DNA of 64,000 bases, taken from contig NZ_CP120679.1 in NCBI RefSeq assembly GCF_029537375.1, positions 2,530,001-2,594,000 of the forward strand. The letters are read 5' to 3'. Positions 1 through 64,000 of the stretch are shown here, piece after piece. Made by a program: the position numbers and the translations under genes. This DNA is from Bacillus sp. HSf4 (lineage in GTDB: Bacteria; Bacillota; Bacilli; Bacillales; Bacillaceae). The notes beneath the pieces are model-generated. The model ran no database searches. It saw only the letters and a program-made list of their open reading frames with translations, and had not been told where the DNA came from. Every line of letters starts with the position of its first letter. Position 1 is the stretch's first letter.

Positions 1-311
1 TTGCTGATGATCAGGCTGATTCTTGAAACAGGAATCGTCAAGAGATTCTTCAGCGTGCTTTCGGCGTATTCCCGATTGAATAAATATGAAGTAATGACAC
101 CGTAAAGCGGGACTCCGATCAACAGGACAATGTACAGATTGGTATCGGAAAAAGTCTCGCTGAAGCGAATCGGTACATCAGGATACTTGGCTTTTTTAGC
201 CAAAGATGATATAAAACAAATGAAAGGGGCTGCTGCCGCTCCCAAGATGCTGACCAGAAACATCTGTGAGCGCTTGAGCTTCAGCAGTTCGGTATACAGC
301 AAATCAACCAA
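1..311 (-). CDS. bcrB: ABC-2 type permease, BcrB-like, partial (cut by window edge)
   Basis: This is the N-terminal part (about 103 codons) of a membrane permease whose gene continues beyond the left edge. The reading frame opens at a TTG that overlaps the stop region of the upstream ATPase gene by 8 nt, so the two are probably translationally coupled. The N-terminus (VDLLYTELLKLKRSQMF) is the cytoplasmic start typical of ABC-2 permeases, followed by hydrophobic stretches at about residues 18-35 and 55-75. It is the expected membrane partner of the BcrA-like ATPase in exporting bacitracin or a similar peptide. The symbol rests on context; the C-terminal part is not visible. Confidence 0.7.
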   Translation of the reverse strand, partial: MVDLLYTELLKLKRSQMFLVSILGAAAAPFICFISSLAKKAKYPDVPIRFSETFSDTNLYIVLLIGVPLYGVITSYLFNREYAESTLKNLLTIPVSRISLIIS

Positions 312-1224
312 TCGTCCCGCCCCCTATCAATTTGACGAAGTAGTCTTCAAGACTGTCTTCGCTCACCGTGATCTTCAATACGTCAATTCCGTTTTCGACA
401 AACATTTTATTGAGCTTTCCCCGCTGGCCCAAGTGGGAATATACCCGGACGATTCCGTTCTGGTGAACGTCATAGTCGTGAATATTAAAATGCTGTTCCA
501 GCAGCACGACGGCTTTATTTTGATCGGACAGTTGAAATTCCAGATATTTGCGGTTTCTTTTTCTGAGATGATCAAACGGAATTTCTTCAAGCAGCCTTCC
601 TTCATGAATGATTCCGACATGATCGACGAGCTGTTCGATTTCAGACAAAATGTGGCTCGATATAAAAATGGTGATGTTTCTTTCTTTGGCGAGAGAATGA
701 ATGAGACTTCTCATTTCCTTGATGCCGATCGGGTCGAGGCCGTTTGTCGGTTCGTCCAGTATCAACAGCTCCGGATAATGAAGCAGGGCTCTTGCAATCC
801 CCAGTCTTTGCTTCATTCCCAAGGAATATTTGCCGACGAGCTTTTTCGTTTCATGATGAAGCCCCACGATCTCCAATACTTCATCGATCGCATTTTTTTT
901 ATGGACACCGATGATTTTCGCGTTGATCAAAAGGTTTTCCCTTGCCGTCAGGTTCGCATAAAAGCCCGGCACTTCTACAATGGAGCCGATTCTCCTTAAA
1001 ATTTCTTTTTTGTTTTTAAAAAAGTTGTCTCCGAAAATTTCAATCTGTCCATCGGTCGGTTTGATCAGCCCCAACAGCATTCTGATCGTCGTCGTTTTCC
1101 CGGCGCCGTTTCGGCCGAGAAAGCCGTATATACCTCCTTGTTTGACGTTGATATTGAGGCGGTCTACCGATCTTTGCGACCCGTACATTTTCGTGAGATT
1201 CGTCGTTTTAATGATCGTGCTCAA
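304..1224 (-). CDS. bcrA: ABC transporter ATP-binding protein, BcrA-like (bacitracin export)
   Basis: This is the ATPase of a peptide-resistance exporter. From the TTG at 1224 it is 306 residues, the size I recall for BcrA of B. licheniformis, which begins with the same STIIKTT motif. The frame is open to a TTG at 1296, but that adds 24 residues before the conserved start. Walker A GRNGAGKT is at residues 37-44, the signature SLGMKQR at about 134-140 and Walker B LLILDEP at about 153-159. A C-terminal extension of some 90 residues is typical of the BcrA/DrrA type. It follows bacS in the same direction and overlaps the bcrB start. The BacRS-type system just upstream probably controls it. Confidence 0.8.
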   Translation of the reverse strand: MSTIIKTTNLTKMYGSQRSVDRLNINVKQGGIYGFLGRNGAGKTTTIRMLLGLIKPTDGQIEIFGDNFFKNKKEILRRIGSIVEVPGFYANLTARENLLINAKIIGVHKKNAIDEVLEIVGLHHETKKLVGKYSLGMKQRLGIARALLHYPELLILDEPTNGLDPIGIKEMRSLIHSLAKERNITIFISSHILSEIEQLVDHVGIIHEGRLLEEIPFDHLRKRNRKYLEFQLSDQNKAVVLLEQHFNIHDYDVHQNGIVRVYSHLGQRGKLNKMFVENGIDVLKITVSEDSLEDYFVKLIGGGTIG

Positions 1225-1303
1225 ATTTGCATCACTCGCTTTCACTAACCTTATGGCTACATCATAAACAGAAGGATTTAATTCCTTCTTAACCAATTCT
1301 TAA

Positions 1304-2347
1304 TTAATTCTTAAATGTATGGAGATAGCTTTGTTTAGGCAGTGAAAAAGCAAACGTCGTTTTTTCCCAGGGAACGCTCTTTGCCCATATGCGACCGCGG
1401 TTTTTTTCGACAAGCGATTTGGCGATGGCAAGCCCCAAGCCGCTGCCGTCATCAAGACTTCTCGAGCGGTCTCTGCGGTACATCCTTTCAAACACGTTTT
1501 CGATATCGCTTTCCGGAATCCCCGGCCCTTGATCCCAGACGAGAAGCTGATATTCATGCTCTGATTCCGTCAGCTCGATTCCGAGCACCTTTCCCTCTTT
1601 TCCATGGTGAATGCCGTTTCTGACGATGTTTTCGAGCACGCGGATCAGACTGAGCCGATCAGCGGTTACCCAACATTTCGTTTCCGGAATCTGCACCTTC
1701 AATTCCATATCGTGTTTTTTCAGCTCTGGCAAAAAGTCGATCAGCGTTTCTCTTGCGACTTCAGCAAGATCAAAGGACTCTGTTTTCAGCTGGATTTCGT
1801 TTGCATCGAGTTTTGCCATATTGAACATTTCATCGATCAATTGCTTTAAGCTGTTGGATTTTTTAGAAAGAATGTCGAGGTATTCCCGCCTTTCTGCCTC
1901 GGATGAAGCGACACCGTCTTTCAATGCATCCACATAGCCGATGATTGATGTGAGCGGCGTCCGGATATCATGGGAAATGTTGGACAGCAGCCGTTTCCTT
2001 GCCGCTTCCGATTTTGCGGCGTTGATTTGGATTTTTTCGAGCTTGTCGATCAATTCGTTAATGGAAAACATGATGTCATGAAACGGCTCGTCGCCCTTTG
2101 CGAGCAATCTCCTTCTTACATTCCCGTCGGCCACGCGTTTCAGCTCGGTCTCGATCACCTTTAAGCGGCTGATGAAGCCAAGCCTCATCACAAACAAGAG
2201 GGCGCTGATCCCAAACAGAATGATAAACAGCGTGATGCTGTAGCCCCCGAGGGATGCGCTCTTCATATGAATGAACAAAAGTCCGGCAAGCGCCGCACAT
2301 TGCAGGATGAGAAGCAGCAGCTTTTTATCGCGCAGCATCTTTCTCAC
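1304..2347 (-). CDS. bacS: Sensor histidine kinase, BacS-like
   Basis: This is a membrane sensor kinase of 347 residues. Two predicted transmembrane helices (about 9-27 and 38-55) enclose only a very short external loop. A HAMP-like linker and a HisKA domain follow, with the phospho-acceptor in ISHDIRTPL (His126), then an HATPase domain with an N box (ENIVRNGIHHG) and a G box (DDGSGLGLAIAKS). It overlaps the response regulator gene by 23 nt and precedes the BcrA-like exporter, the arrangement described for bacRS and bcr in bacitracin-resistant B. licheniformis. The short sensor loop fits kinases that sense inside the membrane or through the transporter. The ligand is inferred from context only. 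Confidence 0.75.
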   Translation of the reverse strand: MRKMLRDKKLLLLILQCAALAGLLFIHMKSASLGGYSITLFIILFGISALLFVMRLGFISRLKVIETELKRVADGNVRRRLLAKGDEPFHDIMFSINELIDKLEKIQINAAKSEAARKRLLSNISHDIRTPLTSIIGYVDALKDGVASSEAERREYLDILSKKSNSLKQLIDEMFNMAKLDANEIQLKTESFDLAEVARETLIDFLPELKKHDMELKVQIPETKCWVTADRLSLIRVLENIVRNGIHHGKEGKVLGIELTESEHEYQLLVWDQGPGIPESDIENVFERMYRRDRSRSLDDGSGLGLAIAKSLVEKNRGRIWAKSVPWEKTTFAFSLPKQSYLHTFKN

Positions 2348-3044
2348 CTACAAACTTATAGCCGATTCCCCAAACGGTTTGAATCAATTGGGGATCGGAC
2401 GGGTCCGGCTCTATTTTTTTTCTCAGCCTTCTGATATGCACCATGACCGTATTATCATCTTCTATGTATTGGTCTCCCCAAGCGTTTCGAAACAGCTGCG
2501 TCTTCGTAAATACCTGTCCCGGATTTGAGGCGAAAAACTTCAGCAGTTCAAACTCCTTCGCCGTCAGGGAGATGTCCCGTCCGCCTGCGGTGACCGTATA
2601 TGTTTTCAAATCGATGGTCAATCCTTTAAATTGAATCTTTGATTGTTCATCAGAAGAGCGGCTTTCGCTGCCGAGGACCAAAAAACGCCTCAGCATAGCT
2701 TTGATCCGCGCAAGCACTTCGTTCACACTGAAAGGCTTCGTTATATAATCGTCGGCACCGATCGACAGCCCTAAAATTTTATCGCCTTCAAGGTCTTTGG
2801 CTGTCAGCATCAGGATCGGAATGTTCGTATGATTCCTCATCCTTCTGCACACTTCGATGCCGTCGATTTTCGGCATCATCACATCCAATACCACGAGGTG
2901 GTAATGGTTTTGTTCAAACAGCCTCAGCGCATCGTCTCCGTCAACTGCCACATCAACCTCATAACACTCTCTTTTTAAATATGCTTTCAATAAATCTCTG
3001 ATCTCTTTTTCATCATCCGCTATCAGCACTCGAATAGCTTCCAT
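2325..3044 (-). CDS. bacR: OmpR-family response regulator, BacR-like
   Basis: This is the cytoplasmic partner of the BacS-like kinase, 239 residues from the ATG at 3044. A GTG nine bases upstream is in frame but sits on the ribosome-binding site AAGGCGGGTG, so the ATG is preferred. The receiver domain has the acidic pair at residues 10-11, the phospho-acceptor Asp54 in VVLDVMMP and the conserved Lys in ITKPFS. A C-terminal winged helix with VRV-type recognition residues (TVMVHIRRLRKKIE) and the WGIGYKF end marks the OmpR/PhoB class. It is the first gene of the bacR-bacS-bcrA-bcrB series. No bacitracin synthetase gene lies upstream of it here. Confidence 0.8.
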   Translation of the reverse strand: MEAIRVLIADDEKEIRDLLKAYLKRECYEVDVAVDGDDALRLFEQNHYHLVVLDVMMPKIDGIEVCRRMRNHTNIPILMLTAKDLEGDKILGLSIGADDYITKPFSVNEVLARIKAMLRRFLVLGSESRSSDEQSKIQFKGLTIDLKTYTVTAGGRDISLTAKEFELLKFFASNPGQVFTKTQLFRNAWGDQYIEDDNTVMVHIRRLRKKIEPDPSDPQLIQTVWGIGYKFVGEKDAAR

Positions 3045-3099
3045 TTGATTCACCCGCCTTGACTAAATTCGGAAAACTTCCCTCTCATTTCATTTTTAC

Positions 3100-3135
3100 A
3101 TTATAGCAGAGAAAAAACCTTCCAATTGAAAAAGG
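3100..3135 (-). promoter_or_regulatory. Probable promoter of the bacR operon
   Basis: On the minus strand a TATAAT at 3105-3100 is preceded by TG with one base between, forming an extended -10 element. The -35 region is poor (TCAATT about 18 bases upstream). It lies 56 bases before the bacR ATG. Confidence 0.45.
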
Positions 3136-3158
3136 CACCTTTTTCAGGCACCTTTTTT
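3128..3158 (-). terminator. Possible terminator after the DUF3189 gene
   Basis: The minus strand carries AAAAAGG and CCTTTTT around an internal GGTGCCT direct repeat, ending in a T run. The stem is A/T-rich and weak, so this is tentative. Confidence 0.35.
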
Positions 3159-3182
3159 AAACATATATTTCTTGCTCATCAT

Positions 3183-3692
3183 TCAATCAAGAAAGCCATT
3201 GTCCAGCACATCAATGAAAGAAGAGGTTGTTTTCGCGTGCTTTTTCGTGCGTTCAACAAGTTGGATGATATCTTGATAGGCCTGCTGTGAACCCAAAACC
3301 AATAATGGTACGCCGAGCGGATCGATTTTCAGCCTTCTTGAAAACAAGCCCCCAAAGGTCATGGCTAATGGGACTGTGGGAGATGTATTTGAAAAAATCA
3401 CTTTTTCACTGAGCATTCCACTGTTTTCAAACAGTTCAAGGACTCCCCGCATGGCCGGAATAACGGCTTTTGATGATCCCCTGCCGATCGTATACACCTT
3501 GCTGCCTTCTTCATCAAGTCCGTGATAGATTAATTTCCCCATTTCTTTGGGGCTGAGCCGGTTAAAGCAATCCGTGTTTAATATTTCGTTTTTGGTCGGC
3601 TTTCTGCTGAGCGGAAGTTTCTTAAGATGATAAGCGGCGGCCAGTGCAGATGAATGGGTGCCGCCATAACAATTGTAAATATAAATCAACAT
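3183..3692 (-). CDS. DUF3189 family protein
   Basis: This 169-residue protein is of unknown function and matches the DUF3189 family by its opening MLIYIYNCYGGTHSS, with a Cys-Tyr-Gly-Gly-x-His core, and a later SPTVPLAMTFGG segment. The start is the ATG at 3692 with the strong site GAGGGTGATC. The GTG six bases upstream lies inside that site. No signal peptide or membrane helix is evident. It stands alone between the PGA hydrolase gene and bacR, in the same direction. The Gly-His-Ser-Ser stretch near the N-terminus hints at a nucleotide or metal site, but this is only a guess. Confidence 0.65.
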   Translation of the reverse strand: MLIYIYNCYGGTHSSALAAAYHLKKLPLSRKPTKNEILNTDCFNRLSPKEMGKLIYHGLDEEGSKVYTIGRGSSKAVIPAMRGVLELFENSGMLSEKVIFSNTSPTVPLAMTFGGLFSRRLKIDPLGVPLLVLGSQQAYQDIIQLVERTKKHAKTTSSFIDVLDNGFLD

Positions 3693-3744
3693 GATCACCC
3701 TCTGCTTGACGTCTTGTCTTTAATGTAGCCTAAATATACATTCT

Positions 3745-4446
3745 TTATTTCAATCTTTCTTCCAACACTTCTTTGATGACTGCTACATATTCATTAAACC
3801 GTTCATTCGACGTGCTTTCTCTCGTCTTCAATCCGAACCGCGCAAAAAAAGCCTCCCGCTGAGGAGTGCTGATCTCCAATTGAATGCTTAATCCCGTTTT
3901 ACATTTATTATTCAGATTGTCCGGATCTGTCCCGGCAAATTTGTGGTCTTGATCCACCAGTTCAGCCGAAAAGCCATGCTCCTTCAGCGCCTTGGTGATG
4001 GCCTGTCCGCCTTTTTTGTCCGTTCCCCCGACAAGGGTATGTTCTTCCGTATCCTCATATCCATGAAAAGCCAAAATATAGTTGTGTGCGCTAACCGCTT
4101 CCAGTGCTGTCGGCTCATCGAAATGATTGCTCGTAATGTGCAGATCCCAATTTTGTGACGGCTTTATTCCTTCAAACAAATAGGTTGAATACTCATCGCT
4201 GAACGCCCGGACAAGTTCGCTGACCCCGCCTTCAATCCCGCCGCCGTGCGGAGATAAAACCAGGAGATCCGTTCCCATGTCGGTATATTCTATACGATAA
4301 TCCTCCCCTTCTATTTCGTTTTCAGCAAGCTCGGCAAAGTTTACGTACTTATCCAAAGCCGCCGACGCTTTATTGTCCAGCGGAAATTGACAAAAGACGC
4401 ATGTGCATACTCCCATGATCAACCCGATGATGCAACGTTTTTTCAT
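3745..4446 (-). CDS. Secreted poly-gamma-glutamate hydrolase (YndL/PghL-like, DUF867)
   Basis: This is an exported zinc peptidase-like enzyme expected to cut the gamma-glutamyl bonds of poly-gamma-glutamate, a capsule or slime polymer made by this Bacillus group. From the ATG at 4446 it is 233 residues and begins with a signal peptide (MKKRCIIGLIMGVC, cleavage probably near NKASA). The family markers are SPHGGGIEGG with its metal-binding His, SAHNYILAFHGYED and the terminal QLEIS segment. The frame is open 25 codons further upstream (4521), but that would bury the signal peptide. Related phage and chromosomal proteins are PghP, YndL and YjqB. Secretion and substrate are inferred from the family. 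Confidence 0.75.
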   Translation of the reverse strand: MKKRCIIGLIMGVCTCVFCQFPLDNKASAALDKYVNFAELAENEIEGEDYRIEYTDMGTDLLVLSPHGGGIEGGVSELVRAFSDEYSTYLFEGIKPSQNWDLHITSNHFDEPTALEAVSAHNYILAFHGYEDTEEHTLVGGTDKKGGQAITKALKEHGFSAELVDQDHKFAGTDPDNLNNKCKTGLSIQLEISTPQREAFFARFGLKTRESTSNERFNEYVAVIKEVLEERLK

Positions 4447-4841
4447 CACTTGGTTCCATTCTTCCCGCACTGTTTGAAACTCCTTTTTAGCGTATTTTGT
4501 TCTCGTCATTCTTCCTTTCATTTCGGCATTTTCATAATATGGTAAAAATTTACTGATACCTTTCGTCCATTTGCCATTTTATATGTCGATTACAGCGGAA
4601 TGAAACCGACCTTTACCTTATTTTTAAAAAGCGGCCCCGCCGTGTTTCCAGACGCACCGGAAGTGTTTCGAGACGCTGTTTTTATATCGATCGCCTCACA
4701 CGGCCTCGGTGCCTTCAGATCACAGGTCGCCGAAGCTTGAACAGCTGAAGCGCTTCCATTTTTTTAAAGGGTAAAAGTCTTCCTGCTTTTATATGATATT
4801 TTGCGTCCCTCATTCTCTGATGGAAGGGAGTAAACCAATAA
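4447..4841. other. Gene-free stretch with a paired 14-base repeat
   Basis: No supported ORF is seen. The stretch contains two near-identical direct copies of GTGTTTCxAGACGC (4642-4655 and 4663-4676) spaced 21 bases start to start, and otherwise AT-rich sequence upstream of the PGA hydrolase gene. The promoter of that gene should lie here, but no convincing -35/-10 pair was identified. Confidence 0.4.
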
Positions 4842-4877
4842 AAAAAACGGATTTGCCTTGGGGCAAATCCGTTTTTT
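4842..4877 (-). terminator. Strong bidirectional terminator after yqjQ
   Basis: A perfect inverted repeat AAAAAACGGATTTGCC / GGCAAATCCGTTTTTT has a short loop and T runs on both strands. It lies 25 bases after the yqjQ stop. Confidence 0.9.
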
Positions 4878-4902
4878 TAGAACCCGCCGAATGCGGTTCG
4901 GA

Positions 4903-5685
4903 CTACTTTTTATAAAAAGCGCTGCGGCCAGCCCTTTCAACAAGAGCCGGAAACAGCTGGTATAGTTTGCTGACCGCGTTCATCCAGCGCGGCAGATTGA
5001 TTTCACGCTTGTTCGTCATCATGATCGAAACGATTTTCAACGCCACTTGATCGGCGTCCAGCATCCATTTCCCGACGCTTTCCACATAATCACCCTTTTT
5101 ATCGGCTGTCTTGAAAAAATCGGTCTTAATCGGACCGGGATTTACCGTAGTCACATGGACTCCTGTTCCGGCAAGCTCCATTCTCAGACTGTTGGAGTAC
5201 CCAAGCACCGCATGCTTTGTCGCAGCATAAAGACTTGACTTCGGGGTAGAAATTTTGCCGGCCTGTGAAGCGATATTGATGATGTGACCGCTGTTTTGCG
5301 CGATCATACGCGGGAGTGCCAGCTTCGTGCAGGCAATCAGGCCAAAGACATTCACTTCAAACATCGCTTTCATATCTTCAAGAGATGATTCCAAGGCCGG
5401 CTCAAAGATCCCGAAGCCCGCATTATTGACGAGAATGTCAATCGGCCCGGCCTCTTCGAATGCCGCTGCAATTTCGTCCGTCCGGCTGACATCCAGAACG
5501 ATCGTCCGGCACTTTGCATGGAGCTCGGTCGATATTTTTTCCTTCAATTGGTCAAGACGCTCTGCTCTGCGCGCCGCGAGAATCACTTCCGCTCCTGCCG
5601 CTGCGGAATAATAGGCGATCCGTTCGCCAAGTCCGCCTGAAGCGCCTGTGATCATAACCCTTTTGTCTATTAAGCTTTTTTTCAT
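4903..5685 (-). CDS. yqjQ: Short-chain dehydrogenase/reductase YqjQ
   Basis: This is an NAD(P)-dependent oxidoreductase of the classical SDR family, 260 residues, the usual length. The cofactor motif TGASGGLG is at residues 14-21, NNAG near 87-90, and the catalytic set is Ser in IASQAG with YAATK (Tyr-x-x-x-Lys) around residue 155. The basic residues after strand 2 (AARRAERL) suggest NADP(H). The C-terminus has a hydrophobic, basic tail ([14 protein letters not shown]) that may associate with membrane. It is followed closely upstream by yqjP in the same direction, as in B. subtilis. The physiological substrate is unknown. Confidence 0.85.
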
Positions 5686-5695
5686 CCTTCTTCAC

Positions 5696-6652
5696 CTACT
5701 TTGTACGATAATATTGAATTCCGATTCTTTCTTCGCTTGTGATGCGGCCGCGCGCCGCCAAATCGTCAAGCTGGCCGACCGTTTCAGACATTGTCAAAAA
5801 CAGCTGCTTCTCATAGACCGAGGAAAACAGCTTCCGGCACAGGTCAAATGCGCTATGAGGTCTTTCCGCAAGCATGCGGTATACCTCGTCCGCCCTGTTT
5901 TGCTGCTTTTCCAGCCGCTTGGCGATCAGCTCCCCAGCATCATAAATCCTTTCGCCGTGGCCGGGGAAAATCACCTGTAATGGAAGCTCAGGCAGGCGTT
6001 TGAGTGATGATAGATAATCCAAAAGCGGCGTCGGACGCTCTTTTCCTTCTTGCGGCATTTCCAATAAAGGGTTGGAAGAAGACGGTTTCAACAGCAAATC
6101 TCCGCCGAACATGCTGCCGTTTGTTTCATGATAAAGGACGATATGTGAAGCTGCATGCCCCGGTGTTTCAAGAACCCGCCACCCTTTGAGCCCGTCAATC
6201 CGATCGCCTTCTGAAACGGTTTGCGTCAACGACCGTTTACACGAATACCGGTACGACTGCTTGATCGCGAGGCTGACTGGACTGATATCAACCGGGACGC
6301 CGAGCTTATGAAACAGATATGTAAAAAAGGACTGCTGTTTTTGGATAAAGGCGGGATTTTGGCTGATATACGGTTCATTATAGCGATGGCCGATGATCTT
6401 GATCCCGTCGGGCAATTCATCCAATAAACCGGCATGGTCTGCGTGATGATGGGTCAGCACCACCTGGTCAATATCGCTTACCGTCAGACCGAGTTCGCCG
6501 AGCTTTCTTGTTAAAATCCCGGCAGCTTCCTTTGTTTTCGGGCCTGCATCAATCAGTGTCAGCGCCTCTCCTATCACCAAATAAATGTTGACGTCTCCGA
6601 TCGCAAACGGAGTCGGCAGCGAAACGGGGATAATACGTTCTTCTGTCATCAT
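5696..6652 (-). CDS. yqjP: Metallo-beta-lactamase-fold hydrolase YqjP
   Basis: This 318-residue protein has the MBL-fold zinc signature: THHHADHAG near residue 68, a later His in LETPGHAASH and Asp in FGGDLLL, and the final PGHGERI. A C-terminal region of about 90 residues resembles the winged-helix tail seen in beta-lactamase-like hydrolases of this family. It is 10 bases from yqjQ, so the two form a probable operon. Glyoxalase II-like or lactonase-like activity is possible, but the substrate is not known. Confidence 0.85.
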   Translation of the reverse strand: MMTEERIIPVSLPTPFAIGDVNIYLVIGEALTLIDAGPKTKEAAGILTRKLGELGLTVSDIDQVVLTHHHADHAGLLDELPDGIKIIGHRYNEPYISQNPAFIQKQQSFFTYLFHKLGVPVDISPVSLAIKQSYRYSCKRSLTQTVSEGDRIDGLKGWRVLETPGHAASHIVLYHETNGSMFGGDLLLKPSSSNPLLEMPQEGKERPTPLLDYLSSLKRLPELPLQVIFPGHGERIYDAGELIAKRLEKQQNRADEVYRMLAERPHSAFDLCRKLFSSVYEKQLFLTMSETVGQLDDLAARGRITSEERIGIQYYRTK

Positions 6653-6734
6653 GTTCTTCTCCTATCCTGCAAATTGACGTTGATCATATTTTACCTTTTT
6701 CCCCCTCGTGTGTCATTTTTGCTTCACCTGCCTG

Positions 6735-6764
6735 TTGACATACGCTAGCCCCTCATTGCATAAT
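6735..6764 (+). promoter_or_regulatory. Promoter of the proI leader
   Basis: A consensus TTGACA (6735-6740) and a CATAAT -10 (6759-6764) are separated by 18 bases. Transcription would start near 6771 and run through the T-box leader into proI. Confidence 0.75.
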
Positions 6765-6770
6765 GAACAA

Positions 6771-7019
6771 CAAATATATGATGCTGATCATAAGAAGACG
6801 AAATGAAGAGGAATAGTAAACAGGCAATGGTTAAAGAGAGTGAAATTCCCGGCTGAAAGATTTCACAGCCCGCTTTCCTGTTGAACCTGCCCTCAGAGCG
6901 CTTAGGCAAACCTAAACGTTTCCCGCGTTACGGGACAAGAGCTGAGCATGTCATATGCTAATGAAGGTGGTACCGCGAAACCTTTTCGTCCTTTAAGAAG
7001 ACGAAAAGGTTTTTTGTTT
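6771..7019 (+). ncRNA. T-box leader of proI (tRNA-Pro sensing)
   Basis: The untranslated leader carries the hallmark T-box sequence AAGGTGGTACCGCGA at 6964-6978, just before a strong terminator (CCTTTTCGTC at 6981-6990 pairing with GACGAAAAGG at 7000-7009, then a T run). A possible specifier CCT (proline) sits at 6886-6888, on the 3' side of a stem whose base can pair GGCA near 6824 with TGCC near 6888-6891. In T-box logic, uncharged tRNA-Pro binds the specifier and the T-box and prevents termination, so proI is expressed when proline is short. The T-box and terminator are directly visible; the specifier assignment is by eye and was not folded. Confidence 0.88.
6981..7019 (+). terminator. Regulated terminator of the proI T-box
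   Basis: The perfect 10-base stem CCTTTTCGTC / GACGAAAAGG is followed by TTTTTTGTTTTT. It begins right after the T-box sequence, which would form the competing antiterminator. Confidence 0.85.
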
Positions 7020-7040
7020 TTTTAAAAGGAGGACTTAAAG

Positions 7041-7862
7041 ATGAAACGAATTGGATTTATCGGAGCGGGTTCGATGGCCGAAGCGATGATGAAAGGACTT
7101 GTCAAAAACGGTGCGGTTGCGCCCGGTCAGATTGCCGTTACAAATCATTCGAACAGCGTCCGGCTCAAAGAGCTTGAAGAAACGTACGGAGTGCGCGGCG
7201 AAACCGATACAGCAAAAGTCATCGGCTTTGCAGATACACTTGTGTTGGCGATGAAACCGAAAGACGCCGCAGACGGGATTGCCGCCATTGCACCGCATTT
7301 AAAAGAAGAACAGCTGCTGATTTCGATTCTTGCCGGCATTCCGATTGATACAATTCAGCACTACACAGGAAAAGAACTGCCGGTTGTCCGGGCGATGCCA
7401 AATACGTCGGCTTCCATTCAGCAATCGGCGACAGCCCTTGCGGCCGGCCCGCTTGTTTCAGCGGCGCAGATTGAGGAAGCCTCGGCACTTTTTGCGACGA
7501 TCGGCAGCGTCACAATCGTGGAAGAAGCGGCACTCGATGCGGTGACAGCCATCGCGGGAAGCGGTCCGGCTTTCGTTTACCGTTTTGTGGAAGCGTTGGA
7601 GGCGTCGGCCCGGGAGTTGGGTCTTGATGAAGGGACGGCGAAACAGCTGATCACCCACATGATGGCGGGAGCAGTCAAAATGCTGGAAACCGGAAGAGAC
7701 CCGTCTCTGATGCGAAAGGACATCACAAGCCCGGGAGGTACGACGGAAGCCGGCATTCGGGTTCTCGAAGAGCTGCAATTTGAACAAACGGTCATATCGT
7801 GTATAAAAGAAGCCGCACACCGTTCTCAAGAGATCAGAAAGCAGTTTGCCGTCCACATATAA
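7041..7862 (+). CDS. proI: Pyrroline-5-carboxylate reductase ProI
   Basis: This enzyme performs the last step of proline synthesis, the NAD(P)H reduction of 1-pyrroline-5-carboxylate to L-proline. The 273-residue length is normal. The N-terminal Rossmann motif GFIGAGSMAEAM is at residues 5-16, MKPKD marks the cofactor domain, and the C-terminal signature DITSPGGTTEAGIRVLEE is near residues 225-245. The start follows AAAGGAGGAC. The T-box leader indicates control by tRNA-Pro charging, which marks this as the anabolic proline enzyme rather than the osmoadaptive one. Confidence 0.95.
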   Translation: MKRIGFIGAGSMAEAMMKGLVKNGAVAPGQIAVTNHSNSVRLKELEETYGVRGETDTAKVIGFADTLVLAMKPKDAADGIAAIAPHLKEEQLLISILAGIPIDTIQHYTGKELPVVRAMPNTSASIQQSATALAAGPLVSAAQIEEASALFATIGSVTIVEEAALDAVTAIAGSGPAFVYRFVEALEASARELGLDEGTAKQLITHMMAGAVKMLETGRDPSLMRKDITSPGGTTEAGIRVLEELQFEQTVISCIKEAAHRSQEIRKQFAVHI

Positions 7863-7864
7863 AA

Positions 7865-7892
7865 GCCGGAACGAATCAAAACCGTTCCGGTC
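7865..7892 (+). terminator. Hairpin between the convergent proI and yqjN
   Basis: CCGGAACG and CGTTCCGG form an 8-base stem just after the proI stop. The T tract is interrupted (TCTTCCTTT), so efficiency is uncertain. It may serve both convergent genes. Confidence 0.5.
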
Positions 7893-7897
7893 TTCCT

Positions 7898-9520
7898 TTA
7901 AAGCTGCACATTACTAGATAGCAATCTCTGAATTGCAAACTGAAGCAGATCGGGCAGTTTCCCGAATGAAAAAGGCACATGAAGGCGCTCCGTCCATTTA
8001 TGAGGATCTTTGCCGACGGGTCCGATGTTAATAACCGGCACAAAGAGCGCATTCTCTTGTCCGGAAGGCAGTGAATAGCCATGATTAAACAGCGGCATGT
8101 TGTCTGTAAAAGCGGAAATCGACTGTTTTTGCAGCTGAAGATAGCTTAGATCCGAAAGTCCAGGGAAATATTGAATTTCCTGAAACTCAAAGCCGTACCG
8201 CTCCTCCGCATAGTCCGTCACTTCGCCGATCACCTTGCGGATGAGCGGGTCGTCTTTTGAAGAAACGGCAGGGTAGAACGGCGGACTGTAAAATAACACG
8301 ATCATGGGGGTGTCATCTTTGCAGAGCGAAGCCAGGTCGGAAACCAATTTCGTGGAAAAATCGCGATCGCCAAGCTCTCCTCTGTTGGCGAACGCAAAAT
8401 GAAGAATCCGCTCCGCCTCAGCCCTGCCGGCTTTTTCTTTTGCTCTATCCCACAATTCGCCAAAGGTGAGGACGGAGATGGTCCGCTCAATTGGCGTAAA
8501 AGCGGCGAACCGCTGAAAGTCCAGTGCTTTCCGTTCCATATTCGCTTTGATGTTAGCGGCCGCTTTTTTAGCGGTATCCATGAGCAGCTGATGAAGCTCC
8601 TCTGCCGAACGCTTCATCGTCAGCACATTGAACAGCGACACGGCCGTATGCGGAGTCTGTACAGAGTAGGCTTCCTTTAAATCTTTTTGCATCAGATTGA
8701 CCGGAGGAGGTGTCACCTCTCCGTCGACTTCTTCGCAGTAGTCCGCACTTAATTCAAGGAGCCGGTTGATTTCCGATACCATCAAATTCGCGTTCAAGCC
8801 TGAAAACGGCTCGCCTACATGCGTTTCAATCCCTTTGCAGAAAAATCCGGCGAGCACTTTGCCGATGCTTCCCGAATAGACGTAGTGCTTCGGGTCCCCC
8901 GGGTATTGTTCAAACATCGGTTCGGAGTTTAAACAGGATGTATATTGCAGGTCAAATGCTTTTTCCCACGCTTTCAGCGTCGGCACAGCTTCAATCATCC
9001 CCTGTGAATTGACTTCTTCATCCGGTACGGTGATGAGAAGAAGGTTTCCGTCGAACTCGCCGTTCATGGCCCGTTCAAGCATGGATAACTGAACGGTAAG
9101 ACCCGCTTTCATATCCATGCTCCCCCTTCCGAACAGCCACTCGCCGCTTTCCAAGTCTTTTTTGACCCGATCGGGCAGCGATTCTTTTTTTTCCGTCAAT
9201 GCATCCATCAGTTCCGGCGGTTTGCATGCCATGTGCTGAAATTCCCCATAATCCGCTGTATCAACGACATCAAAGTGGCTGATGAGCAGCACCGTATTTT
9301 TTTTCGGCGACTGTTTGACAAGCGCTGTCAAAAACCAGCGTCCGTCTTTCATCGGATGAAGCTTCAAATGCTCCGGATGCTTTTGAAAATATGACCGCTC
9401 CTTTAATACATTGTACATATACTCTGCAAGCGCTACTTCCCCAGCCGTACCGGATATGCTCTCATATTGAATGAGAGAAACGAGCAGCTGCTTTAGTTCC
9501 TCCTCTGTCTGCCATTTCAT
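7898..9520 (-). CDS. yqjN: M20-family peptidase YqjN (RocB-like)
   Basis: This 540-residue metallohydrolase is of the M20/M25/M40 type. Metal-site segments are visible in order: LLISHFDVVD, FGRGSMDMKAG and VPDEEVNSQG with its Glu-Glu pair, and later GLSDLSY. It resembles RocB, an arginine-utilisation protein of unknown reaction, and B. subtilis YqjN, and sits beside proI as in B. subtilis. There is no signal peptide, so it is cytoplasmic. The start follows GAGGAGGCTTGCTTC. The reaction is probably amide hydrolysis of an amino-acid derivative, but the substrate is unknown. Confidence 0.85.
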   Translation of the reverse strand: MKWQTEEELKQLLVSLIQYESISGTAGEVALAEYMYNVLKERSYFQKHPEHLKLHPMKDGRWFLTALVKQSPKKNTVLLISHFDVVDTADYGEFQHMACKPPELMDALTEKKESLPDRVKKDLESGEWLFGRGSMDMKAGLTVQLSMLERAMNGEFDGNLLLITVPDEEVNSQGMIEAVPTLKAWEKAFDLQYTSCLNSEPMFEQYPGDPKHYVYSGSIGKVLAGFFCKGIETHVGEPFSGLNANLMVSEINRLLELSADYCEEVDGEVTPPPVNLMQKDLKEAYSVQTPHTAVSLFNVLTMKRSAEELHQLLMDTAKKAAANIKANMERKALDFQRFAAFTPIERTISVLTFGELWDRAKEKAGRAEAERILHFAFANRGELGDRDFSTKLVSDLASLCKDDTPMIVLFYSPPFYPAVSSKDDPLIRKVIGEVTDYAEERYGFEFQEIQYFPGLSDLSYLQLQKQSISAFTDNMPLFNHGYSLPSGQENALFVPVINIGPVGKDPHKWTERLHVPFSFGKLPDLLQFAIQRLLSSNVQL

Positions 9521-9704
9521 GAAGCAAGCCTCCTCTTCTGATTGCCGAAGATATATTCGAAATCATATGTTGATAAAAATAGAATAATAGACAATTTTAT
9601 TGTACAGAAAATTGGTATATACGGAAACGACTTGAGCAGTTTATATGACGAGGATGGTCCGAATTGGTATAATCGTTTCGAAAACTTACGGGAGGCGAAA
9701 AAGA

Positions 9705-10724
9705 TTGAGTAATCGAAAACTGTTTACACCATGGAGCTTAAAAGGGGTTACAATAAAAAACCGTATCGTCATGTCGCCAATGTGCATGTATTCCTCCCAT
9801 GAAAAGGATGGGAAAGTGCAGCCGTTTCACATGACGCACTACATAACACGCGCCGTCGGACAAGTCGGGCTGATTATGGTTGAAGCCACCGCCGTCAAGC
9901 CTGAAGGAAGAATTTCCGATCAGGATTTAGGAATCTGGGATGACAAACATATCGAAGGCCTGGCCGCTTTAACATCGCAAATCAAACCTTACGGCAGCAA
10001 AACGGCGATTCAGCTGGCTCACGCCGGAAGAAAGTCAGAAGTTGACGGGGCCATCTACGGACCGTCTGCGATTCCTTTTGACGAAAACTCCCGGACACCT
10101 GTTGAAATGACAAAAGATGATATAAAAGACACCGTTCTGGCATTTAAAAAAGGCGCGGAACGCGCGAAAGCGGCGGGCTTTGATATCATTGAAATTCACG
10201 GAGCCCACGGCTATTTGATCAACGAATTTTTATCACCTCTTTCCAACAAGCGCGAAGACGAATACGGCGGATCTCCGGAAAACCGCTACCGCCTGCTTCG
10301 CGAAGTGATCGACGCGGTAAAAGAAGTATGGGACGGTCCTTTATTCGTGCGCGTTTCAGCTTCTGACTATCAGACAAACGGCCTTGATGTAGCCGATTAC
10401 GTCGGCTTTGGCAAATGGATGAAAGAACAAGGCGTTGATTTGATTGACGTCAGCTCCGGTGCAGTCGTACCTGCTAATATCAACGTATTCCCTGGATACC
10501 AGGTCGGCTTCGCCGATACGATCCGTGCACAAGCGGACATTCAAACAGGTGCTGTCGGTTTGATTACAAACGGATTGCAGGCGGAAGAAATTCTCCAAAA
10601 CGGCCGCGCAGACCTCATTTTTGTAGCAAGAGAGCTTCTCAGAGATCCGTATTGGCCAAAAACGGCGGCAAAACAGCTGAATACAGAAATCGAAGGACCT
10701 GTTCAGTACGGCAGAGCCTGGTAA
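9705..10724 (+). CDS. namA: NADPH dehydrogenase NamA (old yellow enzyme, YqjM type)
   Basis: This FMN enzyme reduces activated C=C bonds of enals, enones and quinones with NADPH, and is implicated in detoxification of electrophiles. From the TTG at 9705 it is 339 residues and aligns with YqjM from its first residues (RKLFTP). The frame is open to 9645, but the clear ribosome-binding site GGGAGG is 9 bases before the TTG. YqjM landmarks are present: MSPMCMYSS with the Cys and Tyr that tune the flavin, [29 protein letters not shown], and the C-terminal arginine of QYGRAW. Confidence 0.92.
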
Positions 10725-10739
10725 GCAGCAAACTTTAAA

Positions 10740-10774
10740 AAATATCCCGTTTTCCGCGGGATATTTCTTTTTTT
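10740..10774 (+). terminator. Terminator of namA
   Basis: AAATATCCCG / CGGGATATTT forms a 10-base stem followed by TTTCTTTTTTT. Confidence 0.85.
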
Positions 10775-10852
10775 CCATTCCGAGAGAAACGATCCTCCTC
10801 TATTATGCGTCTTTCCTAGTAGAACACCATATACAGAGAGAGGATGACCTCC

Positions 10853-11620
10853 ATGAATCCAAATATTATGGAAAAAACATATACAGTTGAAGGGTGTAGA
10901 TTTCATACAAAACATCGCAAAGGAAACAGTTGCGCCACCATTATCTTTGAAGCGGGCTACGGTTTTTCTTCGGATACATGGGCGCCGATTTTACCGGATA
11001 TAGACGAAGATCTCGGGCTTTTTGCATATGACCGCGCCGGCCTTGGAAAGAGCGGACCGTCCCGCAAAAAAAGGACGGCGGATCAAATGGTGAAGGAGCT
11101 TATAGGGCTCCTGGATGCAGCAGAGGTTAAGCCGCCATACCTGTTTGTCGCCCATTCCTTCGGCGCCGTCATCGCCAGACTTTTCGCAAGCCGTTTTCCC
11201 GATGACGTCGTCGGCATGGTCCTGCTCGACCCCGCATGTGAAGACCAGGAGCGGAAAGTGCTGCCCCTTTTGCCTGAAAAAGCGCGCGAAGACTACTTCA
11301 ATCAATTTTCTCTCGAAGCTTCACATGAAGAATTTGAGCAAAGCCTGAACATGCTGAAACAGGAAGAAGATCATTTAGGGACCATCCCTTTACTCGTCCT
11401 TTCGGCTGGAAAACGGACGCCTGTTATGAAAAAAGCCCATCAAGAATGGCTGAAGCTGCACAGCCGGCTGTTGTCGCTTTCACATCAAAGCGGCTGGATT
11501 CAGGCGAAAAACAGCTCTCATTTGATCCACCTTGATGAGCCCCATATCGTTCAGCTCGCCATTTATGATGTATGGTATGCCGCACAACAGTACGGTTTTA
11601 CGTACCAAACCGCTAATTAA
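10853..11620 (+). CDS. yqjL: Alpha/beta hydrolase YqjL
   Basis: This is a cytoplasmic alpha/beta-hydrolase of 255 residues. The start is the ATG at 10853, because the in-frame ATG nine bases earlier lies directly against the ribosome-binding site GAGAGG. The oxyanion segment is EAGYGFSSDTW, the nucleophile elbow AHSFGA (Ser near residue 106), an acid is probably in the LVLSAGKRTP region, and the His is in NSSHLIHLDEP. The B. subtilis homologue is linked to paraquat resistance and envelope stress; that role is recalled from the family and is not shown here. Confidence 0.85.
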   Translation: MNPNIMEKTYTVEGCRFHTKHRKGNSCATIIFEAGYGFSSDTWAPILPDIDEDLGLFAYDRAGLGKSGPSRKKRTADQMVKELIGLLDAAEVKPPYLFVAHSFGAVIARLFASRFPDDVVGMVLLDPACEDQERKVLPLLPEKAREDYFNQFSLEASHEEFEQSLNMLKQEEDHLGTIPLLVLSAGKRTPVMKKAHQEWLKLHSRLLSLSHQSGWIQAKNSSHLIHLDEPHIVQLAIYDVWYAAQQYGFTYQTAN

Positions 11621-11624
11621 TATA

Positions 11625-11656
11625 AAAAACCAGCAGGTCAGAGACCGCTGGTTTTT
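11625..11656. terminator. Bidirectional terminator between yqjL and rpmG
   Basis: AAAAACCAGC / GCTGGTTTTT forms a 10-base stem with T runs on both strands, lying between convergent genes. Confidence 0.85.
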
Positions 11657-11658
11657 GA

Positions 11659-11808
11659 TTATTTTGTTTCACGATGGATCGTGTATCTTTTCAGACGCGG
11701 GGAATATTTTTTCAATTCCAGCCGGTCCGGGTTCGTGCGTTTATTCTTTGTCGTGATATAATTTCGATCTCCTGTCTCAGTGCATGCCAATGTAATTTTA
11801 ACTCTCAT
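11659..11808 (-). CDS. rpmG: Ribosomal protein L33, cysteine-poor form
   Basis: This 49-residue large-subunit protein ([17 protein letters not shown] at the start, HRETK at the end) is too short for routine ORF lists. Zinc-binding L33 carries two CxxC pairs; here the first is CTET and the second is replaced by YSPRLK, so only one cysteine remains and zinc binding is not expected. The start follows a near-perfect TAAGGAGGATC. Upstream are a TTGACA-16-TATAAT promoter and a palindrome matching the B. subtilis Zur operator. This is the pattern of a zinc-sparing ribosomal protein made when zinc is scarce. Confidence 0.93.
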
Positions 11809-11825
11809 GCTGATCCTCCTTAAAA

Positions 11826-11838
11826 CGTAATCATTACG
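11826..11838 (-). promoter_or_regulatory. Zur operator upstream of rpmG
   Basis: The palindrome CGTAATCATTACG fits the core of the recalled B. subtilis Zur box (TCGTAATnATTACGA). It lies just downstream of the -10 of the rpmG promoter, where a bound repressor would block initiation. Confidence 0.7.
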
Positions 11839-11842
11839 CTTT

Positions 11843-11870
11843 ATTATACAGGACTGCGGCTTCTTGTCAA
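11843..11870 (-). promoter_or_regulatory. Promoter of rpmG
   Basis: On the minus strand TTGACA (11870-11865) and TATAAT (11848-11843) are both perfect and separated by 16 bases. Confidence 0.8.
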
Positions 11871-11872
11871 CA

Positions 11873-11918
11873 AAAAAAGCTTCTGAAGTTCCTGATTAGC
11901 GGAACAAGAAGCTTTTTT
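11873..11918 (-). terminator. Terminator of rnz
   Basis: AAAAAAGCTTCT / AGAAGCTTTTTT forms the outer stem with an inner GTTCC / GGAAC pairing, followed by a T run on the minus strand. Confidence 0.8.
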
Positions 11919-11927
11919 CACCGTCTG

Positions 11928-12848
11928 TCATCTGTTCACATCAAACTCATAAAAGTCATAAGCCGCCGTGCTGTTTGGAAAAACCTCGCGTGCTTCATCG
12001 ACCAATTCACTGACGCTTTCCCCCTGATATCTGGCGCTGATATGAGTAAGAATCAATGTCTTGGCGCCGGCTTCTTTGGCCGTTTCGGCAGCCTGCTCGG
12101 CTGTGCTGTGATCATAATCACCGGCCAGTTCCCGGTCGCCTTTGGCAAATGTCGCTTCATGCACGAGCACATCAGCTCCCTCCGCCAGCAGTCTTACATT
12201 ATCACATGGCTTCGTATCTCCGGAAAATGCGACTATCCGCCCCTTTTTCGGCGGGCCGATAAAGTCCGGACCATGGATTGTCCGTCCATCTTCCAGTGTC
12301 ACCGTTTCACCGTTTTTCAATTTTTGATAGACCGGTCCCGGGGAAACCCCGATCTCTTTTAAGGCTCCGGCATCAAGAGCCCCGGGTATATCCTTTTCCT
12401 GCACCCGGTATCCGAAAGCCGCTATTCCGTGAGAGACTCGTTTTGCCGTTACGGTAAACTGGTCGTCTTCAAAGATTGTTCCCTCTTCAATCTCCTCGAT
12501 GACCAAAGGATACGTGACATACGTTCCCGTGACTTCGAGCGCGGTTTCAAGAAACGTTTTGATTCCTTTCGGCCCGTAAACGGTCAGGCGGCTCTCCCCT
12601 CCTTGAAAAGAGCGGCTGCTGATGAGGCCCGGCAGTCCGTATACATGGTCCCCGTGAAGATGGGTGATAAAGATTTTTTCGATTTTTCTCGGTTTAATGG
12701 ATGTATGTAAGATTTGATGCTGTGTGGCTTCCCCGCAATCAAACAGCCAGACAGACCGCCGTTCTTCCAAAAGCTTCAGTGCGACAGATGTCACATTTCT
12801 TGTTTTTGCAGGAATACCTGCCCCCGTTCCTAAAAATAATAATTCCAA
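11928..12848 (-). CDS. rnz: Ribonuclease Z
   Basis: This endonuclease removes the 3' trailer of tRNA precursors lacking an encoded CCA. The 306-residue protein is the standard short RNase Z length. Visible motifs are LGTGAGIP at the N-terminus, the zinc motif [13 protein letters not shown] near residues 62-74, a GP-rich exosite arm around residues 160-200, FSGDTKP, HEATF and the final LTHISARY. The start is a TTG with GGAGGAAAG upstream. In B. subtilis this gene (yqjK) also lies beside zwf. Confidence 0.95.
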
Positions 12849-13009
12849 TATCCTTTCCTCCTGTTGCTGATCAACATCTTACCTACAAGCATACAGGAAG
12901 TCGAAAAAAAAAGAAATGCAGGCCTTTTAGCGTACATTCAGCCTCGATCCTGAGCACAATTCCCCGCCTGTTTTCGGTAAACTTTTCATATGAAATCAGC
13001 TCAAATGTT

Positions 13010-13037
13010 TGCTTTACAGGATTATTAGCTTTAAAAT
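13010..13037 (+). promoter_or_regulatory. Possible promoter of zwf
   Basis: TTGCTT (13010-13015) and TAAAAT (13032-13037) are spaced 16 bases apart, about 40 bases before the zwf start. The -35 is only a partial match. Confidence 0.4.
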
Positions 13038-13079
13038 GAAGAAAATAAACTTATGCTCGAAAAAGTGAGGTACGTTTAG

Positions 13080-14558
13080 TTGAAAAAAGATCAAATGCAA
13101 CCAAAAGCAGTAATCGTTATATTTGGCGCAACAGGGGATTTGGCAAAACGAAAACTATATCCATCCATCCACAGGCTGTATGAAAACGGCCAGATCGGCA
13201 AAGAATTTGCTGTCGTCGGCGTTGGCAGACGCCCGTGGACGAATGAAGACCTCCGCGACACCGTTCAGCAGTCAATTTCGAAATTTCCGTTGAATGAGAA
13301 GGATGTAGATGAGTTCACCTCTCACTTTTACTACCATCCGTTCGATGTGACAAACCCAGGCTCATATCAGGAATTAAACAGCCTGTTGGAAAAGCTTGAA
13401 AGTACATATGATATTCCGAATAACCGGATGTTTTATTTGGCGATGGCGCCTGAATTCTTCGGAACCATCGCGAAGTTTTTAAAATCGGAAGGCGTCACTT
13501 CCACAACAGGATGGTCGCGGCTTGTCATCGAAAAACCGTTCGGCCACGACCTGCCAAGTGCAAAAGCATTGAATCAGGAAATACGCGAAGCATTTACGGA
13601 AGACCAGATTTATCGGATCGACCACTACCTTGGCAAGCAAATGGTGCAAAACATCGAGGTCATCCGCTTCGCCAATGCGATATTTGAGCCGCTCTGGACA
13701 AACCGGTACATCTCGAACATTCAAATTACTTCTAGCGAAGATTTAGGTGTTGAAGACAGGGCGAGGTATTATGAAAAATCGGGTGCGCTGAGAGACATGG
13801 TGCAAAACCATATTCTTCAGATGGTGGCGCTTCTTGCGATGGAACCGCCAATCAAGCTGAATACCGAAGAAATCCGCAGCGAAAAAGTCAAGGTGTTCAG
13901 AGCCCTCCGCCCGGTTCAAAAGGACGAAGTCGATCAATTTTTCGTGCGCGGGCAGTATGATGCAGGTGTGATTGATGACAAGCAGGTTCCCGCCTATCGC
14001 GATGAGCAAAATGTGGCGAAAGACTCCAATACGGAGACATTCGTTGCAGGAAAACTCTTGATCGACAACTTCAGATGGGCCGGAGTGCCGTTTTACATCC
14101 GAACTGGTAAACGAATGCAGAAAAAATCGACGCAGATCGTCGTGCAATTTAAAGATATTCCGATGAACCTTTACTACGGAAACGGAAATACGATGCATCC
14201 AAACCTTTTGGTCATCCATATCCAGCCGGATGAAGGCATCACCCTTCATTTAAATGCGAGAAAGCTTGGCGGCGGCACATTTGCACAGCCGATTAAACTC
14301 GACTACTGCCATAATTGCGGCGACGGGATCAACACGCCTGAAGCTTATGAAAAGCTGATTTTGGACTGTCTGCACGGAGACGCGACAAACTTCGCCCATT
14401 GGGATGAAGTCGCCCTTTCCTGGAGCTTTGTCGATGCGATCTCACAGCATTGGGAAGAGAACAAAACACTTTCTCCAAACTATGAAGCAGGTTCTATGGG
14501 TCCTAAAGCTTCCGACGATCTTCTCGCCAAAGACGGCTTCCATTGGTGGCCGCTTTAA
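13080..14558 (+). CDS. zwf: Glucose-6-phosphate 1-dehydrogenase
   Basis: This catalyses the first oxidative pentose phosphate step, glucose-6-phosphate to 6-phosphogluconolactone with NADP reduction. The 492-residue protein starts at a TTG after GTGAGGT. The cofactor motif is FGATGDLAKRKLYPS near residues 14-28, and the substrate and catalytic motif RIDHYLGKQMVQN is near 180. EKPFGHDLPSA and the C-terminal MGPKASDDLL are family landmarks. With gndA about 18 kb away it supplies both NADPH-forming steps of the pathway. It faces the TRAP gene cluster convergently. Confidence 0.96.
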   Translation: MKKDQMQPKAVIVIFGATGDLAKRKLYPSIHRLYENGQIGKEFAVVGVGRRPWTNEDLRDTVQQSISKFPLNEKDVDEFTSHFYYHPFDVTNPGSYQELNSLLEKLESTYDIPNNRMFYLAMAPEFFGTIAKFLKSEGVTSTTGWSRLVIEKPFGHDLPSAKALNQEIREAFTEDQIYRIDHYLGKQMVQNIEVIRFANAIFEPLWTNRYISNIQITSSEDLGVEDRARYYEKSGALRDMVQNHILQMVALLAMEPPIKLNTEEIRSEKVKVFRALRPVQKDEVDQFFVRGQYDAGVIDDKQVPAYRDEQNVAKDSNTETFVAGKLLIDNFRWAGVPFYIRTGKRMQKKSTQIVVQFKDIPMNLYYGNGNTMHPNLLVIHIQPDEGITLHLNARKLGGGTFAQPIKLDYCHNCGDGINTPEAYEKLILDCLHGDATNFAHWDEVALSWSFVDAISQHWEENKTLSPNYEAGSMGPKASDDLLAKDGFHWWPL

Positions 14559-14567
14559 TACAGCAAA

Positions 14568-14591
14568 ACAGCCTTCAAATATGAAGGCTGT
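14568..14591 (-). terminator. Hairpin, first copy, between zwf and the TRAP genes
   Basis: The 10-base stem ACAGCCTTCA / TGAAGGCTGT is followed by TTTT only on the minus strand, so this copy may end the TRAP transcript. The same stem recurs at 14774-14796. Confidence 0.5.
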
Positions 14592-14773
14592 TCAGATTGT
14601 TGACAAAATCCCAAAACGGATTTTAGTTTTGGGATTTTGTCATCCTTCTTTCAGCGTGATTGAAAACCTTTGCAGTCTAGGAAGGCCGAGCATCGGAGCG
14701 GAGCGAATGTTGCAATTCGTGAGCACCGACGCGCAGGCCTGACAACGAATGCGAAGGTTTGTCGACATGCTGA
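14592..14773. repeat. Structured intergenic element with nested inverted repeats
   Basis: This stretch of about 180 bases is bounded by two copies of the same terminator stem. It starts with a 17-base perfect inverted repeat (TGACAAAATCCCAAAAC at 14601-14617 against 14626-14642). Then come ACCTTTGC and GCGAAGGT arms (about 14667 and 14751) enclosing GAATGTTGCAATTC-type and CGGAGC/GAGCACCG pairings. It has no ORF. It resembles small interspersed palindromic repeats known from Bacillus intergenic regions, but copy number cannot be judged from one window. Confidence 0.55.
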
Positions 14774-14802
14774 ACAGCCTTCAATATGAAGGCTGTTTTT
14801 TT
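14774..14802 (+). terminator. Terminator of zwf (second copy of the stem)
   Basis: ACAGCCTTCA / TGAAGGCTGT is followed by TTTTTT on the plus strand, overlapping the end of the TRAP permease gene. Confidence 0.7.
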
Positions 14803-16783
14803 ACGCTTTTAAAGCCGAAACTTCTTCCGGGCGGCTTCTGTCCCGCTTCCACATGAGCTGAAGGACGAACAGGAGAACGAACATTCCGAGCCCGATCAAA
14901 TCTGTATATCCTTCGGGATAAATCAGCAATAGACCGCTAAGCGCCGCCCATATTCTTTCATACCAAAACACTTTTCTCATCCAGAAGCCGATCATCCCGG
15001 CCCCGATGGCAATCATCCCTGACAATGCGGTCACAATCACCCAGATGATCTCATACCAGTGGGCATCTATCATGAGAAGCTCCGGTGACAGGACGAATAT
15101 ATACGGAATAATAAAAGCGGCGATGGCGAGTTTGGCGGAATTGATTCCGGTTTTGATCGGCTCCCCTCCCGCAACGCCCGCCGCCGCAAAAGCGGCCAGG
15201 GCAACAGGCGGGGTGATGTCCGCCACAATGCCAAAATAAAAGACAAACAGGTGGGCCGACAGATCCGGTACATTCAATAAGATCAAGGCAGGCGCGGCAA
15301 TCGTGGATGTGATCACATAGTTCGCCGTTGTCGGCGACCCCATTCCGAGGATCAAAGCGGCGACCATCGTCAAAAAGAGTGAAGGCAATAATGCGCCGCC
15401 CGCCAAGTCGAGCAGTCCGTTTGCCAGCTTAAGCCCGAGCCCCGTCTTTGTAACGACGCCGACGATAATCCCGGCTGCAGCCGTTGCCGCGGCCACTGAA
15501 AGCGCCATTCTCGCCCCTTCAGCCAAAGCGAGCACAATCCCTTTCAGCCCCAGCCTCGTTTCTTTGTTGAAAAAACCGACAACAATAGCCAGCACGATCG
15601 AGTACAGCGCGGCATGCATGACGATGATTCCCGACATGAGCAGCAAGACGACTGAAATGATCGGCAACAGGAGGTAAATCTTTTTAAATACTTCCTTCCG
15701 ATTCGGCATCTCTTCTTTTGATAGCCCCCGCAACCCCAGGCGCTTCGCTTCAAAATGCGTCATTATCCAAATGCCTGTAAAGTAAAGAACAGCCGGAATC
15801 ATCGCCGCTTTTGCAATATCCCAATACGTAATCCCGCCGCCGATGAATTCCACCATTAAAAAGGCGGCCGCCCCCATAATCGGAGGCATCAGCTGTCCGC
15901 CAGTCGATGCGGACGCTTCAACGGCACCGGCAAACTCCCTTTTATAGCCAAGCTTTTTCATCATCGGAATCGTAAACGACCCCGAAGTGACGACATTGGC
16001 AACGGAGCTGCCGCTGATTGTTCCTTGAAGGGCGCTGGAGAAGATCGCTACTTTGGCGGGCCCGCCCGTGCTCCTTCCGGCGATGGCAACGGCAAGATCG
16101 TTAAAATATTGCCCCACTCCTGTTCGGACGAGAAACGCGCCGAACAAAATAAACAGGAAGATAAAGGTCGAGGAAACAGCAAGAGGCGTTCCCAAGATCC
16201 CTTCTGTCGTAAAATACATCGTTTGGACAAGCCTTTCCAAAGTCAGCCCGTTGTGAGACAGAAACCCCGGCAGATAGGAGCCGTAAAGCCCGTAAAGAAG
16301 AAACAAGCCGGCGATGATCGTAATCGGCAGGCCGACAGCCCTTCTTGTCGCTTCCAATACCAAAAGGACAGCCAGAAGACCGACATAAAAGTCGGTGGTT
16401 GTAATCAGGCCGATGCCGCCGACAATCGTTTTATAATTGATGACCCAGTAGGCGCCGACACCGGCTCCCATAACGGCTAACAGACAATCATACCAGGCCA
16501 CTTTAAACTTGCCGGTTTTCCGCATGCGTTTTGTCGCCGGAAACAAGAGAAAGATCAGACCGAGCGCAAATCCTAAATGGACGGACCTTTGAATTTGAGC
16601 CGGAAAGACCCCGAAAATGGCTGTATATAATTGAAACAATGAAAATGCGAGCAAACCGATAAATGATATGGCCCCCGCCAATCCCTTCAGCTTTCTCGTT
16701 CCCTGTTCCGGATCGTATTTTTCCAGCAGTTCCTGCTGCTCTTTTTCAGAAAGTTCAGCAATGTGCTCCTTTTGCTCAGCCAT
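14801..16783 (-). CDS. TRAP transporter fused permease (TAXI type)
   Basis: This 660-residue integral membrane protein has many hydrophobic helices and combines the small (DctQ-like, N-terminal) and large (DctM-like) TRAP subunits, as is usual for TAXI-type systems. Landmarks are the long GSSVANVVTSGSFTIPMMKK and ASTGGQLMPPIMGAAAFLM segments and, in the second half, GMGSPTTANYV and DITPPVALAAFAAAGVA. It is a secondary, ion-gradient-driven importer dependent on the binding protein encoded two genes upstream. It overlaps the DUF1850 gene by 8 nt. The solute is unknown; related systems handle C4-dicarboxylates, glutamate or other organic acids. Confidence 0.88.
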   Translation of the reverse strand: MAEQKEHIAELSEKEQQELLEKYDPEQGTRKLKGLAGAISFIGLLAFSLFQLYTAIFGVFPAQIQRSVHLGFALGLIFLLFPATKRMRKTGKFKVAWYDCLLAVMGAGVGAYWVINYKTIVGGIGLITTTDFYVGLLAVLLVLEATRRAVGLPITIIAGLFLLYGLYGSYLPGFLSHNGLTLERLVQTMYFTTEGILGTPLAVSSTFIFLFILFGAFLVRTGVGQYFNDLAVAIAGRSTGGPAKVAIFSSALQGTISGSSVANVVTSGSFTIPMMKKLGYKREFAGAVEASASTGGQLMPPIMGAAAFLMVEFIGGGITYWDIAKAAMIPAVLYFTGIWIMTHFEAKRLGLRGLSKEEMPNRKEVFKKIYLLLPIISVVLLLMSGIIVMHAALYSIVLAIVVGFFNKETRLGLKGIVLALAEGARMALSVAAATAAAGIIVGVVTKTGLGLKLANGLLDLAGGALLPSLFLTMVAALILGMGSPTTANYVITSTIAAPALILLNVPDLSAHLFVFYFGIVADITPPVALAAFAAAGVAGGEPIKTGINSAKLAIAAFIIPYIFVLSPELLMIDAHWYEIIWVIVTALSGMIAIGAGMIGFWMRKVFWYERIWAALSGLLLIYPEGYTDLIGLGMFVLLFVLQLMWKRDRSRPEEVSALKA

Positions 16784-17303
16784 TTATCTTCACTCCCCTC
16801 AATTGTTGCAAGACATTTAATTTTTGAACGGACATCCTTGTCCATGAGCCGGGGCGGATATACCGTTTTAATTCATGGACTTTGCCGTTGTACCTGATCC
16901 GGTGGTTCGCCCTGACTCTCCCGATTCTCATATCGATATATGGGAATGTCCGCTTCATATTGGAGATGGTGTATATGCCGTTTTTGATGACGAGCTTTTC
17001 CCCTTCTCCCGCGTTCGCCGGCATTCCGACTGCCGGATCATGATAGCTCAAAGCTGTTTGTCTGATCTTTTTGTTCTCCCATACATACGATTCAACCACC
17101 TTTGTTTTGTGGATGGAATGCGTATAGATCACATCAAAGTTTTTCTTCTTTTGGAGGGGAAGAAAAGCGATGAGATCACCGCTGTCTTCTTTCATGAATA
17201 CAACGGCCGGCTGATATGGTATCAAACATGCTGCAATCGCTATGAAGATAAATGATAATGCGGCCAGCCCTTTCACCAGCTTCTTTTTTCTTATTTTTTC
17301 CAC
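16776..17303 (-). CDS. DUF1850 membrane-anchored protein of TRAP cluster
   Basis: This small protein has one N-terminal transmembrane segment (GLAALSFIFIAIAACLIP) and an outer domain with the DUF1850 pattern THSIHKTKVVE...RYIRPGSWTRMSV. DUF1850 genes commonly sit between the binding protein and permease of TAXI TRAP systems, as here. The frame is open to a TTG at 17384, but a long hairpin (17322-17365) lies in that stretch, so a GTG at 17303 (175 residues) is proposed. No good ribosome-binding site supports either choice. Its role, perhaps assembly or solute hand-over, is unknown. Confidence 0.7.
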   Translation of the reverse strand: MEKIRKKKLVKGLAALSFIFIAIAACLIPYQPAVVFMKEDSGDLIAFLPLQKKKNFDVIYTHSIHKTKVVESYVWENKKIRQTALSYHDPAVGMPANAGEGEKLVIKNGIYTISNMKRTFPYIDMRIGRVRANHRIRYNGKVHELKRYIRPGSWTRMSVQKLNVLQQLRGVKING

Positions 17304-17321
17304 ATCCTCATACCGAACAGA

Positions 17322-17365
17322 AAATCGATAGACCGTCGTTTCACCTAAAAGCGGTCTATCGATTT
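17322..17365 (-). terminator. Attenuating hairpin inside the TRAP operon
   Basis: AAATCGATAGACCG and CGGTCTATCGATTT form a perfect 14-base inverted repeat with a 16-base loop. On the minus strand it is followed by an imperfect T tract (TTTTCTGTT). It lies just after the binding protein stop and could reduce transcription into the DUF1850 and permease genes. Confidence 0.55.
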
Positions 17366-17386
17366 CGGGATGATTCCCGGTCAAAG

Positions 17387-18382
17387 TTATTCGTTTGGCT
17401 TTTCGATCCCTTTTTCTTTGTAATACTTGGCTGCCCCCGGATGGATCTCGATATCGCCCAATCCTTCAAGCGCTGTTTCCGGCTTGATAAACTCGCCCTT
17501 TGCATGATTGATTTTATCCGCTTCAAAAAGCGCTTTTGTCATCTTGTAGACGGTGTCTTCATCCAGCTTGTCGGTCCCAACAAGCATCGCTTTGACCGCC
17601 ACTGTGTTCACATCTTTGTCGATCCCGTACGTTCCGCTTTTAATCGTATCCTTCGCATAAAACGGATATTTCTCCATCAGCTTTTTCTGTTTGTCTTCTC
17701 CAATGTTTAAGATTTTGATTTTATTTTGTGCAGACAGCCCTTCAACTGCCCCTGTAGGCGTTCCGGCCGTAATAAATGCAGCGTCGATCGCACCGGACTG
17801 GATGCCGTCGGTTGATTCTTCAAATGAAAGATTTTGCGGTTTGATATCGTCAAAGGTAAGCCCGTGGACCTCCAAAATCTGCTTGGCGTTGATGTTGACC
17901 CCTGCGCCTGCTGCGCCCACGGAAACCGTTTTTCCTTTTAAGTCTTCAATAGAATCGATCCCGCTTTTTTCTGTCGTCACAATCTGCACCGTCTCCGGAT
18001 AAAGGGCGGCAATCGCTTTGATTCCGTCAATTTTTTCTTGAAACATCTCTTTGCCCTCTACGGCATAAGTGGCAATGTCAGTCTGAGAAAAAGCGACTTC
18101 AGCTTCCCCTTTTTGCAGAGTGGCCATATTTTCAGCCGATGCCCCTGTTGTCTGTGTGGTAAATTTGTCTCCTGTCGCATCCTCCCACAGATTTGCAAAC
18201 TGCCCGCCAAGCGGATAATATGTACCGCCGGTTCCTCCTGTAAGCAGACTGTAGCTTCCTGATCCTTTTGACGCAGATCCCCCATCCTTATTTCCTGATG
18301 CATTGTCGCTTCCGCACGCGGCCAATCCCATGACAAGCGCCAGCATCAATACTAACCATGATAAGCTTTTCCACTTTTTCAT
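17387..18382 (-). CDS. TAXI-family TRAP solute-binding lipoprotein
   Basis: This 331-residue extracytoplasmic receptor has a lipoprotein signal peptide ending in the lipobox LAAC (Cys23), then a Ser/Gly-rich linker and a TAXI-type binding domain (SLLTGGTGGTYYPLGGQFANLW near residue 45, later VSVGAAGAGVNINA and AAFITAGTPTGAVEGL). It is the first gene of the TRAP set. Anchoring to the outer face of the membrane is expected in this Gram-positive setting. The ligand cannot be predicted from sequence. Confidence 0.9.
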   Translation of the reverse strand: MKKWKSLSWLVLMLALVMGLAACGSDNASGNKDGGSASKGSGSYSLLTGGTGGTYYPLGGQFANLWEDATGDKFTTQTTGASAENMATLQKGEAEVAFSQTDIATYAVEGKEMFQEKIDGIKAIAALYPETVQIVTTEKSGIDSIEDLKGKTVSVGAAGAGVNINAKQILEVHGLTFDDIKPQNLSFEESTDGIQSGAIDAAFITAGTPTGAVEGLSAQNKIKILNIGEDKQKKLMEKYPFYAKDTIKSGTYGIDKDVNTVAVKAMLVGTDKLDEDTVYKMTKALFEADKINHAKGEFIKPETALEGLGDIEIHPGAAKYYKEKGIEKPNE

Positions 18383-18781
18383 TCATTCTCCCCCTTTGCT
18401 TGTTGGACAAATAACAATTCTATCGTACCATGAAAATTGGATTAATTGTCAATATATTCTTTCATTTCTAATTCTTTAGTCAATTTTATGAGCGACCGGT
18501 TCTTAATATGCCATGTCCGCGGCAAAATCCGTTCACCGGTCTAGGTTCGTCCAACCAACCACAAAATGGAAGTTTATTTACAAAGAAAAAATTAAAACCT
18601 GATAAAACGTCATCTTCTCAAGGACACGAAAAAGTGACCCGAGATAAAAGGACAAGTGAACCTGGAGCCAACGGTCTGCCGCACACTAAAAATGTGCATC
18701 CGCCTCCAAAAAAGAGGAAGATGCTCATTCGGTACATGATCACTTTGATATGAAATAAAGGAGAAAAATCATTTATGCAGC
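18383..18781. other. Gene-free stretch between the TRAP and flavoenzyme operons
   Basis: A minus-strand TTGACA (18452-18447) and TACGAT (18427-18422), 19 bases apart, could be the TRAP promoter. An 81-codon plus-strand frame (18508-18753) rich in Lys, Pro and Ser has no ribosome-binding site and no recognised family, so it is not called. No terminator for the operon ending at 18782 was recognised. Confidence 0.35.
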
Positions 18782-19759
18782 TTAAAAAGGAATATGAATC
18801 CCAACCTTATGTTCAATAGCCTTTTGATAAAAATATTGAGCGACTACAATATCCACAACAGCTAATCCAACTGATTTAAAAACAGTGATTTCTTGATCAT
18901 CGACTCGTCCGTTGCATTCTCCGCTTACAATTTGCCCAAGCTCTCCGTAGATGTCGCCAGGCTTAAAAACGCCTTCGCTTATCGGAACTTGTAAATCACC
19001 AGTCTCCTCTAATGCTGCTTCACTAGATTCCACTACGACTTTATCGGCTAGAGACATGACATGAGATGGCAACTCTTGCATTGCTGGTCTAAATGAACCT
19101 ACTGCATTGACATGAACCCCCTGTTTTAATGGCTCTGAAAATACCGGTGTTGTAGAATTTGTTGTCGTTACAATAATGTCAGCTTCACGTACTGCTTCAT
19201 CCGGGTCTGAATAGACGCGTACTCGTTTATTAAATTTCTTTTTAATATATTCGCTAAATTGTTGTGCTTTTTGTTCTGTTCGGTTATAAAGTAAAACCTC
19301 TTCAATGTCTCGAACAGCGAGTACAGCTTCAACCAGACCTTTTGCTTGTTCCCCTGTACCGATTATACATAGCTTTTTTGAATCTTGGCGGGATAAATAT
19401 TTCGTTGCTACACCTGATAAGGCGCCTGTTCTCATCATCGTTAAATAAGAGCCTTCCAAAAGAGCGATTGGTTCTCCTGTTTTGAAGTCTGACAACATCA
19501 CAACACCATTGATCGTTTTCTTCCCTAAGGTCTTATTATGAGGCGCTACGGTGACTATTTTTAATCCAAGGGTCCTGAGCTCTTCAGCTACCGAAGGCAT
19601 GACCAATGCAGTATTTTGACCATGATCAAACTGTAATGCGGCACGAATCGGTGTAATTGTTCTTTCTTCTGAAAATTCTTTCAATGCGACAGCGGCGCAT
19701 TCAATGATCTCATTCATATTGACTAAACTTTTTTGTTCATCAGCGTTTAAGATTAACAT
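18782..19759 (-). CDS. Ornithine cyclodeaminase / mu-crystallin family reductase
   Basis: This 325-residue NAD(P)-binding protein has the family layout: an N-terminal substrate domain with RTGALSGVATKYLSR near residues 110-124, a Rossmann domain with IIGTGEQAKGLVEAV, and the segment NAVGSFRPAMQELP. True ornithine cyclodeaminases have a catalytic Asp within the GGD form of that last motif; here it reads GSF, so cyclodeamination is unlikely. The better guess is an imine reductase such as a 1-pyrroline-2-carboxylate (or piperideine) reductase, which would turn the dehydrogenase product encoded upstream into an L-imino acid. It is the last gene of the operon, with AGGAAAGGATG before its ATG. Confidence 0.8.
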   Translation of the reverse strand: MLILNADEQKSLVNMNEIIECAAVALKEFSEERTITPIRAALQFDHGQNTALVMPSVAEELRTLGLKIVTVAPHNKTLGKKTINGVVMLSDFKTGEPIALLEGSYLTMMRTGALSGVATKYLSRQDSKKLCIIGTGEQAKGLVEAVLAVRDIEEVLLYNRTEQKAQQFSEYIKKKFNKRVRVYSDPDEAVREADIIVTTTNSTTPVFSEPLKQGVHVNAVGSFRPAMQELPSHVMSLADKVVVESSEAALEETGDLQVPISEGVFKPGDIYGELGQIVSGECNGRVDDQEITVFKSVGLAVVDIVVAQYFYQKAIEHKVGIHIPF

Positions 19760-19835
19760 GTTTTTTCATCCTTTCCTGCAAATTGCGGAAGACTTATTCC
19801 GTTCTTTTGTTTCTGGTATGGTGTCTTCATGACGA

Positions 19836-21017
19836 TCACTGCTTGACATGGACATTGAATCTGTCATACCGGAGTGGTTCAATCGGAATCGATGTATCAT
19901 GTTCATTGATCATTTCTGAAATGACTTGACCTGTAATCGCCGCTAAGCTTATGCCGTCCCCTTCATGTCCCGCTGCTATATAAAATCCCGGCACCTTTTC
20001 AACATGTGAAATAATCGGAAGGTGGTCAGCGGTCCACGGCCGTAATCCCGCGTATGTTCTGATCACCGTCATATCGGCAATTTTAGGATAAAAACGAACA
20101 GCTCTTTTGGCGATACATTTCATCACTTCATGATTCACTTTTGTGTCATATCCATTAAATTGACGACTGCTGCCAATTAAAAAGTTTTGGCTTTCGGTAG
20201 GCTCGAAAACCAATGCAACTCCGTATTGATCAGTTAAGGGATCCACTTTCCTCTCCCCGCCAAATTTTGAAATAAGGTAGCCAAATTCCATGACATTTCT
20301 TAATCCAACAGACTGTTGTCTAGAAGCAACCATGACCTGACCTTTACGCGGCTTTATTGGAATGTCTATACCGAGCATCTCTCCAATAAACGGAGCCCAT
20401 ACCCCGCACGCATTGACAACCTTATTCGCTGTAAAGGTTCCGTTATTTGTCTCAATGACAAATTGATTGACTTGATTTTGATAAAGCTGTTTCACTTCCG
20501 TATTCGTATGTACTTTCGCTCCGAATTGTTGGGCACGGTGAATCATCGAGTATGTGAGCATATAGGGACTGACGATCGAATCAGTCCTGCACTCAAGCCC
20601 GCCTGGGAGATCGTCTGAAAAGTAAGGAGATTCATTGCGCAAGTCTTCCCGATCCAACAGTCGAAAATCCAGGCCTGCATCTTGTTGTTGCCGGACCCAT
20701 TTTTGTGCAGCTTCCATTTCCGTGTCGTTTTCACAAACTAAAACACTGCCAGGGTTCCGATATTCAAATGGGATTTCAAGCTCATGGCTTAATTCATGCA
20801 CCAATTGTTGACTTTTTAGAGCCATTTGACTATCAAAGCCAGGATCCTTATCCACTGCTAAAATATTTCCATCGCATTTAGAGGATGTTCCACTCGCCAA
20901 TTCATTTTTTTCGAGAACCGTGATATCCAAACCGGATTTTGAGCAATAGTAAGCGATCGCTGAACCGATAATTCCACCCCCGATGACAACAACATCGCGA
21001 TGAAATGTGCTATTCAT
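19836..21017 (-). CDS. FAD-dependent amino-acid dehydrogenase, beta subunit (DAO family)
   Basis: This 393-residue flavoprotein is of the D-amino acid oxidase / glycine oxidase fold. The dinucleotide motif VVIGGGIIGSAIAYYC is at residues 10-25, LEKNELASGTSSKCDGN follows, and the C-terminal FAD segment is GLRPWTADHLPIISHV...YIAAGHEGDGISLA. It resembles the beta subunits of HcnC, opine oxidase and hydroxyproline or proline dehydrogenase complexes. The start overlaps the stop of the alpha-subunit gene as ATGA, implying a complex with coupled translation. Electrons would pass to the alpha and iron-sulfur subunits rather than directly to oxygen. The substrate is an imino or N-substituted amino acid by inference. 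Confidence 0.8.
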   Translation of the reverse strand: MNSTFHRDVVVIGGGIIGSAIAYYCSKSGLDITVLEKNELASGTSSKCDGNILAVDKDPGFDSQMALKSQQLVHELSHELEIPFEYRNPGSVLVCENDTEMEAAQKWVRQQQDAGLDFRLLDREDLRNESPYFSDDLPGGLECRTDSIVSPYMLTYSMIHRAQQFGAKVHTNTEVKQLYQNQVNQFVIETNNGTFTANKVVNACGVWAPFIGEMLGIDIPIKPRKGQVMVASRQQSVGLRNVMEFGYLISKFGGERKVDPLTDQYGVALVFEPTESQNFLIGSSRQFNGYDTKVNHEVMKCIAKRAVRFYPKIADMTVIRTYAGLRPWTADHLPIISHVEKVPGFYIAAGHEGDGISLAAITGQVISEMINEHDTSIPIEPLRYDRFNVHVKQ

Positions 21018-22246
21018 GTGACCCCGCCTCCTAGACTTCTTTTAGTAGATTGATAAACTTCCCATTGCTGTGAGATTTTCTTTCTTCCGGCCTCTATTTC
21101 CGGGTGGAATTGTATATATGCACGATTTCTGATCTGTTCAGTCATTTTAATAGAATCTTGAATCTCCATATCCAATCCTTTCTTTCCGGCGCGGTGTGCA
21201 ATTGATAAACCTGCCGTTTTCCCCTGTGCAGCAGCAACCTTTGCTCCTTCAATACCCGTAATGTTTCCCGCAACATACAGTCCTTCTAAAGGGCTTTCCA
21301 TCCTTTCATTATGTAAAGGGACATAGCCTCCCAGTTCTTCCACTAAATAAAATGGACAACCTGCAACTGCCGCTAATTCAGCTAATGGGTATAAACCTCC
21401 GGCAATACAAACGAAATCCACTTCAATCTGTTCCTCACTGCCATAAACGACTTCCCCATCGGCATTAATTGTTGCTATTGTCACGCCTTCCACTTTATTC
21501 TCGCCATAAATCTCGATGACAGCTTTTCGAAGTTGAATGGGAATGCCCCACATCTTCACTCCTTTTTTAGGGTATAACTGAACGCCCAATTTTTTCATAA
21601 AATCATTCTTCATGAATTTGCTGCCATAGCGAACAAGTCGAGACGGAGCCATATGGGAGACATGAAGAAGTGAATCCATGACTTCTCCTGGATGACCGGC
21701 ACCCTTTGTCATACCGTTCATCTTTGGTAAAGTGAGACAAGCGATCTCTACGCCAGCTAGTTGTAATTCCATAGCAATGGCAGCCGAGAGAACATTCACA
21801 CCGATTATCACCCCGCGCTCCCCGGGCTTGATCCGATGAACATTTGTCATCACCTGTGCGGCCCCAACCGACATAACGCCGGGTAATGTCCAACCGGGTA
21901 CAGGTAGAGGGGATTCGGCTGCACCGGTTGCTAACAACAAATGATTGGTATAAAATGTTTGTTTTTCCGTATAAACAACCCAGCGTCCATTTGATTTCTC
22001 GATATGATGTACCGCTACATTTAAATGAAATGTCACGCCAAGCTTCACAGCTTTTTCATATAATGCAGCTGATTCTTTCATCCCATTCCACCAAGACCCA
22101 TTCGGTTCTTCATAAAGCTGTCCGAGCAACCTGCCGCCAGCTTTCATATATTCATCAATGACGACAACATCCACTCCATTTTCTGCACAAGTCACTGCCG
22201 CTGTTAAACCTGCAGGTCCGGCGCCTATAATCATCGCATTATCCAT
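21014..22246 (-). CDS. NAD/FAD-binding oxidoreductase, alpha subunit
   Basis: This 410-residue protein of the two-dinucleotide-binding type resembles the alpha subunits of HcnB, opine oxidase and proline dehydrogenases. The first FAD motif is IIGAGPAGLTAAVTCAENG (residues 6-24), a middle segment is ATGAAESPLPVPGWTLPGVM, the second dinucleotide motif is GVIIGVNVLSAAIAMEL, and the end has GLYVAGNITGIEGAKVA. The start chosen is the ATG at 22246, preceded by GGAGG at good distance and overlapping the 2Fe-2S gene stop by 8 nt. Related alpha subunits often carry a BFD-like 2Fe-2S domain at the C-terminus; here that module is a separate gene. Confidence 0.8.
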   Translation of the reverse strand: MDNAMIIGAGPAGLTAAVTCAENGVDVVVIDEYMKAGGRLLGQLYEEPNGSWWNGMKESAALYEKAVKLGVTFHLNVAVHHIEKSNGRWVVYTEKQTFYTNHLLLATGAAESPLPVPGWTLPGVMSVGAAQVMTNVHRIKPGERGVIIGVNVLSAAIAMELQLAGVEIACLTLPKMNGMTKGAGHPGEVMDSLLHVSHMAPSRLVRYGSKFMKNDFMKKLGVQLYPKKGVKMWGIPIQLRKAVIEIYGENKVEGVTIATINADGEVVYGSEEQIEVDFVCIAGGLYPLAELAAVAGCPFYLVEELGGYVPLHNERMESPLEGLYVAGNITGIEGAKVAAAQGKTAGLSIAHRAGKKGLDMEIQDSIKMTEQIRNRAYIQFHPEIEAGRKKISQQWEVYQSTKRSLGGGVT

Positions 22247-22580
22247 TTCCCAGTCCTCCATCTCCTTTACTGGCTGGTTGCAGTCCGCCGCTGCTTTCAA
22301 CAACCATTCCCTCTTTAAGAGGTGTAAGACATGCCCGGATCCCCTGTTGACCGTCTACCGATACTCTACACTCATAACAATGGCCAATATTACAATAGAT
22401 ACCTCTTGGTGACCCGCTCTTTTCGTGATGTCGAAGCGTGCGAATTCCATTGGCTAAAAGTGCCGCTGCCAAAGATTCATTTTCCAGCCCTTTGTAGACC
22501 TTATGATTAAATGTAAAGGAAACATCATGATCATCCTTAATTTTTCCGAGTATAGGGTGGTTTGAGATTCTGCGCGTCAT
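22239..22580 (-). CDS. 2Fe-2S ferredoxin-like subunit (HcnA-like)
   Basis: This 113-residue protein with a ferredoxin fold has the cluster ligands in GIYCNIGHCYECRVS and a fourth Cys in GIRACLTPL. This cysteine-rich pattern (C-x4-C-x2-C, then C) matches the small iron-sulfur subunits of HcnA and opine or hydroxyproline dehydrogenase type. It overlaps the BFD-like gene as ATGA and the alpha-subunit gene by 8 nt, so all three are probably translated together. It would shuttle electrons within the complex. Confidence 0.8.
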   Translation of the reverse strand: MTRRISNHPILGKIKDDHDVSFTFNHKVYKGLENESLAAALLANGIRTLRHHEKSGSPRGIYCNIGHCYECRVSVDGQQGIRACLTPLKEGMVVESSGGLQPASKGDGGLGNG

Positions 22581-22846
22581 CGATCTTCCCCTCCTAAATT
22601 TTTAAAGCTAACCGGTCGTATAGGCGGCTGATATTTCAATGATACACATGTCGGATTTTGATGATTCGCTGCCGCCGCTATTTGATCGACAATAGTCCGG
22701 CATGTTCTTCCGCCGCAATAGCCCATGCCCGCCCTCGTACGAAGCTTTAATTCCCTGGACGAGCATTTATACCTGGCGGCTGTAGTCTCCAATTCCTTGA
22801 AACTGACTTCTTCACACCTGCATATAATCATTTCATCTTCTTTCAT
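22577..22846 (-). CDS. Stand-alone BFD-like 2Fe-2S protein
   Basis: This small protein (89 residues from the ATG at 22846; the GTG nine bases earlier is part of the GAGGTG ribosome-binding site) has MIICRCEEVS (C-x-C) followed by GYCGGRTCRTIV (C-x4-C), the four-cysteine pattern of the bacterioferritin-associated ferredoxin family. It is the first of four overlapping enzyme-subunit genes. In many related dehydrogenases this domain is fused to the alpha chain, so a split subunit is proposed, as in four-subunit proline dehydrogenases of some archaea. Confidence 0.8.
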   Translation of the reverse strand: MKEDEMIICRCEEVSFKELETTAARYKCSSRELKLRTRAGMGYCGGRTCRTIVDQIAAAANHQNPTCVSLKYQPPIRPVSFKNLGGEDR

Positions 22847-22929
22847 TGGAAACACCTCAATTTATACTTGATGAATACGGGATGAAACCGGAATGATCGT
22901 TAGACGGTTACAATCTTAAATGAACGATA

Positions 22930-24285
22930 TCAGGACACTTCTTCATTCCCTATATCAAGCTTTCTTTCTTCCGATTTATTCAAAACAGCGGTAATCATAC
23001 CGATAACAGCTCCAATCAGTCCAGTTACGATCCATCCCGCCCCGATATGAAACAGCGGGATGAAGGAAAAGGTTTGACTAATAAAATCCGCAAAAATATT
23101 TGCTTCTTTTAAAGCATCTAACAATGCGACAAATCCACTGCCAATAATTGAACCGATATATACGGATTGATAACCTTTGAATAGATTATTGATGAAGGAA
23201 AGAACAATTAACGTAATCGCTATTGGATATAAAAGAAGGAGAATTGGCGACGCTAACTCAAGTATTGTGTTCAAACCAAAATTGGTAATGATTAAACTAA
23301 CAACAGCTAAGAGCACTACCCATTTTTTGTAAGAAACTTTCGGGTAGATTCTATTAAAATATTCTGCTACTGATGATAAACATGCTATGTTTGTTGTGAT
23401 TCCGGTTAAAAATATAACAGTCCCTATTAAAAATACTCCGCCATATCCAAACAAATGGATTGCACTTTTTGCCAACACTTCTCCGCCATTGCTGGCATAT
23501 CCAATCGCCTCAACACTCGATCCTCCTATCCAGGCTAAAGATAACTGCAAAAGCACCAAGCCAACGACCGTTATCATTCCTGCTTTCATAAAAACAACGG
23601 ATATTTCTTTTTTCCCTTCAACTCCCACATTTTGAATCGATTTGATGAAAATTCCTCCGAATGTAAACGCGGCAAGAACATCCATTGTATAATATCCTTG
23701 AACAAACCCTTTAAAAAACGTATCTTGTATATACGGTTCTTTCGGTTCACCAAAGCTCCCCATTGGGGTCATCAATGACTTGACGATTAAGATGATTAAA
23801 AGCGTAACAAATATAGGCGTTATCATTTTCCCCAGCCGATCGACAAACTTACTTGGGTTAAGAGAAAGCAAAACAGTCATGAGAATAAACAGAAAAGAAA
23901 ACAGAAATAAGAAAGCATGATTTGATTGAACCCTCTCAGTGATGACAGGGTTTACCGATATCTCATATACGACTGATGTCGTTCTTGGAATGACGTAGAT
24001 GGGTCCTAAGGTTAAAAAAAGAGCGATCGAAAATATCATCCCGAACTTTGGATGTACTCTTGACGCAAGCTTCTCTACCGTACCTCCCGAGATGGCTAAT
24101 GCGATAATGGCTAATAAGACAAGTCCGACACCTGTAATCAAAAACCCTGACATCGCAATCCATGTGTTCGTTCCTGCAAGTTGACCGACCATTGGTGCGA
24201 ATATGGTGTTACCGGCCCCGAGAAACATCGCAAATAACATCAGACCGATAGCCATAAGTTGTCCTGCCGACAAAGTATTTTTCAT
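22930..24285 (-). CDS. brnQ: BrnQ/LivJ-type branched-chain amino acid permease family
   Basis: This 451-residue polytopic membrane protein has about 12 hydrophobic helices and the family opening MLFAMFLGAGNTIFAPMVGQ near residues 16-35, plus GYYTMDVLAAFTFGGIFI in the middle. Members are sodium-coupled importers of leucine, isoleucine and valine, and some accept proline-like solutes. It is the first gene transcribed of the flavoenzyme operon, 83 bases before the BFD gene, with AGGGGGAC upstream of its ATG. That position suggests it brings in the substrate of the dehydrogenase rather than serving general branched-chain uptake. The symbol names the family only. Confidence 0.8.
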   Translation of the reverse strand: MKNTLSAGQLMAIGLMLFAMFLGAGNTIFAPMVGQLAGTNTWIAMSGFLITGVGLVLLAIIALAISGGTVEKLASRVHPKFGMIFSIALFLTLGPIYVIPRTTSVVYEISVNPVITERVQSNHAFLFLFSFLFILMTVLLSLNPSKFVDRLGKMITPIFVTLLIILIVKSLMTPMGSFGEPKEPYIQDTFFKGFVQGYYTMDVLAAFTFGGIFIKSIQNVGVEGKKEISVVFMKAGMITVVGLVLLQLSLAWIGGSSVEAIGYASNGGEVLAKSAIHLFGYGGVFLIGTVIFLTGITTNIACLSSVAEYFNRIYPKVSYKKWVVLLAVVSLIITNFGLNTILELASPILLLLYPIAITLIVLSFINNLFKGYQSVYIGSIIGSGFVALLDALKEANIFADFISQTFSFIPLFHIGAGWIVTGLIGAVIGMITAVLNKSEERKLDIGNEEVS

Positions 24286-24341
24286 TTAAAGTCCCCCTTA
24301 TCATGTAAAGAACCTCTCTCTGCATATCATCCATCTCCCTT

Positions 24342-24355
24342 TGTAAACGCTTTAA
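24342..24355 (-). promoter_or_regulatory. cre-like site before brnQ
   Basis: TGTAAACGCTTTAA matches 13 of 14 positions of the consensus TGWNANCGNTNWCA. It lies 57 bases before the brnQ ATG, where CcpA binding would repress the operon on preferred sugars. Confidence 0.45.
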
Positions 24356-24442
24356 TTTGATGCAGAGAAAATAAAAACGGTTAGCCATCACAGTGATACC
24401 TTATCCATGAATTGAACGGACACTAAAATCAACATTTAAAAA

Positions 24443-24459
24443 TTTAAGTGACAATTAAA
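24443..24459. promoter_or_regulatory. Operator-like palindrome, copy 1
   Basis: TTTAAGTG, one base, CAATTAAA. The right arm differs by one base from the perfect copy at 24545-24561. Confidence 0.45.
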
Positions 24460-24544
24460 TTTTAGACTAAAAATAATAGATAGAAGGAAACGCTAATAAA
24501 ATAACTTCACCTCCTAAAGTCCATATTTTAAAACAAATTAAATT

Positions 24545-24561
24545 TTTAAGTGTCACTTAAA
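24545..24561. promoter_or_regulatory. Operator-like palindrome, copy 2
   Basis: TTTAAGTG, T, CACTTAAA: perfect 8-base arms, followed at once by a third left half TTTAAGTG (24563-24570). A dimeric HTH protein such as the adjacent XRE regulator could bind it. Confidence 0.5.
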
Positions 24562-24887
24562 TTTTAAGTGTTGATGTTATTATACTTTTCATTTTCTAAA
24601 AATTCAATCATTTAATGATTTTTCTTAAAGCATATCTTTGGTCACAGTTGTTTTTAAATATGAGAGGTAAAAATGAGATAACTTCACTTTCCAAGGTCGA
24701 CATGTTAAAATTAAGAATAATTAAAAATGGATTCTTTTAAGCAGTGGTTAAATTATAAAATGAAACAAATCGGGTCGACAACTGCTTCGTGAGAACATAT
24801 TACAGACGATTTCTTTTGACAAAGTTTTTTGAACCCGGATCTCTGTAATGTTGAACAGACCAGCAGCTTATTTTTTGGGGGTAAAAA

Positions 24888-25436
24888 ATGGATTCAGATG
24901 TAGGACATTTAATTAAAAGGCTCCGCAAAGAGAAAAAAATGACATTGAAGGAAGTCTCCGAAAAAACAGGCTTATCGATCAGCTTCATATCCCAGGTAGA
25001 ACGTTCTCTATGTTCCATTACATTGCTTTCCTTACGAAAAATATCTGAAGCTCTCGGGGTCAGTCCCAGTTATTTCTTTCCCGACAATATACAAATTGAC
25101 AAAAACATGATTAGACGAGCTTCTGACAGACAAGTTGAACATAAGACATCCTTTACCTATTCGGATCTATCCGGCAATGTATCGAACCCCTTGTTTGTGC
25201 CCATTTTCGTTACCCTGATGCCTGGTGATAAAAGAGGCATACCTTTTTCTCATGAAGGGCAGGAATTTATTTACGTCATCGAAGGCATGATGACGATCAT
25301 TTTTGATGACGTAGAATACGATCTTTTCCCCGGGGACAGCATCCATATAGAATCAACCAAACCTCACAACTGGTTTAACAAAACAGACAAACCTACGAAT
25401 TTTATATTTGTTAGTGCCGCCCCCTCTCGTGATTGA
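24888..25436 (+). CDS. XRE-family regulator with C-terminal cupin domain
   Basis: This 182-residue DNA-binding protein has an N-terminal helix-turn-helix (residues about 8-62; LKEVSEKTGLSISFISQVER) and a C-terminal cupin (residues about 105-180) with FSHEGQEFIYVIEGMMTI and the second cupin motif LFPGDSIHIESTKPHNWFN. This PuuR-like layout is common in regulators of amino-acid and polyamine catabolism, with the cupin binding the inducer. It is divergent from the brnQ-flavoenzyme operon and is the obvious candidate to control it through the palindromes between them. A GGGGGT ribosome-binding site precedes the ATG. Confidence 0.85.
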   Translation: MDSDVGHLIKRLRKEKKMTLKEVSEKTGLSISFISQVERSLCSITLLSLRKISEALGVSPSYFFPDNIQIDKNMIRRASDRQVEHKTSFTYSDLSGNVSNPLFVPIFVTLMPGDKRGIPFSHEGQEFIYVIEGMMTIIFDDVEYDLFPGDSIHIESTKPHNWFNKTDKPTNFIFVSAAPSRD

Positions 25437-25480
25437 TTCCATATCTCAACAAGTGTCTTACGGGACAAGCAGTGCAAAAT

Positions 25481-25513
25481 AAAGGATCGATTTTTTAAAA
25501 AAATCGATCCTTT
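25481..25513. terminator. Bidirectional terminator between the XRE gene and gmuR-like gene
   Basis: AAAGGATCGATTTTTT / AAAAAATCGATCCTTT forms a near-perfect hairpin with T runs on both strands, between convergent genes. Confidence 0.85.
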
Positions 25514-25553
25514 TGTTATGGCTATGCAAACACTCCTACTCATGCAGTTTTGA

Positions 25554-26267
25554 TCATTTCCGAATATGAACGCTGGAAAACACAAATTTATCATAGCGAT
25601 GTCTTGCAAAAGAATATTCAAACGGCTCCCCCGTATTTAAAAATGCGACCTGTTCGACTTCAAGCACCGGATCGTCGGCAGCGCATTCCAGATATTTGCG
25701 GTCCAGTTCCGTCGGCTTATCCGCCCTGATTTTCCGGTGGGAGCCGGCGATTGTCAATTTCAGCGTTTCCGTGATATGCCGATAAACAGAGCTGTGAAGC
25801 ACATCTTCGTTTAATTCTCGAATCACGTTGGAAGGCATGTATGTTTCTTCAATGACATACGGTTCGCCTTCGACCTTCCGGAGCCTGATGATGTGATACA
25901 CCGGAACGCTCTTTTCGATTGATAATCGATCAGCCACTTCCGGCGACGGAAACTCAACATCAAACTGAATGATGCGGCTTTCGATCTGTTTGTTGGCGAG
26001 AAGTTTTGTCAACCCAAGGTTTTCACGATCCGTCACGCTGACGGGGAGATCCTGAATGGATGATTTCACAATAAAGGTGCCGTGCCCCCGTTTGCGGTAC
26101 AGCATACCTTCTGAAACGAGAATGTCGAGAGCCCTTTTCATCGTCATTCTGCTGCAGGAAAATTCTTTGGCGAGAGAAAGCTCATCAGGTATGGGCTGAT
26201 CGACCGGATAGCATTCCTCCTGAATCCGCCTCCTCATTTCATTTGAAATATATTCGTATTTTCTCAT
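25554..26267 (-). CDS. gmuR: GntR/HutC-family repressor of beta-glucoside PTS operon (GmuR-like)
   Basis: This 237-residue regulator, the same length I recall for B. subtilis GmuR, has an N-terminal winged helix (LAKEFSCSRMTMKRALDILVSEG near residues 33-55, ending GHGTFI) and a C-terminal UTRA effector domain (EETYMPSNVIREL, then EYSFARHRYDKFVF at the end). UTRA proteins of this type bind sugar phosphates such as glucose-6-phosphate or cellobiose-6-phosphate. It follows the phospho-beta-glucosidase gene after a hairpin and appears to have its own TATAAT. It probably represses the gmuBACD-like genes by binding palindromes before gmuB. Confidence 0.8.
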   Translation of the reverse strand: MRKYEYISNEMRRRIQEECYPVDQPIPDELSLAKEFSCSRMTMKRALDILVSEGMLYRKRGHGTFIVKSSIQDLPVSVTDRENLGLTKLLANKQIESRIIQFDVEFPSPEVADRLSIEKSVPVYHIIRLRKVEGEPYVIEETYMPSNVIRELNEDVLHSSVYRHITETLKLTIAGSHRKIRADKPTELDRKYLECAADDPVLEVEQVAFLNTGEPFEYSFARHRYDKFVFSSVHIRK

Positions 26268-26350
26268 GTTTTAACCACCAGTACTAAGGATTCTATTTTT
26301 ATGTTCTGTCCATTCTTTCTTATTATATCTGTTTTAGGCTGGAAATAAAA

Positions 26351-26371
26351 AGATGGCCTAAAAGACCATCT
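26351..26371 (-). terminator. Hairpin after the phospho-beta-glucosidase gene
   Basis: AGATGG / CCATCT with a 9-base loop is followed by TTTTTATTT on the minus strand. It lies before gmuR and may partly uncouple it. Confidence 0.6.
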
Positions 26372-26387
26372 CTTCTAACAGAACCGC

Positions 26388-27803
26388 TTAAAATCCGTTA
26401 TTTTCGCTGACCCGCTTAAACCAGTGGCCGCTCTTTTTAACCGTCCTCTCGCCGTTTTTGTCAAGGTTGACAGACACAAAGCCGTAGCGGTTTTTATAAG
26501 CGTTCGTCCACGACCAGTTGTCCATGAATGTCCACAGGTGGTAGCCCTTTACATTCGAGCCTTCCTGAATGGCTTGATGCACCCATTTTAAATGCTCTCT
26601 AATAAACGCAATCCGGTAGTCGTCATGGATCATGCCGTCTTCGCCAAGAAAACGCTCCTCTCCTTCAACCCCCATTCCGTTCTCGGAAATAAAGCATTCA
26701 ATATTACCGTAGTTGTTTTTGAGATTGATTAAAATATCATAAATACCCTTTTCATAAATCTCCCAGCCGCGGTGGCGGTTCATTTTGCGGCCCGGCATCT
26801 CATAGTTGTCAAAAAAGCGTTCAGGCATAAATGGCGCATCCGGGTGCGGCAGATGTTCTTTTGCTTTGACACGCCTCGGCTGATAATAGTTGACACCAAG
26901 CAGATCGACCGTATTCTCTTTGATCACGTCCAAATCGCCAGGCTTGGTTTCAGGCATGTATCCTTCCTCTTTTAAAATATCTGTTAAGTCTTGCGGAAAC
27001 TCGCCTTTTACGGCCGGATCAAGAAACGACCTGTTGAAGAATGCGTCGGCAATTTCAGATGCTTTAACATCTGCCGGATGACGGCTTCGCGGATAGGATG
27101 GCGTTAAATTTAAAATGATGCCGATTTTTCCGTCCCCGCCAAGATTCCGGTAGGCTTCGACCGCCTTGGCGTTTGACAAAATTTCGTGGTAGGCCACCTG
27201 CACGGCTTTCGCAAAATCCACTTCATTCGGATAATGAAAATCGTATAAATAGCCGCCTTCCGCCGGAACAATCGGCTCATTATGCGTAAACCATTTTTTG
27301 ACCCGGTCCCCGTAAAGGCGGAAGCAGGTTTCCGCGTATGAAACAAAATCGTCGACAACTTTCCGGTTTTCCCAGCCGCCGATTTCCTGAAGCGCAAGCG
27401 GCATATCAAAATGATAAAGGTTGACAAACGGTTCGATGCCTGCCGCAAGCAGCTCGTCGATGACTCGATTGTAAAAGGCCGCCCCTTCCTCGTTCAACAG
27501 ACCTTTTCCTTCAGGAAACAGCCGCGACCATGAAATCGAAAAGCGGAAAGAATTGTGGCCAAGCTCCTTCATCAGCTGAATGTCTTCTCTATAAGTCTCG
27601 TAAAAACGCGACGTTTTTTTTGGCCCCACTCCGTCGAAAAAACGATGGGGTTCTTTTTCATACCAGTGGTCCCAAATATTTTTCCCTTTGCCTCCTTCAT
27701 CGGCCGCCCCTTCGGTTTGAGTGGCTGATGCTGCCGATCCCCACCAGAAGTTTTTTGGAAAACGATATGGAAGTCGCTCTGTCTTTATTTCTGCTTTTGT
27801 CAT
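26388..27803 (-). CDS. gmuD: 6-phospho-beta-glucosidase, glycoside hydrolase family 1 (GmuD-like)
   Basis: This cytoplasmic GH1 enzyme of 471 residues hydrolyses phosphorylated beta-glucosides or beta-mannosides delivered by the PTS encoded beside it. Landmarks are the N-terminal FPKNFWWGSAASATQTEG, FRFSISWSRLFPEG, the acid/base Glu in THNEP (near residue 175), the nucleophile Glu in ISENGMG (near 370), and the closing WTFMDNWSWTNAYKNRYG, in which the Ser-x6-Lys-x-Arg-type residues point to the phosphate-binding subgroup. It is translated from AAAGGAG. The exact sugar (cellobiose, glucomannan oligomers) is inferred from gene order. Confidence 0.88.
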   Translation of the reverse strand: MTKAEIKTERLPYRFPKNFWWGSAASATQTEGAADEGGKGKNIWDHWYEKEPHRFFDGVGPKKTSRFYETYREDIQLMKELGHNSFRFSISWSRLFPEGKGLLNEEGAAFYNRVIDELLAAGIEPFVNLYHFDMPLALQEIGGWENRKVVDDFVSYAETCFRLYGDRVKKWFTHNEPIVPAEGGYLYDFHYPNEVDFAKAVQVAYHEILSNAKAVEAYRNLGGDGKIGIILNLTPSYPRSRHPADVKASEIADAFFNRSFLDPAVKGEFPQDLTDILKEEGYMPETKPGDLDVIKENTVDLLGVNYYQPRRVKAKEHLPHPDAPFMPERFFDNYEMPGRKMNRHRGWEIYEKGIYDILINLKNNYGNIECFISENGMGVEGEERFLGEDGMIHDDYRIAFIREHLKWVHQAIQEGSNVKGYHLWTFMDNWSWTNAYKNRYGFVSVNLDKNGERTVKKSGHWFKRVSENNGF

Positions 27804-27818
27804 GTCATCAATCTCCTT

Positions 27819-29135
27819 TTACAACCCTATCGTCGTCTTATTTTGTTCTGAAGCGCTGGTTTCCTGTTCTTTCTTCATATTCATACGGTCGATGAATTTC
27901 AAAAACGGGAACCAGATTAAAAAGACAACGGCTAAATTAAAAATCTGCAGGATGCCGCCGGCGAGCGAATTGGTGGCCATCATGCCGCTGATAAAAATCG
28001 GCACTGTCCAAGGAATCGTGACACCCGTCGGCGGCGGAACGATTCCTGAGGCCATGGCAAAATACGTGATCAGCGTGACGATCATCGGCGAGATGACCCA
28101 CGGAATGAAAATCAGCGGATTCATGACGATCGGCAGGCCGAAAATAATCGGTTCGTTTACATTAAAAATGCCCGGAGCCGCACCAAGCTTCGCCACCTGC
28201 TTCATCTGCTTGCTTCTCATAAACAATAGAATCGCAACGATGACGGCCAGCGTCATCCCGGTGCCTCCCATTCCGACCGTATAAACTTCCATAAACTGTT
28301 TGTTGATGATGTGCGGCACCTCACCTGTTGCCGTGTAGCTGTTTAAATTTTCAATAGATAGCGTATTCCAGATCGGATCCATCACCGAATTGATGATGAT
28401 TTGTCCGTGCAGCCCGAAGAACCACAGCAGCTGCGTAAAAAAGATGGCGACAAGGGTCGGAATGATACCGCTTCCAAGTCCGACAAGCGGCGCCTGAACG
28501 AGAGTGTAGATCAAATCATGCATATTCGTGTTGAACACCTGGGTGATGATGATATTAATGATTAAATAGACCGACAGCGTCATCACCGCCGGAATCAGCG
28601 CGGCAAATGATTTAGAAACCGCCGGCGGGACACCGGAAGGCATTTTAATCGTATAATTTTTCTGGACAAAAAACCTGAATATCTCGGCCGATGTAAAGGC
28701 CGTTATCATGCCGAGGAACATTCCTTTTGCACCGAGCCTGTCAATCGGAATGACATTGGAGACCGTTTCTCCGCCTTCTCCGTTTAAAAAGAACGGCGTA
28801 AGCAATAGGAACGACGCCAAAGCGACGACTCCCCCAAACACCGCCTCGACTTTATAGCTTTTGGATAGATAGTATCCGATCCCGAATACGACAAACACAG
28901 ACATGATGTTGATCGTGGCATTCGGAGCAATGCTTAAAACGGACTGAAAATTTTCAAGCGCTGATTTGCTCATCATTTTATTAAGGAACGGCAAATTCGT
29001 TAATACGACGATAATCGATCCGAAAATCGTGAGCGGAAAAGCCAGCATGAACGCGTCCCTAAGCACGCCTAAATACCGGTTGTTATTCAGCTTCCCGGCA
29101 ATCGGAACGAGAAGATTGCTTAGTTTTTCAAACAT
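27819..29135 (-). CDS. gmuC: PTS EIIC permease, lactose/cellobiose family (GmuC-like)
   Basis: This membrane channel component imports a beta-glucoside with phosphorylation. From the ATG at 29135 (438 residues, with GGGGGAAAC upstream) it begins FEKLSNLLVPIAGKLNNNRYLGVLRDAFM, the usual EIIC start. The frame open to 29216 overlaps the EIIA gene and is not preferred. Some ten hydrophobic helices and the conserved GAAPGIFNVNEPIIFGLPIVMNP motif near residues 310-335 are present. It lies 15 bases before the glucosidase gene. Confidence 0.9.
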   Translation of the reverse strand: MFEKLSNLLVPIAGKLNNNRYLGVLRDAFMLAFPLTIFGSIIVVLTNLPFLNKMMSKSALENFQSVLSIAPNATINIMSVFVVFGIGYYLSKSYKVEAVFGGVVALASFLLLTPFFLNGEGGETVSNVIPIDRLGAKGMFLGMITAFTSAEIFRFFVQKNYTIKMPSGVPPAVSKSFAALIPAVMTLSVYLIINIIITQVFNTNMHDLIYTLVQAPLVGLGSGIIPTLVAIFFTQLLWFFGLHGQIIINSVMDPIWNTLSIENLNSYTATGEVPHIINKQFMEVYTVGMGGTGMTLAVIVAILLFMRSKQMKQVAKLGAAPGIFNVNEPIIFGLPIVMNPLIFIPWVISPMIVTLITYFAMASGIVPPPTGVTIPWTVPIFISGMMATNSLAGGILQIFNLAVVFLIWFPFLKFIDRMNMKKEQETSASEQNKTTIGL

Positions 29136-29172
29136 GGTCGAAGTTTCCCCCTTATCCTTCGCCTTTTGCGGC

Positions 29173-29505
29173 TTATAGTTTTTTCTCTTTGAACAATTCC
29201 AGCAACTCGGAGACAAGTTCCTTCATCGTAAGCGTCGACATGAAATGATCTTCCGCATGCAGCAAAAGTAAAGAAAACTCGTTTTTCTCCCCGCCCGCTT
29301 CCCTTTGGATCATTTGAAAATGAATATCATGGGACTGCCGCAGATCATCCTCGGCCTGCTTGAGCAGCGCCATCGCTTTTTCTGCCCTTCCCTCTCTGTA
29401 TTCCCTGAGGGACTGGATGACTTTGCTGCGGGCGTTTCCGCTGTGGAGAATCAGCTGAAAACAAATTTGTTCGTCTGTTAATTCGGCAAATGTTGTTTTT
29501 TCCAT
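29173..29505 (-). CDS. gmuA: PTS EIIA component, lactose/cellobiose family (GmuA-like)
   Basis: This 110-residue helical phosphocarrier takes phosphate from HPr and passes it to EIIB. The active-site His is in LLLHAEDHFM near residue 80. The ATG at 29505, with GGGGAT at proper distance, is preferred over the TTG at 29514 that overlaps the EIIB stop. The order EIIB-EIIA-EIIC-glucosidase-GntR is that of B. subtilis gmuBACDR rather than licBCAH. Confidence 0.88.
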   Translation of the reverse strand: MEKTTFAELTDEQICFQLILHSGNARSKVIQSLREYREGRAEKAMALLKQAEDDLRQSHDIHFQMIQREAGGEKNEFSLLLLHAEDHFMSTLTMKELVSELLELFKEKKL

Positions 29506-29510
29506 CACTG

Positions 29511-29819
29511 TCAATCCCCGATCAGGCTTAAAGCCTGCTCATATGCTTTTTTTCCGTCAGCCATGCCGTAAGCCATCATATCAACCACATCGACTTGGAT
29601 GCCGTACTTTTCCGCTTCCTTTTGCAACTCGTCTTTCAAAAAGCTCATTTGCGGACCGATTAATACAACGTCGGCTTCTGCCATTTCTTTTTTAGCCTGG
29701 TCTTGTCCAACCGCCCAGATTGTCACTTCATCACCAAGCGATTTCGCGTATTCCTCCATTTTTGTGACAAGGAGGCTTGTTGACATTCCTGAACTGCATG
29801 CCAATAAAATTTTCTTCAT
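29511..29819 (-). CDS. gmuB: PTS EIIB component, lactose/cellobiose family (GmuB-like)
   Basis: This 102-residue cytoplasmic phosphotransfer protein has its phospho-Cys at residue 8 in LLACSSGMSTSLLV; a later GPQMSFLKDEL and DMMAYGMADG are typical of the family. It is the first gene of the operon. AAGGAAGGAGATCATC precedes the ATG, with a cre-like site and a promoter 20-70 bases upstream. Confidence 0.9.
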   Translation of the reverse strand: MKKILLACSSGMSTSLLVTKMEEYAKSLGDEVTIWAVGQDQAKKEMAEADVVLIGPQMSFLKDELQKEAEKYGIQVDVVDMMAYGMADGKKAYEQALSLIGD

Positions 29820-29838
29820 GATGATCTCCTTCCTTTAT

Positions 29839-29852
29839 TAAAAGCGCTTTCA
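29839..29852 (-). promoter_or_regulatory. cre-like site upstream of gmuB
   Basis: TGAAAGCGCTTTTA on the minus strand matches 13 of 14 consensus positions of a CcpA site. It lies between the -10 and the start codon, a common position for roadblock repression. Confidence 0.6.
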
Positions 29853-29861
29853 CATACTATT

Positions 29862-29917
29862 ATTATATCGTTTTATTTTTAAATGTCTATACATTTAAAA
29901 ATAAATGTTTGTATTTA
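29862..29917 (-). promoter_or_regulatory. Promoter and operator-like palindromes of the gmu-like operon
   Basis: The minus strand has TATAAT (29867-29862) and TAGACA as -35 with 16 bases between. A palindrome AAATGT-CTAT-ACATTT (29881-29896) overlaps the -35. A related imperfect AAATGTTTGTATTT lies at 29902-29915. These are the likely binding sites of the GmuR-like repressor. Confidence 0.55.
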
Positions 29918-29929
29918 TTTTGTCATATC

Positions 29930-29962
29930 AAAAAGCCCCTCTCTTTCTGAGAGGAGCTTTTT
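29930..29962 (-). terminator. Terminator of the alkaline phosphatase gene
   Basis: AAAAGC-CCTCTC / GAGAGG-GCTTTT forms a stem with one bulge, followed by Ts on the minus strand. Confidence 0.75.
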
Positions 29963-29966
29963 CCGG

Positions 29967-31625
29967 CTATCGGGTATGCTTTTTAAAGAGCTTGACGGCT
30001 TCTTCCGGCACATAGAATGTTCCATTGCTTTCGACGATGACGCTGTCCAATTCATATTCTTTTCCTTTGATCTTGATGATGTTTTTGTTGACCGGCATTT
30101 CTGCTTTGGTGTTTTTGCGGGATGCGACCAGCACCGGGTTTTCCGGATCTTTTTTGTCGATGGTCACGCTGGCTCCCGCTTTCTTAAACGCCTGTTCGGC
30201 TTCAATAAACAATTTTTTCGTTAATTTGTTTAAGTTAAAGCCCATGGCCTTTGCCATCGTTTTCGCGATGTCGGTATTATCAACGAGCCCTTCAGGCTTT
30301 TTCGGACCGTACGAATACAGGAAGACGTCTTCCCCGGTATGACCGCCCGTTGTGAAGCCGATGTTCGCCCGGTTTGCCAGCATCTTTTTAAAGACGTCGG
30401 CTGCTTCTTCCTTGTTTTTGACACCTTGCAGCTTTTCCTTCTCAGAAGCCGTTAAATTGTCGAGGCCATACAGCCCGGCTGCTTCTTCGATATTTGATAA
30501 ATCATCTTTCAGCTTTCCTGTTGCACCTTCGAGCGTCATTTTGGCTTTTTTCAGCGGATCAATATAGGCGGAAACCGGTGTTTTGTCATAGCCTTTTGTC
30601 GTATTGCTGTTCCCGATTGAAATGCCGCTGTTGCCATGGTCGGTGACGGCGATGACCATCGTGTTTTTGTCTTTCTTGGCAAAATTCAAGGCTTCTTTGA
30701 CCGCGTCATCAAATGCCAGGACATCGCTGATGATGCCGATCGGATCATTTTGATGCGCCGCCCAGTCCGGCTTGCTGCCTTCAACGAATAAGAAGAAACC
30801 GTCTTTATCCTTGGACAGCGTCTGAATCGATTTTTTCGTCATCTCGGCCAGTGTCGGCTGATCGGGATTTGTGATGCTGCGATCCATATCATATGCCAGA
30901 TCGCGCTCGGCAAAAGCTCCCCAGATTTTTTTCGATTTTGACTTGACCAGATCTTGTTTTGTTTCCACAAAGTCGTATTTTTTGTCATGAATCACGCTGA
31001 CAAGATCTTCATTGTCCTTGCGGCTCTTTTCACGATTACCCGGCTTTAGCGATTCTTTTCCGCCGCCGAGAACGACATCGATGTTTTGATAAACCTGCTG
31101 TTCGCCCAGCACTTCAAAATTGTTTCGGTTCAAATGGTGCGCGGAATAAGAGGCAGGTGTCGCATGCTGAATTTCTGATGTCGCGACAATTCCGGTTGCT
31201 CTGCCTGTCTGTTTCGCTCCCTCGAGGACATTTGCCACAGGGCGGTAATGGTCTTTCTCACTGACGGGCTCTGCACCAGGCGAATTGACGACTGAAGGCA
31301 GTACACCGACATAGGAAGAATTTGATTTCCTCCCGGTTGCCATCGCCGTTCCAGCCGGTGCTGAATCTGTGATCGCCGATTCAGCGGAAAACGTTCTGAC
31401 ACCGCCGGTGACGATTTGATCCAGCGCTAAAGGCTCGCCTTTATACCAGCGCGCCAAAGTCGTCGCCGTTGAGCTTGTTCCGTCCATGACCATCATGATG
31501 ACGTTTTTTGCTTTCGGTTCCTTTTTTTTCGCTGTCTCCATTGCCGCGCTGCCCGTTCCAGCTGAACCTAATGCGACAGCGCCCGCCAATGTAAAGCCGA
31601 TGATTCTGTTGCGCAAAAAACCCAT
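29967..31625 (-). CDS. Secreted alkaline phosphatase (PhoA superfamily)
   Basis: This exported phosphomonoesterase is 552 residues from the ATG at 31625, which has the strong site GGAGGGGG; an ATG 36 bases earlier lacks one. A signal peptide (RNRIIGFTLAGAVALGSAGT, cleavage near GSAA) is followed by NVIMMVMDG (metal site), the nucleophile Ser88 in TDSAPAGTAMATG, VEGSKPDWAAHQND, VTDHGNSG and a His in TTGGHTGEDVFLYS. About 100 extra C-terminal residues form a copper-amine-oxidase-like or stalk-like tail. Upstream TTACAT, TTAATA and TTAACA elements could be PhoP boxes, so phosphate starvation control is plausible but unproven. Confidence 0.88.
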   Translation of the reverse strand: MGFLRNRIIGFTLAGAVALGSAGTGSAAMETAKKKEPKAKNVIMMVMDGTSSTATTLARWYKGEPLALDQIVTGGVRTFSAESAITDSAPAGTAMATGRKSNSSYVGVLPSVVNSPGAEPVSEKDHYRPVANVLEGAKQTGRATGIVATSEIQHATPASYSAHHLNRNNFEVLGEQQVYQNIDVVLGGGKESLKPGNREKSRKDNEDLVSVIHDKKYDFVETKQDLVKSKSKKIWGAFAERDLAYDMDRSITNPDQPTLAEMTKKSIQTLSKDKDGFFLFVEGSKPDWAAHQNDPIGIISDVLAFDDAVKEALNFAKKDKNTMVIAVTDHGNSGISIGNSNTTKGYDKTPVSAYIDPLKKAKMTLEGATGKLKDDLSNIEEAAGLYGLDNLTASEKEKLQGVKNKEEAADVFKKMLANRANIGFTTGGHTGEDVFLYSYGPKKPEGLVDNTDIAKTMAKAMGFNLNKLTKKLFIEAEQAFKKAGASVTIDKKDPENPVLVASRKNTKAEMPVNKNIIKIKGKEYELDSVIVESNGTFYVPEEAVKLFKKHTR

Positions 31626-31738
31626 TATGTACCCCCTCCAAAGCTGTTGATTTGTTGACACCCCTTACTTTATCACCGCAATGTTAACAGGGTTTTTTCT
31701 GTCTATTAATCTTATGTAATGATTGTTGTCTTATGATG

Positions 31739-31763
31739 AAAAGAAGGCCTTTCGCCTTCTTTT
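31739..31763 (-). terminator. Terminator of gdh
   Basis: AAAAGAAGGC / GCCTTCTTTT with a 5-base loop, T-rich on both strands. Confidence 0.8.
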
Positions 31764-31766
31764 TCA

Positions 31767-32567
<801 letters not shown>

Positions 32568-32634
32568 TTATGAATGCTGATGTTTCATATGTTTCCACAT
32601 AACCGCTGAAAGCATGCATTTCCGGAGTCATCAA

Positions 32635-32664
32635 AAAAACCGCAGCCTCTCGGCTGCGGTTTTT
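32635..32664 (-). terminator. Terminator of gndA
   Basis: AAAAACCGCAGCC / GGCTGCGGTTTTT forms a 13-base stem with a 4-base loop. Confidence 0.9.
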
Positions 32665-32670
32665 GCTTGT

Positions 32671-34080
32671 TTATTTCATCCACTCGGTGTGGAAAATGCC
32701 TTCTTTGTCTGTGCGCTCATAAGTATGTGCTCCAAAATAATCGCGCTGCGCCTGGATTAAGTTGGCCGGCAGTGTCGCAGTGCGGTAGCTGTCAAAATAA
32801 GCGAGAGCGCTTGAGAAGCAAGGTACAGGGATTCCCTGTTCAACAGCAAGGGCAATCGTTTTGCGGAGAGCCCCCTGATAGCTTTCAACAATGTCTTTGA
32901 AATAAGGATCAAGCAACAGGTTATCAAGCTCAGGATCACGGTCGTACGCTTCCTTGATTTTTTGCAGGAAGGCCGCACGGATGATGCATCCTCCGCGGAA
33001 GATCATCGCGATGTCACCGTATTTCAAATCCCAGCCGTATTCTTCTGAAGCGGCTTTCATTTGGGCAAAGCCTTGCGCGTAAGAACAGATTTTGCTCATG
33101 AAGAGAGCTTTTCTGACGGCTTCAATCAATTCTTCTTTGTTCTCCGCAACTGTTTTCGCCTCAGGGCCTGCAAGAAGCTTGCTTGCCTTGACGCGCTCGT
33201 CTTTCATCGCGGAAATGAAGCGGGCAAAAACGGACTCGGTAATGATCGGAAGCGGAACGCCAAGATCAAGGGCGCTTTGGCTCGTCCATTTTCCTGTACC
33301 TTTTTGGCCGGCTTTGTCCAAAATCACATCAACAAGCGGCTTGCCGGTTTCATCATCTTTTTTCGTAAAGATGTCAGCCGTGATTTCGATCAGGTAGCTG
33401 TCAAGCTCTCCCTTGTTCCACTCGGAAAATACCTCGTGAAGCTCATCAGATGACAAGCCGACAAGGTGTTTAAGAATAAAGTAGGATTCAGAAATCAGCT
33501 GCATGTCTCCGTATTCGATGCCGTTATGAACCATTTTCACATAATGGCCGGCTCCGTCCGGACCGATATAAGTCGTACATGGTTCTCCGTCGACTTTTGC
33601 AGAAATCGCTTCAAGTATCGGCTTGACAAGCTCATGGGCTTCCTTCTGTCCGCCCGGCATGATGGACGGGCCTTTCAAGGCGCCTTCTTCACCGCCGGAT
33701 ACGCCGGTACCGATGAAATGAATACCGCTTTCGGCAAGCTCTTTGTTTCTTCTTTGCGTATCTTTATAATATGTATTTCCGCCGTCAATCAAAATATCGC
33801 CTTTCTCAAGATGAGGCAGAAGTGATTGAATGGTAGCATCAGTCGGTGTTCCGGCTTTGACCATCAGGAGGATTTTGCGCGGCTTTTCAAGAGATTCAAC
33901 GAATTCTTCTATGCTGTATGTGCCGACAACCTGTTTTCCCTCTGCTTCTTTGAGAAATTCGTCGGTTTTCTCGCTTGATCTGTTGTATACAGAAACCGAA
34001 AACCCGCGGCTCTCAATATTTAAAGCGAGGTTTTTTCCCATTACTGCTAAACCAACTACACCAATTTGTTGTTTTGCCAT
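32671..34080 (-). CDS. gndA: 6-phosphogluconate dehydrogenase, NADP-dependent
   Basis: This decarboxylates 6-phosphogluconate to ribulose-5-phosphate with NADPH formation, the third step of the oxidative pentose phosphate pathway. From the ATG at 34080 (GAAGGGA upstream) it is 469 residues, the normal length; the 10-codon open extension to 34110 is not needed. Motifs are [24 protein letters not shown] (Arg/Ser for NADP), [48 protein letters not shown] and the C-terminal [15 protein letters not shown]. It partners zwf and stands where yqjI does in B. subtilis. Confidence 0.95.
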
Positions 34081-34166
34081 GTCTAACGTCCCTTCTAAAG
34101 CGTTTAGCATTATAGTTTAATTTTTATTTAAATTGAAATTACCACACTTTGACCCATCTTTTCAAG

Positions 34167-35423
34167 CTATTGATCTTTTCTCCCGTCTTGGAAAAAATCT
34201 TTGTTGAAACTTGTTCCGCTTGTACGGCTCTCTTTCCCTGCGATTTTGATTCCTTTTTGGATAAGATCCGTGCCATATTTCCCGTTCAGCTCCTCGATCA
34301 CCTTTTGGATCGGCTCATCTTTGGCATCCTGCTGAAAAGAAAACAAATCAAGCTGTTTGACCGCTTCTTTCCGTTTGACAAGATCTGTCCCCGTCACACC
34401 TAAAAGCCTGACGGCGCTTCCTTGCCAATGCTGTTTAAACAGCGCTTTCGCCTCTTCGGCAATCGCGTCTGCGACATCGGTCGGATTGAGAAGGGTCTTG
34501 CTTCTTGTGATATTCGTCCAGTCAGCATAACGGATCATGATAAACAGTTTCGAAGCCATGACTTCTTTTCGTCTCAGCCTGTTGCTGACCGAAACGGACA
34601 GCTTGTCGATGAGGCCGGCGAGCTCTCTTTCATCTGTAGAGTCATGCGGAAGCGTCGAGGAATTGCCGACGCTTTTAAATTCATAAATTCTCTCCGGGTT
34701 CACCTCGCCTGTGTCGATTCCATTGGCCCGTCTTTTCAGCCTTGGACCGTTGATGCCGAGCAGCTGTTTTAAAGCGTGCTCATCTGCCGCGGCCAGATCC
34801 CCGATCTTCTCAATTTCCAGCCCTCTGAGCTTTTCGGCCGTTTTTTGCCCAACTCCGTACATTTCGCTGATATCAAGGGGCCAGAGCAATTGCGGCACTT
34901 CCCGTTTTCTTAAAATCGTAATTCCGAGCGGTTTTTTCATGTCTGAAGCCATTTTCGCCAAAAATTTATTAGGCGCAATCCCGATGCTTGACGGGAGAAG
35001 CAGTTCTTTTTGGAGGCGCTTTTGGATTTCCAGTGCGGTTTCATATGCTTGATTGCGGTAAGGTGTCTCGGTCAAATCCATATAGCCTTCATCAATGGAA
35101 ACGGGTTCGACCAGATCGGTGTACTCCCTCAACACTTGAAACATTTCTTTTGAAGAGCTGCGATAACGGTCAAAATTCGGCGGTTTCACGATCAGTTCAG
35201 GGCAGATGCGCTTCGCTTCCCAAAGCGGCATCGGGGGCTTTACTCCGCGGGCTCTTGCTTCATAGCTGCATGTCACAACGATCCCCTTGCGCTCTTTCGC
35301 ATTTCCCGCAATGGCGAGCGGCCTGCCGCTCAAGGAAGGATCATACGCCATTTCAACCGAAGCGTAAAAACTGTTCATATCGATATGAAAGATGACTCTT
35401 CCTTTTGGTTTTCCTGCAGTCAA
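34167..35423 (-). CDS. polY1: Y-family DNA polymerase IV (PolY1/YqjH)
   Basis: This 418-residue translesion polymerase has the catalytic acidic motifs FHIDMNSFYASVE (residues 12-24) and SIDEGYMDLTET (near 108), a helix-hairpin-helix region GVGQKTAEKLRGL, a little-finger domain and a beta-clamp-binding motif QLDLF near residue 376. It would copy damaged or stalled templates in the cytoplasm and is usually error-prone. It is divergent from mifM-yidC2, as in B. subtilis. A convincing LexA operator was not found upstream. Confidence 0.92.
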   Translation of the reverse strand: MTAGKPKGRVIFHIDMNSFYASVEMAYDPSLSGRPLAIAGNAKERKGIVVTCSYEARARGVKPPMPLWEAKRICPELIVKPPNFDRYRSSSKEMFQVLREYTDLVEPVSIDEGYMDLTETPYRNQAYETALEIQKRLQKELLLPSSIGIAPNKFLAKMASDMKKPLGITILRKREVPQLLWPLDISEMYGVGQKTAEKLRGLEIEKIGDLAAADEHALKQLLGINGPRLKRRANGIDTGEVNPERIYEFKSVGNSSTLPHDSTDERELAGLIDKLSVSVSNRLRRKEVMASKLFIMIRYADWTNITRSKTLLNPTDVADAIAEEAKALFKQHWQGSAVRLLGVTGTDLVKRKEAVKQLDLFSFQQDAKDEPIQKVIEELNGKYGTDLIQKGIKIAGKESRTSGTSFNKDFFQDGRKDQ

Positions 35424-35499
35424 AGCGTCCCCCTCCTGATTGTCCCATTAGACATCGAAACGTTCATATAGTAAGATGGTTATTGAAACGGAAGTGATC

Positions 35500-35784
35500 A
35501 TGTTGATTCTTGAAACTTTTAACGATGCTTTTTTTCTGTTTGAGTTTTTCACAATCATTCTTCCCGCATTGACCGCCATTGGAATCGCCCTGATTTTAAA
35601 GGATTGCTGTACGGATAACGATTGGAAAAACAAACGGATTGAAGAATATAAAGCGATTCATTTTATTTACAAAATCGATTTTCTCGTTATCCTATATCAT
35701 CGCATTACGGTATGGATAAGTAAAGTCATACGCATGAAGACTTCATCGAATGATGATGAAGACCATCGTCTCCTTCTTCTTTGA
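35500..35784 (+). CDS. mifM: Arrest peptide MifM, membrane insertion monitor
   Basis: This 94-residue leader membrane protein (from the ATG at 35500) is proposed to stall its own translation when membrane insertion by SpoIIIJ fails, thereby switching on yidC2. One hydrophobic helix spans about residues 10-33. The C-terminal arrest region keeps the pattern I recall for B. subtilis MifM: RITVWISKVIRMK (residues 68-80) followed by the acidic NDDEDH (84-89) and a run of leucines at the end. A stem-loop hiding the yidC2 ribosome-binding site begins within its last codons. In B. subtilis the gene was called yqzJ. Stalling is inferred from motif and position. Confidence 0.88.
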   Translation: MLILETFNDAFFLFEFFTIILPALTAIGIALILKDCCTDNDWKNKRIEEYKAIHFIYKIDFLVILYHRITVWISKVIRMKTSSNDDEDHRLLLL

Positions 35785-35831
35785 TTTTCAATTGGACAAG
35801 GGGCTTAAAAAGAGCCCAAAAGAAGGAGGAG
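35770..35831 (+). promoter_or_regulatory. Stem-loop masking the yidC2 ribosome-binding site
   Basis: CTCCTTCTT (35770-35778) pairs perfectly with AAGAAGGAG (35820-35828), which contains the yidC2 Shine-Dalgarno sequence. An inner stem GGGCT / AGCCC (35801-35805, 35813-35817) caps it. A ribosome stalled near the end of mifM would open it and allow yidC2 translation. Confidence 0.8.
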
Positions 35832-35834
35832 AAC

Positions 35835-36665
35835 GTGTTGAACACGACATTAAAAAAATTCTTTACAGCAGCCTTGCTGCTGCTTTCAACGCTATTGATC
35901 GGAGGGCATGCCTCGGCTGCCACAGGCAGCTCCCCGGCGGGAGACGGCAACTTCTTCCAACATTATATCGTGGTTCCGTTTTCAGATCTGATCAAAGGAA
36001 TCGCCGGTTTGTTTCACGGAAGCTACGGGCTTTCGATTATTCTGGTGACGATCATCGTCCGTTTTCTCGTCTTGCCTCTGTTTGCCAACCAGTTTAAAAA
36101 GCAGCGGGTCATGCAGGAAAAAATGGCGCTGGTCAAACCTGAAATGGATGCGATTCAAAGCAAATTGAAAAAAACGAAAGACCCTGCCAAGCAAAAGGAG
36201 CTTCAGCAGGAAATGATGAAGCTTTATCAAAAGCACAACATTAATCCGCTGGCGATCGGGTGCCTGCCGATGCTGATTCAATTTCCGATTTTGGTCGGTT
36301 TATATTATGCCATCCGGTCGACACCTGAAATTGCATCCCATTCATTCCTTTGGTTTAACCTTGGGCATGCTGATGTGTTCATGTCTTTATGTGCAGGCTT
36401 GATGTATTTCATCCAGTTTTATGTGACGCAAAAGATGAACGCGCAGACTTCTGCTCAGTCTAACCCGGCGGCTCAACAGTCCGCCAAGATCATGGGATTG
36501 TTTTTCCCGGTGATGATGACGATCTTTTCTCTCAACGTCCCGGCAGCACTGCCGCTTTACTGGATGACAAGCGGGCTGTTTTTGACGATTCAGTCCGTCG
36601 TTCTTCATCAGCTTTACCGAAAAAACAAGCACGCGGTTCAGCCGGCTGAACAAACATCAAAATAA
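35835..36665 (+). CDS. yidC2: Membrane protein insertase YidC2
   Basis: This second Oxa1/YidC-family insertase is 276 residues from a GTG at 35835; a TTG at 35838 is nearly as good, and the earlier open frame overlaps mifM. A signal peptide (FFTAALLLLSTLLIGGHASA) is followed by five hydrophobic segments. The conserved hydrophilic-groove Arg is in IIVRFLVLPLF. PLAIGCLPMLIQFPILVGLYYAI and PAALPLYWMTSGLFLTIQS are family landmarks. It assists insertion of membrane proteins and substitutes for SpoIIIJ. Expression should depend on MifM stalling, as shown for B. subtilis. Confidence 0.93.
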   Translation: MLNTTLKKFFTAALLLLSTLLIGGHASAATGSSPAGDGNFFQHYIVVPFSDLIKGIAGLFHGSYGLSIILVTIIVRFLVLPLFANQFKKQRVMQEKMALVKPEMDAIQSKLKKTKDPAKQKELQQEMMKLYQKHNINPLAIGCLPMLIQFPILVGLYYAIRSTPEIASHSFLWFNLGHADVFMSLCAGLMYFIQFYVTQKMNAQTSAQSNPAAQQSAKIMGLFFPVMMTIFSLNVPAALPLYWMTSGLFLTIQSVVLHQLYRKNKHAVQPAEQTSK

Positions 36666-36698
36666 AAAGGTTGCGCCTTTAAAAGGCGCGACCTTTTT
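36664..36698 (+). terminator. Terminator of yidC2
   Basis: AAAAAGGT-GCGCCTTT / AAAGGCGC-ACCTTTTT is a long stem with one mismatch, followed by a T run. Confidence 0.85.
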
Positions 36699-36774
36699 TT
36701 ACATTCCTTCGATGTTTCGGATGAGTTTTACTGGCAGAAAGGTTGGCATGTTGATTTCCATGTCAACCGCCGCT

Positions 36775-37893
36775 TTATGACGGATTGGCCACTTCCTCAA
36801 TAATCGCAAGCACCATTTCTGCTGTTTTGACAAGTTCTTCAATCGGCATTTTTTCATTTTTTGTGTGAATTTCTTCATATCCTACCGCAAGATTGACGGT
36901 TGGAATGCCGTGACCGGCGATGACATTGGCGTCGCTTCCCCCGCCGCTAGTCAACAGCTCATATGGACGGCCGATTTTTTCGGCAGCTTTTTTGGCAATC
37001 TCCACAACGGGATCCCCGTCTTGATACTTGAATCCGGGATACATGACTTCGATCTCCACCTCGGCTCTTCCGCCCATTTCGGCGGCAGCCGTTTCAAAAG
37101 CCTGCTTCATTTTTTCCGCTTGCTTCTCCATTTTTTCAGGTACGAGTGACCGAGCTTCCGCCAGGATTTCGACCTGGTCGCACACGATATTGGTTTGTGT
37201 TCCGCCTTCAAAGCGGCCGATGTTGGCCGTCGTTTCCTCGTCGATGCGGCCAAGCGGCATTTTAGCTATCGCTTTTGAAGCGATCGTAATAGCGGAAACG
37301 CCTTTTTCCGGTTCAACTCCTGCATGAGCCGTTTTTCCGTAGACAGATGCCCTGATTTTCGCCTGTGTCGGCGCAGCCACGATAATATTGCCGACCTTGC
37401 CGTCTGAATCAAGGGCATAGCCATACTCCGCTTTAATGAGCGACCGGTCCAAAGCTTTCGCTCCGACAAGCCCCGATTCTTCTCCGGCCGTGATGATCAA
37501 TTGGATCGTACCGTGCGGAATGTTCCTTTCCTTCAAGACTCTCACGGCTTCAAGCATGGCCGCAAGCCCTGTTTTATCGTCGGCTCCCAGGATCGTCGTA
37601 CCGTCGGTTTTGACATAGCCGTCTTCAATGACAGGTTTTACCCCTTTGCCGGGGACAACCGTGTCCATATGCGATGTAAAGTAAATCGTGTCCGCCTCTT
37701 TTGTTCCGGGAAGTGTACATACCAAATTGCCGGCTCCATGTCCGGTTGATGACGCACTGTCATCTTCAACGACCTCCATTCCCAGAGCCGTAAATTTTTC
37801 TTTCAGCACTTTGCAGATGTCTGCTTCGTGCTTTGTCTCCGAGTCGATTTGCACAAGCTCTAAAAACTCTTCCAACAGTCGTTTTTCGTTCAT
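36775..37893 (-). CDS. yqjE: M20 family peptidase, tripeptidase T-like (YqjE)
   Basis: This 372-residue zinc-dependent aminopeptidase starts at the ATG at 37893 with GGAGGGGG upstream. Visible metal and active-site segments are FTSHMDTVVPG, LGADDKTG, TAGEESGLVGA (Glu-Glu) and SGGGSDANV, with a dimerisation domain around residues 180-290. It resembles B. subtilis YqjE and PepT, which release N-terminal residues from tripeptides in the cytoplasm. It is 19 bases downstream of the carboxyltransferase gene, so they are co-transcribed. Confidence 0.88.
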   Translation of the reverse strand: MNEKRLLEEFLELVQIDSETKHEADICKVLKEKFTALGMEVVEDDSASSTGHGAGNLVCTLPGTKEADTIYFTSHMDTVVPGKGVKPVIEDGYVKTDGTTILGADDKTGLAAMLEAVRVLKERNIPHGTIQLIITAGEESGLVGAKALDRSLIKAEYGYALDSDGKVGNIIVAAPTQAKIRASVYGKTAHAGVEPEKGVSAITIASKAIAKMPLGRIDEETTANIGRFEGGTQTNIVCDQVEILAEARSLVPEKMEKQAEKMKQAFETAAAEMGGRAEVEIEVMYPGFKYQDGDPVVEIAKKAAEKIGRPYELLTSGGGSDANVIAGHGIPTVNLAVGYEEIHTKNEKMPIEELVKTAEMVLAIIEEVANPS

Positions 37894-37912
37894 GCTTGTT
37901 CCCCCTCCATTT

Positions 37913-39445
37913 TTAAAGCGGTATATTTCCATGCTTTTTTATCGGCCGAATCTCCTGCTTGCTCTTCAGCATGTCAAACGTCTGAATCAGTCTTTTCCGC
38001 GTCTCTTTCGGATCAATGATATCATCGACCATCCCGTGACGGGCGGCGATAAACGGACTTGAAGCCTGCTTGCACCGCCGGACCTTGCGAGCCCTTTCCG
38101 CCTCCGGATGTGCCGAGCTTTCAATTTCTTCGGCAAACAGCAGGTCAGCGGCTTCTTCGGCTCCCATCACCGCGATCTCGGCATTCGGCCAGGCAAATAC
38201 GGCATCCGCCCCAAGGGCCTTGCTGTTTAAAGCCACATAAGCTCCTCCGTACGCTTTTCGAATAATAACCGTCACTTTGGGTGTGGTGGCTTCTGCATAG
38301 GCATAAAGGATTTTTGCTCCATGTCTGATCATCCCTCCGTGCTCCTCGCGGATTCCCGGAAGAAACCCTGGTACGTCGACCAGCGTCAGAATGGGGATCT
38401 GAAACGAATCGCAAAAACGGATGAATCGAGCAATTTTATCAGCCGCATCCATGTTCAGACTGCCTGCCAGATGTCTCGGCTGATTGGCGACAACGGCCGT
38501 CACTTCACCGGCGATCCGTATAAAGCCGATCACGGCGTTTTTGGCAAAATGCTGCTGTACTTCAAAGAATGTCCCGCAGTCTGCGATTTCATGGATGATG
38601 TTTTTCATATCGTACGGCCGCTGGCCATCGCTGGGCAGTATCGTCAAAAGAGTGGGCCTCATATCGTCGTCTTTTGCCGGCTTCATTTGAACAGGAGGTT
38701 TTTCTTCGTGATTCTGCGGGATGTAGGATAAAAGCTTGCGCACATCCTTGAGGACGGCCTCATCGGAATCCCCGGAAAAGTGCGCGTTTCCGCTGATTGA
38801 ATTATGTATGGACGAACCTCCTAATTCACCGGCTGTGACATTTTCTCCCGTTGCTTTTTTGATCACTTTCGGCCCGGTAATAAACATCTGTCCGGTTTTT
38901 TCGCTCATCAGAACGAAATCGGTCAGCGCCGGTGAATAAACGGCGCCTCCGGCACAAGGTCCGAGAATGACAGAGATTTGCGGAATGATGCCAGAGCAAA
39001 GGACATTTCGATAAAAAATATGACCGTATCCATCTAATGATAGCACACCCTCTTGAATTCTCGCACCACCTGAGTCGTTCAGACCGATGAAAGGGGTTTT
39101 ATTTTGAAGAGCCAGATCCATGACGGCGGCAATTTTTTTCGCATGCATCTCTCCAAGCGCCCCTCCGGTGACGGTAAAATCCTGTGAAAATAAATACACC
39201 GGCCGGCCGTCGATTTTTCCGAATCCAGTCACAACCCCATCTCCTAGAGGCCCGCCGGACTGCCTGCTTCTGACAAAGGCGTTCAGTTCAGTGAAGCTGC
39301 CTTCATCAAGCAAGAGCTCGATTCGCTCCCTGGCCGTCAGCTTCCCTTTTTGCTTCTGCCTGTCGATCCTTTCCTTCCCTCCGCCGAGAGAGGCAATGCG
39401 GCGGGTTTGAGCTAAATCATCGACTCTTTCAAACATGTCCATTAT
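37913..39445 (-). CDS. yqjD: Acyl-CoA carboxyltransferase (propionyl-CoA/methylmalonyl-CoA type), YqjD
   Basis: This biotin-dependent carboxyltransferase is 510 residues from the ATG at 39445 with AAGGAG upstream; the open frame to 39631 has no start context and is antisense to prli42. It has the two crotonase-like halves with GGARIQEGVLSL and GPCAGGAVYSPALTDFV (oxyanion region 1), and LVDVPGFLPG with RKAYGGAYVALNSKALGADAVFAWP (region 2). The family uses propionyl-CoA, methylcrotonyl-CoA or methylmalonyl-CoA. The epimerase gene yqjC that I recall next to it in B. subtilis is not present here. Substrate is unresolved. Confidence 0.88.
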   Translation of the reverse strand: MMDMFERVDDLAQTRRIASLGGGKERIDRQKQKGKLTARERIELLLDEGSFTELNAFVRSRQSGGPLGDGVVTGFGKIDGRPVYLFSQDFTVTGGALGEMHAKKIAAVMDLALQNKTPFIGLNDSGGARIQEGVLSLDGYGHIFYRNVLCSGIIPQISVILGPCAGGAVYSPALTDFVLMSEKTGQMFITGPKVIKKATGENVTAGELGGSSIHNSISGNAHFSGDSDEAVLKDVRKLLSYIPQNHEEKPPVQMKPAKDDDMRPTLLTILPSDGQRPYDMKNIIHEIADCGTFFEVQQHFAKNAVIGFIRIAGEVTAVVANQPRHLAGSLNMDAADKIARFIRFCDSFQIPILTLVDVPGFLPGIREEHGGMIRHGAKILYAYAEATTPKVTVIIRKAYGGAYVALNSKALGADAVFAWPNAEIAVMGAEEAADLLFAEEIESSAHPEAERARKVRRCKQASSPFIAARHGMVDDIIDPKETRKRLIQTFDMLKSKQEIRPIKKHGNIPL

Positions 39446-39548
39446 TTCTGCTCCTTCTCTAAAAAGATTGTGTTCTCGTGGCCTTCGCTTGTCCGATGAA
39501 GAAAAGCAGGATAAAATAGTGGAAGAATAGAAAACAGAGGTGAACAGC

Positions 39549-39641
39549 TTGTCCCAAAAATTTATCAAAATCATGGTGATTGTCATGATCAGTATTATGG
39601 TACTGACGAGCGTGCTTACAGGAATCAGCATGATATTTTAA
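39549..39641 (+). CDS. prli42: Stressosome-associated miniprotein Prli42
   Basis: This 30-residue membrane miniprotein, far below usual ORF cut-offs, reads MSQKFIKIMVIVMISIM for its first 17 residues and ends LTSVLTGISMIF. It starts at a TTG with AGAGGTGA 8 bases upstream. A basic N-terminus followed by a single helix ending in the SVLTGxxM pattern matches the Listeria stressosome anchor Prli42 as I recall it (K-rich start, LSSLLTGVLMFL end). In Listeria it tethers the RsbR stressosome to the membrane. The gene lies on the opposite strand from, and within the open upstream frame of, yqjD. Confidence 0.8.
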   Translation: MSQKFIKIMVIVMISIMVLTSVLTGISMIF

Positions 39642-39687
39642 ACGATACATGTTTTAAAAGATCGTATGGATCACTGATCCGCCAGAC

Positions 39688-39741
39688 AAAAAAAAGACCG
39701 CAGCGATTTCTCCTTCATTAGATTGGCCAATGAAGGAGAAA
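39688..39741 (-). terminator. Terminator region of yqjA
   Basis: TTTCTCCTTCATT / AATGAAGGAGAAA (39707-39719, 39729-39741) is a 13-base stem. On the minus strand the T run (39695-39688) comes 11 bases after it. Confidence 0.55.
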
Positions 39742-39750
39742 CTCATGCGA

Positions 39751-40710
39751 TCATGCAGGAGATTTAATCCCTTTAAAATAACTTTTGATCACCAAATACC
39801 TTTCCATTTCACCGAGAAAGTTAAAAAGGGCTGCGCGCGCTTCAAATTCCTCGCGCGTCGTCGGCAGCTCCATCTCTTCGAATGCCTCTCTCATCTCAAC
39901 GAGACGCTTTAAAAATTTGTGAGCCGTATTTCCCGGATGGATGGCTCCCCTCAAATCATGAATAAACGCTGCGATGATATGGCCCTGTTCCACCGTCATC
40001 GAGATCGATGTAATCTTCGGCAGCACCCTTTCGATAATTTCGAATTGTTTTTCCCGCATTTTAAAGTAGTGATAATAAATATTTTCATGGCGCAGGACAT
40101 GATTTTCGACATCGCGGTATGCCAATGTTTTCGCCTCGTCGATCAAACGATGCGTTTCAGGGATTTCCTTTCCCGTCCAATCCTGCTCTCCTGTCAGCAA
40201 ATAGCGCTCGATCTCTTCGAAGATTTTGGCAAAGTTATCTTCGATTTTCTGCTGATACCCCTTAAGCTGTTTGTCCATGCTCGGCATATACAAGTTCATG
40301 AGAAGAGCGACCCCGATCCCGGTGACGATGATTAAAAATTCATTCCAGATCAACGGAAGGGTGATTCCCTCTGACATATAAAGATGAAGGACGATGACCG
40401 AGCTCGTCACAATGCCTTCTTTTATTTTCAAAAAAACGGTTGTCGGAATAAAGAACAGCAGCATGATCCCGATGACAATCGGATGATAGCCGATCAGTTC
40501 AAAAAAGCAGTAGGAAAAAACAATCGCCAGGCAGCATGCCGCAAAACGGGCCCATGAAGCTTGAAGAGACCGTTTTTTCGTCACTTGAATACAAAGGATT
40601 GTAATAATGCCTGTTGAAACAAAATTGTGGAGGCCGATGAGCTGTGCGATATAGATGGCCAATGCTGTTCCAAGCGCTGTTTTTAATGTGCGATAACCTA
40701 TTTTAAACAT
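39751..40710 (-). CDS. yqjA: Aromatic acid exporter-like membrane protein YqjA
   Basis: This 319-residue protein has about six N-terminal hydrophobic helices (residues 1-140) and a cytoplasmic C-terminal helical domain (about 145-319), the half-size FUSC/ArAE layout. The ATG at 40710 (GGGGTTAACG upstream) is preferred over the ATG 12 bases earlier. LLLTGEQDWTGKEIPETHRL and HDLRGAIHPGNTAHKFL mark the cytoplasmic domain. It corresponds to B. subtilis YqjA, whose cargo is unknown. It stands alone between two terminators. Confidence 0.85.
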   Translation of the reverse strand: MFKIGYRTLKTALGTALAIYIAQLIGLHNFVSTGIITILCIQVTKKRSLQASWARFAACCLAIVFSYCFFELIGYHPIVIGIMLLFFIPTTVFLKIKEGIVTSSVIVLHLYMSEGITLPLIWNEFLIIVTGIGVALLMNLYMPSMDKQLKGYQQKIEDNFAKIFEEIERYLLTGEQDWTGKEIPETHRLIDEAKTLAYRDVENHVLRHENIYYHYFKMREKQFEIIERVLPKITSISMTVEQGHIIAAFIHDLRGAIHPGNTAHKFLKRLVEMREAFEEMELPTTREEFEARAALFNFLGEMERYLVIKSYFKGIKSPA

Positions 40711-40752
40711 CGTTAACCCCAATCTTTTCTGCTAGTCTTAGTGAATAAAAAA

Positions 40753-40774
40753 GAAGAAGATCAGCATCTTCTTC
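40753..40774 (-). terminator. Terminator of artR
   Basis: GAAGAAGAT / ATCTTCTTC with a 4-base loop, followed by TTTTTT on the minus strand. Confidence 0.85.
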
Positions 40775-40782
40775 AGCTTATT

Positions 40783-41511
40783 TTATAGTATTTTCTCTAA
40801 AAAGTCTTGAGCTCTTTTCGATTTTGGAGAAGAAAAAAACGCTTTCGGATCATCGTCTTCGACAATGGTTCCTCCATCCATGAAAAGCACTCTGTCGGCG
40901 ACTTCTTTGGCAAATCCCATTTCATGTGTGACAATCACCATCGTCATTCCGGTTTTCGCCAGATCCTGCATCACTTGAAGCACTTCTTTGACCATCTCCG
41001 GATCAAGGGCTGATGTCGGTTCGTCAAACAGCATGATATCCGGATTCATCGCCAGCGCCCTGGCGATCGCGACGCGCTGCTTTTGTCCGCCTGATAAACG
41101 GTTTGGATAATCATCTTTTTTATCGAGAAGGCCGACTTTCTCAAGCAGTTCTTCCGCTTTTTTGACTGCAGCCTGTCTGCTTTCTTTTTTTACATTAACA
41201 GGCGCATAGGTAATGTTTTCAAGAACCGTTTTATGCGGAAATAAGTGAAAATGCTGAAAGACCATTCCGATATTTTCTCTGACTTTGAGCACCTTTGCTT
41301 TTGGATTTGTGATTTCTTCGCCTTGGATGAAAATGCTTCCTTCAGTCGGTTTCTCAAGCAGGTTCAAGCATCTTAGAAATGTCGACTTGCCTGAGCCTGA
41401 AGGGCCGATAACTGCGGCTACTTCGCCTTTTTCAAAGGAAACGGAAATATTTTTGAGCACCTCATTCTTTCCGAAGGATTTCGAGAGTTGGCTAACTTTA
41501 ATCATTGACAT
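40783..41511 (-). CDS. artR: Amino-acid ABC transporter ATPase ArtR
   Basis: This 242-residue ATPase drives the polar amino-acid importer encoded by this operon (arginine in B. subtilis by family knowledge). Walker A GPSGSGKS is near residues 36-43, the Q-loop is [11 protein letters not shown], the signature [15 protein letters not shown] and Walker [13 protein letters not shown], with the switch His in IVTHEMGF. The start overlaps the end of artQ by 14 nt. B. subtilis also calls it artM or yqiZ. Confidence 0.9.
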
Positions 41512-42160
41512 TCAGCTTCCTTTCAATCGCTTTACCGATAAACGTCAAAATCAGGACGAGCACATAATAAATAAGGCCGGCGAAAAGCATCGGTTCCAGC
41601 GGACTGTAGATGGCAGCCCCCGCCTGATAGCTCCGTCTCATAATATCGCCGAGTCCGATGACTGTCACAACGGCTGATTCCTTTGTCAGTGTAATGGACT
41701 CGTTGATCAAAGCCGGCATAATATTTTTAAATGCCTGCGGAAGCAGCAGATCCTTCATCATTTTTGCATACGGCACACCAAGAGCCATCGCCGCCTCTTT
41801 TTGCCCTTTGTCGATCGCATTGATTCCGGCTCTGATGATTTCTGATACATAAGCAGCGGAATTTAAGCCAAATGCTGTCACGGCCGCCCAATAGGCGTCA
41901 ATATCAAAGCCCAGTAATTGCGGCAGACCGTAATAAACGATCATCAGCTGGAGAACAAGCGGTGTCCCCCTGAATATTGACGTGTAAAAATCCGCTATCC
42001 AAGCGAGCGGTTTTATCGAGCTGATTTTCAGAAGCGTGATCAAAACCCCTAGCAAAAATCCAAACACCGCCGCAGCAGCGACAACTTTTAAGGTAACACC
42101 CAAGCCTTCCAGGATGAAAGGCATCTCAGGTATTGTACTAGAAAAATCAAGAAAATTCAT
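41498..42160 (-). CDS. artQ: Amino-acid ABC transporter permease ArtQ
   Basis: This 220-residue HisM/GlnP-type inner membrane permease has about five helices. The ATPase-contact EAA loop reads [21 protein letters not shown] near residues 122-142, and [18 protein letters not shown] is the usual family motif. It is B. subtilis YqiY. It follows artP after an attenuating hairpin, which would keep permease levels below those of the binding protein. Confidence 0.9.
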
Positions 42161-42218
42161 GATGATGACTCTCCCTCTCCCGCCTCAGGTAAAAGAGGCG
42201 TACAATCACTTTAGAAAA

Positions 42219-42245
42219 AAAAGTTCAACAAAAAGTTGAACTTTT
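42219..42245 (-). terminator. Attenuating hairpin between artP and artQ
   Basis: AAAAGTTCAAC / GTTGAACTTTT with a 5-base loop and a following T run on the minus strand sits just after artP. Confidence 0.75.
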
Positions 42246-42250
42246 CATGC

Positions 42251-43015
42251 TTACTTTTTTGTTTCTCCGCCGAACCATTTTTCTTTCAGCTTATCAAGTT
42301 CTCCGCTTTTCTCCATTTCTTCAAGCGCTTTGTTGAACTTCTCGGTCAAATCGCTTCCCTTTTTGAAGGCGATCGCAGAGCCGGCTTTTTCATCCGGTTC
42401 TTTCGGCAGATTGTAACCAACCAGTTCTTCATTTTTATCAATATATTTTTCGGCAACGATATCTTCAATGATTGCTGCGTCAAAGCGGCCCGCTTTGATT
42501 TCTTCAGTTAAATCCGAGATGCGGTTGCGGTTTTCCACTTTTAAGTTGTAGTCAGAAGTCAGTTCCTTCGCTTTTTCTTCCTGGATGGAGCCAAGCTGCA
42601 CGCCGACCGTCTTACCTTTCAGGTCATCAAGCGATTTGATGCCGCTCGATTTTTTTGTGACGATCATGTTGTGGGCCGTATAGTAAACCTTTGAGAAATC
42701 AACTTGCTTTTTCCGTTTTGGAGTCGGTGTCATGCCTGACAGCACAATGTCTACCTTATTTGTTTTCAGCGCTGTCACCAAACCGTTGAAGTCCATGTCC
42801 TTGACTTCGATTTCATGACCGGTTTTTTTGGCAAGCGCTTTGGCCAAATCGACGTCAAAACCGACGATCTTGTCTCCGTCCTTCGATTCAAACGGCGGAT
42901 AATCGGCAGAAGTTCCCATGACCAGCGTTTTTTTATCTTCAGAGCTGCTTGTCCCGCAAGCTGCTAAAGCCAATGTGATACAAGCTGTTACCAACAGCAA
43001 CATCCATTTTTTCAT
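42251..43015 (-). CDS. artP: Amino-acid-binding lipoprotein ArtP
   Basis: This 254-residue substrate-binding protein is anchored to the outer membrane face. The signal peptide ends in the lipobox LAAC (Cys20). The type II binding domain has TSADYPPFESKDGDKIVGFD, an Arg-free SGMTPTPKRKKQVDFS segment and VGVQLGSIQEE, and ends KEKWFG. It is the first gene of artPQR (yqiXYZ). Arginine is the ligand recalled for the B. subtilis protein; polar amino acids in general are safe from sequence. Confidence 0.9.
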   Translation of the reverse strand: MKKWMLLLVTACITLALAACGTSSSEDKKTLVMGTSADYPPFESKDGDKIVGFDVDLAKALAKKTGHEIEVKDMDFNGLVTALKTNKVDIVLSGMTPTPKRKKQVDFSKVYYTAHNMIVTKKSSGIKSLDDLKGKTVGVQLGSIQEEKAKELTSDYNLKVENRNRISDLTEEIKAGRFDAAIIEDIVAEKYIDKNEELVGYNLPKEPDEKAGSAIAFKKGSDLTEKFNKALEEMEKSGELDKLKEKWFGGETKK

Positions 43016-43063
43016 GTTGTATATCCCCCTGCAATTCTTTTGAATATTTATTCGTTGTTATGT

Positions 43064-43092
43064 ATTTTAAACATTTTTCGAGCCTATTGCAA
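43064..43092 (-). promoter_or_regulatory. Promoter of artPQR
   Basis: TTGCAA (43092-43087) and TAAAAT (43069-43064) with 17 bases between, about 50 bases before the artP ATG. Confidence 0.6.
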
Positions 43093-43207
43093 TACTTTTT
43101 GAAAAATTACTTATAATCCCTTTTATACGCCTTGTTGAAACAACCGAAACAGAACCTTACCCGCCTGTCATATTGCATATAAATAGAATTTTTATACACA
43201 AAAAAAG

Positions 43208-43231
43208 GCCTGCCGCAAATGATCGGCAGGC
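43208..43231 (-). terminator. Terminator of brxB
   Basis: GCCTGCCG / CGGCAGGC with an 8-base loop, followed by CTTTTTTT on the minus strand. Confidence 0.85.
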
Positions 43232-43239
43232 GTGTGTTC

Positions 43240-43671
43240 TTATACTTCTTCACAATATTCTTCAAACAATCCTTGAAGCTTCGTGATGACAGCCATCGGC
43301 TCATAGCCTTCTATTTCATGGCGTTCCACCATTTTTACAATTTTGCCGTCCTTTAATAAAGCAAATGACGGGGAGGAAGGCGGATACCCTTCAAAATATT
43401 CTCTTGCTCTTGCGGTGGCTTCTTTATCCTGCCCCGCAAATACGGTGACAAGCTGGTCGGGCCGCTTGTCATAATGAACTGCGTGATATGCGGCAGGGCG
43501 TGCGATTCCCCCGGCGCAGCCGCAGACTGAGTTGACCATGACAAGTGTAGTGCCTTTTTTCGTCAGCGCCTCGTCCACTTCTTCTGCACTTTTAAGCTCC
43601 TGGTAGCCGGCTGCCGTTATTTCCTGTCTGGCTTGGCGGACGACATCATTCATAAATAAATTAAAATCCAT
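43240..43671 (-). CDS. brxB: Bacilliredoxin BrxB (YqiW)
   Basis: This 143-residue thioredoxin-fold protein removes bacillithiol from mixed disulfides on oxidised cytoplasmic proteins. The active site is [10 protein letters not shown] (Cys50 and Cys52), the CGC motif that defines bacilliredoxins. The C-terminus has [15 protein letters not shown]. It starts at the ATG at 43671 with AAGGTGAAC, not at the open position 96 bases upstream. It lies beside bmrU as in B. subtilis. Confidence 0.92.
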
Positions 43672-43860
43672 GTTCACCTTAAGATCTCTCCTTTTTAGCC
43701 GCTTTAGAACCAAGCAGCTGTATGATCCATCTTTTCTAATGATACTTGGAAACCGTTCATACCGCAAATCAGGTGTTTCATTTCCCCTTCAAGGGTTTAT
43801 CGGTTTAAGCAATCGGGGAAAAATAAACAAACAGACGACTTACAGACAAAGGAGAGCAAA

Positions 43861-44763
43861 ATGGATCGACGGAAAGCCTTATTGATTTATAACGGCAATG
43901 CCGGACAAAAAAACGTTGAAAAAACGCTCGGTACAGCGGTGCCGATTCTTTCCCAAGCCATAGATGAGCTGATTGTGAAGCAGACAAGACAAAAGCATGA
44001 TGCATTCCGTTTTTGCCGGCACATCAGCGAAGATATCGAGCAGATTTATATTTTAGGCGGAGACGGGACGGTCCATGAATGCATCAACGGTCTCAGTCCG
44101 CTTGCGGTGAAGCCTGAGATCGGCATTCTTCCCGGCGGGACCTGCAACGATTTTTCACGGGCGCTCCAGATTCCGCAAAATATCGGGCAAGCGGCGGAAA
44201 CACTTGTCAATGGTCACACCGTTGCCGTCGATGTGCTCAAGACGGAAAGCCATTACTGTTTAAACTTTTGGGGCATCGGCTTGATTACGGAAGCCTCAAG
44301 CCGGATCAATCAAACGGAAAAAGCGCTGTTGGGGAGGCTTAGCTATTTCACAAGTGCATTGCGGACAATCTCCGGCCTTAAGCCATTCCCCTTTAAGATG
44401 TCCATTGACGGAGAAAATCTGACAGATGAAGCGGTAATGATTATGGTGCTGAATGGCCATTTTATCGGCACGAGCCGCATTCCGCTTCAGGGGGCAAGCA
44501 TTTGTGACGGCAAAGCCGAAATCCTTGTATGCAGAAATACGAATCTGGCTGCATTAAAAGAGCTCTTCTCCATGGAAGAACCAGAGCTGGAACCATTTAA
44601 AGGAGAGCTTTCATACTATCAAGGCAAGTCCATCAAAGTAGAAACGGCAGCGGAAATGGACGCTGATACGGATGGGGAAATCTGCACAAAAGCGCCGGCT
44701 TCGATTGATGTGCTTAAGGGGCATCTGCGGATGCTTGCACCGGCAAATAGAGAAAAAAGCTGA
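43861..44763 (+). CDS. bmrU: Diacylglycerol kinase-family protein BmrU
   Basis: This 300-residue lipid-kinase-fold protein has the nucleotide motif YILGGDGTVHE (GGDGT at 66-70) and GILPGGTCNDFSRAL, both typical of DagK/YegS enzymes. A C-terminal beta domain ends in MDADTDGE. The place between brxB (yqiW) and bkdB is that of B. subtilis bmrU, which there precedes the multidrug pump gene bmr and its regulator bmrR. Neither is present here, since a terminator and then the bkdB end follow at once. Substrate, probably a lipid, is unknown. Confidence 0.82.
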   Translation: MDRRKALLIYNGNAGQKNVEKTLGTAVPILSQAIDELIVKQTRQKHDAFRFCRHISEDIEQIYILGGDGTVHECINGLSPLAVKPEIGILPGGTCNDFSRALQIPQNIGQAAETLVNGHTVAVDVLKTESHYCLNFWGIGLITEASSRINQTEKALLGRLSYFTSALRTISGLKPFPFKMSIDGENLTDEAVMIMVLNGHFIGTSRIPLQGASICDGKAEILVCRNTNLAALKELFSMEEPELEPFKGELSYYQGKSIKVETAAEMDADTDGEICTKAPASIDVLKGHLRMLAPANREKS

Positions 44764-44791
44764 TCCGTTAAAGGGATCAGCTTTTTTTTTA
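44755..44791. terminator. Shared terminator of bmrU and the bkd operon
   Basis: AAAAGCTGATCC / GGATCAGCTTTT with a 7-base loop and a long T run on the plus strand; the A run gives a T run on the minus strand as well. It overlaps the bkdB stop. Confidence 0.85.
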
Positions 44792-46048
44792 ATAAACAGA
44801 TGTATTCTCATCGATATGTTCAAGGATCTCTTTTACTCGGGCCAGGAATCGACCGCAGATCAGACCGTCGAGCACCCTGTGATCGAGTGACAGACAGAGA
44901 TTGACCATATCTCTGACAGCGATCATGCCGTGGTCCATAACGACCGGACGCTTCACAATCGATTCAACCTGGAGGATGGCCGCCTGCGGATGGTTGATGA
45001 TCCCCATGGACTGGACGGAGCCGAACGAACCGGTATTGTTCACCGTAAACGTCCCGCCTGACATATCAGCGCTTGTCAGCTTACCGGTTCGCACCTTATT
45101 CGCCAGCTCGGTGATTTCTCTGGCGATGCCCTTGATTGTTTTTTCATCGGCATGTTTGATGACAGGCACATACAAGGCATCTTCCGTCGCCACGGCGATG
45201 GAGATGTTGATGTCTTTTTTCTGAATGATTTTATCGTCGGCCCACATGCTGTTGACCTGCGGGAATTCTTTCAGCGCTTGCGCAACCGCTTTGACGAAGA
45301 AAGCAAAAAAGGTCAGGTTGAAGCCTTCTTTCTTTTTAAATTCGTCTTTTATTTTGTTGCGGTAGCTGACAAGGCTTGTGACATCGACCTCCATCATCGT
45401 CCAGGCGTGAGGAATTTCATGCTTGCTCTTGACCATATTGGAAGCAATGGCGTTGCGGATGCCTGTGACCGGAATTTCGATATCGCCCGCTGCGCTTTGA
45501 GGCGCAGGGCTCTCTTTTCGCGCAGGTTCTGGGGTCGGCGCCGCCTGTTCGGCCGGCTGATGATCAACTGCCGGCTCTTTTGCAGGTGTCACACCGGAGT
45601 CGATGATTTGCTGAATATCCTTCCTTGTAATCCTCCCGCCTTTGCCGGTGCCTTCCACCTGCTCCAAATCAATGTTATGCTCCCCGGCAAGCCGTAAAAC
45701 GGCAGGTGAAAAGCGTTTTTTATTCGATGTATCCGCGGGTGCCTGCTGCCGCCCTGCCGCTTCTTTCGGTTCTTCTGAAGCTGAAGGGGTCTCCTCTTTT
45801 GTTGTTTCATTTGTTTCGACTTTGCAGATAATGTCTCCAACCTGCAAGGTCTCTCCTTCTTTTCCGACGAGCTCGGTAATCGTCCCGGTAAAAGAGGAAG
45901 GCACTTCAGCATTGACTTTATCTGTCATCACTTCGGCGATCGGGTCGTATTTGTTGACATGATCCCCGACGCTGACGAGCCATTTGCTGATCGTCCCCTC
46001 GGTGACGCTTTCTCCGAGCTGGGGCATTGTCATCTGTTCCACTGCCAT
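44789..46048 (-). CDS. bkdB: Branched-chain 2-oxoacid dehydrogenase E2 (lipoamide acyltransferase)
   Basis: This is the core of the branched-chain 2-oxoacid dehydrogenase, transferring isobutyryl, isovaleryl or 2-methylbutyryl groups to CoA. In order: lipoyl domain (residues 1-80, lipoyl-Lys in VMTDKVNAEVPS), an acidic, Ala/Pro-rich linker, an E1/E3-binding domain (RFSPAVLRLAGEHNIDLEQV near 120), a second Pro-rich linker, and a catalytic domain with the His in LSLDHRVLDG near the C-terminus. 419 residues. It is the last gene of the operon. Its products prime branched-chain fatty acids. Confidence 0.95.
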   Translation of the reverse strand: MAVEQMTMPQLGESVTEGTISKWLVSVGDHVNKYDPIAEVMTDKVNAEVPSSFTGTITELVGKEGETLQVGDIICKVETNETTKEETPSASEEPKEAAGRQQAPADTSNKKRFSPAVLRLAGEHNIDLEQVEGTGKGGRITRKDIQQIIDSGVTPAKEPAVDHQPAEQAAPTPEPARKESPAPQSAAGDIEIPVTGIRNAIASNMVKSKHEIPHAWTMMEVDVTSLVSYRNKIKDEFKKKEGFNLTFFAFFVKAVAQALKEFPQVNSMWADDKIIQKKDINISIAVATEDALYVPVIKHADEKTIKGIAREITELANKVRTGKLTSADMSGGTFTVNNTGSFGSVQSMGIINHPQAAILQVESIVKRPVVMDHGMIAVRDMVNLCLSLDHRVLDGLICGRFLARVKEILEHIDENTSVY

Positions 46049-46069
46049 ACGATTGTCCTCCTTATGTGT

Positions 46070-47053
46070 TTAAAACTCGGCCAGTTCTCTCATTGCCGCT
46101 TCTGCTTTATCAGGATTGACCATAAAATATTTTTCCATTGTCGGCGCATACGGCATAGCCGGGACATCCGGTCCGGCCAACCGCTTAATCGGCGCGTCCA
46201 AATCGAACAAGCAATGCTCTGAAATGATGGCCGCCACTTCGCTCATGACGCTGCCTTCTTTCGTATCCTCGGTGATGAGAAGAACTTTGCCCGTTTTCGA
46301 TGCCGCTTCAATGATCGCTTCCTTATCAAGCGGATAAACCGTTCTTAAATCAAGGATATGGGCGGAAATTCCGTCTTTTTCAAGCCTTTCTGCCGCCTGA
46401 AGCGCAAAGTGGACGCAAAGCCCGTACGTAATCACGGTGATATCGTCGCCTTCCCGTTTGACATCGGCTTTGCCGATCGGCAGTACATAGTCGTCATCCG
46501 GCACTTCGCCTTTGATCAGGCGGTAGGCACGTTTATGTTCAAAGAAGAGCACCGGATCTTCATCGCGAATCGCCGCCTTTAAAAGCCCCTTCACATCATA
46601 AGGCGTTGACGGCATGACAATTTTCAGCCCCGGCTGGTTGGCAAACACGGCTTCAACCGACTGTGAATGGTACAGCGCGCCGTGCACGCCTCCGCCGTAA
46701 GGTGCGCGGATGACGATCGGACAGTTCCAGTCATTGTTAGAGCGGTAGCGGATTTTTGCCGCTTCGGAAATAATCTGGTTGACAGCGGGCATGATAAAAT
46801 CAGCAAACTGCATTTCGGCGACCGGTCTCATCCCGTACATGGCAGCCCCGATTCCGACGCCGGCGATCGCGGATTCCGCCAATGGCGTATCCATGACCCG
46901 CTCTTCTCCAAACTGGTCGTAAAGGCCGGCAGTCGCCTTAAACACGCCGCCTTTTTTCCCGACATCTTCGCCTAAAACAAAGACGCGGGAATCCCTTTCC
47001 ATTTCTTCTTTCAAAGCTAAAGTGACAGCATCTATATATGACATAACAGCCAT
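46070..47053 (-). CDS. bkdAB: Branched-chain 2-oxoacid dehydrogenase E1 beta subunit
   Basis: This subunit, 327 residues from the ATG at 47053 (GGGGGAATC upstream), joins E1 alpha in the thiamine-diphosphate-dependent decarboxylation of branched 2-oxoacids. The cofactor Glu is in FVLGEDVGKKGGVFKAT, and RAPYGGGVHGALYHSQS, the phosphate/ion loop and LRTVYPLDKEA are family markers. An open 33-codon extension upstream overlaps bkdAA and is not used. It lies 13 bases downstream of bkdAA. Confidence 0.94.
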   Translation of the reverse strand: MAVMSYIDAVTLALKEEMERDSRVFVLGEDVGKKGGVFKATAGLYDQFGEERVMDTPLAESAIAGVGIGAAMYGMRPVAEMQFADFIMPAVNQIISEAAKIRYRSNNDWNCPIVIRAPYGGGVHGALYHSQSVEAVFANQPGLKIVMPSTPYDVKGLLKAAIRDEDPVLFFEHKRAYRLIKGEVPDDDYVLPIGKADVKREGDDITVITYGLCVHFALQAAERLEKDGISAHILDLRTVYPLDKEAIIEAASKTGKVLLITEDTKEGSVMSEVAAIISEHCLFDLDAPIKRLAGPDVPAMPYAPTMEKYFMVNPDKAEAAMRELAEF

Positions 47054-47066
47054 TTGTGATTCCCCC

Positions 47067-48059
47067 TTACTCTGCGTAAACATGCCGCAGCGCCTCTTCA
47101 GGATCGGCATATGGGGCATGTTCGGCATAATCTGTTGCTTCATTGACAACATTTGTGATCTCGTCTGTCATTTCTTTTTCAGATTGCTCATCCAACAGGC
47201 CGGCATCTTTCAAGTATTGTGCGAATTTGATGATCGGGTCGTTTTTCTTCGCCTCCGCTACCTCTTCGCGCTCTCTGTAGCTTCTGTCATCATCATCACT
47301 TGAGTGCGGGGTCAGCCGGTATGAAATCGTTTCGATCAATGTCGGGCCTTCACCTCTTCCGGCACGTTCCCTCGCTTCTTTCACCGCTTTGTAAACTTCA
47401 AGAGGATCATTTCCGTCAACTGTCTGGCCGGGCATACCGTAGCCGACGGCGCGGTCGGAAATGTTCTCACAGGCCACTTGCTTTTCGTAAGGGACGGAAA
47501 TCGCGTATTTGTTGTTTTCACACATGAAAATAACAGGAAGCTTATGAACAGCGGCAAAGTTTGCCCCTTCGTGAAAATCCCCCTGGTTTGAAGAGCCTTC
47601 TCCAAATGTGACAAATGTCGCGATATTTTGATTGTCAAGCCTGCCGGCAAGCGCTACGCCGACAGCGTGGGGCACTTGTGTCGTCACAGGTGAAGACCCT
47701 GTGACAATCCGGTTTTTCTTTTGGCCGAAGTGGCTCGGCATTTGTTTGCCTCCGGAGTTTGGGTCCTCCTTTTTCGCAAAGGCGGACAGCATCAAATCTT
47801 TTGCCGTCATGCCAAAAGCGAGCACCACCCCCATATCTCTGTAATACGGGAGGACATAGTCGTTGTCGCGGTCTAAAGCGAAAGCTGCACCAACCTGTGC
47901 CGCCTCCTGTCCTTGACAGGAAATAACAAAAGGAATTTTCCCGGCGCGGTTTAAGAGCCACATCCGCTCATCAAGCTTTCTGGCTAAAAGCATGGTTTTG
48001 TACATTTCGATTGCTTGTTCATCCGTTAATCCCACTGCTTCATGACGATTATTGCTCAT
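47067..48059 (-). CDS. bkdAA: Branched-chain 2-oxoacid dehydrogenase E1 alpha subunit
   Basis: This thiamine-binding alpha chain of E1 is 330 residues from the ATG at 48059 (GGAGTGAAAAAC). The TPP motif begins GEGSSNQGDFHEGANFAAV near residue 168 and continues to CENNKYAISV. YRLTPHSSDDDDRSYR carries the Ser/Asp loop that in mammals is phosphorylated. The start is about 20 bases after lpdV. Together with bkdAB, bkdB and LpdV it makes the complete complex. Confidence 0.94.
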   Translation of the reverse strand: MSNNRHEAVGLTDEQAIEMYKTMLLARKLDERMWLLNRAGKIPFVISCQGQEAAQVGAAFALDRDNDYVLPYYRDMGVVLAFGMTAKDLMLSAFAKKEDPNSGGKQMPSHFGQKKNRIVTGSSPVTTQVPHAVGVALAGRLDNQNIATFVTFGEGSSNQGDFHEGANFAAVHKLPVIFMCENNKYAISVPYEKQVACENISDRAVGYGMPGQTVDGNDPLEVYKAVKEARERAGRGEGPTLIETISYRLTPHSSDDDDRSYREREEVAEAKKNDPIIKFAQYLKDAGLLDEQSEKEMTDEITNVVNEATDYAEHAPYADPEEALRHVYAE

Positions 48060-48081
48060 GTTTTTCACTCCTTCATGCTTG

Positions 48082-49503
48082 TTAAAAATGAATCGCTTTT
48101 CCATCCACGCCAAGAGCGGCTTCTCCGATGGCTTCAGATAGCGTCGGGTGCGGATGGATTGTTTGGCCGACCTCCCACGGCGTCGCATCGAGCACCTTGG
48201 CGAGCCCCGCTTCAGCAATCATATCCGTCACATGCGGGCCGATCATATGGACGCCGAGAATGTCATCTGTGTCCTCGTCAGCGACAATTTTGACGAAGCC
48301 GGCTGATTCGCCGTAGACGAGCGCCTTGCCGACGGCCTGAAACGGAAATTTGCCGATTTTGATCTTCCGGCCTGCCGCCTTTGCCTCTTCCTCAGTCAAG
48401 CCGACAGACGCCGCCTCTGGACTGGAGTAGATGCACTTGGAAACAAGCGAGTAGTCAATGGCATGAGGCTGATTGCCGGCGATGTGTTCAACAGCGGTGA
48501 TCCCTTCGTGGGAAGCCGCATGGGCAAGCTGCAATCCGCCGATGACGTCACCGATCGCATAGATATGGGACTCTTTTGTTTGATACATGCTGTTTGTCGC
48601 GATAAAGCCGTTTTCCACCTGTATATCCGTGTTTTCCAGGCCGATTCCTTCGACATTGGCCTGCCTTCCGACTGAAAGGAGCATTTTTTCAGCGGCAAAG
48701 TGTTGCGTATCTCCGCCTTTTTCTGCCTGTATGGTGACAGACTCCCCTTTTTCCAGAGTGTCAGGAAGCACTTTTGCCCCCGTGACAATCTTGATGCCTT
48801 TTTTCGTCAGCAGGGTTTGCATTTCTTTTGAAACGTCTGCATCTTCCGTCGGCAAAATCCGTTCGGCATATTCAAGCACCGTCACGTCAACACCGAAATC
48901 GGACAGCATGGAAGCCCACTCAATTCCGATGACACCGCCGCCGACGATCAAGATGGACTCCGGAAGACGCTCAAGCTCAAGCGCTTCATCAGATGTCATA
49001 ATCCGTTCACCGTCCGGCTCGAGCCCCGAGAGCGAACGGGGCCTTGAACCGGTGGCGATGATGACGTTTTTAGGGACGAGCATTTCATTTTCTTCTCCGT
49101 TCGCCATCTCGACAGATACCGTGCCCGGCATCGGCGAAAATATCGACGGTCCGAGAATCCGCCCGATTCCTTCATATACGTCGATTTTCCCTTTTTTCAT
49201 CAAATGTTTGACACCATTATAAAGCTGGTCAATAATCCTTTGTTTTCGTGTTTGAACCTGGGAAAACCGCAGTTCGGTTTCAGGAATCACCACTCCGAAT
49301 TCTTCCGCTTTTTGCGCTGTCCGATACACCTCTGCGCTTCTCAAGAGCGCCTTTGACGGAATGCAGCCTTTATGAAGGCATGTGCCGCCAAGCTTCCCCT
49401 TTTCCACAACAGCTGTTTTAAGCCCCAGCTGAGATGCTCTGATGGCCGCCACATAGCCGCCTGTACCACCGCCAAGAATGACGAGATCGTATTCAGTTGC
49501 CAT
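48082..49503 (-). CDS. lpdV: Dihydrolipoamide dehydrogenase E3 of the bkd complex
   Basis: This 473-residue flavoprotein reoxidises dihydrolipoyl groups with NAD. The FAD motif is [16 protein letters not shown] (residues 8-23), the redox disulfide [16 protein letters not shown] (Cys40 and Cys45 region), the NAD motif [13 protein letters not shown], and the C-terminal catalytic His in [16 protein letters not shown]. It overlaps buk by 11 nt. AGAGGAGGGAAAG precedes the ATG. Confidence 0.95.
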
Positions 49504-50599
49504 GACTTTCCCTCCTCTGGTTCGGATATTGTTTCGCCTTTTCTTCGCCGTTCAATACGCGAAAAGCGCCTTCAGCCAAAGCCTGCAGCTCATTTTCACC
49601 GGGTAAGACGACGACATCCGAAATCCAGTCTATGTATTTTCTGATCGAGGCAACAAATGATTTTCCATAAGCCAGCCCGCCCGTCAAAATGATGACATCG
49701 ACTTCACCCTTTAAAATGGCGCTGGCAGCCCCGATTTCTTTGGCGATTTGATAAGCCATCGCTTCATAGATGAGCGCGGCTTTTCGATCGCCTTCCTTGA
49801 TCATTTTTTCCACTTTTACGGCATCGGTCGTGCCGAGATAGCCGGCAAGCCCGCCGCCGCCAACGAGCATCTTCATGAGCTCGTCACGGGTATATTCGCC
49901 TGAGAAACACATATCGATCAGATCTCCGGCCGGAATGGTTCCGGCCCGCTCCGGACTGAGCGGACCTTCCCCGTGCAGGCCGTTGTTAACATCGATGACA
50001 CGTCCATTGTAATGAACGCCTGTCGTAATCCCGCCACCCATATGGGTGATGATCATTTTCATATCTTCATACCGCTTTCCAAACTGCCAGGCCGCTTTTC
50101 GGGCGACCGCTTTTTGGTTGAGCGCATGGAAGATGCTTCTTCTTTCGATTGCCGGGGTTCCGGAAATTTTTGCGACGGGAGACATTTCATCGACGACAAC
50201 GGGGTCGACGATAAAGGCCGGTATATTTAAGCCGTCGGCAATTTCCCTGGCGATGATCCCGCCAAGATTTGAAGCATGCTCGCCGGCATAGCCGTTTTTC
50301 AAATCCTCGATCATCGCGGCGTTCACTTCATATGTGCCGCCTTCAATCGGGCGGAGCAGACCTCCTCTTGCACAGACGGCGTTCAGTTTTGAAATATTGA
50401 TGCCCTGTTCATGCAGCGTCTCCAAAACAGCCTGCTTTCTGAACGCATATTGATCAATGATGGTTTCGAATTGCTTTAGCTCTTCCTCGTCATGACGGAT
50501 TGATTTTTCAAAAATGGAACGGTCATCGTGAAAAACGCCGATCTTAGTAGATGTTGATCCCGGATTGATGACGAGAATACGCTTTTCCTGTATTTGCAT
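49493..50599 (-). CDS. buk: Butyrate kinase
   Basis: This 368-residue acetokinase-family enzyme makes ATP from butyryl- or branched acyl-phosphate. The nucleotide motif [14 protein letters not shown] is at the N-terminus, and [35 protein letters not shown] and [12 protein letters not shown] are family landmarks. It works with Ptb to recover the energy of branched acyl-CoA. It lies 34 bases after bcd and overlaps lpdV. GGAGGTT precedes the start. Confidence 0.94.
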
Positions 50600-50633
50600 T
50601 TCCTTGAACCTCCAGTGTATATAGGGGGTGTAA

Positions 50634-51728
50634 TTAACGTCTGCTTAAAATGTGATGGCCGTTTTGCAAAAATTGGCTTCTGGAATGGTGCATCCGTTCT
50701 ATCCGCTCCTCAGCCAGACGGTCCGCCGCCAAGTAAGTTGGAATTCGATCGCGCTTAGAGATTTCCAGAACCCGTTCGATGTTTCCGTAAATCCCTTCGA
50801 CTTTTTTCAGCGCGCGCTCTGCATTATAGCCGTATAGTTCGTCGGCGACATTGATGACGCCCCCGGCATTGATGACATAATCCGGTGCATAGACGATGCC
50901 CATGTCGTGGATCTGGTCCCCATGGCGGGTCTCTTTCAGCTGATTGTTGGCTGCTCCGGCAATGACTTTGGCCTTCAGCTGCGGAATCGTATCATCGTTG
51001 ATCGTCGCTCCGAGTGCACACGGTGCATAGATATCACAATTCTGCGAATAAATATCATCAGGGTCGACGGCGCGGGCGCCGAAATCCGCGACGGCGCGCT
51101 CAACAGCTTCTTTGTTAATGTCGGTGACGATCAGTTTCGCGCCTTCTTCGTGAAGATGGCGGCAAAGATTGTAGGCAACATTGCCGACGCCTTGGACAGC
51201 AACGGTTTTTCCTGCAAGTGAATCCGTTCCAAACGCCTCTTTCGCTGCGGCTTTCATCCCTTTATACACACCGTAGGCTGTGACAGGCGACGGATTGCCC
51301 GAGGAACCGAAAGCCGGTGAAATGCCTGTGACAAAGTCTGTTTCATCATGAATGATATCCATATCTTCAACAGTAGTGCCGACGTCTTCTGCGGTAATGT
51401 ATCTTCCGTTCAGTCCTTGAATGTAGCGGCCGAATGCCCGGAACATTTCTTCATTTTTATCTTTGCGCGGATCTCCGATGATGACCGTTTTGCCTCCTCC
51501 GAGATTCAATCCGGCCGCCGCGTTTTTATAGGTCATCCCCCGCGCCAGGCGAAGCGCATCTTCAATTGCGGCTTCTTCGCTTTCATATGTCCACATTCTC
51601 GTCCCGCCCAAAGCGGGTCCGAGCGTCGTATCATGAATCGCGATGATCGCTTTTAAACCGGACTGCTTATCTTGGCAAAACACCAATTGTTCATAGTCAT
51701 ACTGTTCCATATATCGAAATAGTTCCAT
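50634..51728 (-). CDS. bcd: Leucine/branched-chain amino acid dehydrogenase
   Basis: This NAD-dependent enzyme oxidatively deaminates leucine, isoleucine and valine to the 2-oxoacids used by the Bkd complex. 364 residues. The Lys-rich active site [18 protein letters not shown] is near residue 77, [10 protein letters not shown] lies just before it, and the NAD motif [17 protein letters not shown] is near 181. It sits 3 bases after ptb, with AGGAGGAATAAG for its ATG. Confidence 0.95.
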
Positions 51729-51731
51729 TTC

Positions 51732-52643
51732 TTATTCCTCCTCATGTCGTCCTTCAGACGTGCATAACGCCAAAGCAATCGAATACAGCTTGTTTTCTGC
51801 GGAATCGGCCCTGCTTGTTAAAGCGATGGGCGCTTTTGCCCCTGCTAAAACGGCTCCCACTTTCGCACCCGCAAAATGAATCAATGATTTATAGAGGACA
51901 TTGCCTGTTTCAATTGAAGGAACAAGCAGGATATCCGCTTGGCCCGCCACAATCCCGGAAATGTTTTTATGCCGGGCAGCAATCTCTGAAATCGCGTTAT
52001 CCAAAGCCAGCGGACCGTCAACGATGCAGTCCTTGATTTGTCCTCTGTGATTCATCTGTGTTAAAGCAGCTGCATTCAATGTGGCTTCCATTGCAGGATT
52101 CACCGTTTCAACAGCAGCCAGACAGGCGGCTTTCGGCATTTGGACTCCGACTGATCTTGCGACGCGGACGGCATTTTCTAAAATTTGCTTCAGCTCTTCA
52201 AGCTTCGGATTGATATTCATAGCCGCATCGGTTACATAGATGAGCCTGTCAAACCCGCTGACTTCGAATGCCGCTACATGTGACAGCACGTGAGAGGAGC
52301 GCAGCCCGTATTCCTTATTTAAAACGGCTTTTAACAGGACGGCTGTCGGCACATTTCCTTTCATGAGTACATCCGCATTCCCGCTTTTTACAGCTTGAAC
52401 AGCGATTCTTGCTGAATCTGCGGGCGTTTCCGAATGGATGATATCAACATGCTGTTTTGAAATGTTCTGCTCTGTCATCATATGTCTGATTTTTTCTCTG
52501 TGCCCGATCAGCAAAAACCGGGCGAATTGCTTGTCAACCGCAAGCTTGACGGCTTGAAGCACTTGATCGTCTTCTGCATGTGCGACGGCGACCGTTTTGT
52601 TGTCGAGCTCCGCCGCTTTTTGAAATAGTTGTTTCAGCTTCAT
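51732..52643 (-). CDS. ptb: Phosphate butyryltransferase
   Basis: This converts butyryl-CoA or branched acyl-CoA to the acyl-phosphate used by Buk. From the ATG at 52643 (AGAAAGGTGG upstream) it is 303 residues; the open frame reaches 52883 but runs through the sigma-54 promoter and bkdR end. Family segments are LLIGHREKIRHMM, MKGNVPTAVLLKAVLNKE, YVTDAAMNINP and VPSIETGNVLYKSL. It is the first gene of the operon ptb-bcd-buk-lpdV-bkdAA-bkdAB-bkdB. Confidence 0.94.
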   Translation of the reverse strand: MKLKQLFQKAAELDNKTVAVAHAEDDQVLQAVKLAVDKQFARFLLIGHREKIRHMMTEQNISKQHVDIIHSETPADSARIAVQAVKSGNADVLMKGNVPTAVLLKAVLNKEYGLRSSHVLSHVAAFEVSGFDRLIYVTDAAMNINPKLEELKQILENAVRVARSVGVQMPKAACLAAVETVNPAMEATLNAAALTQMNHRGQIKDCIVDGPLALDNAISEIAARHKNISGIVAGQADILLVPSIETGNVLYKSLIHFAGAKVGAVLAGAKAPIALTSRADSAENKLYSIALALCTSEGRHEEE

Positions 52644-52682
52644 AGTACCCACCTTTCTAAGCAAACATCCGCACTCTTTATC

Positions 52683-52699
52683 ATGCAAGATTCGTGCCA
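52683..52699 (-). promoter_or_regulatory. Sigma-54 (SigL) promoter of the bkd operon
   Basis: On the minus strand TGGCAC-GAATC-TTGCAT matches the -24/-12 consensus exactly. It lies 40 bases before the ptb ATG. It requires activation by an enhancer-binding protein, here BkdR, encoded just upstream. Confidence 0.92.
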
Positions 52700-52741
52700 C
52701 TGTCAATAAAGCGGATCGGCTCAATGATCTTGTTTTAAAGT

Positions 52742-52781
52742 TTGCATGATTCTGCATGTTTAACTGCAACTTATTGCATGC
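52742..52781 (-). promoter_or_regulatory. Probable BkdR upstream activating sequence
   Basis: A cluster of TTGCATG-type repeats in both orientations (TTGCATGATTCTGCATG, CTGCAAC, TTGCATGC) lies 43-100 bases upstream of the -24 element and overlaps the last codons of bkdR. The position suits an enhancer. Confidence 0.55.
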
Positions 52782-54840
52782 CGCCTTTTGCAAGATTGTA
52801 TTTATCCATTTTGTAATAAAGGTTGCGGATGCTGACGCCAAGCGCTTTTGCTGTTTTCGTCCTGTTATATTGATACTTTTCAAGCATTTCTTTAATCACA
52901 TGAGCTTCAAACCGTTCAACGGCGTCGGAAAGCTTTTCATTTTCGATATCCGGAAAAGCGTATCCGATTTCTGTTTTCTTTTTCGGGAGGTCTGCTTCAG
53001 GCAAGTGTTCGAGATCGATAAATTCCATCTGCGGCTTCAAAAAAATCATAGCCCGCTCCAGGACATTTTCAAGCTCCCTGACATTGCCCGGCCACTTTCG
53101 CGCTTTTAAGGATTTGAGCGCATGTTTCGTCAGGCCCTTTACATTGCGGCCGTATTCCTGATTGATTTTTCCGATCAAATGCCGGCTCAAGGCTTCGATA
53201 TCTTCCTTTCGCTGTCTGAGCGGCGGTATCGATATCGGATAACGATTGATCCGGTAGTACAAATCTTCGCGAAATCTGCCGTCTGCCAGCGCTTTTTCAA
53301 TATTAACGTTTGTTGCGGCAATAATTCGGACGTTTACAGGAATCGGCTTCGTCCCGCCGACCCTGACGATTTCCTTCTCCTGCAGCACACGGAGCAGCTT
53401 TGCCTGTGTATTTAACGAGAGTTCCCCAATTTCATCCAAGAAAATGCTGCCGTTGTTCGCTTCTTCAAAAAAGCCCTTTTTTCCGCCGCGCCTCGCTCCG
53501 GAAAAGGCGCCTTCCTCATAGCCGAACAGCTCTGATTCCAGCAGCGATTCTGAAATGGCCGCACAGTTGACCCGGACAAACTTATTATACTTTCGGTCAC
53601 TTTCGTTATGTATGGCATGGGCAAAAAGCTCTTTCCCCGTTCCGGATTCGCCTCTCAGCAAAATCGTCGCAGGGGTCTTCGCCCCCAATTTTGCCTGTTC
53701 AAGCGCGACAAGCATCTGCTCGCTTGAGCCGATAATATCGGCAAATGTATATTTCGCTTCAAGCGTACGGATAATTTGACGAGCCCTGTTGAGCTCGTTC
53801 GTCAGCGATTGGATTTCTGAAACGTCGTGGATGACGCCGATGCTGCCTTTCAGGATACCGTCAACGATAATCGGCGCGACATTGACGATCACTTCCTTTT
53901 TATTCGGTCCGACCTTCATTCTGACGCCTCTGACCGGCCGCCTTGTTTCAAGCACCTTTAAATGCATGCTTTCACCTTCTGAAATATCCGTGTTCGCAGG
54001 TTTGCCGATCACCTGCTCTTTCGTCAGGCCCGTCATCTTTGTATACGCCCTGTTGATCATCATTCCGTTTCCGTTTTCATCGACGACAGAAATGGCTTCA
54101 TCAGAAGACTGAATAATCGCTTCAAGCATCGTTCTGACTTCCTTCAGGTTCGTCACCTCTTCAGCCAGTTCGACCGCATCGGTAATGTCTTTAAATATGC
54201 TGAGCGCACCTAAAAGCGTCCCTCCGTCATCGATGATCGGAATTCTCGTCGTGACAATCTGTCTGTTCGGATGCAAAAACTGTTTTTGGTTGTATTCAGG
54301 CTCCCTCGTATTCAGGATGCGGGGAAGCTTCGTAGTCGGAATGACATTCTTGATGTGCTGACCGATCGCTTCACGGCGCTTTGTTCCGGTCATTTCTTCA
54401 GCCATTTTGTTGAACAGGATAATCTCTTCACGAATGTCGATAAAAATCATGCCGTCATTCATTGAATTAAAAATGCGGTCATGCTTATAGGTTTGTTCTT
54501 TGAGCATCTGGATCAGCTGCTGTTTTTCATTCATCAGCTGGGAGATGATATATGCGAGCGAACCCGGCACAACAATCGTTCTGTCGTGTTTTTTCCGCAT
54601 CACTTGCTGCAATACATCAGGATCACCGGTTGTTTCAATGATGATGTCGATCTGTTTTGTTATGTATGGCGTCCAGTCCAGAGCCGTTTCGATCTTATTC
54701 TCCTGAGCAAAGATGAGCCCGGGAGCCGCTGGGTTTTTGTCAATGACTGCGGCGATATTGAGCGACTTTGTTTTCAACAGCAAATCTAAGAGAGCTGTTC
54801 CCCCTTTTCCAGCACCAACAATCAGTACTTTTTGTATCAT
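52771..54840 (-). CDS. bkdR: Sigma-54-dependent activator BkdR
   Basis: This 689-residue enhancer-binding protein activates the bkd promoter. In order: an N-terminal nucleotide-binding-like region ([15 protein letters not shown], residues 5-19), two PAS domains (about 120-225 and 235-340), an AAA+ domain with Walker A GESGTGKE (397-404), the sigma-54 contact loop as GAFSGA (444-449, Ser in place of the usual Thr) and [13 protein letters not shown], and a Fis-type helix-turn-helix at the C-terminus ([20 protein letters not shown]). Ligand sensing probably involves the PAS region. It is upstream of ptb and divergent from yqzF. Confidence 0.94.
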
Positions 54841-54990
54841 CCCTTAACCCCTTTGCATGAAAAATTTTGCATACCATAATCATCATTTGCAACAATTTGC
54901 ACAACATCTATGTTATCATGTTTTCCATTCTTGACAAACTTTTTTTTCGAATAGACAATAAAGGTAAATCTTTGGTAAGGGGATTCGTGT

Positions 54991-55236
54991 ATGGGGAGAC
55001 TGATCGCACTGCTGATTTTGCTGATTCCCGGCGCTTTGGCTGCTGCAGGCATCAAATTAATGCGGGACACGGTTTTCGGGGTTTTAATCGATCCTTTTCA
55101 AATCCTTTGGCTTCAAGGGCTTACCGGTATGATTTGTTTTGCCGGCGGACTGTATTTGTTGGGCGGATTTATTTTTTACAGAGACCGCAAGCGAAACCAG
55201 GTGAGCCCTCGATTTAGAAAAAAACAGAACAATTAA
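54991..55236 (+). CDS. yqzF: Small membrane protein YqzF (DUF2627)
   Basis: This 81-residue protein has two hydrophobic helices (about residues 4-20 and 40-62) and a basic C-terminal tail (FYRDRKRNQVSPRFRKKQ). AAGGGGATTC precedes the ATG. It matches B. subtilis YqzF in position, between bkdR and yqiK, and in its DUF2627 pattern. The function is unknown. Confidence 0.85.
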   Translation: MGRLIALLILLIPGALAAAGIKLMRDTVFGVLIDPFQILWLQGLTGMICFAGGLYLLGGFIFYRDRKRNQVSPRFRKKQNN

Positions 55237-55240
55237 CGGC

Positions 55241-55274
55241 AAAAAAACCGCGGATCAATCTCCGCGGTTTTTTT
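55241..55274. terminator. Bidirectional terminator between yqzF and yqiK
   Basis: AAAAAAACCGCGGA / TCCGCGGTTTTTTT is a perfect 14-base stem with a 6-base loop between convergent genes. Confidence 0.9.
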
Positions 55275-56001
55275 ACGACATGGTTTTCTTGAGCTGGAGC
55301 GCTTTTTCGGGAAAATCGGTGAAGAAACCGTCAACACCGGCTTCCATCAGTCTTTTCATATCCTCCTCGCGGTTGACGGTAAACGGCCTGACTGCTTTCT
55401 GCTTCTGGTGAGCGTTTTTGATCGTATGTTCCGACATGGAGCGGAGGTAGGGATGAAACCCGGAGGCGGGAATCATCTCAATATACTGTTCAGGGTGATA
55501 AATCACATCCATATAAAGGGCGGCCAGTTCGATTTCAGGGTTCAGCCGCCGGCAAAGAACGAGACTTTCATGATTAAAAGAAGAAAGAATCATCCGATCC
55601 TGAAGCTGATATTCGGAAATCAGCGCCATCACTTTTTCTTCCATTCCATGATAGCGGACAATGCTGTTTTTCAGTTCAACATTCACGAGAAAATCGCCTG
55701 TCGCCGCCCAATCAAACACCTCTTCAAGAGTCGGGACCGGGACAAAACCGGTCTTTTCAGAAAAGCGATGACTTGCGTCTCCCGTTTTGAGGTCCTGATA
55801 TGTATAATCTTTAACATAACCTGTCAGCGATGTCGTTCTGTCAAGCTTTTCATCGTGAATCACGACAAGCCGGCCGTCTTTCGTCATTTGCACATCCAAC
55901 TCGATGCCGTCGGCGCCTAAAGCGGCCGCATGTTCGAATGCCGTCATTGTATTTTCAGGAAACGTCCCTGAAGCGCCTCTGTGTGCAAAAATTTTCGTCA
56001 T
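55273..56001 (-). CDS. yqiK: Glycerophosphodiester phosphodiesterase-like protein YqiK
   Basis: This 242-residue GDPD-family TIM-barrel enzyme starts at the ATG at 56001 (AGGGGTGAAAC upstream); 14 further open codons upstream are not used. Catalytic segments are FAHRGASGTFPENT (His-Arg pair), GIELDVQMTKDGRLVVIHDEKLDRTT (metal Glu/Asp and His) and NVELK. There is no signal peptide, so it acts in the cytoplasm on glycerophosphodiesters, giving glycerol-3-phosphate. Confidence 0.88.
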   Translation of the reverse strand: MTKIFAHRGASGTFPENTMTAFEHAAALGADGIELDVQMTKDGRLVVIHDEKLDRTTSLTGYVKDYTYQDLKTGDASHRFSEKTGFVPVPTLEEVFDWAATGDFLVNVELKNSIVRYHGMEEKVMALISEYQLQDRMILSSFNHESLVLCRRLNPEIELAALYMDVIYHPEQYIEMIPASGFHPYLRSMSEHTIKNAHQKQKAVRPFTVNREEDMKRLMEAGVDGFFTDFPEKALQLKKTMS

Positions 56002-56123
56002 GTAGGTTTCACCCCTAAAAATGAAATAAACGTTACTCCTCATTATGAATACTTTACTGCTTTCTTTCCACCTTTAAGCCCTTTTTTAACATCAAAAACC
56101 TCTTCGCCTCGATGACATGCAAA

Positions 56124-56146
56124 AAGCCCCGGTGCTAACGGGGCTT
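56124..56146 (-). terminator. Terminator of yqiI
   Basis: AAGCCCCG / CGGGGCTT with a 7-base loop, followed by TTTTTG on the minus strand. Confidence 0.8.
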
Positions 56147-56153
56147 AAAGAAG

Positions 56154-56774
56154 TTATTCATAATAAGAAACGACAGCTTCAGCGATCGAATCGGCCGCTT
56201 TTTTTTGATATTGTGAACTGATGAGTTTATCGGCATCAGATTCATTTGTGATAAAACCCAGTTCAACTAAAGCACTCGGCATTTTTGAATGCTTGATGAC
56301 ATAAAACGGCGACTCTTTTACTCCTCTGTCCGCGGTTTCCAACGCACCGGGAAGCCGCTCTTGGATTTCCGATGCCAGGCGCTCGCTTTCAGCCGCTTGA
56401 TACGTCGAGTCAAAATACGTCTCTGTACCTGAAGCTTCAGGTACAGCAGAGTTTGCATGAATGCTGATGAAAAGATCTGAGCCGTCGGCATCCGCCTTTG
56501 CCACACGATCGTCAAGGGTCAAAAACGTATCATCCGTTCTCGTCATGACTGTGTCTGCCCCTTCATCCTGCAATTTTTCATTCAGCAACTTGGATACATC
56601 AAGATTAACATCCTTCTCCAAAAGTCCGTTTCCGACCGCTCCGCTGTCTTCTCCCCCATGCCCTGCATCGACATAAACCGTTTTTCCGGAAAGCGGTTCT
56701 GCCGCAAAAGCACCGGGAAGAACCATCACAAAAGAACATAGCACTATAAATAAGCTCTTTACTAGCCATTTCAC
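56154..56774 (-). CDS. yqiI: N-acetylmuramoyl-L-alanine amidase YqiI
   Basis: This exported Amidase_3 zinc enzyme cleaves the bond between peptidoglycan glycan and stem peptide. From the GTG at 56774, with GGAGGAAG upstream, it is 206 residues, the length I recall for B. subtilis YqiI. A signal peptide (WLVKSLFIVLCSFVMVLPGA, cleavage near AFA-AE) is followed by the metal site YVDAGHGGEDSGA, a Glu in GLLEKDVNLD, ISIHANSA and the C-terminal ALVELGFITN with the catalytic Glu. No cell-wall-binding repeats are present. Confidence 0.9.
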   Translation of the reverse strand: MKWLVKSLFIVLCSFVMVLPGAFAAEPLSGKTVYVDAGHGGEDSGAVGNGLLEKDVNLDVSKLLNEKLQDEGADTVMTRTDDTFLTLDDRVAKADADGSDLFISIHANSAVPEASGTETYFDSTYQAAESERLASEIQERLPGALETADRGVKESPFYVIKHSKMPSALVELGFITNESDADKLISSQYQKKAADSIAEAVVSYYE

Positions 56775-56809
56775 CGTTTCTTCCTCCCACATCTCCATTT
56801 TACGATCCA

Positions 56810-57118
56810 TCATTCTTTCTTTTTGATATCTTCAAGCTGCAATGTGCCGTCCTCAGCTTTCGTATAATTGACCTCCACCTTTGTCTGTTCTTCGATTCCT
56901 TTATAGCTGTCCCGTTTATCAGGCGGGACCTGCAGCATCGTCTCTTTGCCATCAATATTGACGGCTACGGTATGCTGATCAGCCAAACCGACAAATGTAC
57001 CTTCCTTTGTCATGATTTCCGCGCCCGTTTCATCCTCGTTGCGGCCGTTGTGCTGAGAAGTGCCGCAGCCTGTCAAAAACAGTATGGCGGACAAAATCAG
57101 AACGACTCCTTTTTTCAC
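56810..57118 (-). CDS. yqiH: Lipoprotein YqiH
   Basis: This 102-residue lipoprotein has a signal peptide ending in the lipobox LTGC (Cys18). The start is the GTG at 57118; the GTG nine bases earlier is part of the ribosome-binding site GAGGTG. A small charged domain follows, with a beta-rich pattern (GTFVGLADQHTVAVNIDGKETM, ending in KKKE). The same order yqiH-yqiI-yqiK occurs in B. subtilis. The function is unknown; it is probably co-transcribed with the amidase gene. Confidence 0.85.
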   Translation of the reverse strand: MKKGVVLILSAILFLTGCGTSQHNGRNEDETGAEIMTKEGTFVGLADQHTVAVNIDGKETMLQVPPDKRDSYKGIEEQTKVEVNYTKAEDGTLQLEDIKKKE

Positions 57119-57127
57119 TTCGATCAC

Positions 57128-57539
57128 CTCATCCGCTGGATTTTGTACACCTGTACCTTATCTTCAACCCTCCTTAGCTGTAAAGCTCATCACTCCGGCC
57201 CATCACTCTTGAATTCCACCTTCCAACGGCTCAGCGATTTCCGGTTGTTAGCAGCCATCCGCTCTGATTCGTCCATGAAAAATGATCTATCCCGGACGGA
57301 AAATGGATGAAAAATGGAAGGGAGCCAATCTTTTTCATCATTTTTTGCTGAAAAGTTCAATAAGCGATTTTTTTGTATGAAAAAAACGCCTTTTTTCTTT
57401 TCAAAAAGACGTTTAACACGGCTTGGCTTTATATCCTTCAGTTTATGTAAAGGTTATGATGGCGTGCGACCGTTATCGCCATTTAGTCAGCTGTCTGAAA
57501 CATACGGTTTCTGTTGGGTTGCCATGCTGAAAAATGGGC
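57128..57539. other. Gene-free stretch between yqiH and the acetyltransferase gene
   Basis: No supported gene is seen. An 86-codon plus-strand frame (57314-57574) has no ribosome-binding site, low complexity and antisense overlap with the acetyltransferase gene, so it is not called. One imperfect A/T-flanked hairpin lies at 57384-57414. Confidence 0.4.
57384..57414. terminator. Possible bidirectional terminator
   Basis: AAACGcCTTTTT / AAAAAGaCGTTT forms a 12-position stem with one mismatch and A/T flanks. It lies about 125 bases after the acetyltransferase stop. Confidence 0.4.
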
Positions 57540-58088
57540 TTATCCTTGCTGCTGCACAACCTGTTTCCCTTTAATTTTTTTGGCCGGTACGCCGGCGATC
57601 GTTATGTTTGCTTCAGTAAAAGATTTGTTGACTACGGCGTTCGCTCCGATCGAAATGCCGTCGGCAATGTGAATGTTGCCAAAAAGCTTGGCTCCAGGTC
57701 CGATCCAGACATTGTCGCCAATCGTAGGAACATCATGATGATCATGATTTTGCCCGATGTTAACCCCTTGATGAATGTCGCAGTTTGCGCCTATTTTAGC
57801 ATTGCTGTTGACGATGAGCATGCCGTAATGGTTGATTCTCAACCCTGGGCCGAATACATTCACCGGGATATCATAGCCGAGCCTCAATCCTTTCTTTTTA
57901 TGCAGATACCGGTAGATGTGCTTGAACACCTTGGAATTGGTATTTGTATAATATTCATGTTTGCGAAGGGCTATCTGATACTTCCATATATCATCGCCAA
58001 ACCATTTAGCCCGCTTGCGTTTGGAGATTCCCAACGCTTTTTTGTCTTGTTCGAGATAATAGCGAAGATCAGTTTTCGTTAAGATCAC
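57540..58088 (-). CDS. Serine acetyltransferase-like hexapeptide-repeat protein
   Basis: This 182-residue protein has a helical N-terminal part (residues 1-75) and a C-terminal left-handed beta-helix of hexapeptide repeats (INHYGMLIVNSNAKIGANCDIHQGVNIG, then NVWIGPGAKLFGNIHIADG), ending in VAGVPAKK-type sequence. The His in HYGM and HDHHDVPTIGDNV fit serine acetyltransferase relatives used in cysteine synthesis or polysaccharide acetylation. A GTG at 58088 with GGGTGAC is preferred over the ATG at 58109. It is not where I recall any B. subtilis gene of this kind, so it may be a group-specific insertion. The substrate is unknown. Confidence 0.78.
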   Translation of the reverse strand: MILTKTDLRYYLEQDKKALGISKRKRAKWFGDDIWKYQIALRKHEYYTNTNSKVFKHIYRYLHKKKGLRLGYDIPVNVFGPGLRINHYGMLIVNSNAKIGANCDIHQGVNIGQNHDHHDVPTIGDNVWIGPGAKLFGNIHIADGISIGANAVVNKSFTEANITIAGVPAKKIKGKQVVQQQG

Positions 58089-58109
58089 ATCGTCACCCAC
58101 TTTTTTCAT

Positions 58110-58394
58110 AATTTTAACACAATCATCCTGCTTTGTGATCGGTTTTTCGGAGGTCTTTAGTCCATGTCAAAAAAATAATCCCGTCCGAAAAGACAGGATG
58201 TTAAGGCAAAAACAAAGGAGAATTCCCCCCAGGTATCAAAGGCATTACTGAATTCCATCATATAGCTTTCGGGCATGTATCAAACGTGCTGCAATTACAA
58301 TATTTCGGCATTTCGCAAGTGGGCAGTTAGGGCTTGCTTAACAAATGAGACAAATGACACATTGCACATGTTGTTTACGATTCACAAAAAATAA
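58110..58394. other. Gene-free stretch before the spo0A terminator
   Basis: No ORF of note is seen. It should hold the promoter of the acetyltransferase gene on the minus strand. An AAAGGAG at 58215 on the plus strand is not followed by a start codon. Confidence 0.35.
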
Positions 58395-58417
58395 CCTCGC
58401 CTATCAAAGACGAGGTC
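58395..58417 (-). terminator. Terminator of spo0A
   Basis: ACCTCG / CGAGGT with an 11-base loop, followed by TATTTTTT on the minus strand. Confidence 0.7.
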
Positions 58418-58454
58418 TTCACTTATTGGGTAAATCAATCAGCAATATCCGGGC

Positions 58455-59255
58455 TTAAGACGCCTTATGCTCCAGGCGCAGCTTGTCGGCGACCATCGCG
58501 ATGAACTCGCTGTTGGTAGGCTTTGCTTTTGACATGCTGACCGTGTAGCCGAACAGCGATGAGATCGAATCGATGTTGCCTCTGCTCCATGCGACTTCGA
58601 TCGCGTGGCGGATGGCCCGTTCGACTCGGCTTGCCGTTGTGTTGAATTTTTTAGCGATATCTGGATACAGCACTTTTGTGATGCTGCCTAAAAGTTCAAT
58701 ATCGTTATACACCATGGAAATGGCTTCACGTAAGTATAAATATCCTTTTATATGAGCGGGAACACCGATTTCATGGATGATCGTCGTGATGCTGACATCG
58801 AGGTTTTTCTTCGGCGATTCAGGCTGCGGACGAAGCACGCTGCTTTGCGAAGACGGCGCGCGGTGCGTCAATTGTGAACCATTTCCGCTGACCTGGCGGA
58901 TATGGCCGACCAGATTCTCCATATCAAACGGCTTTAGGATAAAATATGACGCGCCTAAATCAACAGCTTTTTTCGTCACGTCTTCCTGTCCGAACGCCGT
59001 CAGCATAATGACATTCGGCTGTTTTTTGAGCTGTGACTCCCTCAGCCTTTCAAGCACAGCCAGGCCGTCAAGATGAGGCATGATAATATCAAGAACGAGC
59101 ACGTCGGGCTCCTTGTCTTTAAACAAAGAAAGACATTCCTGCCCGTTATAAGCCACACCGAGCACTTCCATGTCGTTTTGCCCCTCAATATATTCGCTTA
59201 ACAGTCCGACAAGTTCTCTGTTATCATCAGCAACACATACTTTAATTTTCTCCAC
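58455..59255 (-). CDS. spo0A: Sporulation master regulator Spo0A
   Basis: This 266-residue phosphorelay response regulator controls entry into sporulation. The receiver domain (1-125) has VADDN, the phospho-acceptor Asp56 in VLDIIMP, and Lys in LKPFD. A short linker rich in Ser/Gln/Pro follows, then the C-terminal DNA-binding domain with [20 protein letters not shown] and the final [19 protein letters not shown] that contacts 0A boxes. The start is GTG after GGGGAGGAAG, as in B. subtilis. TGTCGAA boxes upstream suggest autoregulation. Confidence 0.97.
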
Positions 59256-59316
59256 GTTTCTTCCTCCCCAATGTGTATGTTGATCATTTTCATTAATCTT
59301 TTTCTAATATGTTTAA

Positions 59317-59323
59317 TTCGACA
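59317..59323 (-). promoter_or_regulatory. 0A box upstream of spo0A
   Basis: TGTCGAA on the minus strand matches the Spo0A-binding core, 62 bases before the spo0A start. Confidence 0.5.
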
Positions 59324-59333
59324 AGACCACTTT

Positions 59334-59364
59334 ATTCCCTTTTTTAAAAAATGATTTCTCCAAT
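59334..59364 (-). promoter_or_regulatory. Possible sigma-H promoter of spo0A
   Basis: On the minus strand GGAGAAAT and, 14 bases on, GGGAAT resemble the sigma-H -35 (AGGAwww) and -10 (GAAT) elements. The place corresponds to the Ps promoter of B. subtilis. The match is by eye. Confidence 0.4.
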
Positions 59365-59457
59365 ATTAGTGGTTTATCTCTCTTTTTTTTCGTTTTTCTC
59401 AGATTTTCTTGATTTTTCGACTTGATATGCAGTTTGACAAACGGAAGAACGCGAATT

Positions 59458-59464
59458 TGTCGAA
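59458..59464 (+). promoter_or_regulatory. 0A box between spoIVB and spo0A
   Basis: TGTCGAA (within TTTGTCGAAAAA) matches the Spo0A-binding core, about 200 bases upstream of spo0A. Confidence 0.45.
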
Positions 59465-59522
59465 AAATCTTTCTTGTTTTATTTTAACTCACAGTGCGGG
59501 AGAATGAAAGGTGAAAACAAAA

Positions 59523-59547
59523 AACTGCCGGGGGATTCCCGGCAGTT
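59523..59547 (-). terminator. Terminator of spoIVB
   Basis: AACTGCCGGG / CCCGGCAGTT with a 5-base loop, followed by TTTTTTG on the minus strand. Confidence 0.85.
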
Positions 59548-60829
59548 AGCTTGCTTGATCCTTTTTGTAAATATCGATCCCGGCTTCGGACAGCATCCAT
59601 TCGATGTGAACGCCGTAGCCGCTCGTCGGATCATTGACGAAAACGTGTGTGACCGCCCCAATGATTTTTCCATTTTGAATAATCGGACTGCCGCTCATTC
59701 CTTGAACGATACCGCCTGTCTTATTCAAGAGCTTGGGGTCGGTAATTTTCAGCACCATTCCTTTTGTTGCAGGAAACTTTTGCGGTGTTGTGCTGACGAT
59801 TTGAATATCAAATTTCTCGACCTTATCGTTTTCAATGACTGTTAAAATTTGCGCAGGCCCTTCTTTGACTTCATTTGAAAATGCGATCGGCACCGCTTTG
59901 TCAGCCACATGGTTTTTGATCGATTCATGCAGCGTCCCGAATATCCCAAACGGGCTGTTTCTGTTAATGTCGCCGATCACTTTTCGTTCAGAAGTAAAGC
60001 GCGCCAGTTTTTCACCGGGGTTTCCGCCCTTTCCTTTTTCGATGGAGGTGACAGTCGATTTCACAATCTGACCGTTTTCCACGACAATCGGCTTTTTCGT
60101 ATCCATATCGGAAATCACGTGGCCGAGCGCTCCGTATTTTTTTGATTTTGGTTCATAAAATGTCATGGTGCCGATCCCTGCGGCAGAATCCCTGATATAT
60201 AAACCGATTCTGTATTTATCCTCAGCCTGATCTTTTTTCGGGACCAGTTTTGTTTTGATCTCCTGTTTGTCCCTTTTGATCAACAGATTTAGCGTTTCAC
60301 CTGTTTTCCCTGCTTTTTGAATGAAAGGGGTGATGTCATTCATTTTTTCTATTTTCGTGCCGTTGATTTCGGTGATGATATCGCCTACCGCGATTCCGGC
60401 AGCCTCGCCGGGGGACTTTTTGCCATCAGGCGTATTGATTTGATGAAACCCGACGACCAGTACGCCGACAGAGTGTAGCTTGACGCCAATCGACTGCCCT
60501 CCTGGAACGACCTTAAGATCCGGCAGGACATTTACTTTTGTTTTTTTAACTGGAAATCCGGCAAAGTCATAAACGAGTTCTGCCTTTCCGTTTTTTTCAC
60601 CTTTGATCTCGACTTCATGTTTATTCTCTTTTAATGTGAATGCCTCTGATGATTCATCTTGAGGAGTATGGACGGCTAAGCTTGTCTCTATTGCTCTTGA
60701 ACCCGTCTCAAAAATGTTCATGTTTTTTGGTATTTCAATGTATTCTTTCACCGGTTTGTAAAATCCTACACTTATTAAAGAAACAAGGAGAATTATACCC
60801 ACAGCTTTTCTGATTTTTTCAACATCCAC
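59546..60829 (-). CDS. spoIVB: SpoIVB serine peptidase (sigma-K checkpoint signal)
   Basis: This forespore-secreted protease triggers pro-sigma-K processing by the SpoIVFB complex. From a GTG at 60829 it is 427 residues. A single N-terminal membrane segment ([16 protein letters not shown]) is followed by a PDZ domain ([36 protein letters not shown], near residues 120-155) and a trypsin-like peptidase S55 domain with the His in [11 protein letters not shown] and the catalytic Ser379 in [10 protein letters not shown]. An 11-codon upstream open extension has no ribosome-binding site. It precedes spo0A as in B. subtilis. Confidence 0.95.
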
Positions 60830-60983
60830 CTTTTCACTCTCCTCGCACCTAACCCACACCATCTAAATTCTTTCGCTACATTCATTACTTTTGCCTTCCT
60901 GACAGTGATTTATAACTGCGAAGAGAAGAAAAACATTGGATAAAATGATAAAGAAACGTTGGAATAAGAAAATGAGACAAAAA

Positions 60984-61013
60984 ATAAGCTGTTCAAAAGA
61001 TTGAACAGCTTAT
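60984..61013 (-). terminator. Terminator of recN
   Basis: ATAAGCTGTTCAA / TTGAACAGCTTAT with a 4-base loop, followed by TTTTTTG on the minus strand, overlapping the recN stop. Confidence 0.85.
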
Positions 61014-62740
61014 CCGCCCGTTTTGACAAGTTTTGCTTGATGCAGAAGCTCTTTGGCGTGGCGTTTTGTCAAATCTGTCACTTCAACGCCGGCGATCATC
61101 CGGCCGATCTCAGCTATTTTTTCCTGTTTTGACAGCGGAGTGACGCTCGTCGTCGTCCTTCCGGATTTCGATTGCTTCGTGATCAAAAGGTGGGTATCCG
61201 CCATGGCGGCCACTTGCGGCAAATGGGTGATGCACAGCACTTGTGAACCGATTGAAACACGGTGGATTTTTTCAGCAATCGCCTGGGCCACTCTTCCGCT
61301 GACACCTGTGTCCACTTCATCAAAAATGATCGAAGTGACGTCCTGCTGCGCGGAGAAAATGCTTTTCATCGCCAGCATGATCCTTGACAATTCTCCTCCT
61401 GAAGCGACTTTTGATAAGGATTTGAGCGGTTCTCCCGTATTTGTCGATATTAAGAAGCGAACGCTGTCAATGCCTTGTTTCGTCAGCTGGACGGGTACGC
61501 CGTTGACGGTAGGAGCGTCATCGCGGGCATCTGCCGTTTTGATTTGAAATTGTGTATCAAATGTCGATTTTTCCATATAAAGCTCTTTGAGCTCCTGCTG
61601 GATTTGTCCGGCGAGCTTCTTCGCCCATGATTTACGAATGTCTGAGACATTTACCGCTTCAATCGCAACATCTTTGCCGACTGATTCAAGCTCTGCCTTT
61701 AATGCCTGAAGATGGCTGTCGCGATTTTGAATGCGGTCGATCTCTTCCTCTATTTTGGCTGAGTAGGCTTGTATGTCTTCGACAGTGGCGCCGTATTTCC
61801 GTTTCAGCTGCTTGATTTCATTCAAGCGTGATTCGATGAAATCAAGCCGTTCGGGATCATATTCCAATTCATCGAGCATGTTTCTGATCTGAAATGTTGA
61901 ATCCTCAAGAATGTAATAGGCATTCGCCACTGACTCAGAGATTTTTTTGAGCCCGCCATTGATCTCTGATACATTCTCAAGCTCGCTTGAGGCCATCCCG
62001 ACCCAATCGAGCCCGGCTTGCTCATTGCGCAGGGCGTTATAGGCATGCTGAAGCCCTTCATATATTTTCTCATAATTGGCAATTTGCTGGCGTTCTTCTT
62101 GCAGCAGTTCGTCTTCTTTCGGCTGAAGATTGGCGGATTCGATTTCATCAAGCTGAAATTGAATCAAATCGAGCCGGTGCGCCATTTCCTGTTCGCTTTC
62201 AGAAAGCTGCTTGACCTTTTTGACGACATTCATATAGCGGTCGTATACTTCTTGGTAAGCTTTTAATGCCTTATCAATTTCTTCGCCCGCATATCTGTCC
62301 AACAGCTGAAGATGCTGATCATCTTCCATTAGAAGCTGGTTGTCGTGCTGGCCGTGGATGTCCAATAAAAGTCTGCCGACTTCCCTGAGAGCTGCGATCG
62401 TCACAAGTTTTCCATTGACGCGGCAGATGCTTTTGCCGTTTGCATTAATATCTCTTCTCATAACGATCATATCATCCGAGGCTTCAATTCCAAGTTCGGC
62501 GCAGAGATCAAAAACGGGATGTCCGCTGTCAAGCAGAAACAACCCTTCTAATTCGGCCCTTTTCTCTCCATATCTGACATATTCACTCGACCCTCTGCCC
62601 CCGACAAGCAACGATACTGCATCAATGATGATCGATTTTCCAGCTCCAGTCTCTCCGGTTAATACAGTAAGCCCTTTTTCAAATGAAATGGTTAACTCTT
62701 CAATAATGGCAAAGTTTTTGATCGATAATTCAGCTAACAA
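61010..62740 (-). CDS. recN: DNA repair protein RecN
   Basis: This 576-residue SMC-like ATPase acts early in double-strand-break repair. Walker A GETGAGKS is at residues 29-36. Long coiled-coil arms span about residues 150-390 (many Glu/Gln/Lys heptads). The C-terminal signature LSKVASGGELSRIMLAMK and Walker B SIIFDEVDTGVSG complete the head domain. The start is TTG, as in B. subtilis, with AGAGGTG upstream. It lies between argR and spoIVB. Confidence 0.95.
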   Translation of the reverse strand: MLAELSIKNFAIIEELTISFEKGLTVLTGETGAGKSIIIDAVSLLVGGRGSSEYVRYGEKRAELEGLFLLDSGHPVFDLCAELGIEASDDMIVMRRDINANGKSICRVNGKLVTIAALREVGRLLLDIHGQHDNQLLMEDDQHLQLLDRYAGEEIDKALKAYQEVYDRYMNVVKKVKQLSESEQEMAHRLDLIQFQLDEIESANLQPKEDELLQEERQQIANYEKIYEGLQHAYNALRNEQAGLDWVGMASSELENVSEINGGLKKISESVANAYYILEDSTFQIRNMLDELEYDPERLDFIESRLNEIKQLKRKYGATVEDIQAYSAKIEEEIDRIQNRDSHLQALKAELESVGKDVAIEAVNVSDIRKSWAKKLAGQIQQELKELYMEKSTFDTQFQIKTADARDDAPTVNGVPVQLTKQGIDSVRFLISTNTGEPLKSLSKVASGGELSRIMLAMKSIFSAQQDVTSIIFDEVDTGVSGRVAQAIAEKIHRVSIGSQVLCITHLPQVAAMADTHLLITKQSKSGRTTTSVTPLSKQEKIAEIGRMIAGVEVTDLTKRHAKELLHQAKLVKTGG

Positions 62741-62769
62741 ACTTTTGTGACACCTCTTTTCGGGCCTAT

Positions 62770-63219
62770 TTATAAAAGTTCCAGAATTTTTTTCTGAACA
62801 TGTTCCGTATCTTCCTGAGTTCTGCAGATAATCAAAATCGTATCATCGCCGCAGATCGTCCCCATGATTTCTTCCCAATCCAAATTGTCCATCAACGCAC
62901 CGATTGCCTGGGCGTTGCCGGGCATCGTCTTCAGGACGATCATGTGGCTTGCCGAATCAATTTTGACAAACGCATCCATCAATGATCGCTTGAGCTTGGA
63001 GAGCGGATTAAACCGCTGATCAGCAGGCAGGCTGTATTTATAGGAGCCGTTATTTGTCGGCACTTTCACCAGGTGAAGCTCCTTGATATCGCGTGAAACG
63101 GTGGCCTGTGTGACATTGTATCCGTCTTTCTTTAAAATATCGACGAGCTCATCCTGTGTCTCAATCTCATTTGCAGTGATAATTTCCCTGATTTTAATAT
63201 GCCTTTGACCTTTGTTCAT
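62770..63219 (-). CDS. argR: Arginine repressor ArgR/AhrC
   Basis: This 149-residue regulator represses arginine biosynthesis and activates its catabolism in response to arginine. The N-terminal winged helix ([26 protein letters not shown], then [15 protein letters not shown]) and the C-terminal hexamerisation and arginine-binding domain ([33 protein letters not shown]) are both complete. The ATG at 63219 with GAGGTGGAAT is used, not the open ATG at 63261. It is called ahrC in B. subtilis. Confidence 0.95.
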
Positions 63220-63304
63220 ATTCCACCTCTGCTTATACACACATTGTGTATGTTTATACATTTATGTTATATGATTTTGCCGAAAAAGTACACGTTTGCA
63301 GCAA

Positions 63305-63336
63305 AAAAGGAATAATAGCCCACTATTATTCCTTTT
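63305..63336 (-). terminator. Terminator of the tlyA-like gene
   Basis: AAAAGGAATAATAG / CTATTATTCCTTTT with a 4-base loop, overlapping the gene stop, T-rich on the minus strand. Confidence 0.75.
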
Positions 63337-64000
63337 CATCCGACTTTTTCGCTTTTAATGTGTCGTGAGCCTCTTCGACAATTTGATTGACCATATGTTC
63401 TGCGATCGGTGTTCCGGGCTTATCTGGCCCTTCCCAATGCAAATGAAGCAGAAATTCAATGTTGCCGTCTCCTCCTGTTATCGGAGAAAATGATGCATTT
63501 TTGCAATGATATCCTTCCCGGGCGGCAAATTGGCTGATATCGTTCAGCACAGCTTTATGGACGAGAGGATCGCGGACGATGCCTTTTTTCCCAACTGATT
63601 CACGGCCGGCTTCAAACTGCGGTTTGACCAGAGCGACGCAATCGCTGTCCGCCACCAAAATGTTTTTCAACACTGGCAATATGATTTTCAGCGAGATAAA
63701 CGAGACGTCAATGGTGGCAAACTCCGGCATTCCTGCCGTAAAGTCAGCTGGAGTACAGTAGCGGAAATTCGTGCGCTCCATCACGATCACCCGCTCATCC
63801 TGCCTTAATTTCCAGGCAAGCTGATTATAGCCGACATCCACCGCATAGGAGCGCAAAGCACCGTTTTGCAGGGCGCAGTCGGTAAATCCGCCCGTTGACG
63901 AACCGATATCGATCATCAATTTGCCGCGGACGGAAAGTTGGAATTCCTTCAATGCTTTTTCAAGCTTTAATCCGCCTCTAGAGACGTATTTTAACGGGTT
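63326..64000 (-). CDS. yqxC: TlyA-family rRNA 2'-O-methyltransferase YqxC, partial
   Basis: These are the C-terminal 224 residues of a TlyA-type protein, cut by the right edge; the missing N-terminus would hold the S4 RNA-binding domain. The visible part begins NPLKYVSRGGLKLEKAL, the link between S4 and the FtsJ-like methyltransferase, followed by the SAM motif MIDIGSSTGGFTDCAL and KPQFEAGRESVGKKGIVRDP. In mycobacteria TlyA methylates rRNA and acts as a haemolysin; rRNA methylation is the likelier role here. Downstream neighbours argR and recN match the B. subtilis order. Confidence 0.92.
   Translation of the reverse strand, partial: NPLKYVSRGGLKLEKALKEFQLSVRGKLMIDIGSSTGGFTDCALQNGALRSYAVDVGYNQLAWKLRQDERVIVMERTNFRYCTPADFTAGMPEFATIDVSFISLKIILPVLKNILVADSDCVALVKPQFEAGRESVGKKGIVRDPLVHKAVLNDISQFAAREGYHCKNASFSPITGGDGNIEFLLHLHWEGPDKPGTPIAEHMVNQIVEEAHDTLKAKKSDEKE

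Follow-up and report, generated by a model that had tools for sequence, protein, structure and literature searches.

A probable D-proline utilisation operon on an AT-rich island of Bacillus sp. HSf4

What does a four-part flavoprotein complex oxidise when its genes lie between those of an amino acid permease and of a protein of the ornithine cyclodeaminase (OCD) family? The question is raised by a locus of Bacillus sp. HSf4 (assembly GCF_029537375.1, contig NZ_CP120679.1, positions 2,530,001-2,594,000 of the forward strand). This stretch of 64,000 nt was analysed as a whole and is termed the window; all coordinates are window positions. The comparisons described below suggest that the locus is probably an island-borne D-proline utilisation operon, in which D-proline would be converted via pyrroline-2-carboxylate to L-proline.

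All six genes of the operon are on the minus strand. The first encodes a BrnQ-type permease (22930..24285; PF05525, Branch_AA_trans, 429 bits) which exceeds the cut-off of the BrnQ LIV-II carrier model (TIGR00796, 391 vs 243 bits). It is followed by genes for delta, a free-standing BFD-like [2Fe-2S] protein (22577..22855; PF04324, Fer2_BFD); gamma, a Fer2_4 [2Fe-2S] protein (22239..22580; PF13510); alpha, an FAD/Pyr_redox subunit (21014..22303, with an internal ATG at 22261 that may be the start; PF07992, Pyr_redox_2); and beta, the DAO-family catalytic subunit (19836..21017; PF01266, DAO), assigned further by its tree position and by residues Ile148 and Asn241. The last gene (18782..19759; PF02423, OCD_Mu_crystall) specifies an OCD-family reductase, proposed to act on delta1-pyrroline-2-carboxylate. 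A DAO-type FAD beta subunit is thus co-encoded with Pyr_redox alpha, Fer2 and BFD proteins, the BFD protein being separate from alpha, and the operon contains no epimerase (PF05544), deaminase or semialdehyde dehydrogenase gene. The BFD and Fer2 genes overlap at 22577-22580, alpha and beta at 21014-21017, and Fer2 and alpha at 22239-22303, or only to 22261 if alpha begins at the internal ATG; a 76 bp gap separates beta from OCD, and BrnQ and BFD likewise do not overlap. An XRE-cupin regulator (PF01381, HTH_3, with PF07883, Cupin_2) is divergently encoded on the plus strand (24888..25436). Coordinates and Pfam matches therefore confirm the gene set, single direction, three overlapping junctions and divergent regulator described in the original prediction.

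Operon and regulator form an AT-rich island of ca. 7 kb (18512..25541). In its seven genes third codon positions have a G+C content of 0.30-0.42, versus 0.44-0.60 in six measured flanking genes, which bears out the earlier remark that the region is richer in AT than its neighbours. When window positions 12001-34000 were compared by blastn with five loci of the same genus carrying the flanking TAXI gene, similarity stopped at 18490-18530 and restarted at 25542-25558; in these five relatives the island is absent and the two flanks are 86-138 bases apart. This absence favours the original suggestion of acquired DNA. Three further genomes of this genus (L043, L044, L045) and Pseudalkalibacillus salsuginis (L063) carry all six genes in an identical order. 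No match to phage records was found at 1e-40, and searches among open-licence papers revealed none describing this operon. The island is taken to be a small transferable gene unit in Bacillus.

The tree and a survey of neighbouring genes place the window beta among betas of Bacillales hydroxyproline-type clusters, with 59-79% identity to those of hydroxyproline-type loci. The six betas found in a BrnQ context are one clade (100/99) within a clade of 31 rows (99/97), 24 of which sit in such clusters. The complex thus appears to descend from an enzyme of the cis-4-hydroxy-D-proline dehydrogenase type, the direction of change being the one suggested by this nesting. Fusion of BFD to alpha is a defining feature of the HcnABC and opine oxidase families; here the BFD protein stands free. 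The opine oxidases and HcnABC had been named as relatives in the original prediction, and the complex does share their subunit superfamilies (PMC4575208), but with tree and neighbours placing beta in the Bacillales hydroxyproline-type-cluster family (opine and HCN enzymes were outside the direct alignment) opine or cyanide-forming oxidation is extremely improbable. On the strength of tree and neighbours, both readings were abandoned.

The Bacillales hydroxyproline catabolic cluster is described as comprising a c4Hyp oxidase, 4HypE, a DHDPS-family deaminase and a semialdehyde dehydrogenase (PMC4113996). It has the alpha, beta, Fer2 and BFD families in common with the window operon, as does, by its description, the "sox" locus of B. 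thuringiensis. Unlike that cluster, the window operon lacks an epimerase, deaminase, semialdehyde dehydrogenase and sigma54 regulator, and possesses instead BrnQ, an OCD reductase and an XRE-cupin regulator. By description, the D-hydroxyproline dehydrogenase of Pseudomonas and Azospirillum (alpha4beta4gamma4; PMC4575208) also has a flavoprotein beta with alpha and gamma, whereas the window complex would consist of four separate proteins, one of them carrying the BFD cluster alone.

A residue filter passed 19 positions of beta, including 148 and 241. Among 126 distinct Bacilli-type rows, [TS]148-K241 occurs in 100/100 betas with a racemase/epimerase-family or DHDPS-family neighbour (the first kind), and [ILMR]148-[NM]241 in 26/26 with neither neighbour (the second kind). 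Further distinct rows fit this rule (11/11 of the first kind and 2/2 of the second), so that in distinct Bacilli-type sequences the totals are 111/111 for Thr/Ser148 with Lys241 and 28/28, the window beta among them, for Ile/Leu/Met/Arg148 with Asn/Met241. Positions 55, 92, 288 and 290, four of the other seventeen, were compared over all lineages and showed no agreement with neighbours. The counts omit 13 clostridial-type betas (36-48% identity). Five of these have a racemase- or DHDPS-family neighbour (two with Lys241, accompanied by Ala148 and Ser148, and three with Asp241) and eight have neither (one Ser148-Lys241, seven Asp241); since they depart from the rule, it is claimed for Bacilli-type betas only. 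Betas of the second kind are spread over three lineages, and a single clade was rejected (lnL 110 worse, p 6e-39) on a tree from which 19 of 80 rows (long branches, near-copies) were omitted.

Thr148 and Lys241 are predicted to hold the 4-hydroxyl of the substrate, and their replacement accompanies the loss of epimerase and deaminase genes. In the window beta, Ile148 and Asn241 stand in place of this correlate of hydroxyproline-type neighbours. The genome has no proline-racemase-family (PF05544) gene over the cut-off; no member of that family is therefore seen that could supply the system as an epimerase or 3-hydroxyproline dehydratase. The ancestry of beta would favour a complex still acting on cis-4-hydroxy-D-proline, but with both residues replaced, no PF05544 gene over the cut-off, and an operon devoid of epimerase, deaminase and semialdehyde dehydrogenase genes, this is highly improbable; we dropped it on the first two of these grounds.

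In Bacilli genomes such genes are labelled "FAD-dependent oxidoreductase"; "sarcosine oxidase" is another label (PMC4941409). A dehydrogenase of sarcosine or another N-methyl amino acid, with beta demethylating sarcosine and the OCD protein in a side role, is a rival reading suggested by work on B. thuringiensis HD73. There a locus of the ancestral layout is reported to be essential for sarcosine as nitrogen source, proline use being unaffected; on sarcosine, mutants deleted for soxB or soxR took over 60 h to double instead of 21.6 h (PMC4941409), sarcosine use was also lost in a sigL mutant (PMC4428206), and gene set and divergent layout match those of relatives of the window beta. The locus, however, also has proline racemase, DHDPS and aldehyde dehydrogenase genes, glycine, the expected product of sarcosine, gave no growth support (over 60 h), and hydroxyproline and D-proline are absent from the nitrogen sources which that study lists (PMC4941409). 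In the window, sarcosine oxidase models score far below their cut-offs (soxA, TIGR01372, 101 of 1164 bits for alpha; soxB, 92 of 529), and sarcosine oxidation would give no role to the linked put genes or to a reductase of the pyrroline-2-carboxylate type. We regard sarcosine as an unlikely substrate. An established system such as sarcosine oxidation was what the original prediction had named as evidence against itself, and here the record is divided: the B. thuringiensis locus is reported to be needed for sarcosine use (PMC4941409), while the genes present there, like PMC4113996, are consistent with hydroxyproline.

Under the preferred D-proline reading, the OCD protein would complete the inversion. 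It scores 502 bits against NF006379 (cut-off 417), an unassigned model, and falls under the NCBIfam equivalog cut-offs of LhpI (138 of 400 bits) and PRK06141 (260 of 322). The stretch corresponding to the catalytic Asp of true ornithine cyclodeaminase (Asp228 of the P. putida enzyme) reads GSFRP, with Phe223 facing the Asp of the alanine dehydrogenase 1omo in their alignment. No other PF02423 member was found in the genome. The nearest solved chain to the OCD protein, the best of 15 solved matches, is the pyrroline-2-carboxylate reductase 6t3e (239 bits). NADPH-dependent conversion of the proline ketimine to L-proline is reported for OCD-superfamily proteins encoded near proline-racemase-family genes of Bacilli (PMC4113996). 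Two further beta-OCD pairs (L126, L189) have no proline-racemase-family gene in the fetched stretch and are followed by genes for a DUF819 protein and an M19 dipeptidase. Against the D-proline reading, the 11.9-kb contig of one member of the BrnQ clade (L075) carries no OCD gene; among 299 genomes, the OCD that comes closest from outside the clade of the operon (L178, 77%) has no adjoining beta; and for the second-kind lineage of 14 rows, a search within 8 kb of beta yielded no OCD.

An OCD-family pyrroline-2-carboxylate reductase also lies beside the four-part L-proline dehydrogenase described from Thermococcus (PMC4364671), and the nearest solved chain to beta, 1y56_B, has Asn opposite Asn241 (phmmer alignment). 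An archaeal-type alpha-beta-gamma-delta L-proline dehydrogenase producing P5C is nevertheless very unlikely here: the OCD enzyme would be left without a substrate, a separate proline dehydrogenase exists in the window genome and, in genome G008, beside the operon itself, and beta, on a tree without archaeal enzymes, nests in the hydroxyproline-cluster family. The window complex differs from that of Thermococcus in this grouping and in its proposed substrate, D-proline.

Two genomes link the operon to put genes. In G008, genes for P5C dehydrogenase, proline dehydrogenase, a glutamate-dehydrogenase-family protein, BrnQ, BFD, Fer2, alpha, beta and OCD follow one another in this order on one strand, and in P. 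salsuginis putB, putC and PutP lie upstream of the same operon. In another locus (L113) PutP directly follows a second-kind beta. Such linkage is rare (4/27 second-kind loci vs 2/123 others, p 0.01, uncorrected for kinship, with queries drawn from second-kind loci), and the only proline dehydrogenase gene found in the window genome is 2.1 Mb away, which counts against D-proline.

Also against D-proline, BrnQ carriers are known for branched-chain L-amino acids; the genome has two others, 45% and 43% identical to the operon permease. D-Valine, D-leucine or D-isoleucine might be imported by BrnQ, oxidised by the complex and reductively aminated to the L-form by the OCD protein, whose second-best solved relative is an OCD-superfamily alanine dehydrogenase; the substitution at 148 does make the site more apolar. 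The put linkage, the ancestry of beta and the cyclic imine substrate of the nearest solved reductase make this scheme improbable.

Between permease and regulator a 19-bp palindrome occurs twice as a candidate operator (24442..24460, ATTTAAGTGNCACTTAAAT, and 24544..24562, one mismatch each). The window has two matches at ≤3 mismatches vs 0.02 expected, and at ≤2 mismatches these are the only sites in the genome. A pattern search upstream of BrnQ found no sigma54 promoter, and scans for sigma70 promoters and terminators gave nothing beyond what shuffled sequences gave.

In the proposed pathway the permease would import D-proline, transport being presumably inward, and beta, with its FAD, would oxidise it to delta1-pyrroline-2-carboxylate. 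Electrons would travel through alpha and the [2Fe-2S] proteins gamma and delta to an acceptor, probably quinone, and the OCD-family enzyme would use NAD(P)H to reduce the imine to L-proline, which could enter protein synthesis or the housekeeping proline dehydrogenase/P5C dehydrogenase route. The XRE-cupin protein may control the operon, in whichever mode, from the two palindromic sites. The original idea of a 2-imino acid reduced to the L-form is favoured and can be narrowed to D-proline. Its net yield of electrons does not hold: two go to the acceptor of the complex and two come from NAD(P)H, a balance of none, and electrons are gained only once L-proline is burned by PutB/PutC. The same two-step logic, oxidation of a D-imino acid and reduction of the ketimine to the L-form, is found in the Pseudomonas D-proline/D-lysine route, where the DpkA-type reductase belongs to the MLD2 superfamily rather than to OCD.

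There is perhaps an even chance that, three separate times in Bacilli, a hydroxyproline-type D-imino acid dehydrogenase became a D-proline dehydrogenase via the same two residues (Thr148, Lys241), losing its epimerase and deaminase genes each time, and that one line gained a BrnQ-family D-proline permease, a reductase and an XRE-cupin switch with a single target to yield a mobile D-to-L proline inversion module, its substrate readable from two residues. The two-residue rule, with no exception in 126 + 13 distinct sequences, divides Bacilli-type betas into a hydroxyproline and a non-hydroxyproline kind; testable by single-enzyme assays, it would correct annotation and offer a natural, repeated case of substrate switching. 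If the D-proline reading is true, Bacillus would have a defined D-proline route, and a BrnQ carrier a role in D-amino acid uptake.

The minus strand of the window carries a six-gene operon between 18782 and 25436, accompanied by an XRE-cupin gene on the opposite strand. In order of transcription the operon encodes a BrnQ-type permease (22930–24285), a small BFD-type [2Fe-2S] protein (22577–22855), a Fer2_4 [2Fe-2S] protein (22239–22580), a Pyr_redox alpha flavoprotein (21014–22303), a DAO-family beta flavoprotein (19836–21017) and, last, an OCD/mu-crystallin-family protein (18782–19759); the divergent XRE-cupin gene occupies 24888–25436 (+). Three overlapping gene junctions had been predicted originally, and the gene coordinates bear this out. 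The beta gene is single-copy in the HSf4 genome, where the remaining matches are 23–30% identical. Among the 80 family genomes searched, four (HSf4 included), all of the same genus, have a beta at least 89% identical, and three further genomes have betas of 44–69% identity.

We propose that the BrnQ-type permease is a D-proline carrier, that the flavoprotein complex would oxidize D-proline to pyrroline-2-carboxylate (proline ketimine) with reduction of an acceptor, and that the OCD protein would reduce the ketimine to L-proline with NAD(P)H. The net result would be inversion, with electrons shifted from NAD(P)H to the acceptor. Of the inversion plus electrons originally predicted, the inversion is thus retained as a proposal; the net electrons are not, since the two steps cancel until L-proline is itself oxidized.

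The neighbourhoods of beta relatives point to the ancestry of the complex. In a set of 101 loci (the best 80 of at least 335 confirmed candidates, 20 further stretches and the window), a PrdR-like sigma54 regulator and a proline-racemase-family protein were each present in 69, and a DHDPS-family protein and an aldehyde dehydrogenase each in 66, with AgcS or NhaC carriers likewise frequent; these names are family-level, as examples of the racemase-family protein, regulator and aldehyde dehydrogenase scored below equivalog cut-offs. A gene set matching these neighbours is described for trans-4-hydroxyproline use in PMC4113996. A tree of 102 betas joins the six that neighbour BrnQ genes in a single clade (100/99). 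That clade is nested in one of 31 rows (99/97), of which 24 have hydroxyproline-type neighbours and one more has both such neighbours and an OCD gene.

The closest experimental report, PMC4941409, assigns such an ancestral-type locus to sarcosine: the Bacillus thuringiensis sox locus shares gene set and layout with the neighbourhoods of the beta relatives, and its soxB and soxR mutants had doubling times of over 60 h versus 21.6 h, with proline use unaffected. Its nitrogen-source table includes neither hydroxyproline nor D-proline and records no growth on glycine, which a simple sarcosine-to-glycine route leaves unexplained.

Two beta residues follow the gene context. When the six betas from BrnQ contexts were compared with 59 from hydroxyproline contexts, 19 positions passed a simple filter, including 148 and 241, which also divide lineages outside the discovery set. 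The residue count covered 148 rows (139 distinct), or 126 distinct Bacilli-type betas after removal of 13 clostridial-type rows, in which the rule fails. Thr/Ser148 with Lys241 occurred in 100/100 distinct betas lying within 8 kb of a proline-racemase-family or DHDPS-family gene, and a second kind, Ile/Leu/Met/Arg148 with Asn/Met241 (Ile148 and Asn241 in the window), in 26/26 lying near neither; the Fisher value of 6e-30 exaggerates the evidence because the rows are related. Part of the 126 came from a later sample of 46 loci from 49 places (HSf4 and two earlier loci omitted), and the 37 left after setting aside six repeats of earlier sequences and three previously inspected loci (L270, L271, L272) obeyed the rule (31/31 with such a neighbour, 6/6 without), as did 11/11 and 2/2 distinct rows from an additional 16 loci (three repeats). 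Since betas with a DHDPS-family but no racemase-family neighbour (e.g. L048, L049) keep Thr/Ser and Lys, the residues appear to relate to the 4-hydroxyl group, not to the epimerase as such. That beta branch (L048, L049, L267–L269, L349, L350) is accompanied by DHDPS, aldehyde dehydrogenase and AgcS genes, and relative G037 carries it besides a window-type operon. A 61-row tree built without columns 55, 92, 148 and 241 requires three changes between kinds, which may run either way, and placing the second kind in a single clade is rejected (lnL lower by 110, p 6e-39); both kinds are present in two genomes, G491 and G713. Directly after some second-kind betas lies a ca. 360-amino acid membrane protein (L115:11276–12361, L122:11267–12367, L129, L137, L255, L256, L257), which gave no Pfam match in two examples scanned and, judged from its sequence, is likely a transporter.

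The OCD protein is the sole PF02423 member found in the HSf4 genome. Among solved structures its best match is the pyrroline-2-carboxylate reductase 6t3e (239 bits), followed by an archaeal alanine dehydrogenase (181 bits). NADPH-dependent proline ketimine reduction has been shown for OCD-superfamily proteins encoded near Bacilli racemase-family genes (PMC4113996), and relatives of the window protein lie inside hydroxyproline-type clusters at L190, L192 and L254. Because HSf4 has no racemase-family gene over cut-off (a single 20.8-bit match falls below the 27-bit limit), the flavoprotein complex of the same operon is the natural source of the ketimine. Beta and OCD genes are also adjacent in L126 and L189, stretches free of racemase-family genes, and are followed there by genes for a DUF819 protein and an M19 dipeptidase; M19 enzymes are able to release C-terminal D-residues. 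At L179 an OCD protein of 62% identity is grouped with an SSF symporter and a DAO protein other than beta. Counting against the reductase reading, no OCD gene lies on the contig of L075, a member of the BrnQ clade, or within 8 kb of beta in a 14-row second-kind lineage, and L178 has a 77%-identical OCD protein without an adjoining beta. The L178 neighbours are an MFS carrier, a chemoreceptor, an amidohydrolase and 2-oxoglutarate semialdehyde dehydrogenase.

The operon and XRE-cupin gene form an island that had been described as AT-richer than its neighbours, in agreement with third-position GC of 0.30–0.42 in its seven genes versus 0.44–0.60 in the six neighbours measured. The TAXI gene downstream is present in 8/44 same-genus genomes (E 1e-150 or better). 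The operon lies beside it in three (HSf4, G037, G010); in the other five the flanks stop at window 18490–18530 and restart at 25542–25558, with a gap of 86–138 bases. G008 has the operon at another place and without the XRE gene. The 355-kb Pseudalkalibacillus hwajinpoensis plasmid NZ_CP156675.1 (L273) carries an annotated OCD-family gene of equal length adjoining a beta fragment (residues 247–393, 81%), apparently a remnant of the operon. These observations fit spread of the island by transfer between Bacilli; loss from the five relatives could also account for their state. A hydroxyproline-type cluster lies on the 301-kb Priestia megaterium plasmid NZ_CP009921.1 (L274), typed as mobilizable in PLSDB. 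Directly downstream of the island, 14801–18382 (−) encodes a TAXI-type TRAP transporter set (a permease judged fused from its sequence, a DUF1850 protein and an NMT1_3/TAXI-type binding protein), probably a separate unit because it is found in relatives without the island. On the other flank, 25554–29216 (−) holds genes for a GntR/UTRA regulator, a glycoside hydrolase and a PTS EIIC, the last two judged from translations only.

Between the permease and XRE-cupin genes are two candidate operators, copies of ATTTAAGTGNCACTTAAAT at 24442–24460 and 24544–24562, 102 bases apart centre to centre; these are the window's two matches at up to three mismatches, against 0.02 expected. At up to two mismatches the HSf4 genome has the pattern at these places only, and all matches in G010 (two), G037 (three) and Pseudalkalibacillus salsuginis (two) fall within the operon intergenic region; the pattern was derived from these regions, and only its absence elsewhere is a test, not its presence there. 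At the same threshold G008, where the XRE gene is missing, has one match, outside the operon intergenic region, and none is present in G012, which does not carry the operon. This fits an XRE-cupin regulator with a single target, putatively binding at these copies.

Proline genes adjoin the operon in some genomes. HSf4 has a single proline dehydrogenase found, at 404 kb, distant from the operon. Ahead of the XRE gene and operon, P. salsuginis has a proline dehydrogenase gene (above the PF01619 cut-off), a P5C dehydrogenase gene (partial reading; 701 bits against a cut-off of 648), a gene for an unassigned 228-amino acid protein and a PutP gene (653 bits, cut-off 516). PutP also follows the second-kind beta of L113 (731 bits), and another lies 1.3 kb past alpha in L122. 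Put genes occur in 4/27 second-kind loci versus 2/123 others (p 0.01, kinship ignored), with queries drawn from second-kind loci. In G008 one strand encodes a P5C dehydrogenase with 828 bits (cut-off 660), a proline dehydrogenase above the PF01619 cut-off (280 of 500 bits for the NCBIfam Thermus-type model), a protein of the glutamate dehydrogenase family (524 of 750 bits), BrnQ, BFD, Fer2, alpha, beta, OCD and an MFS carrier. On the proposed reading, this row of genes would constitute an unbroken path from D-proline to 2-oxoglutarate.
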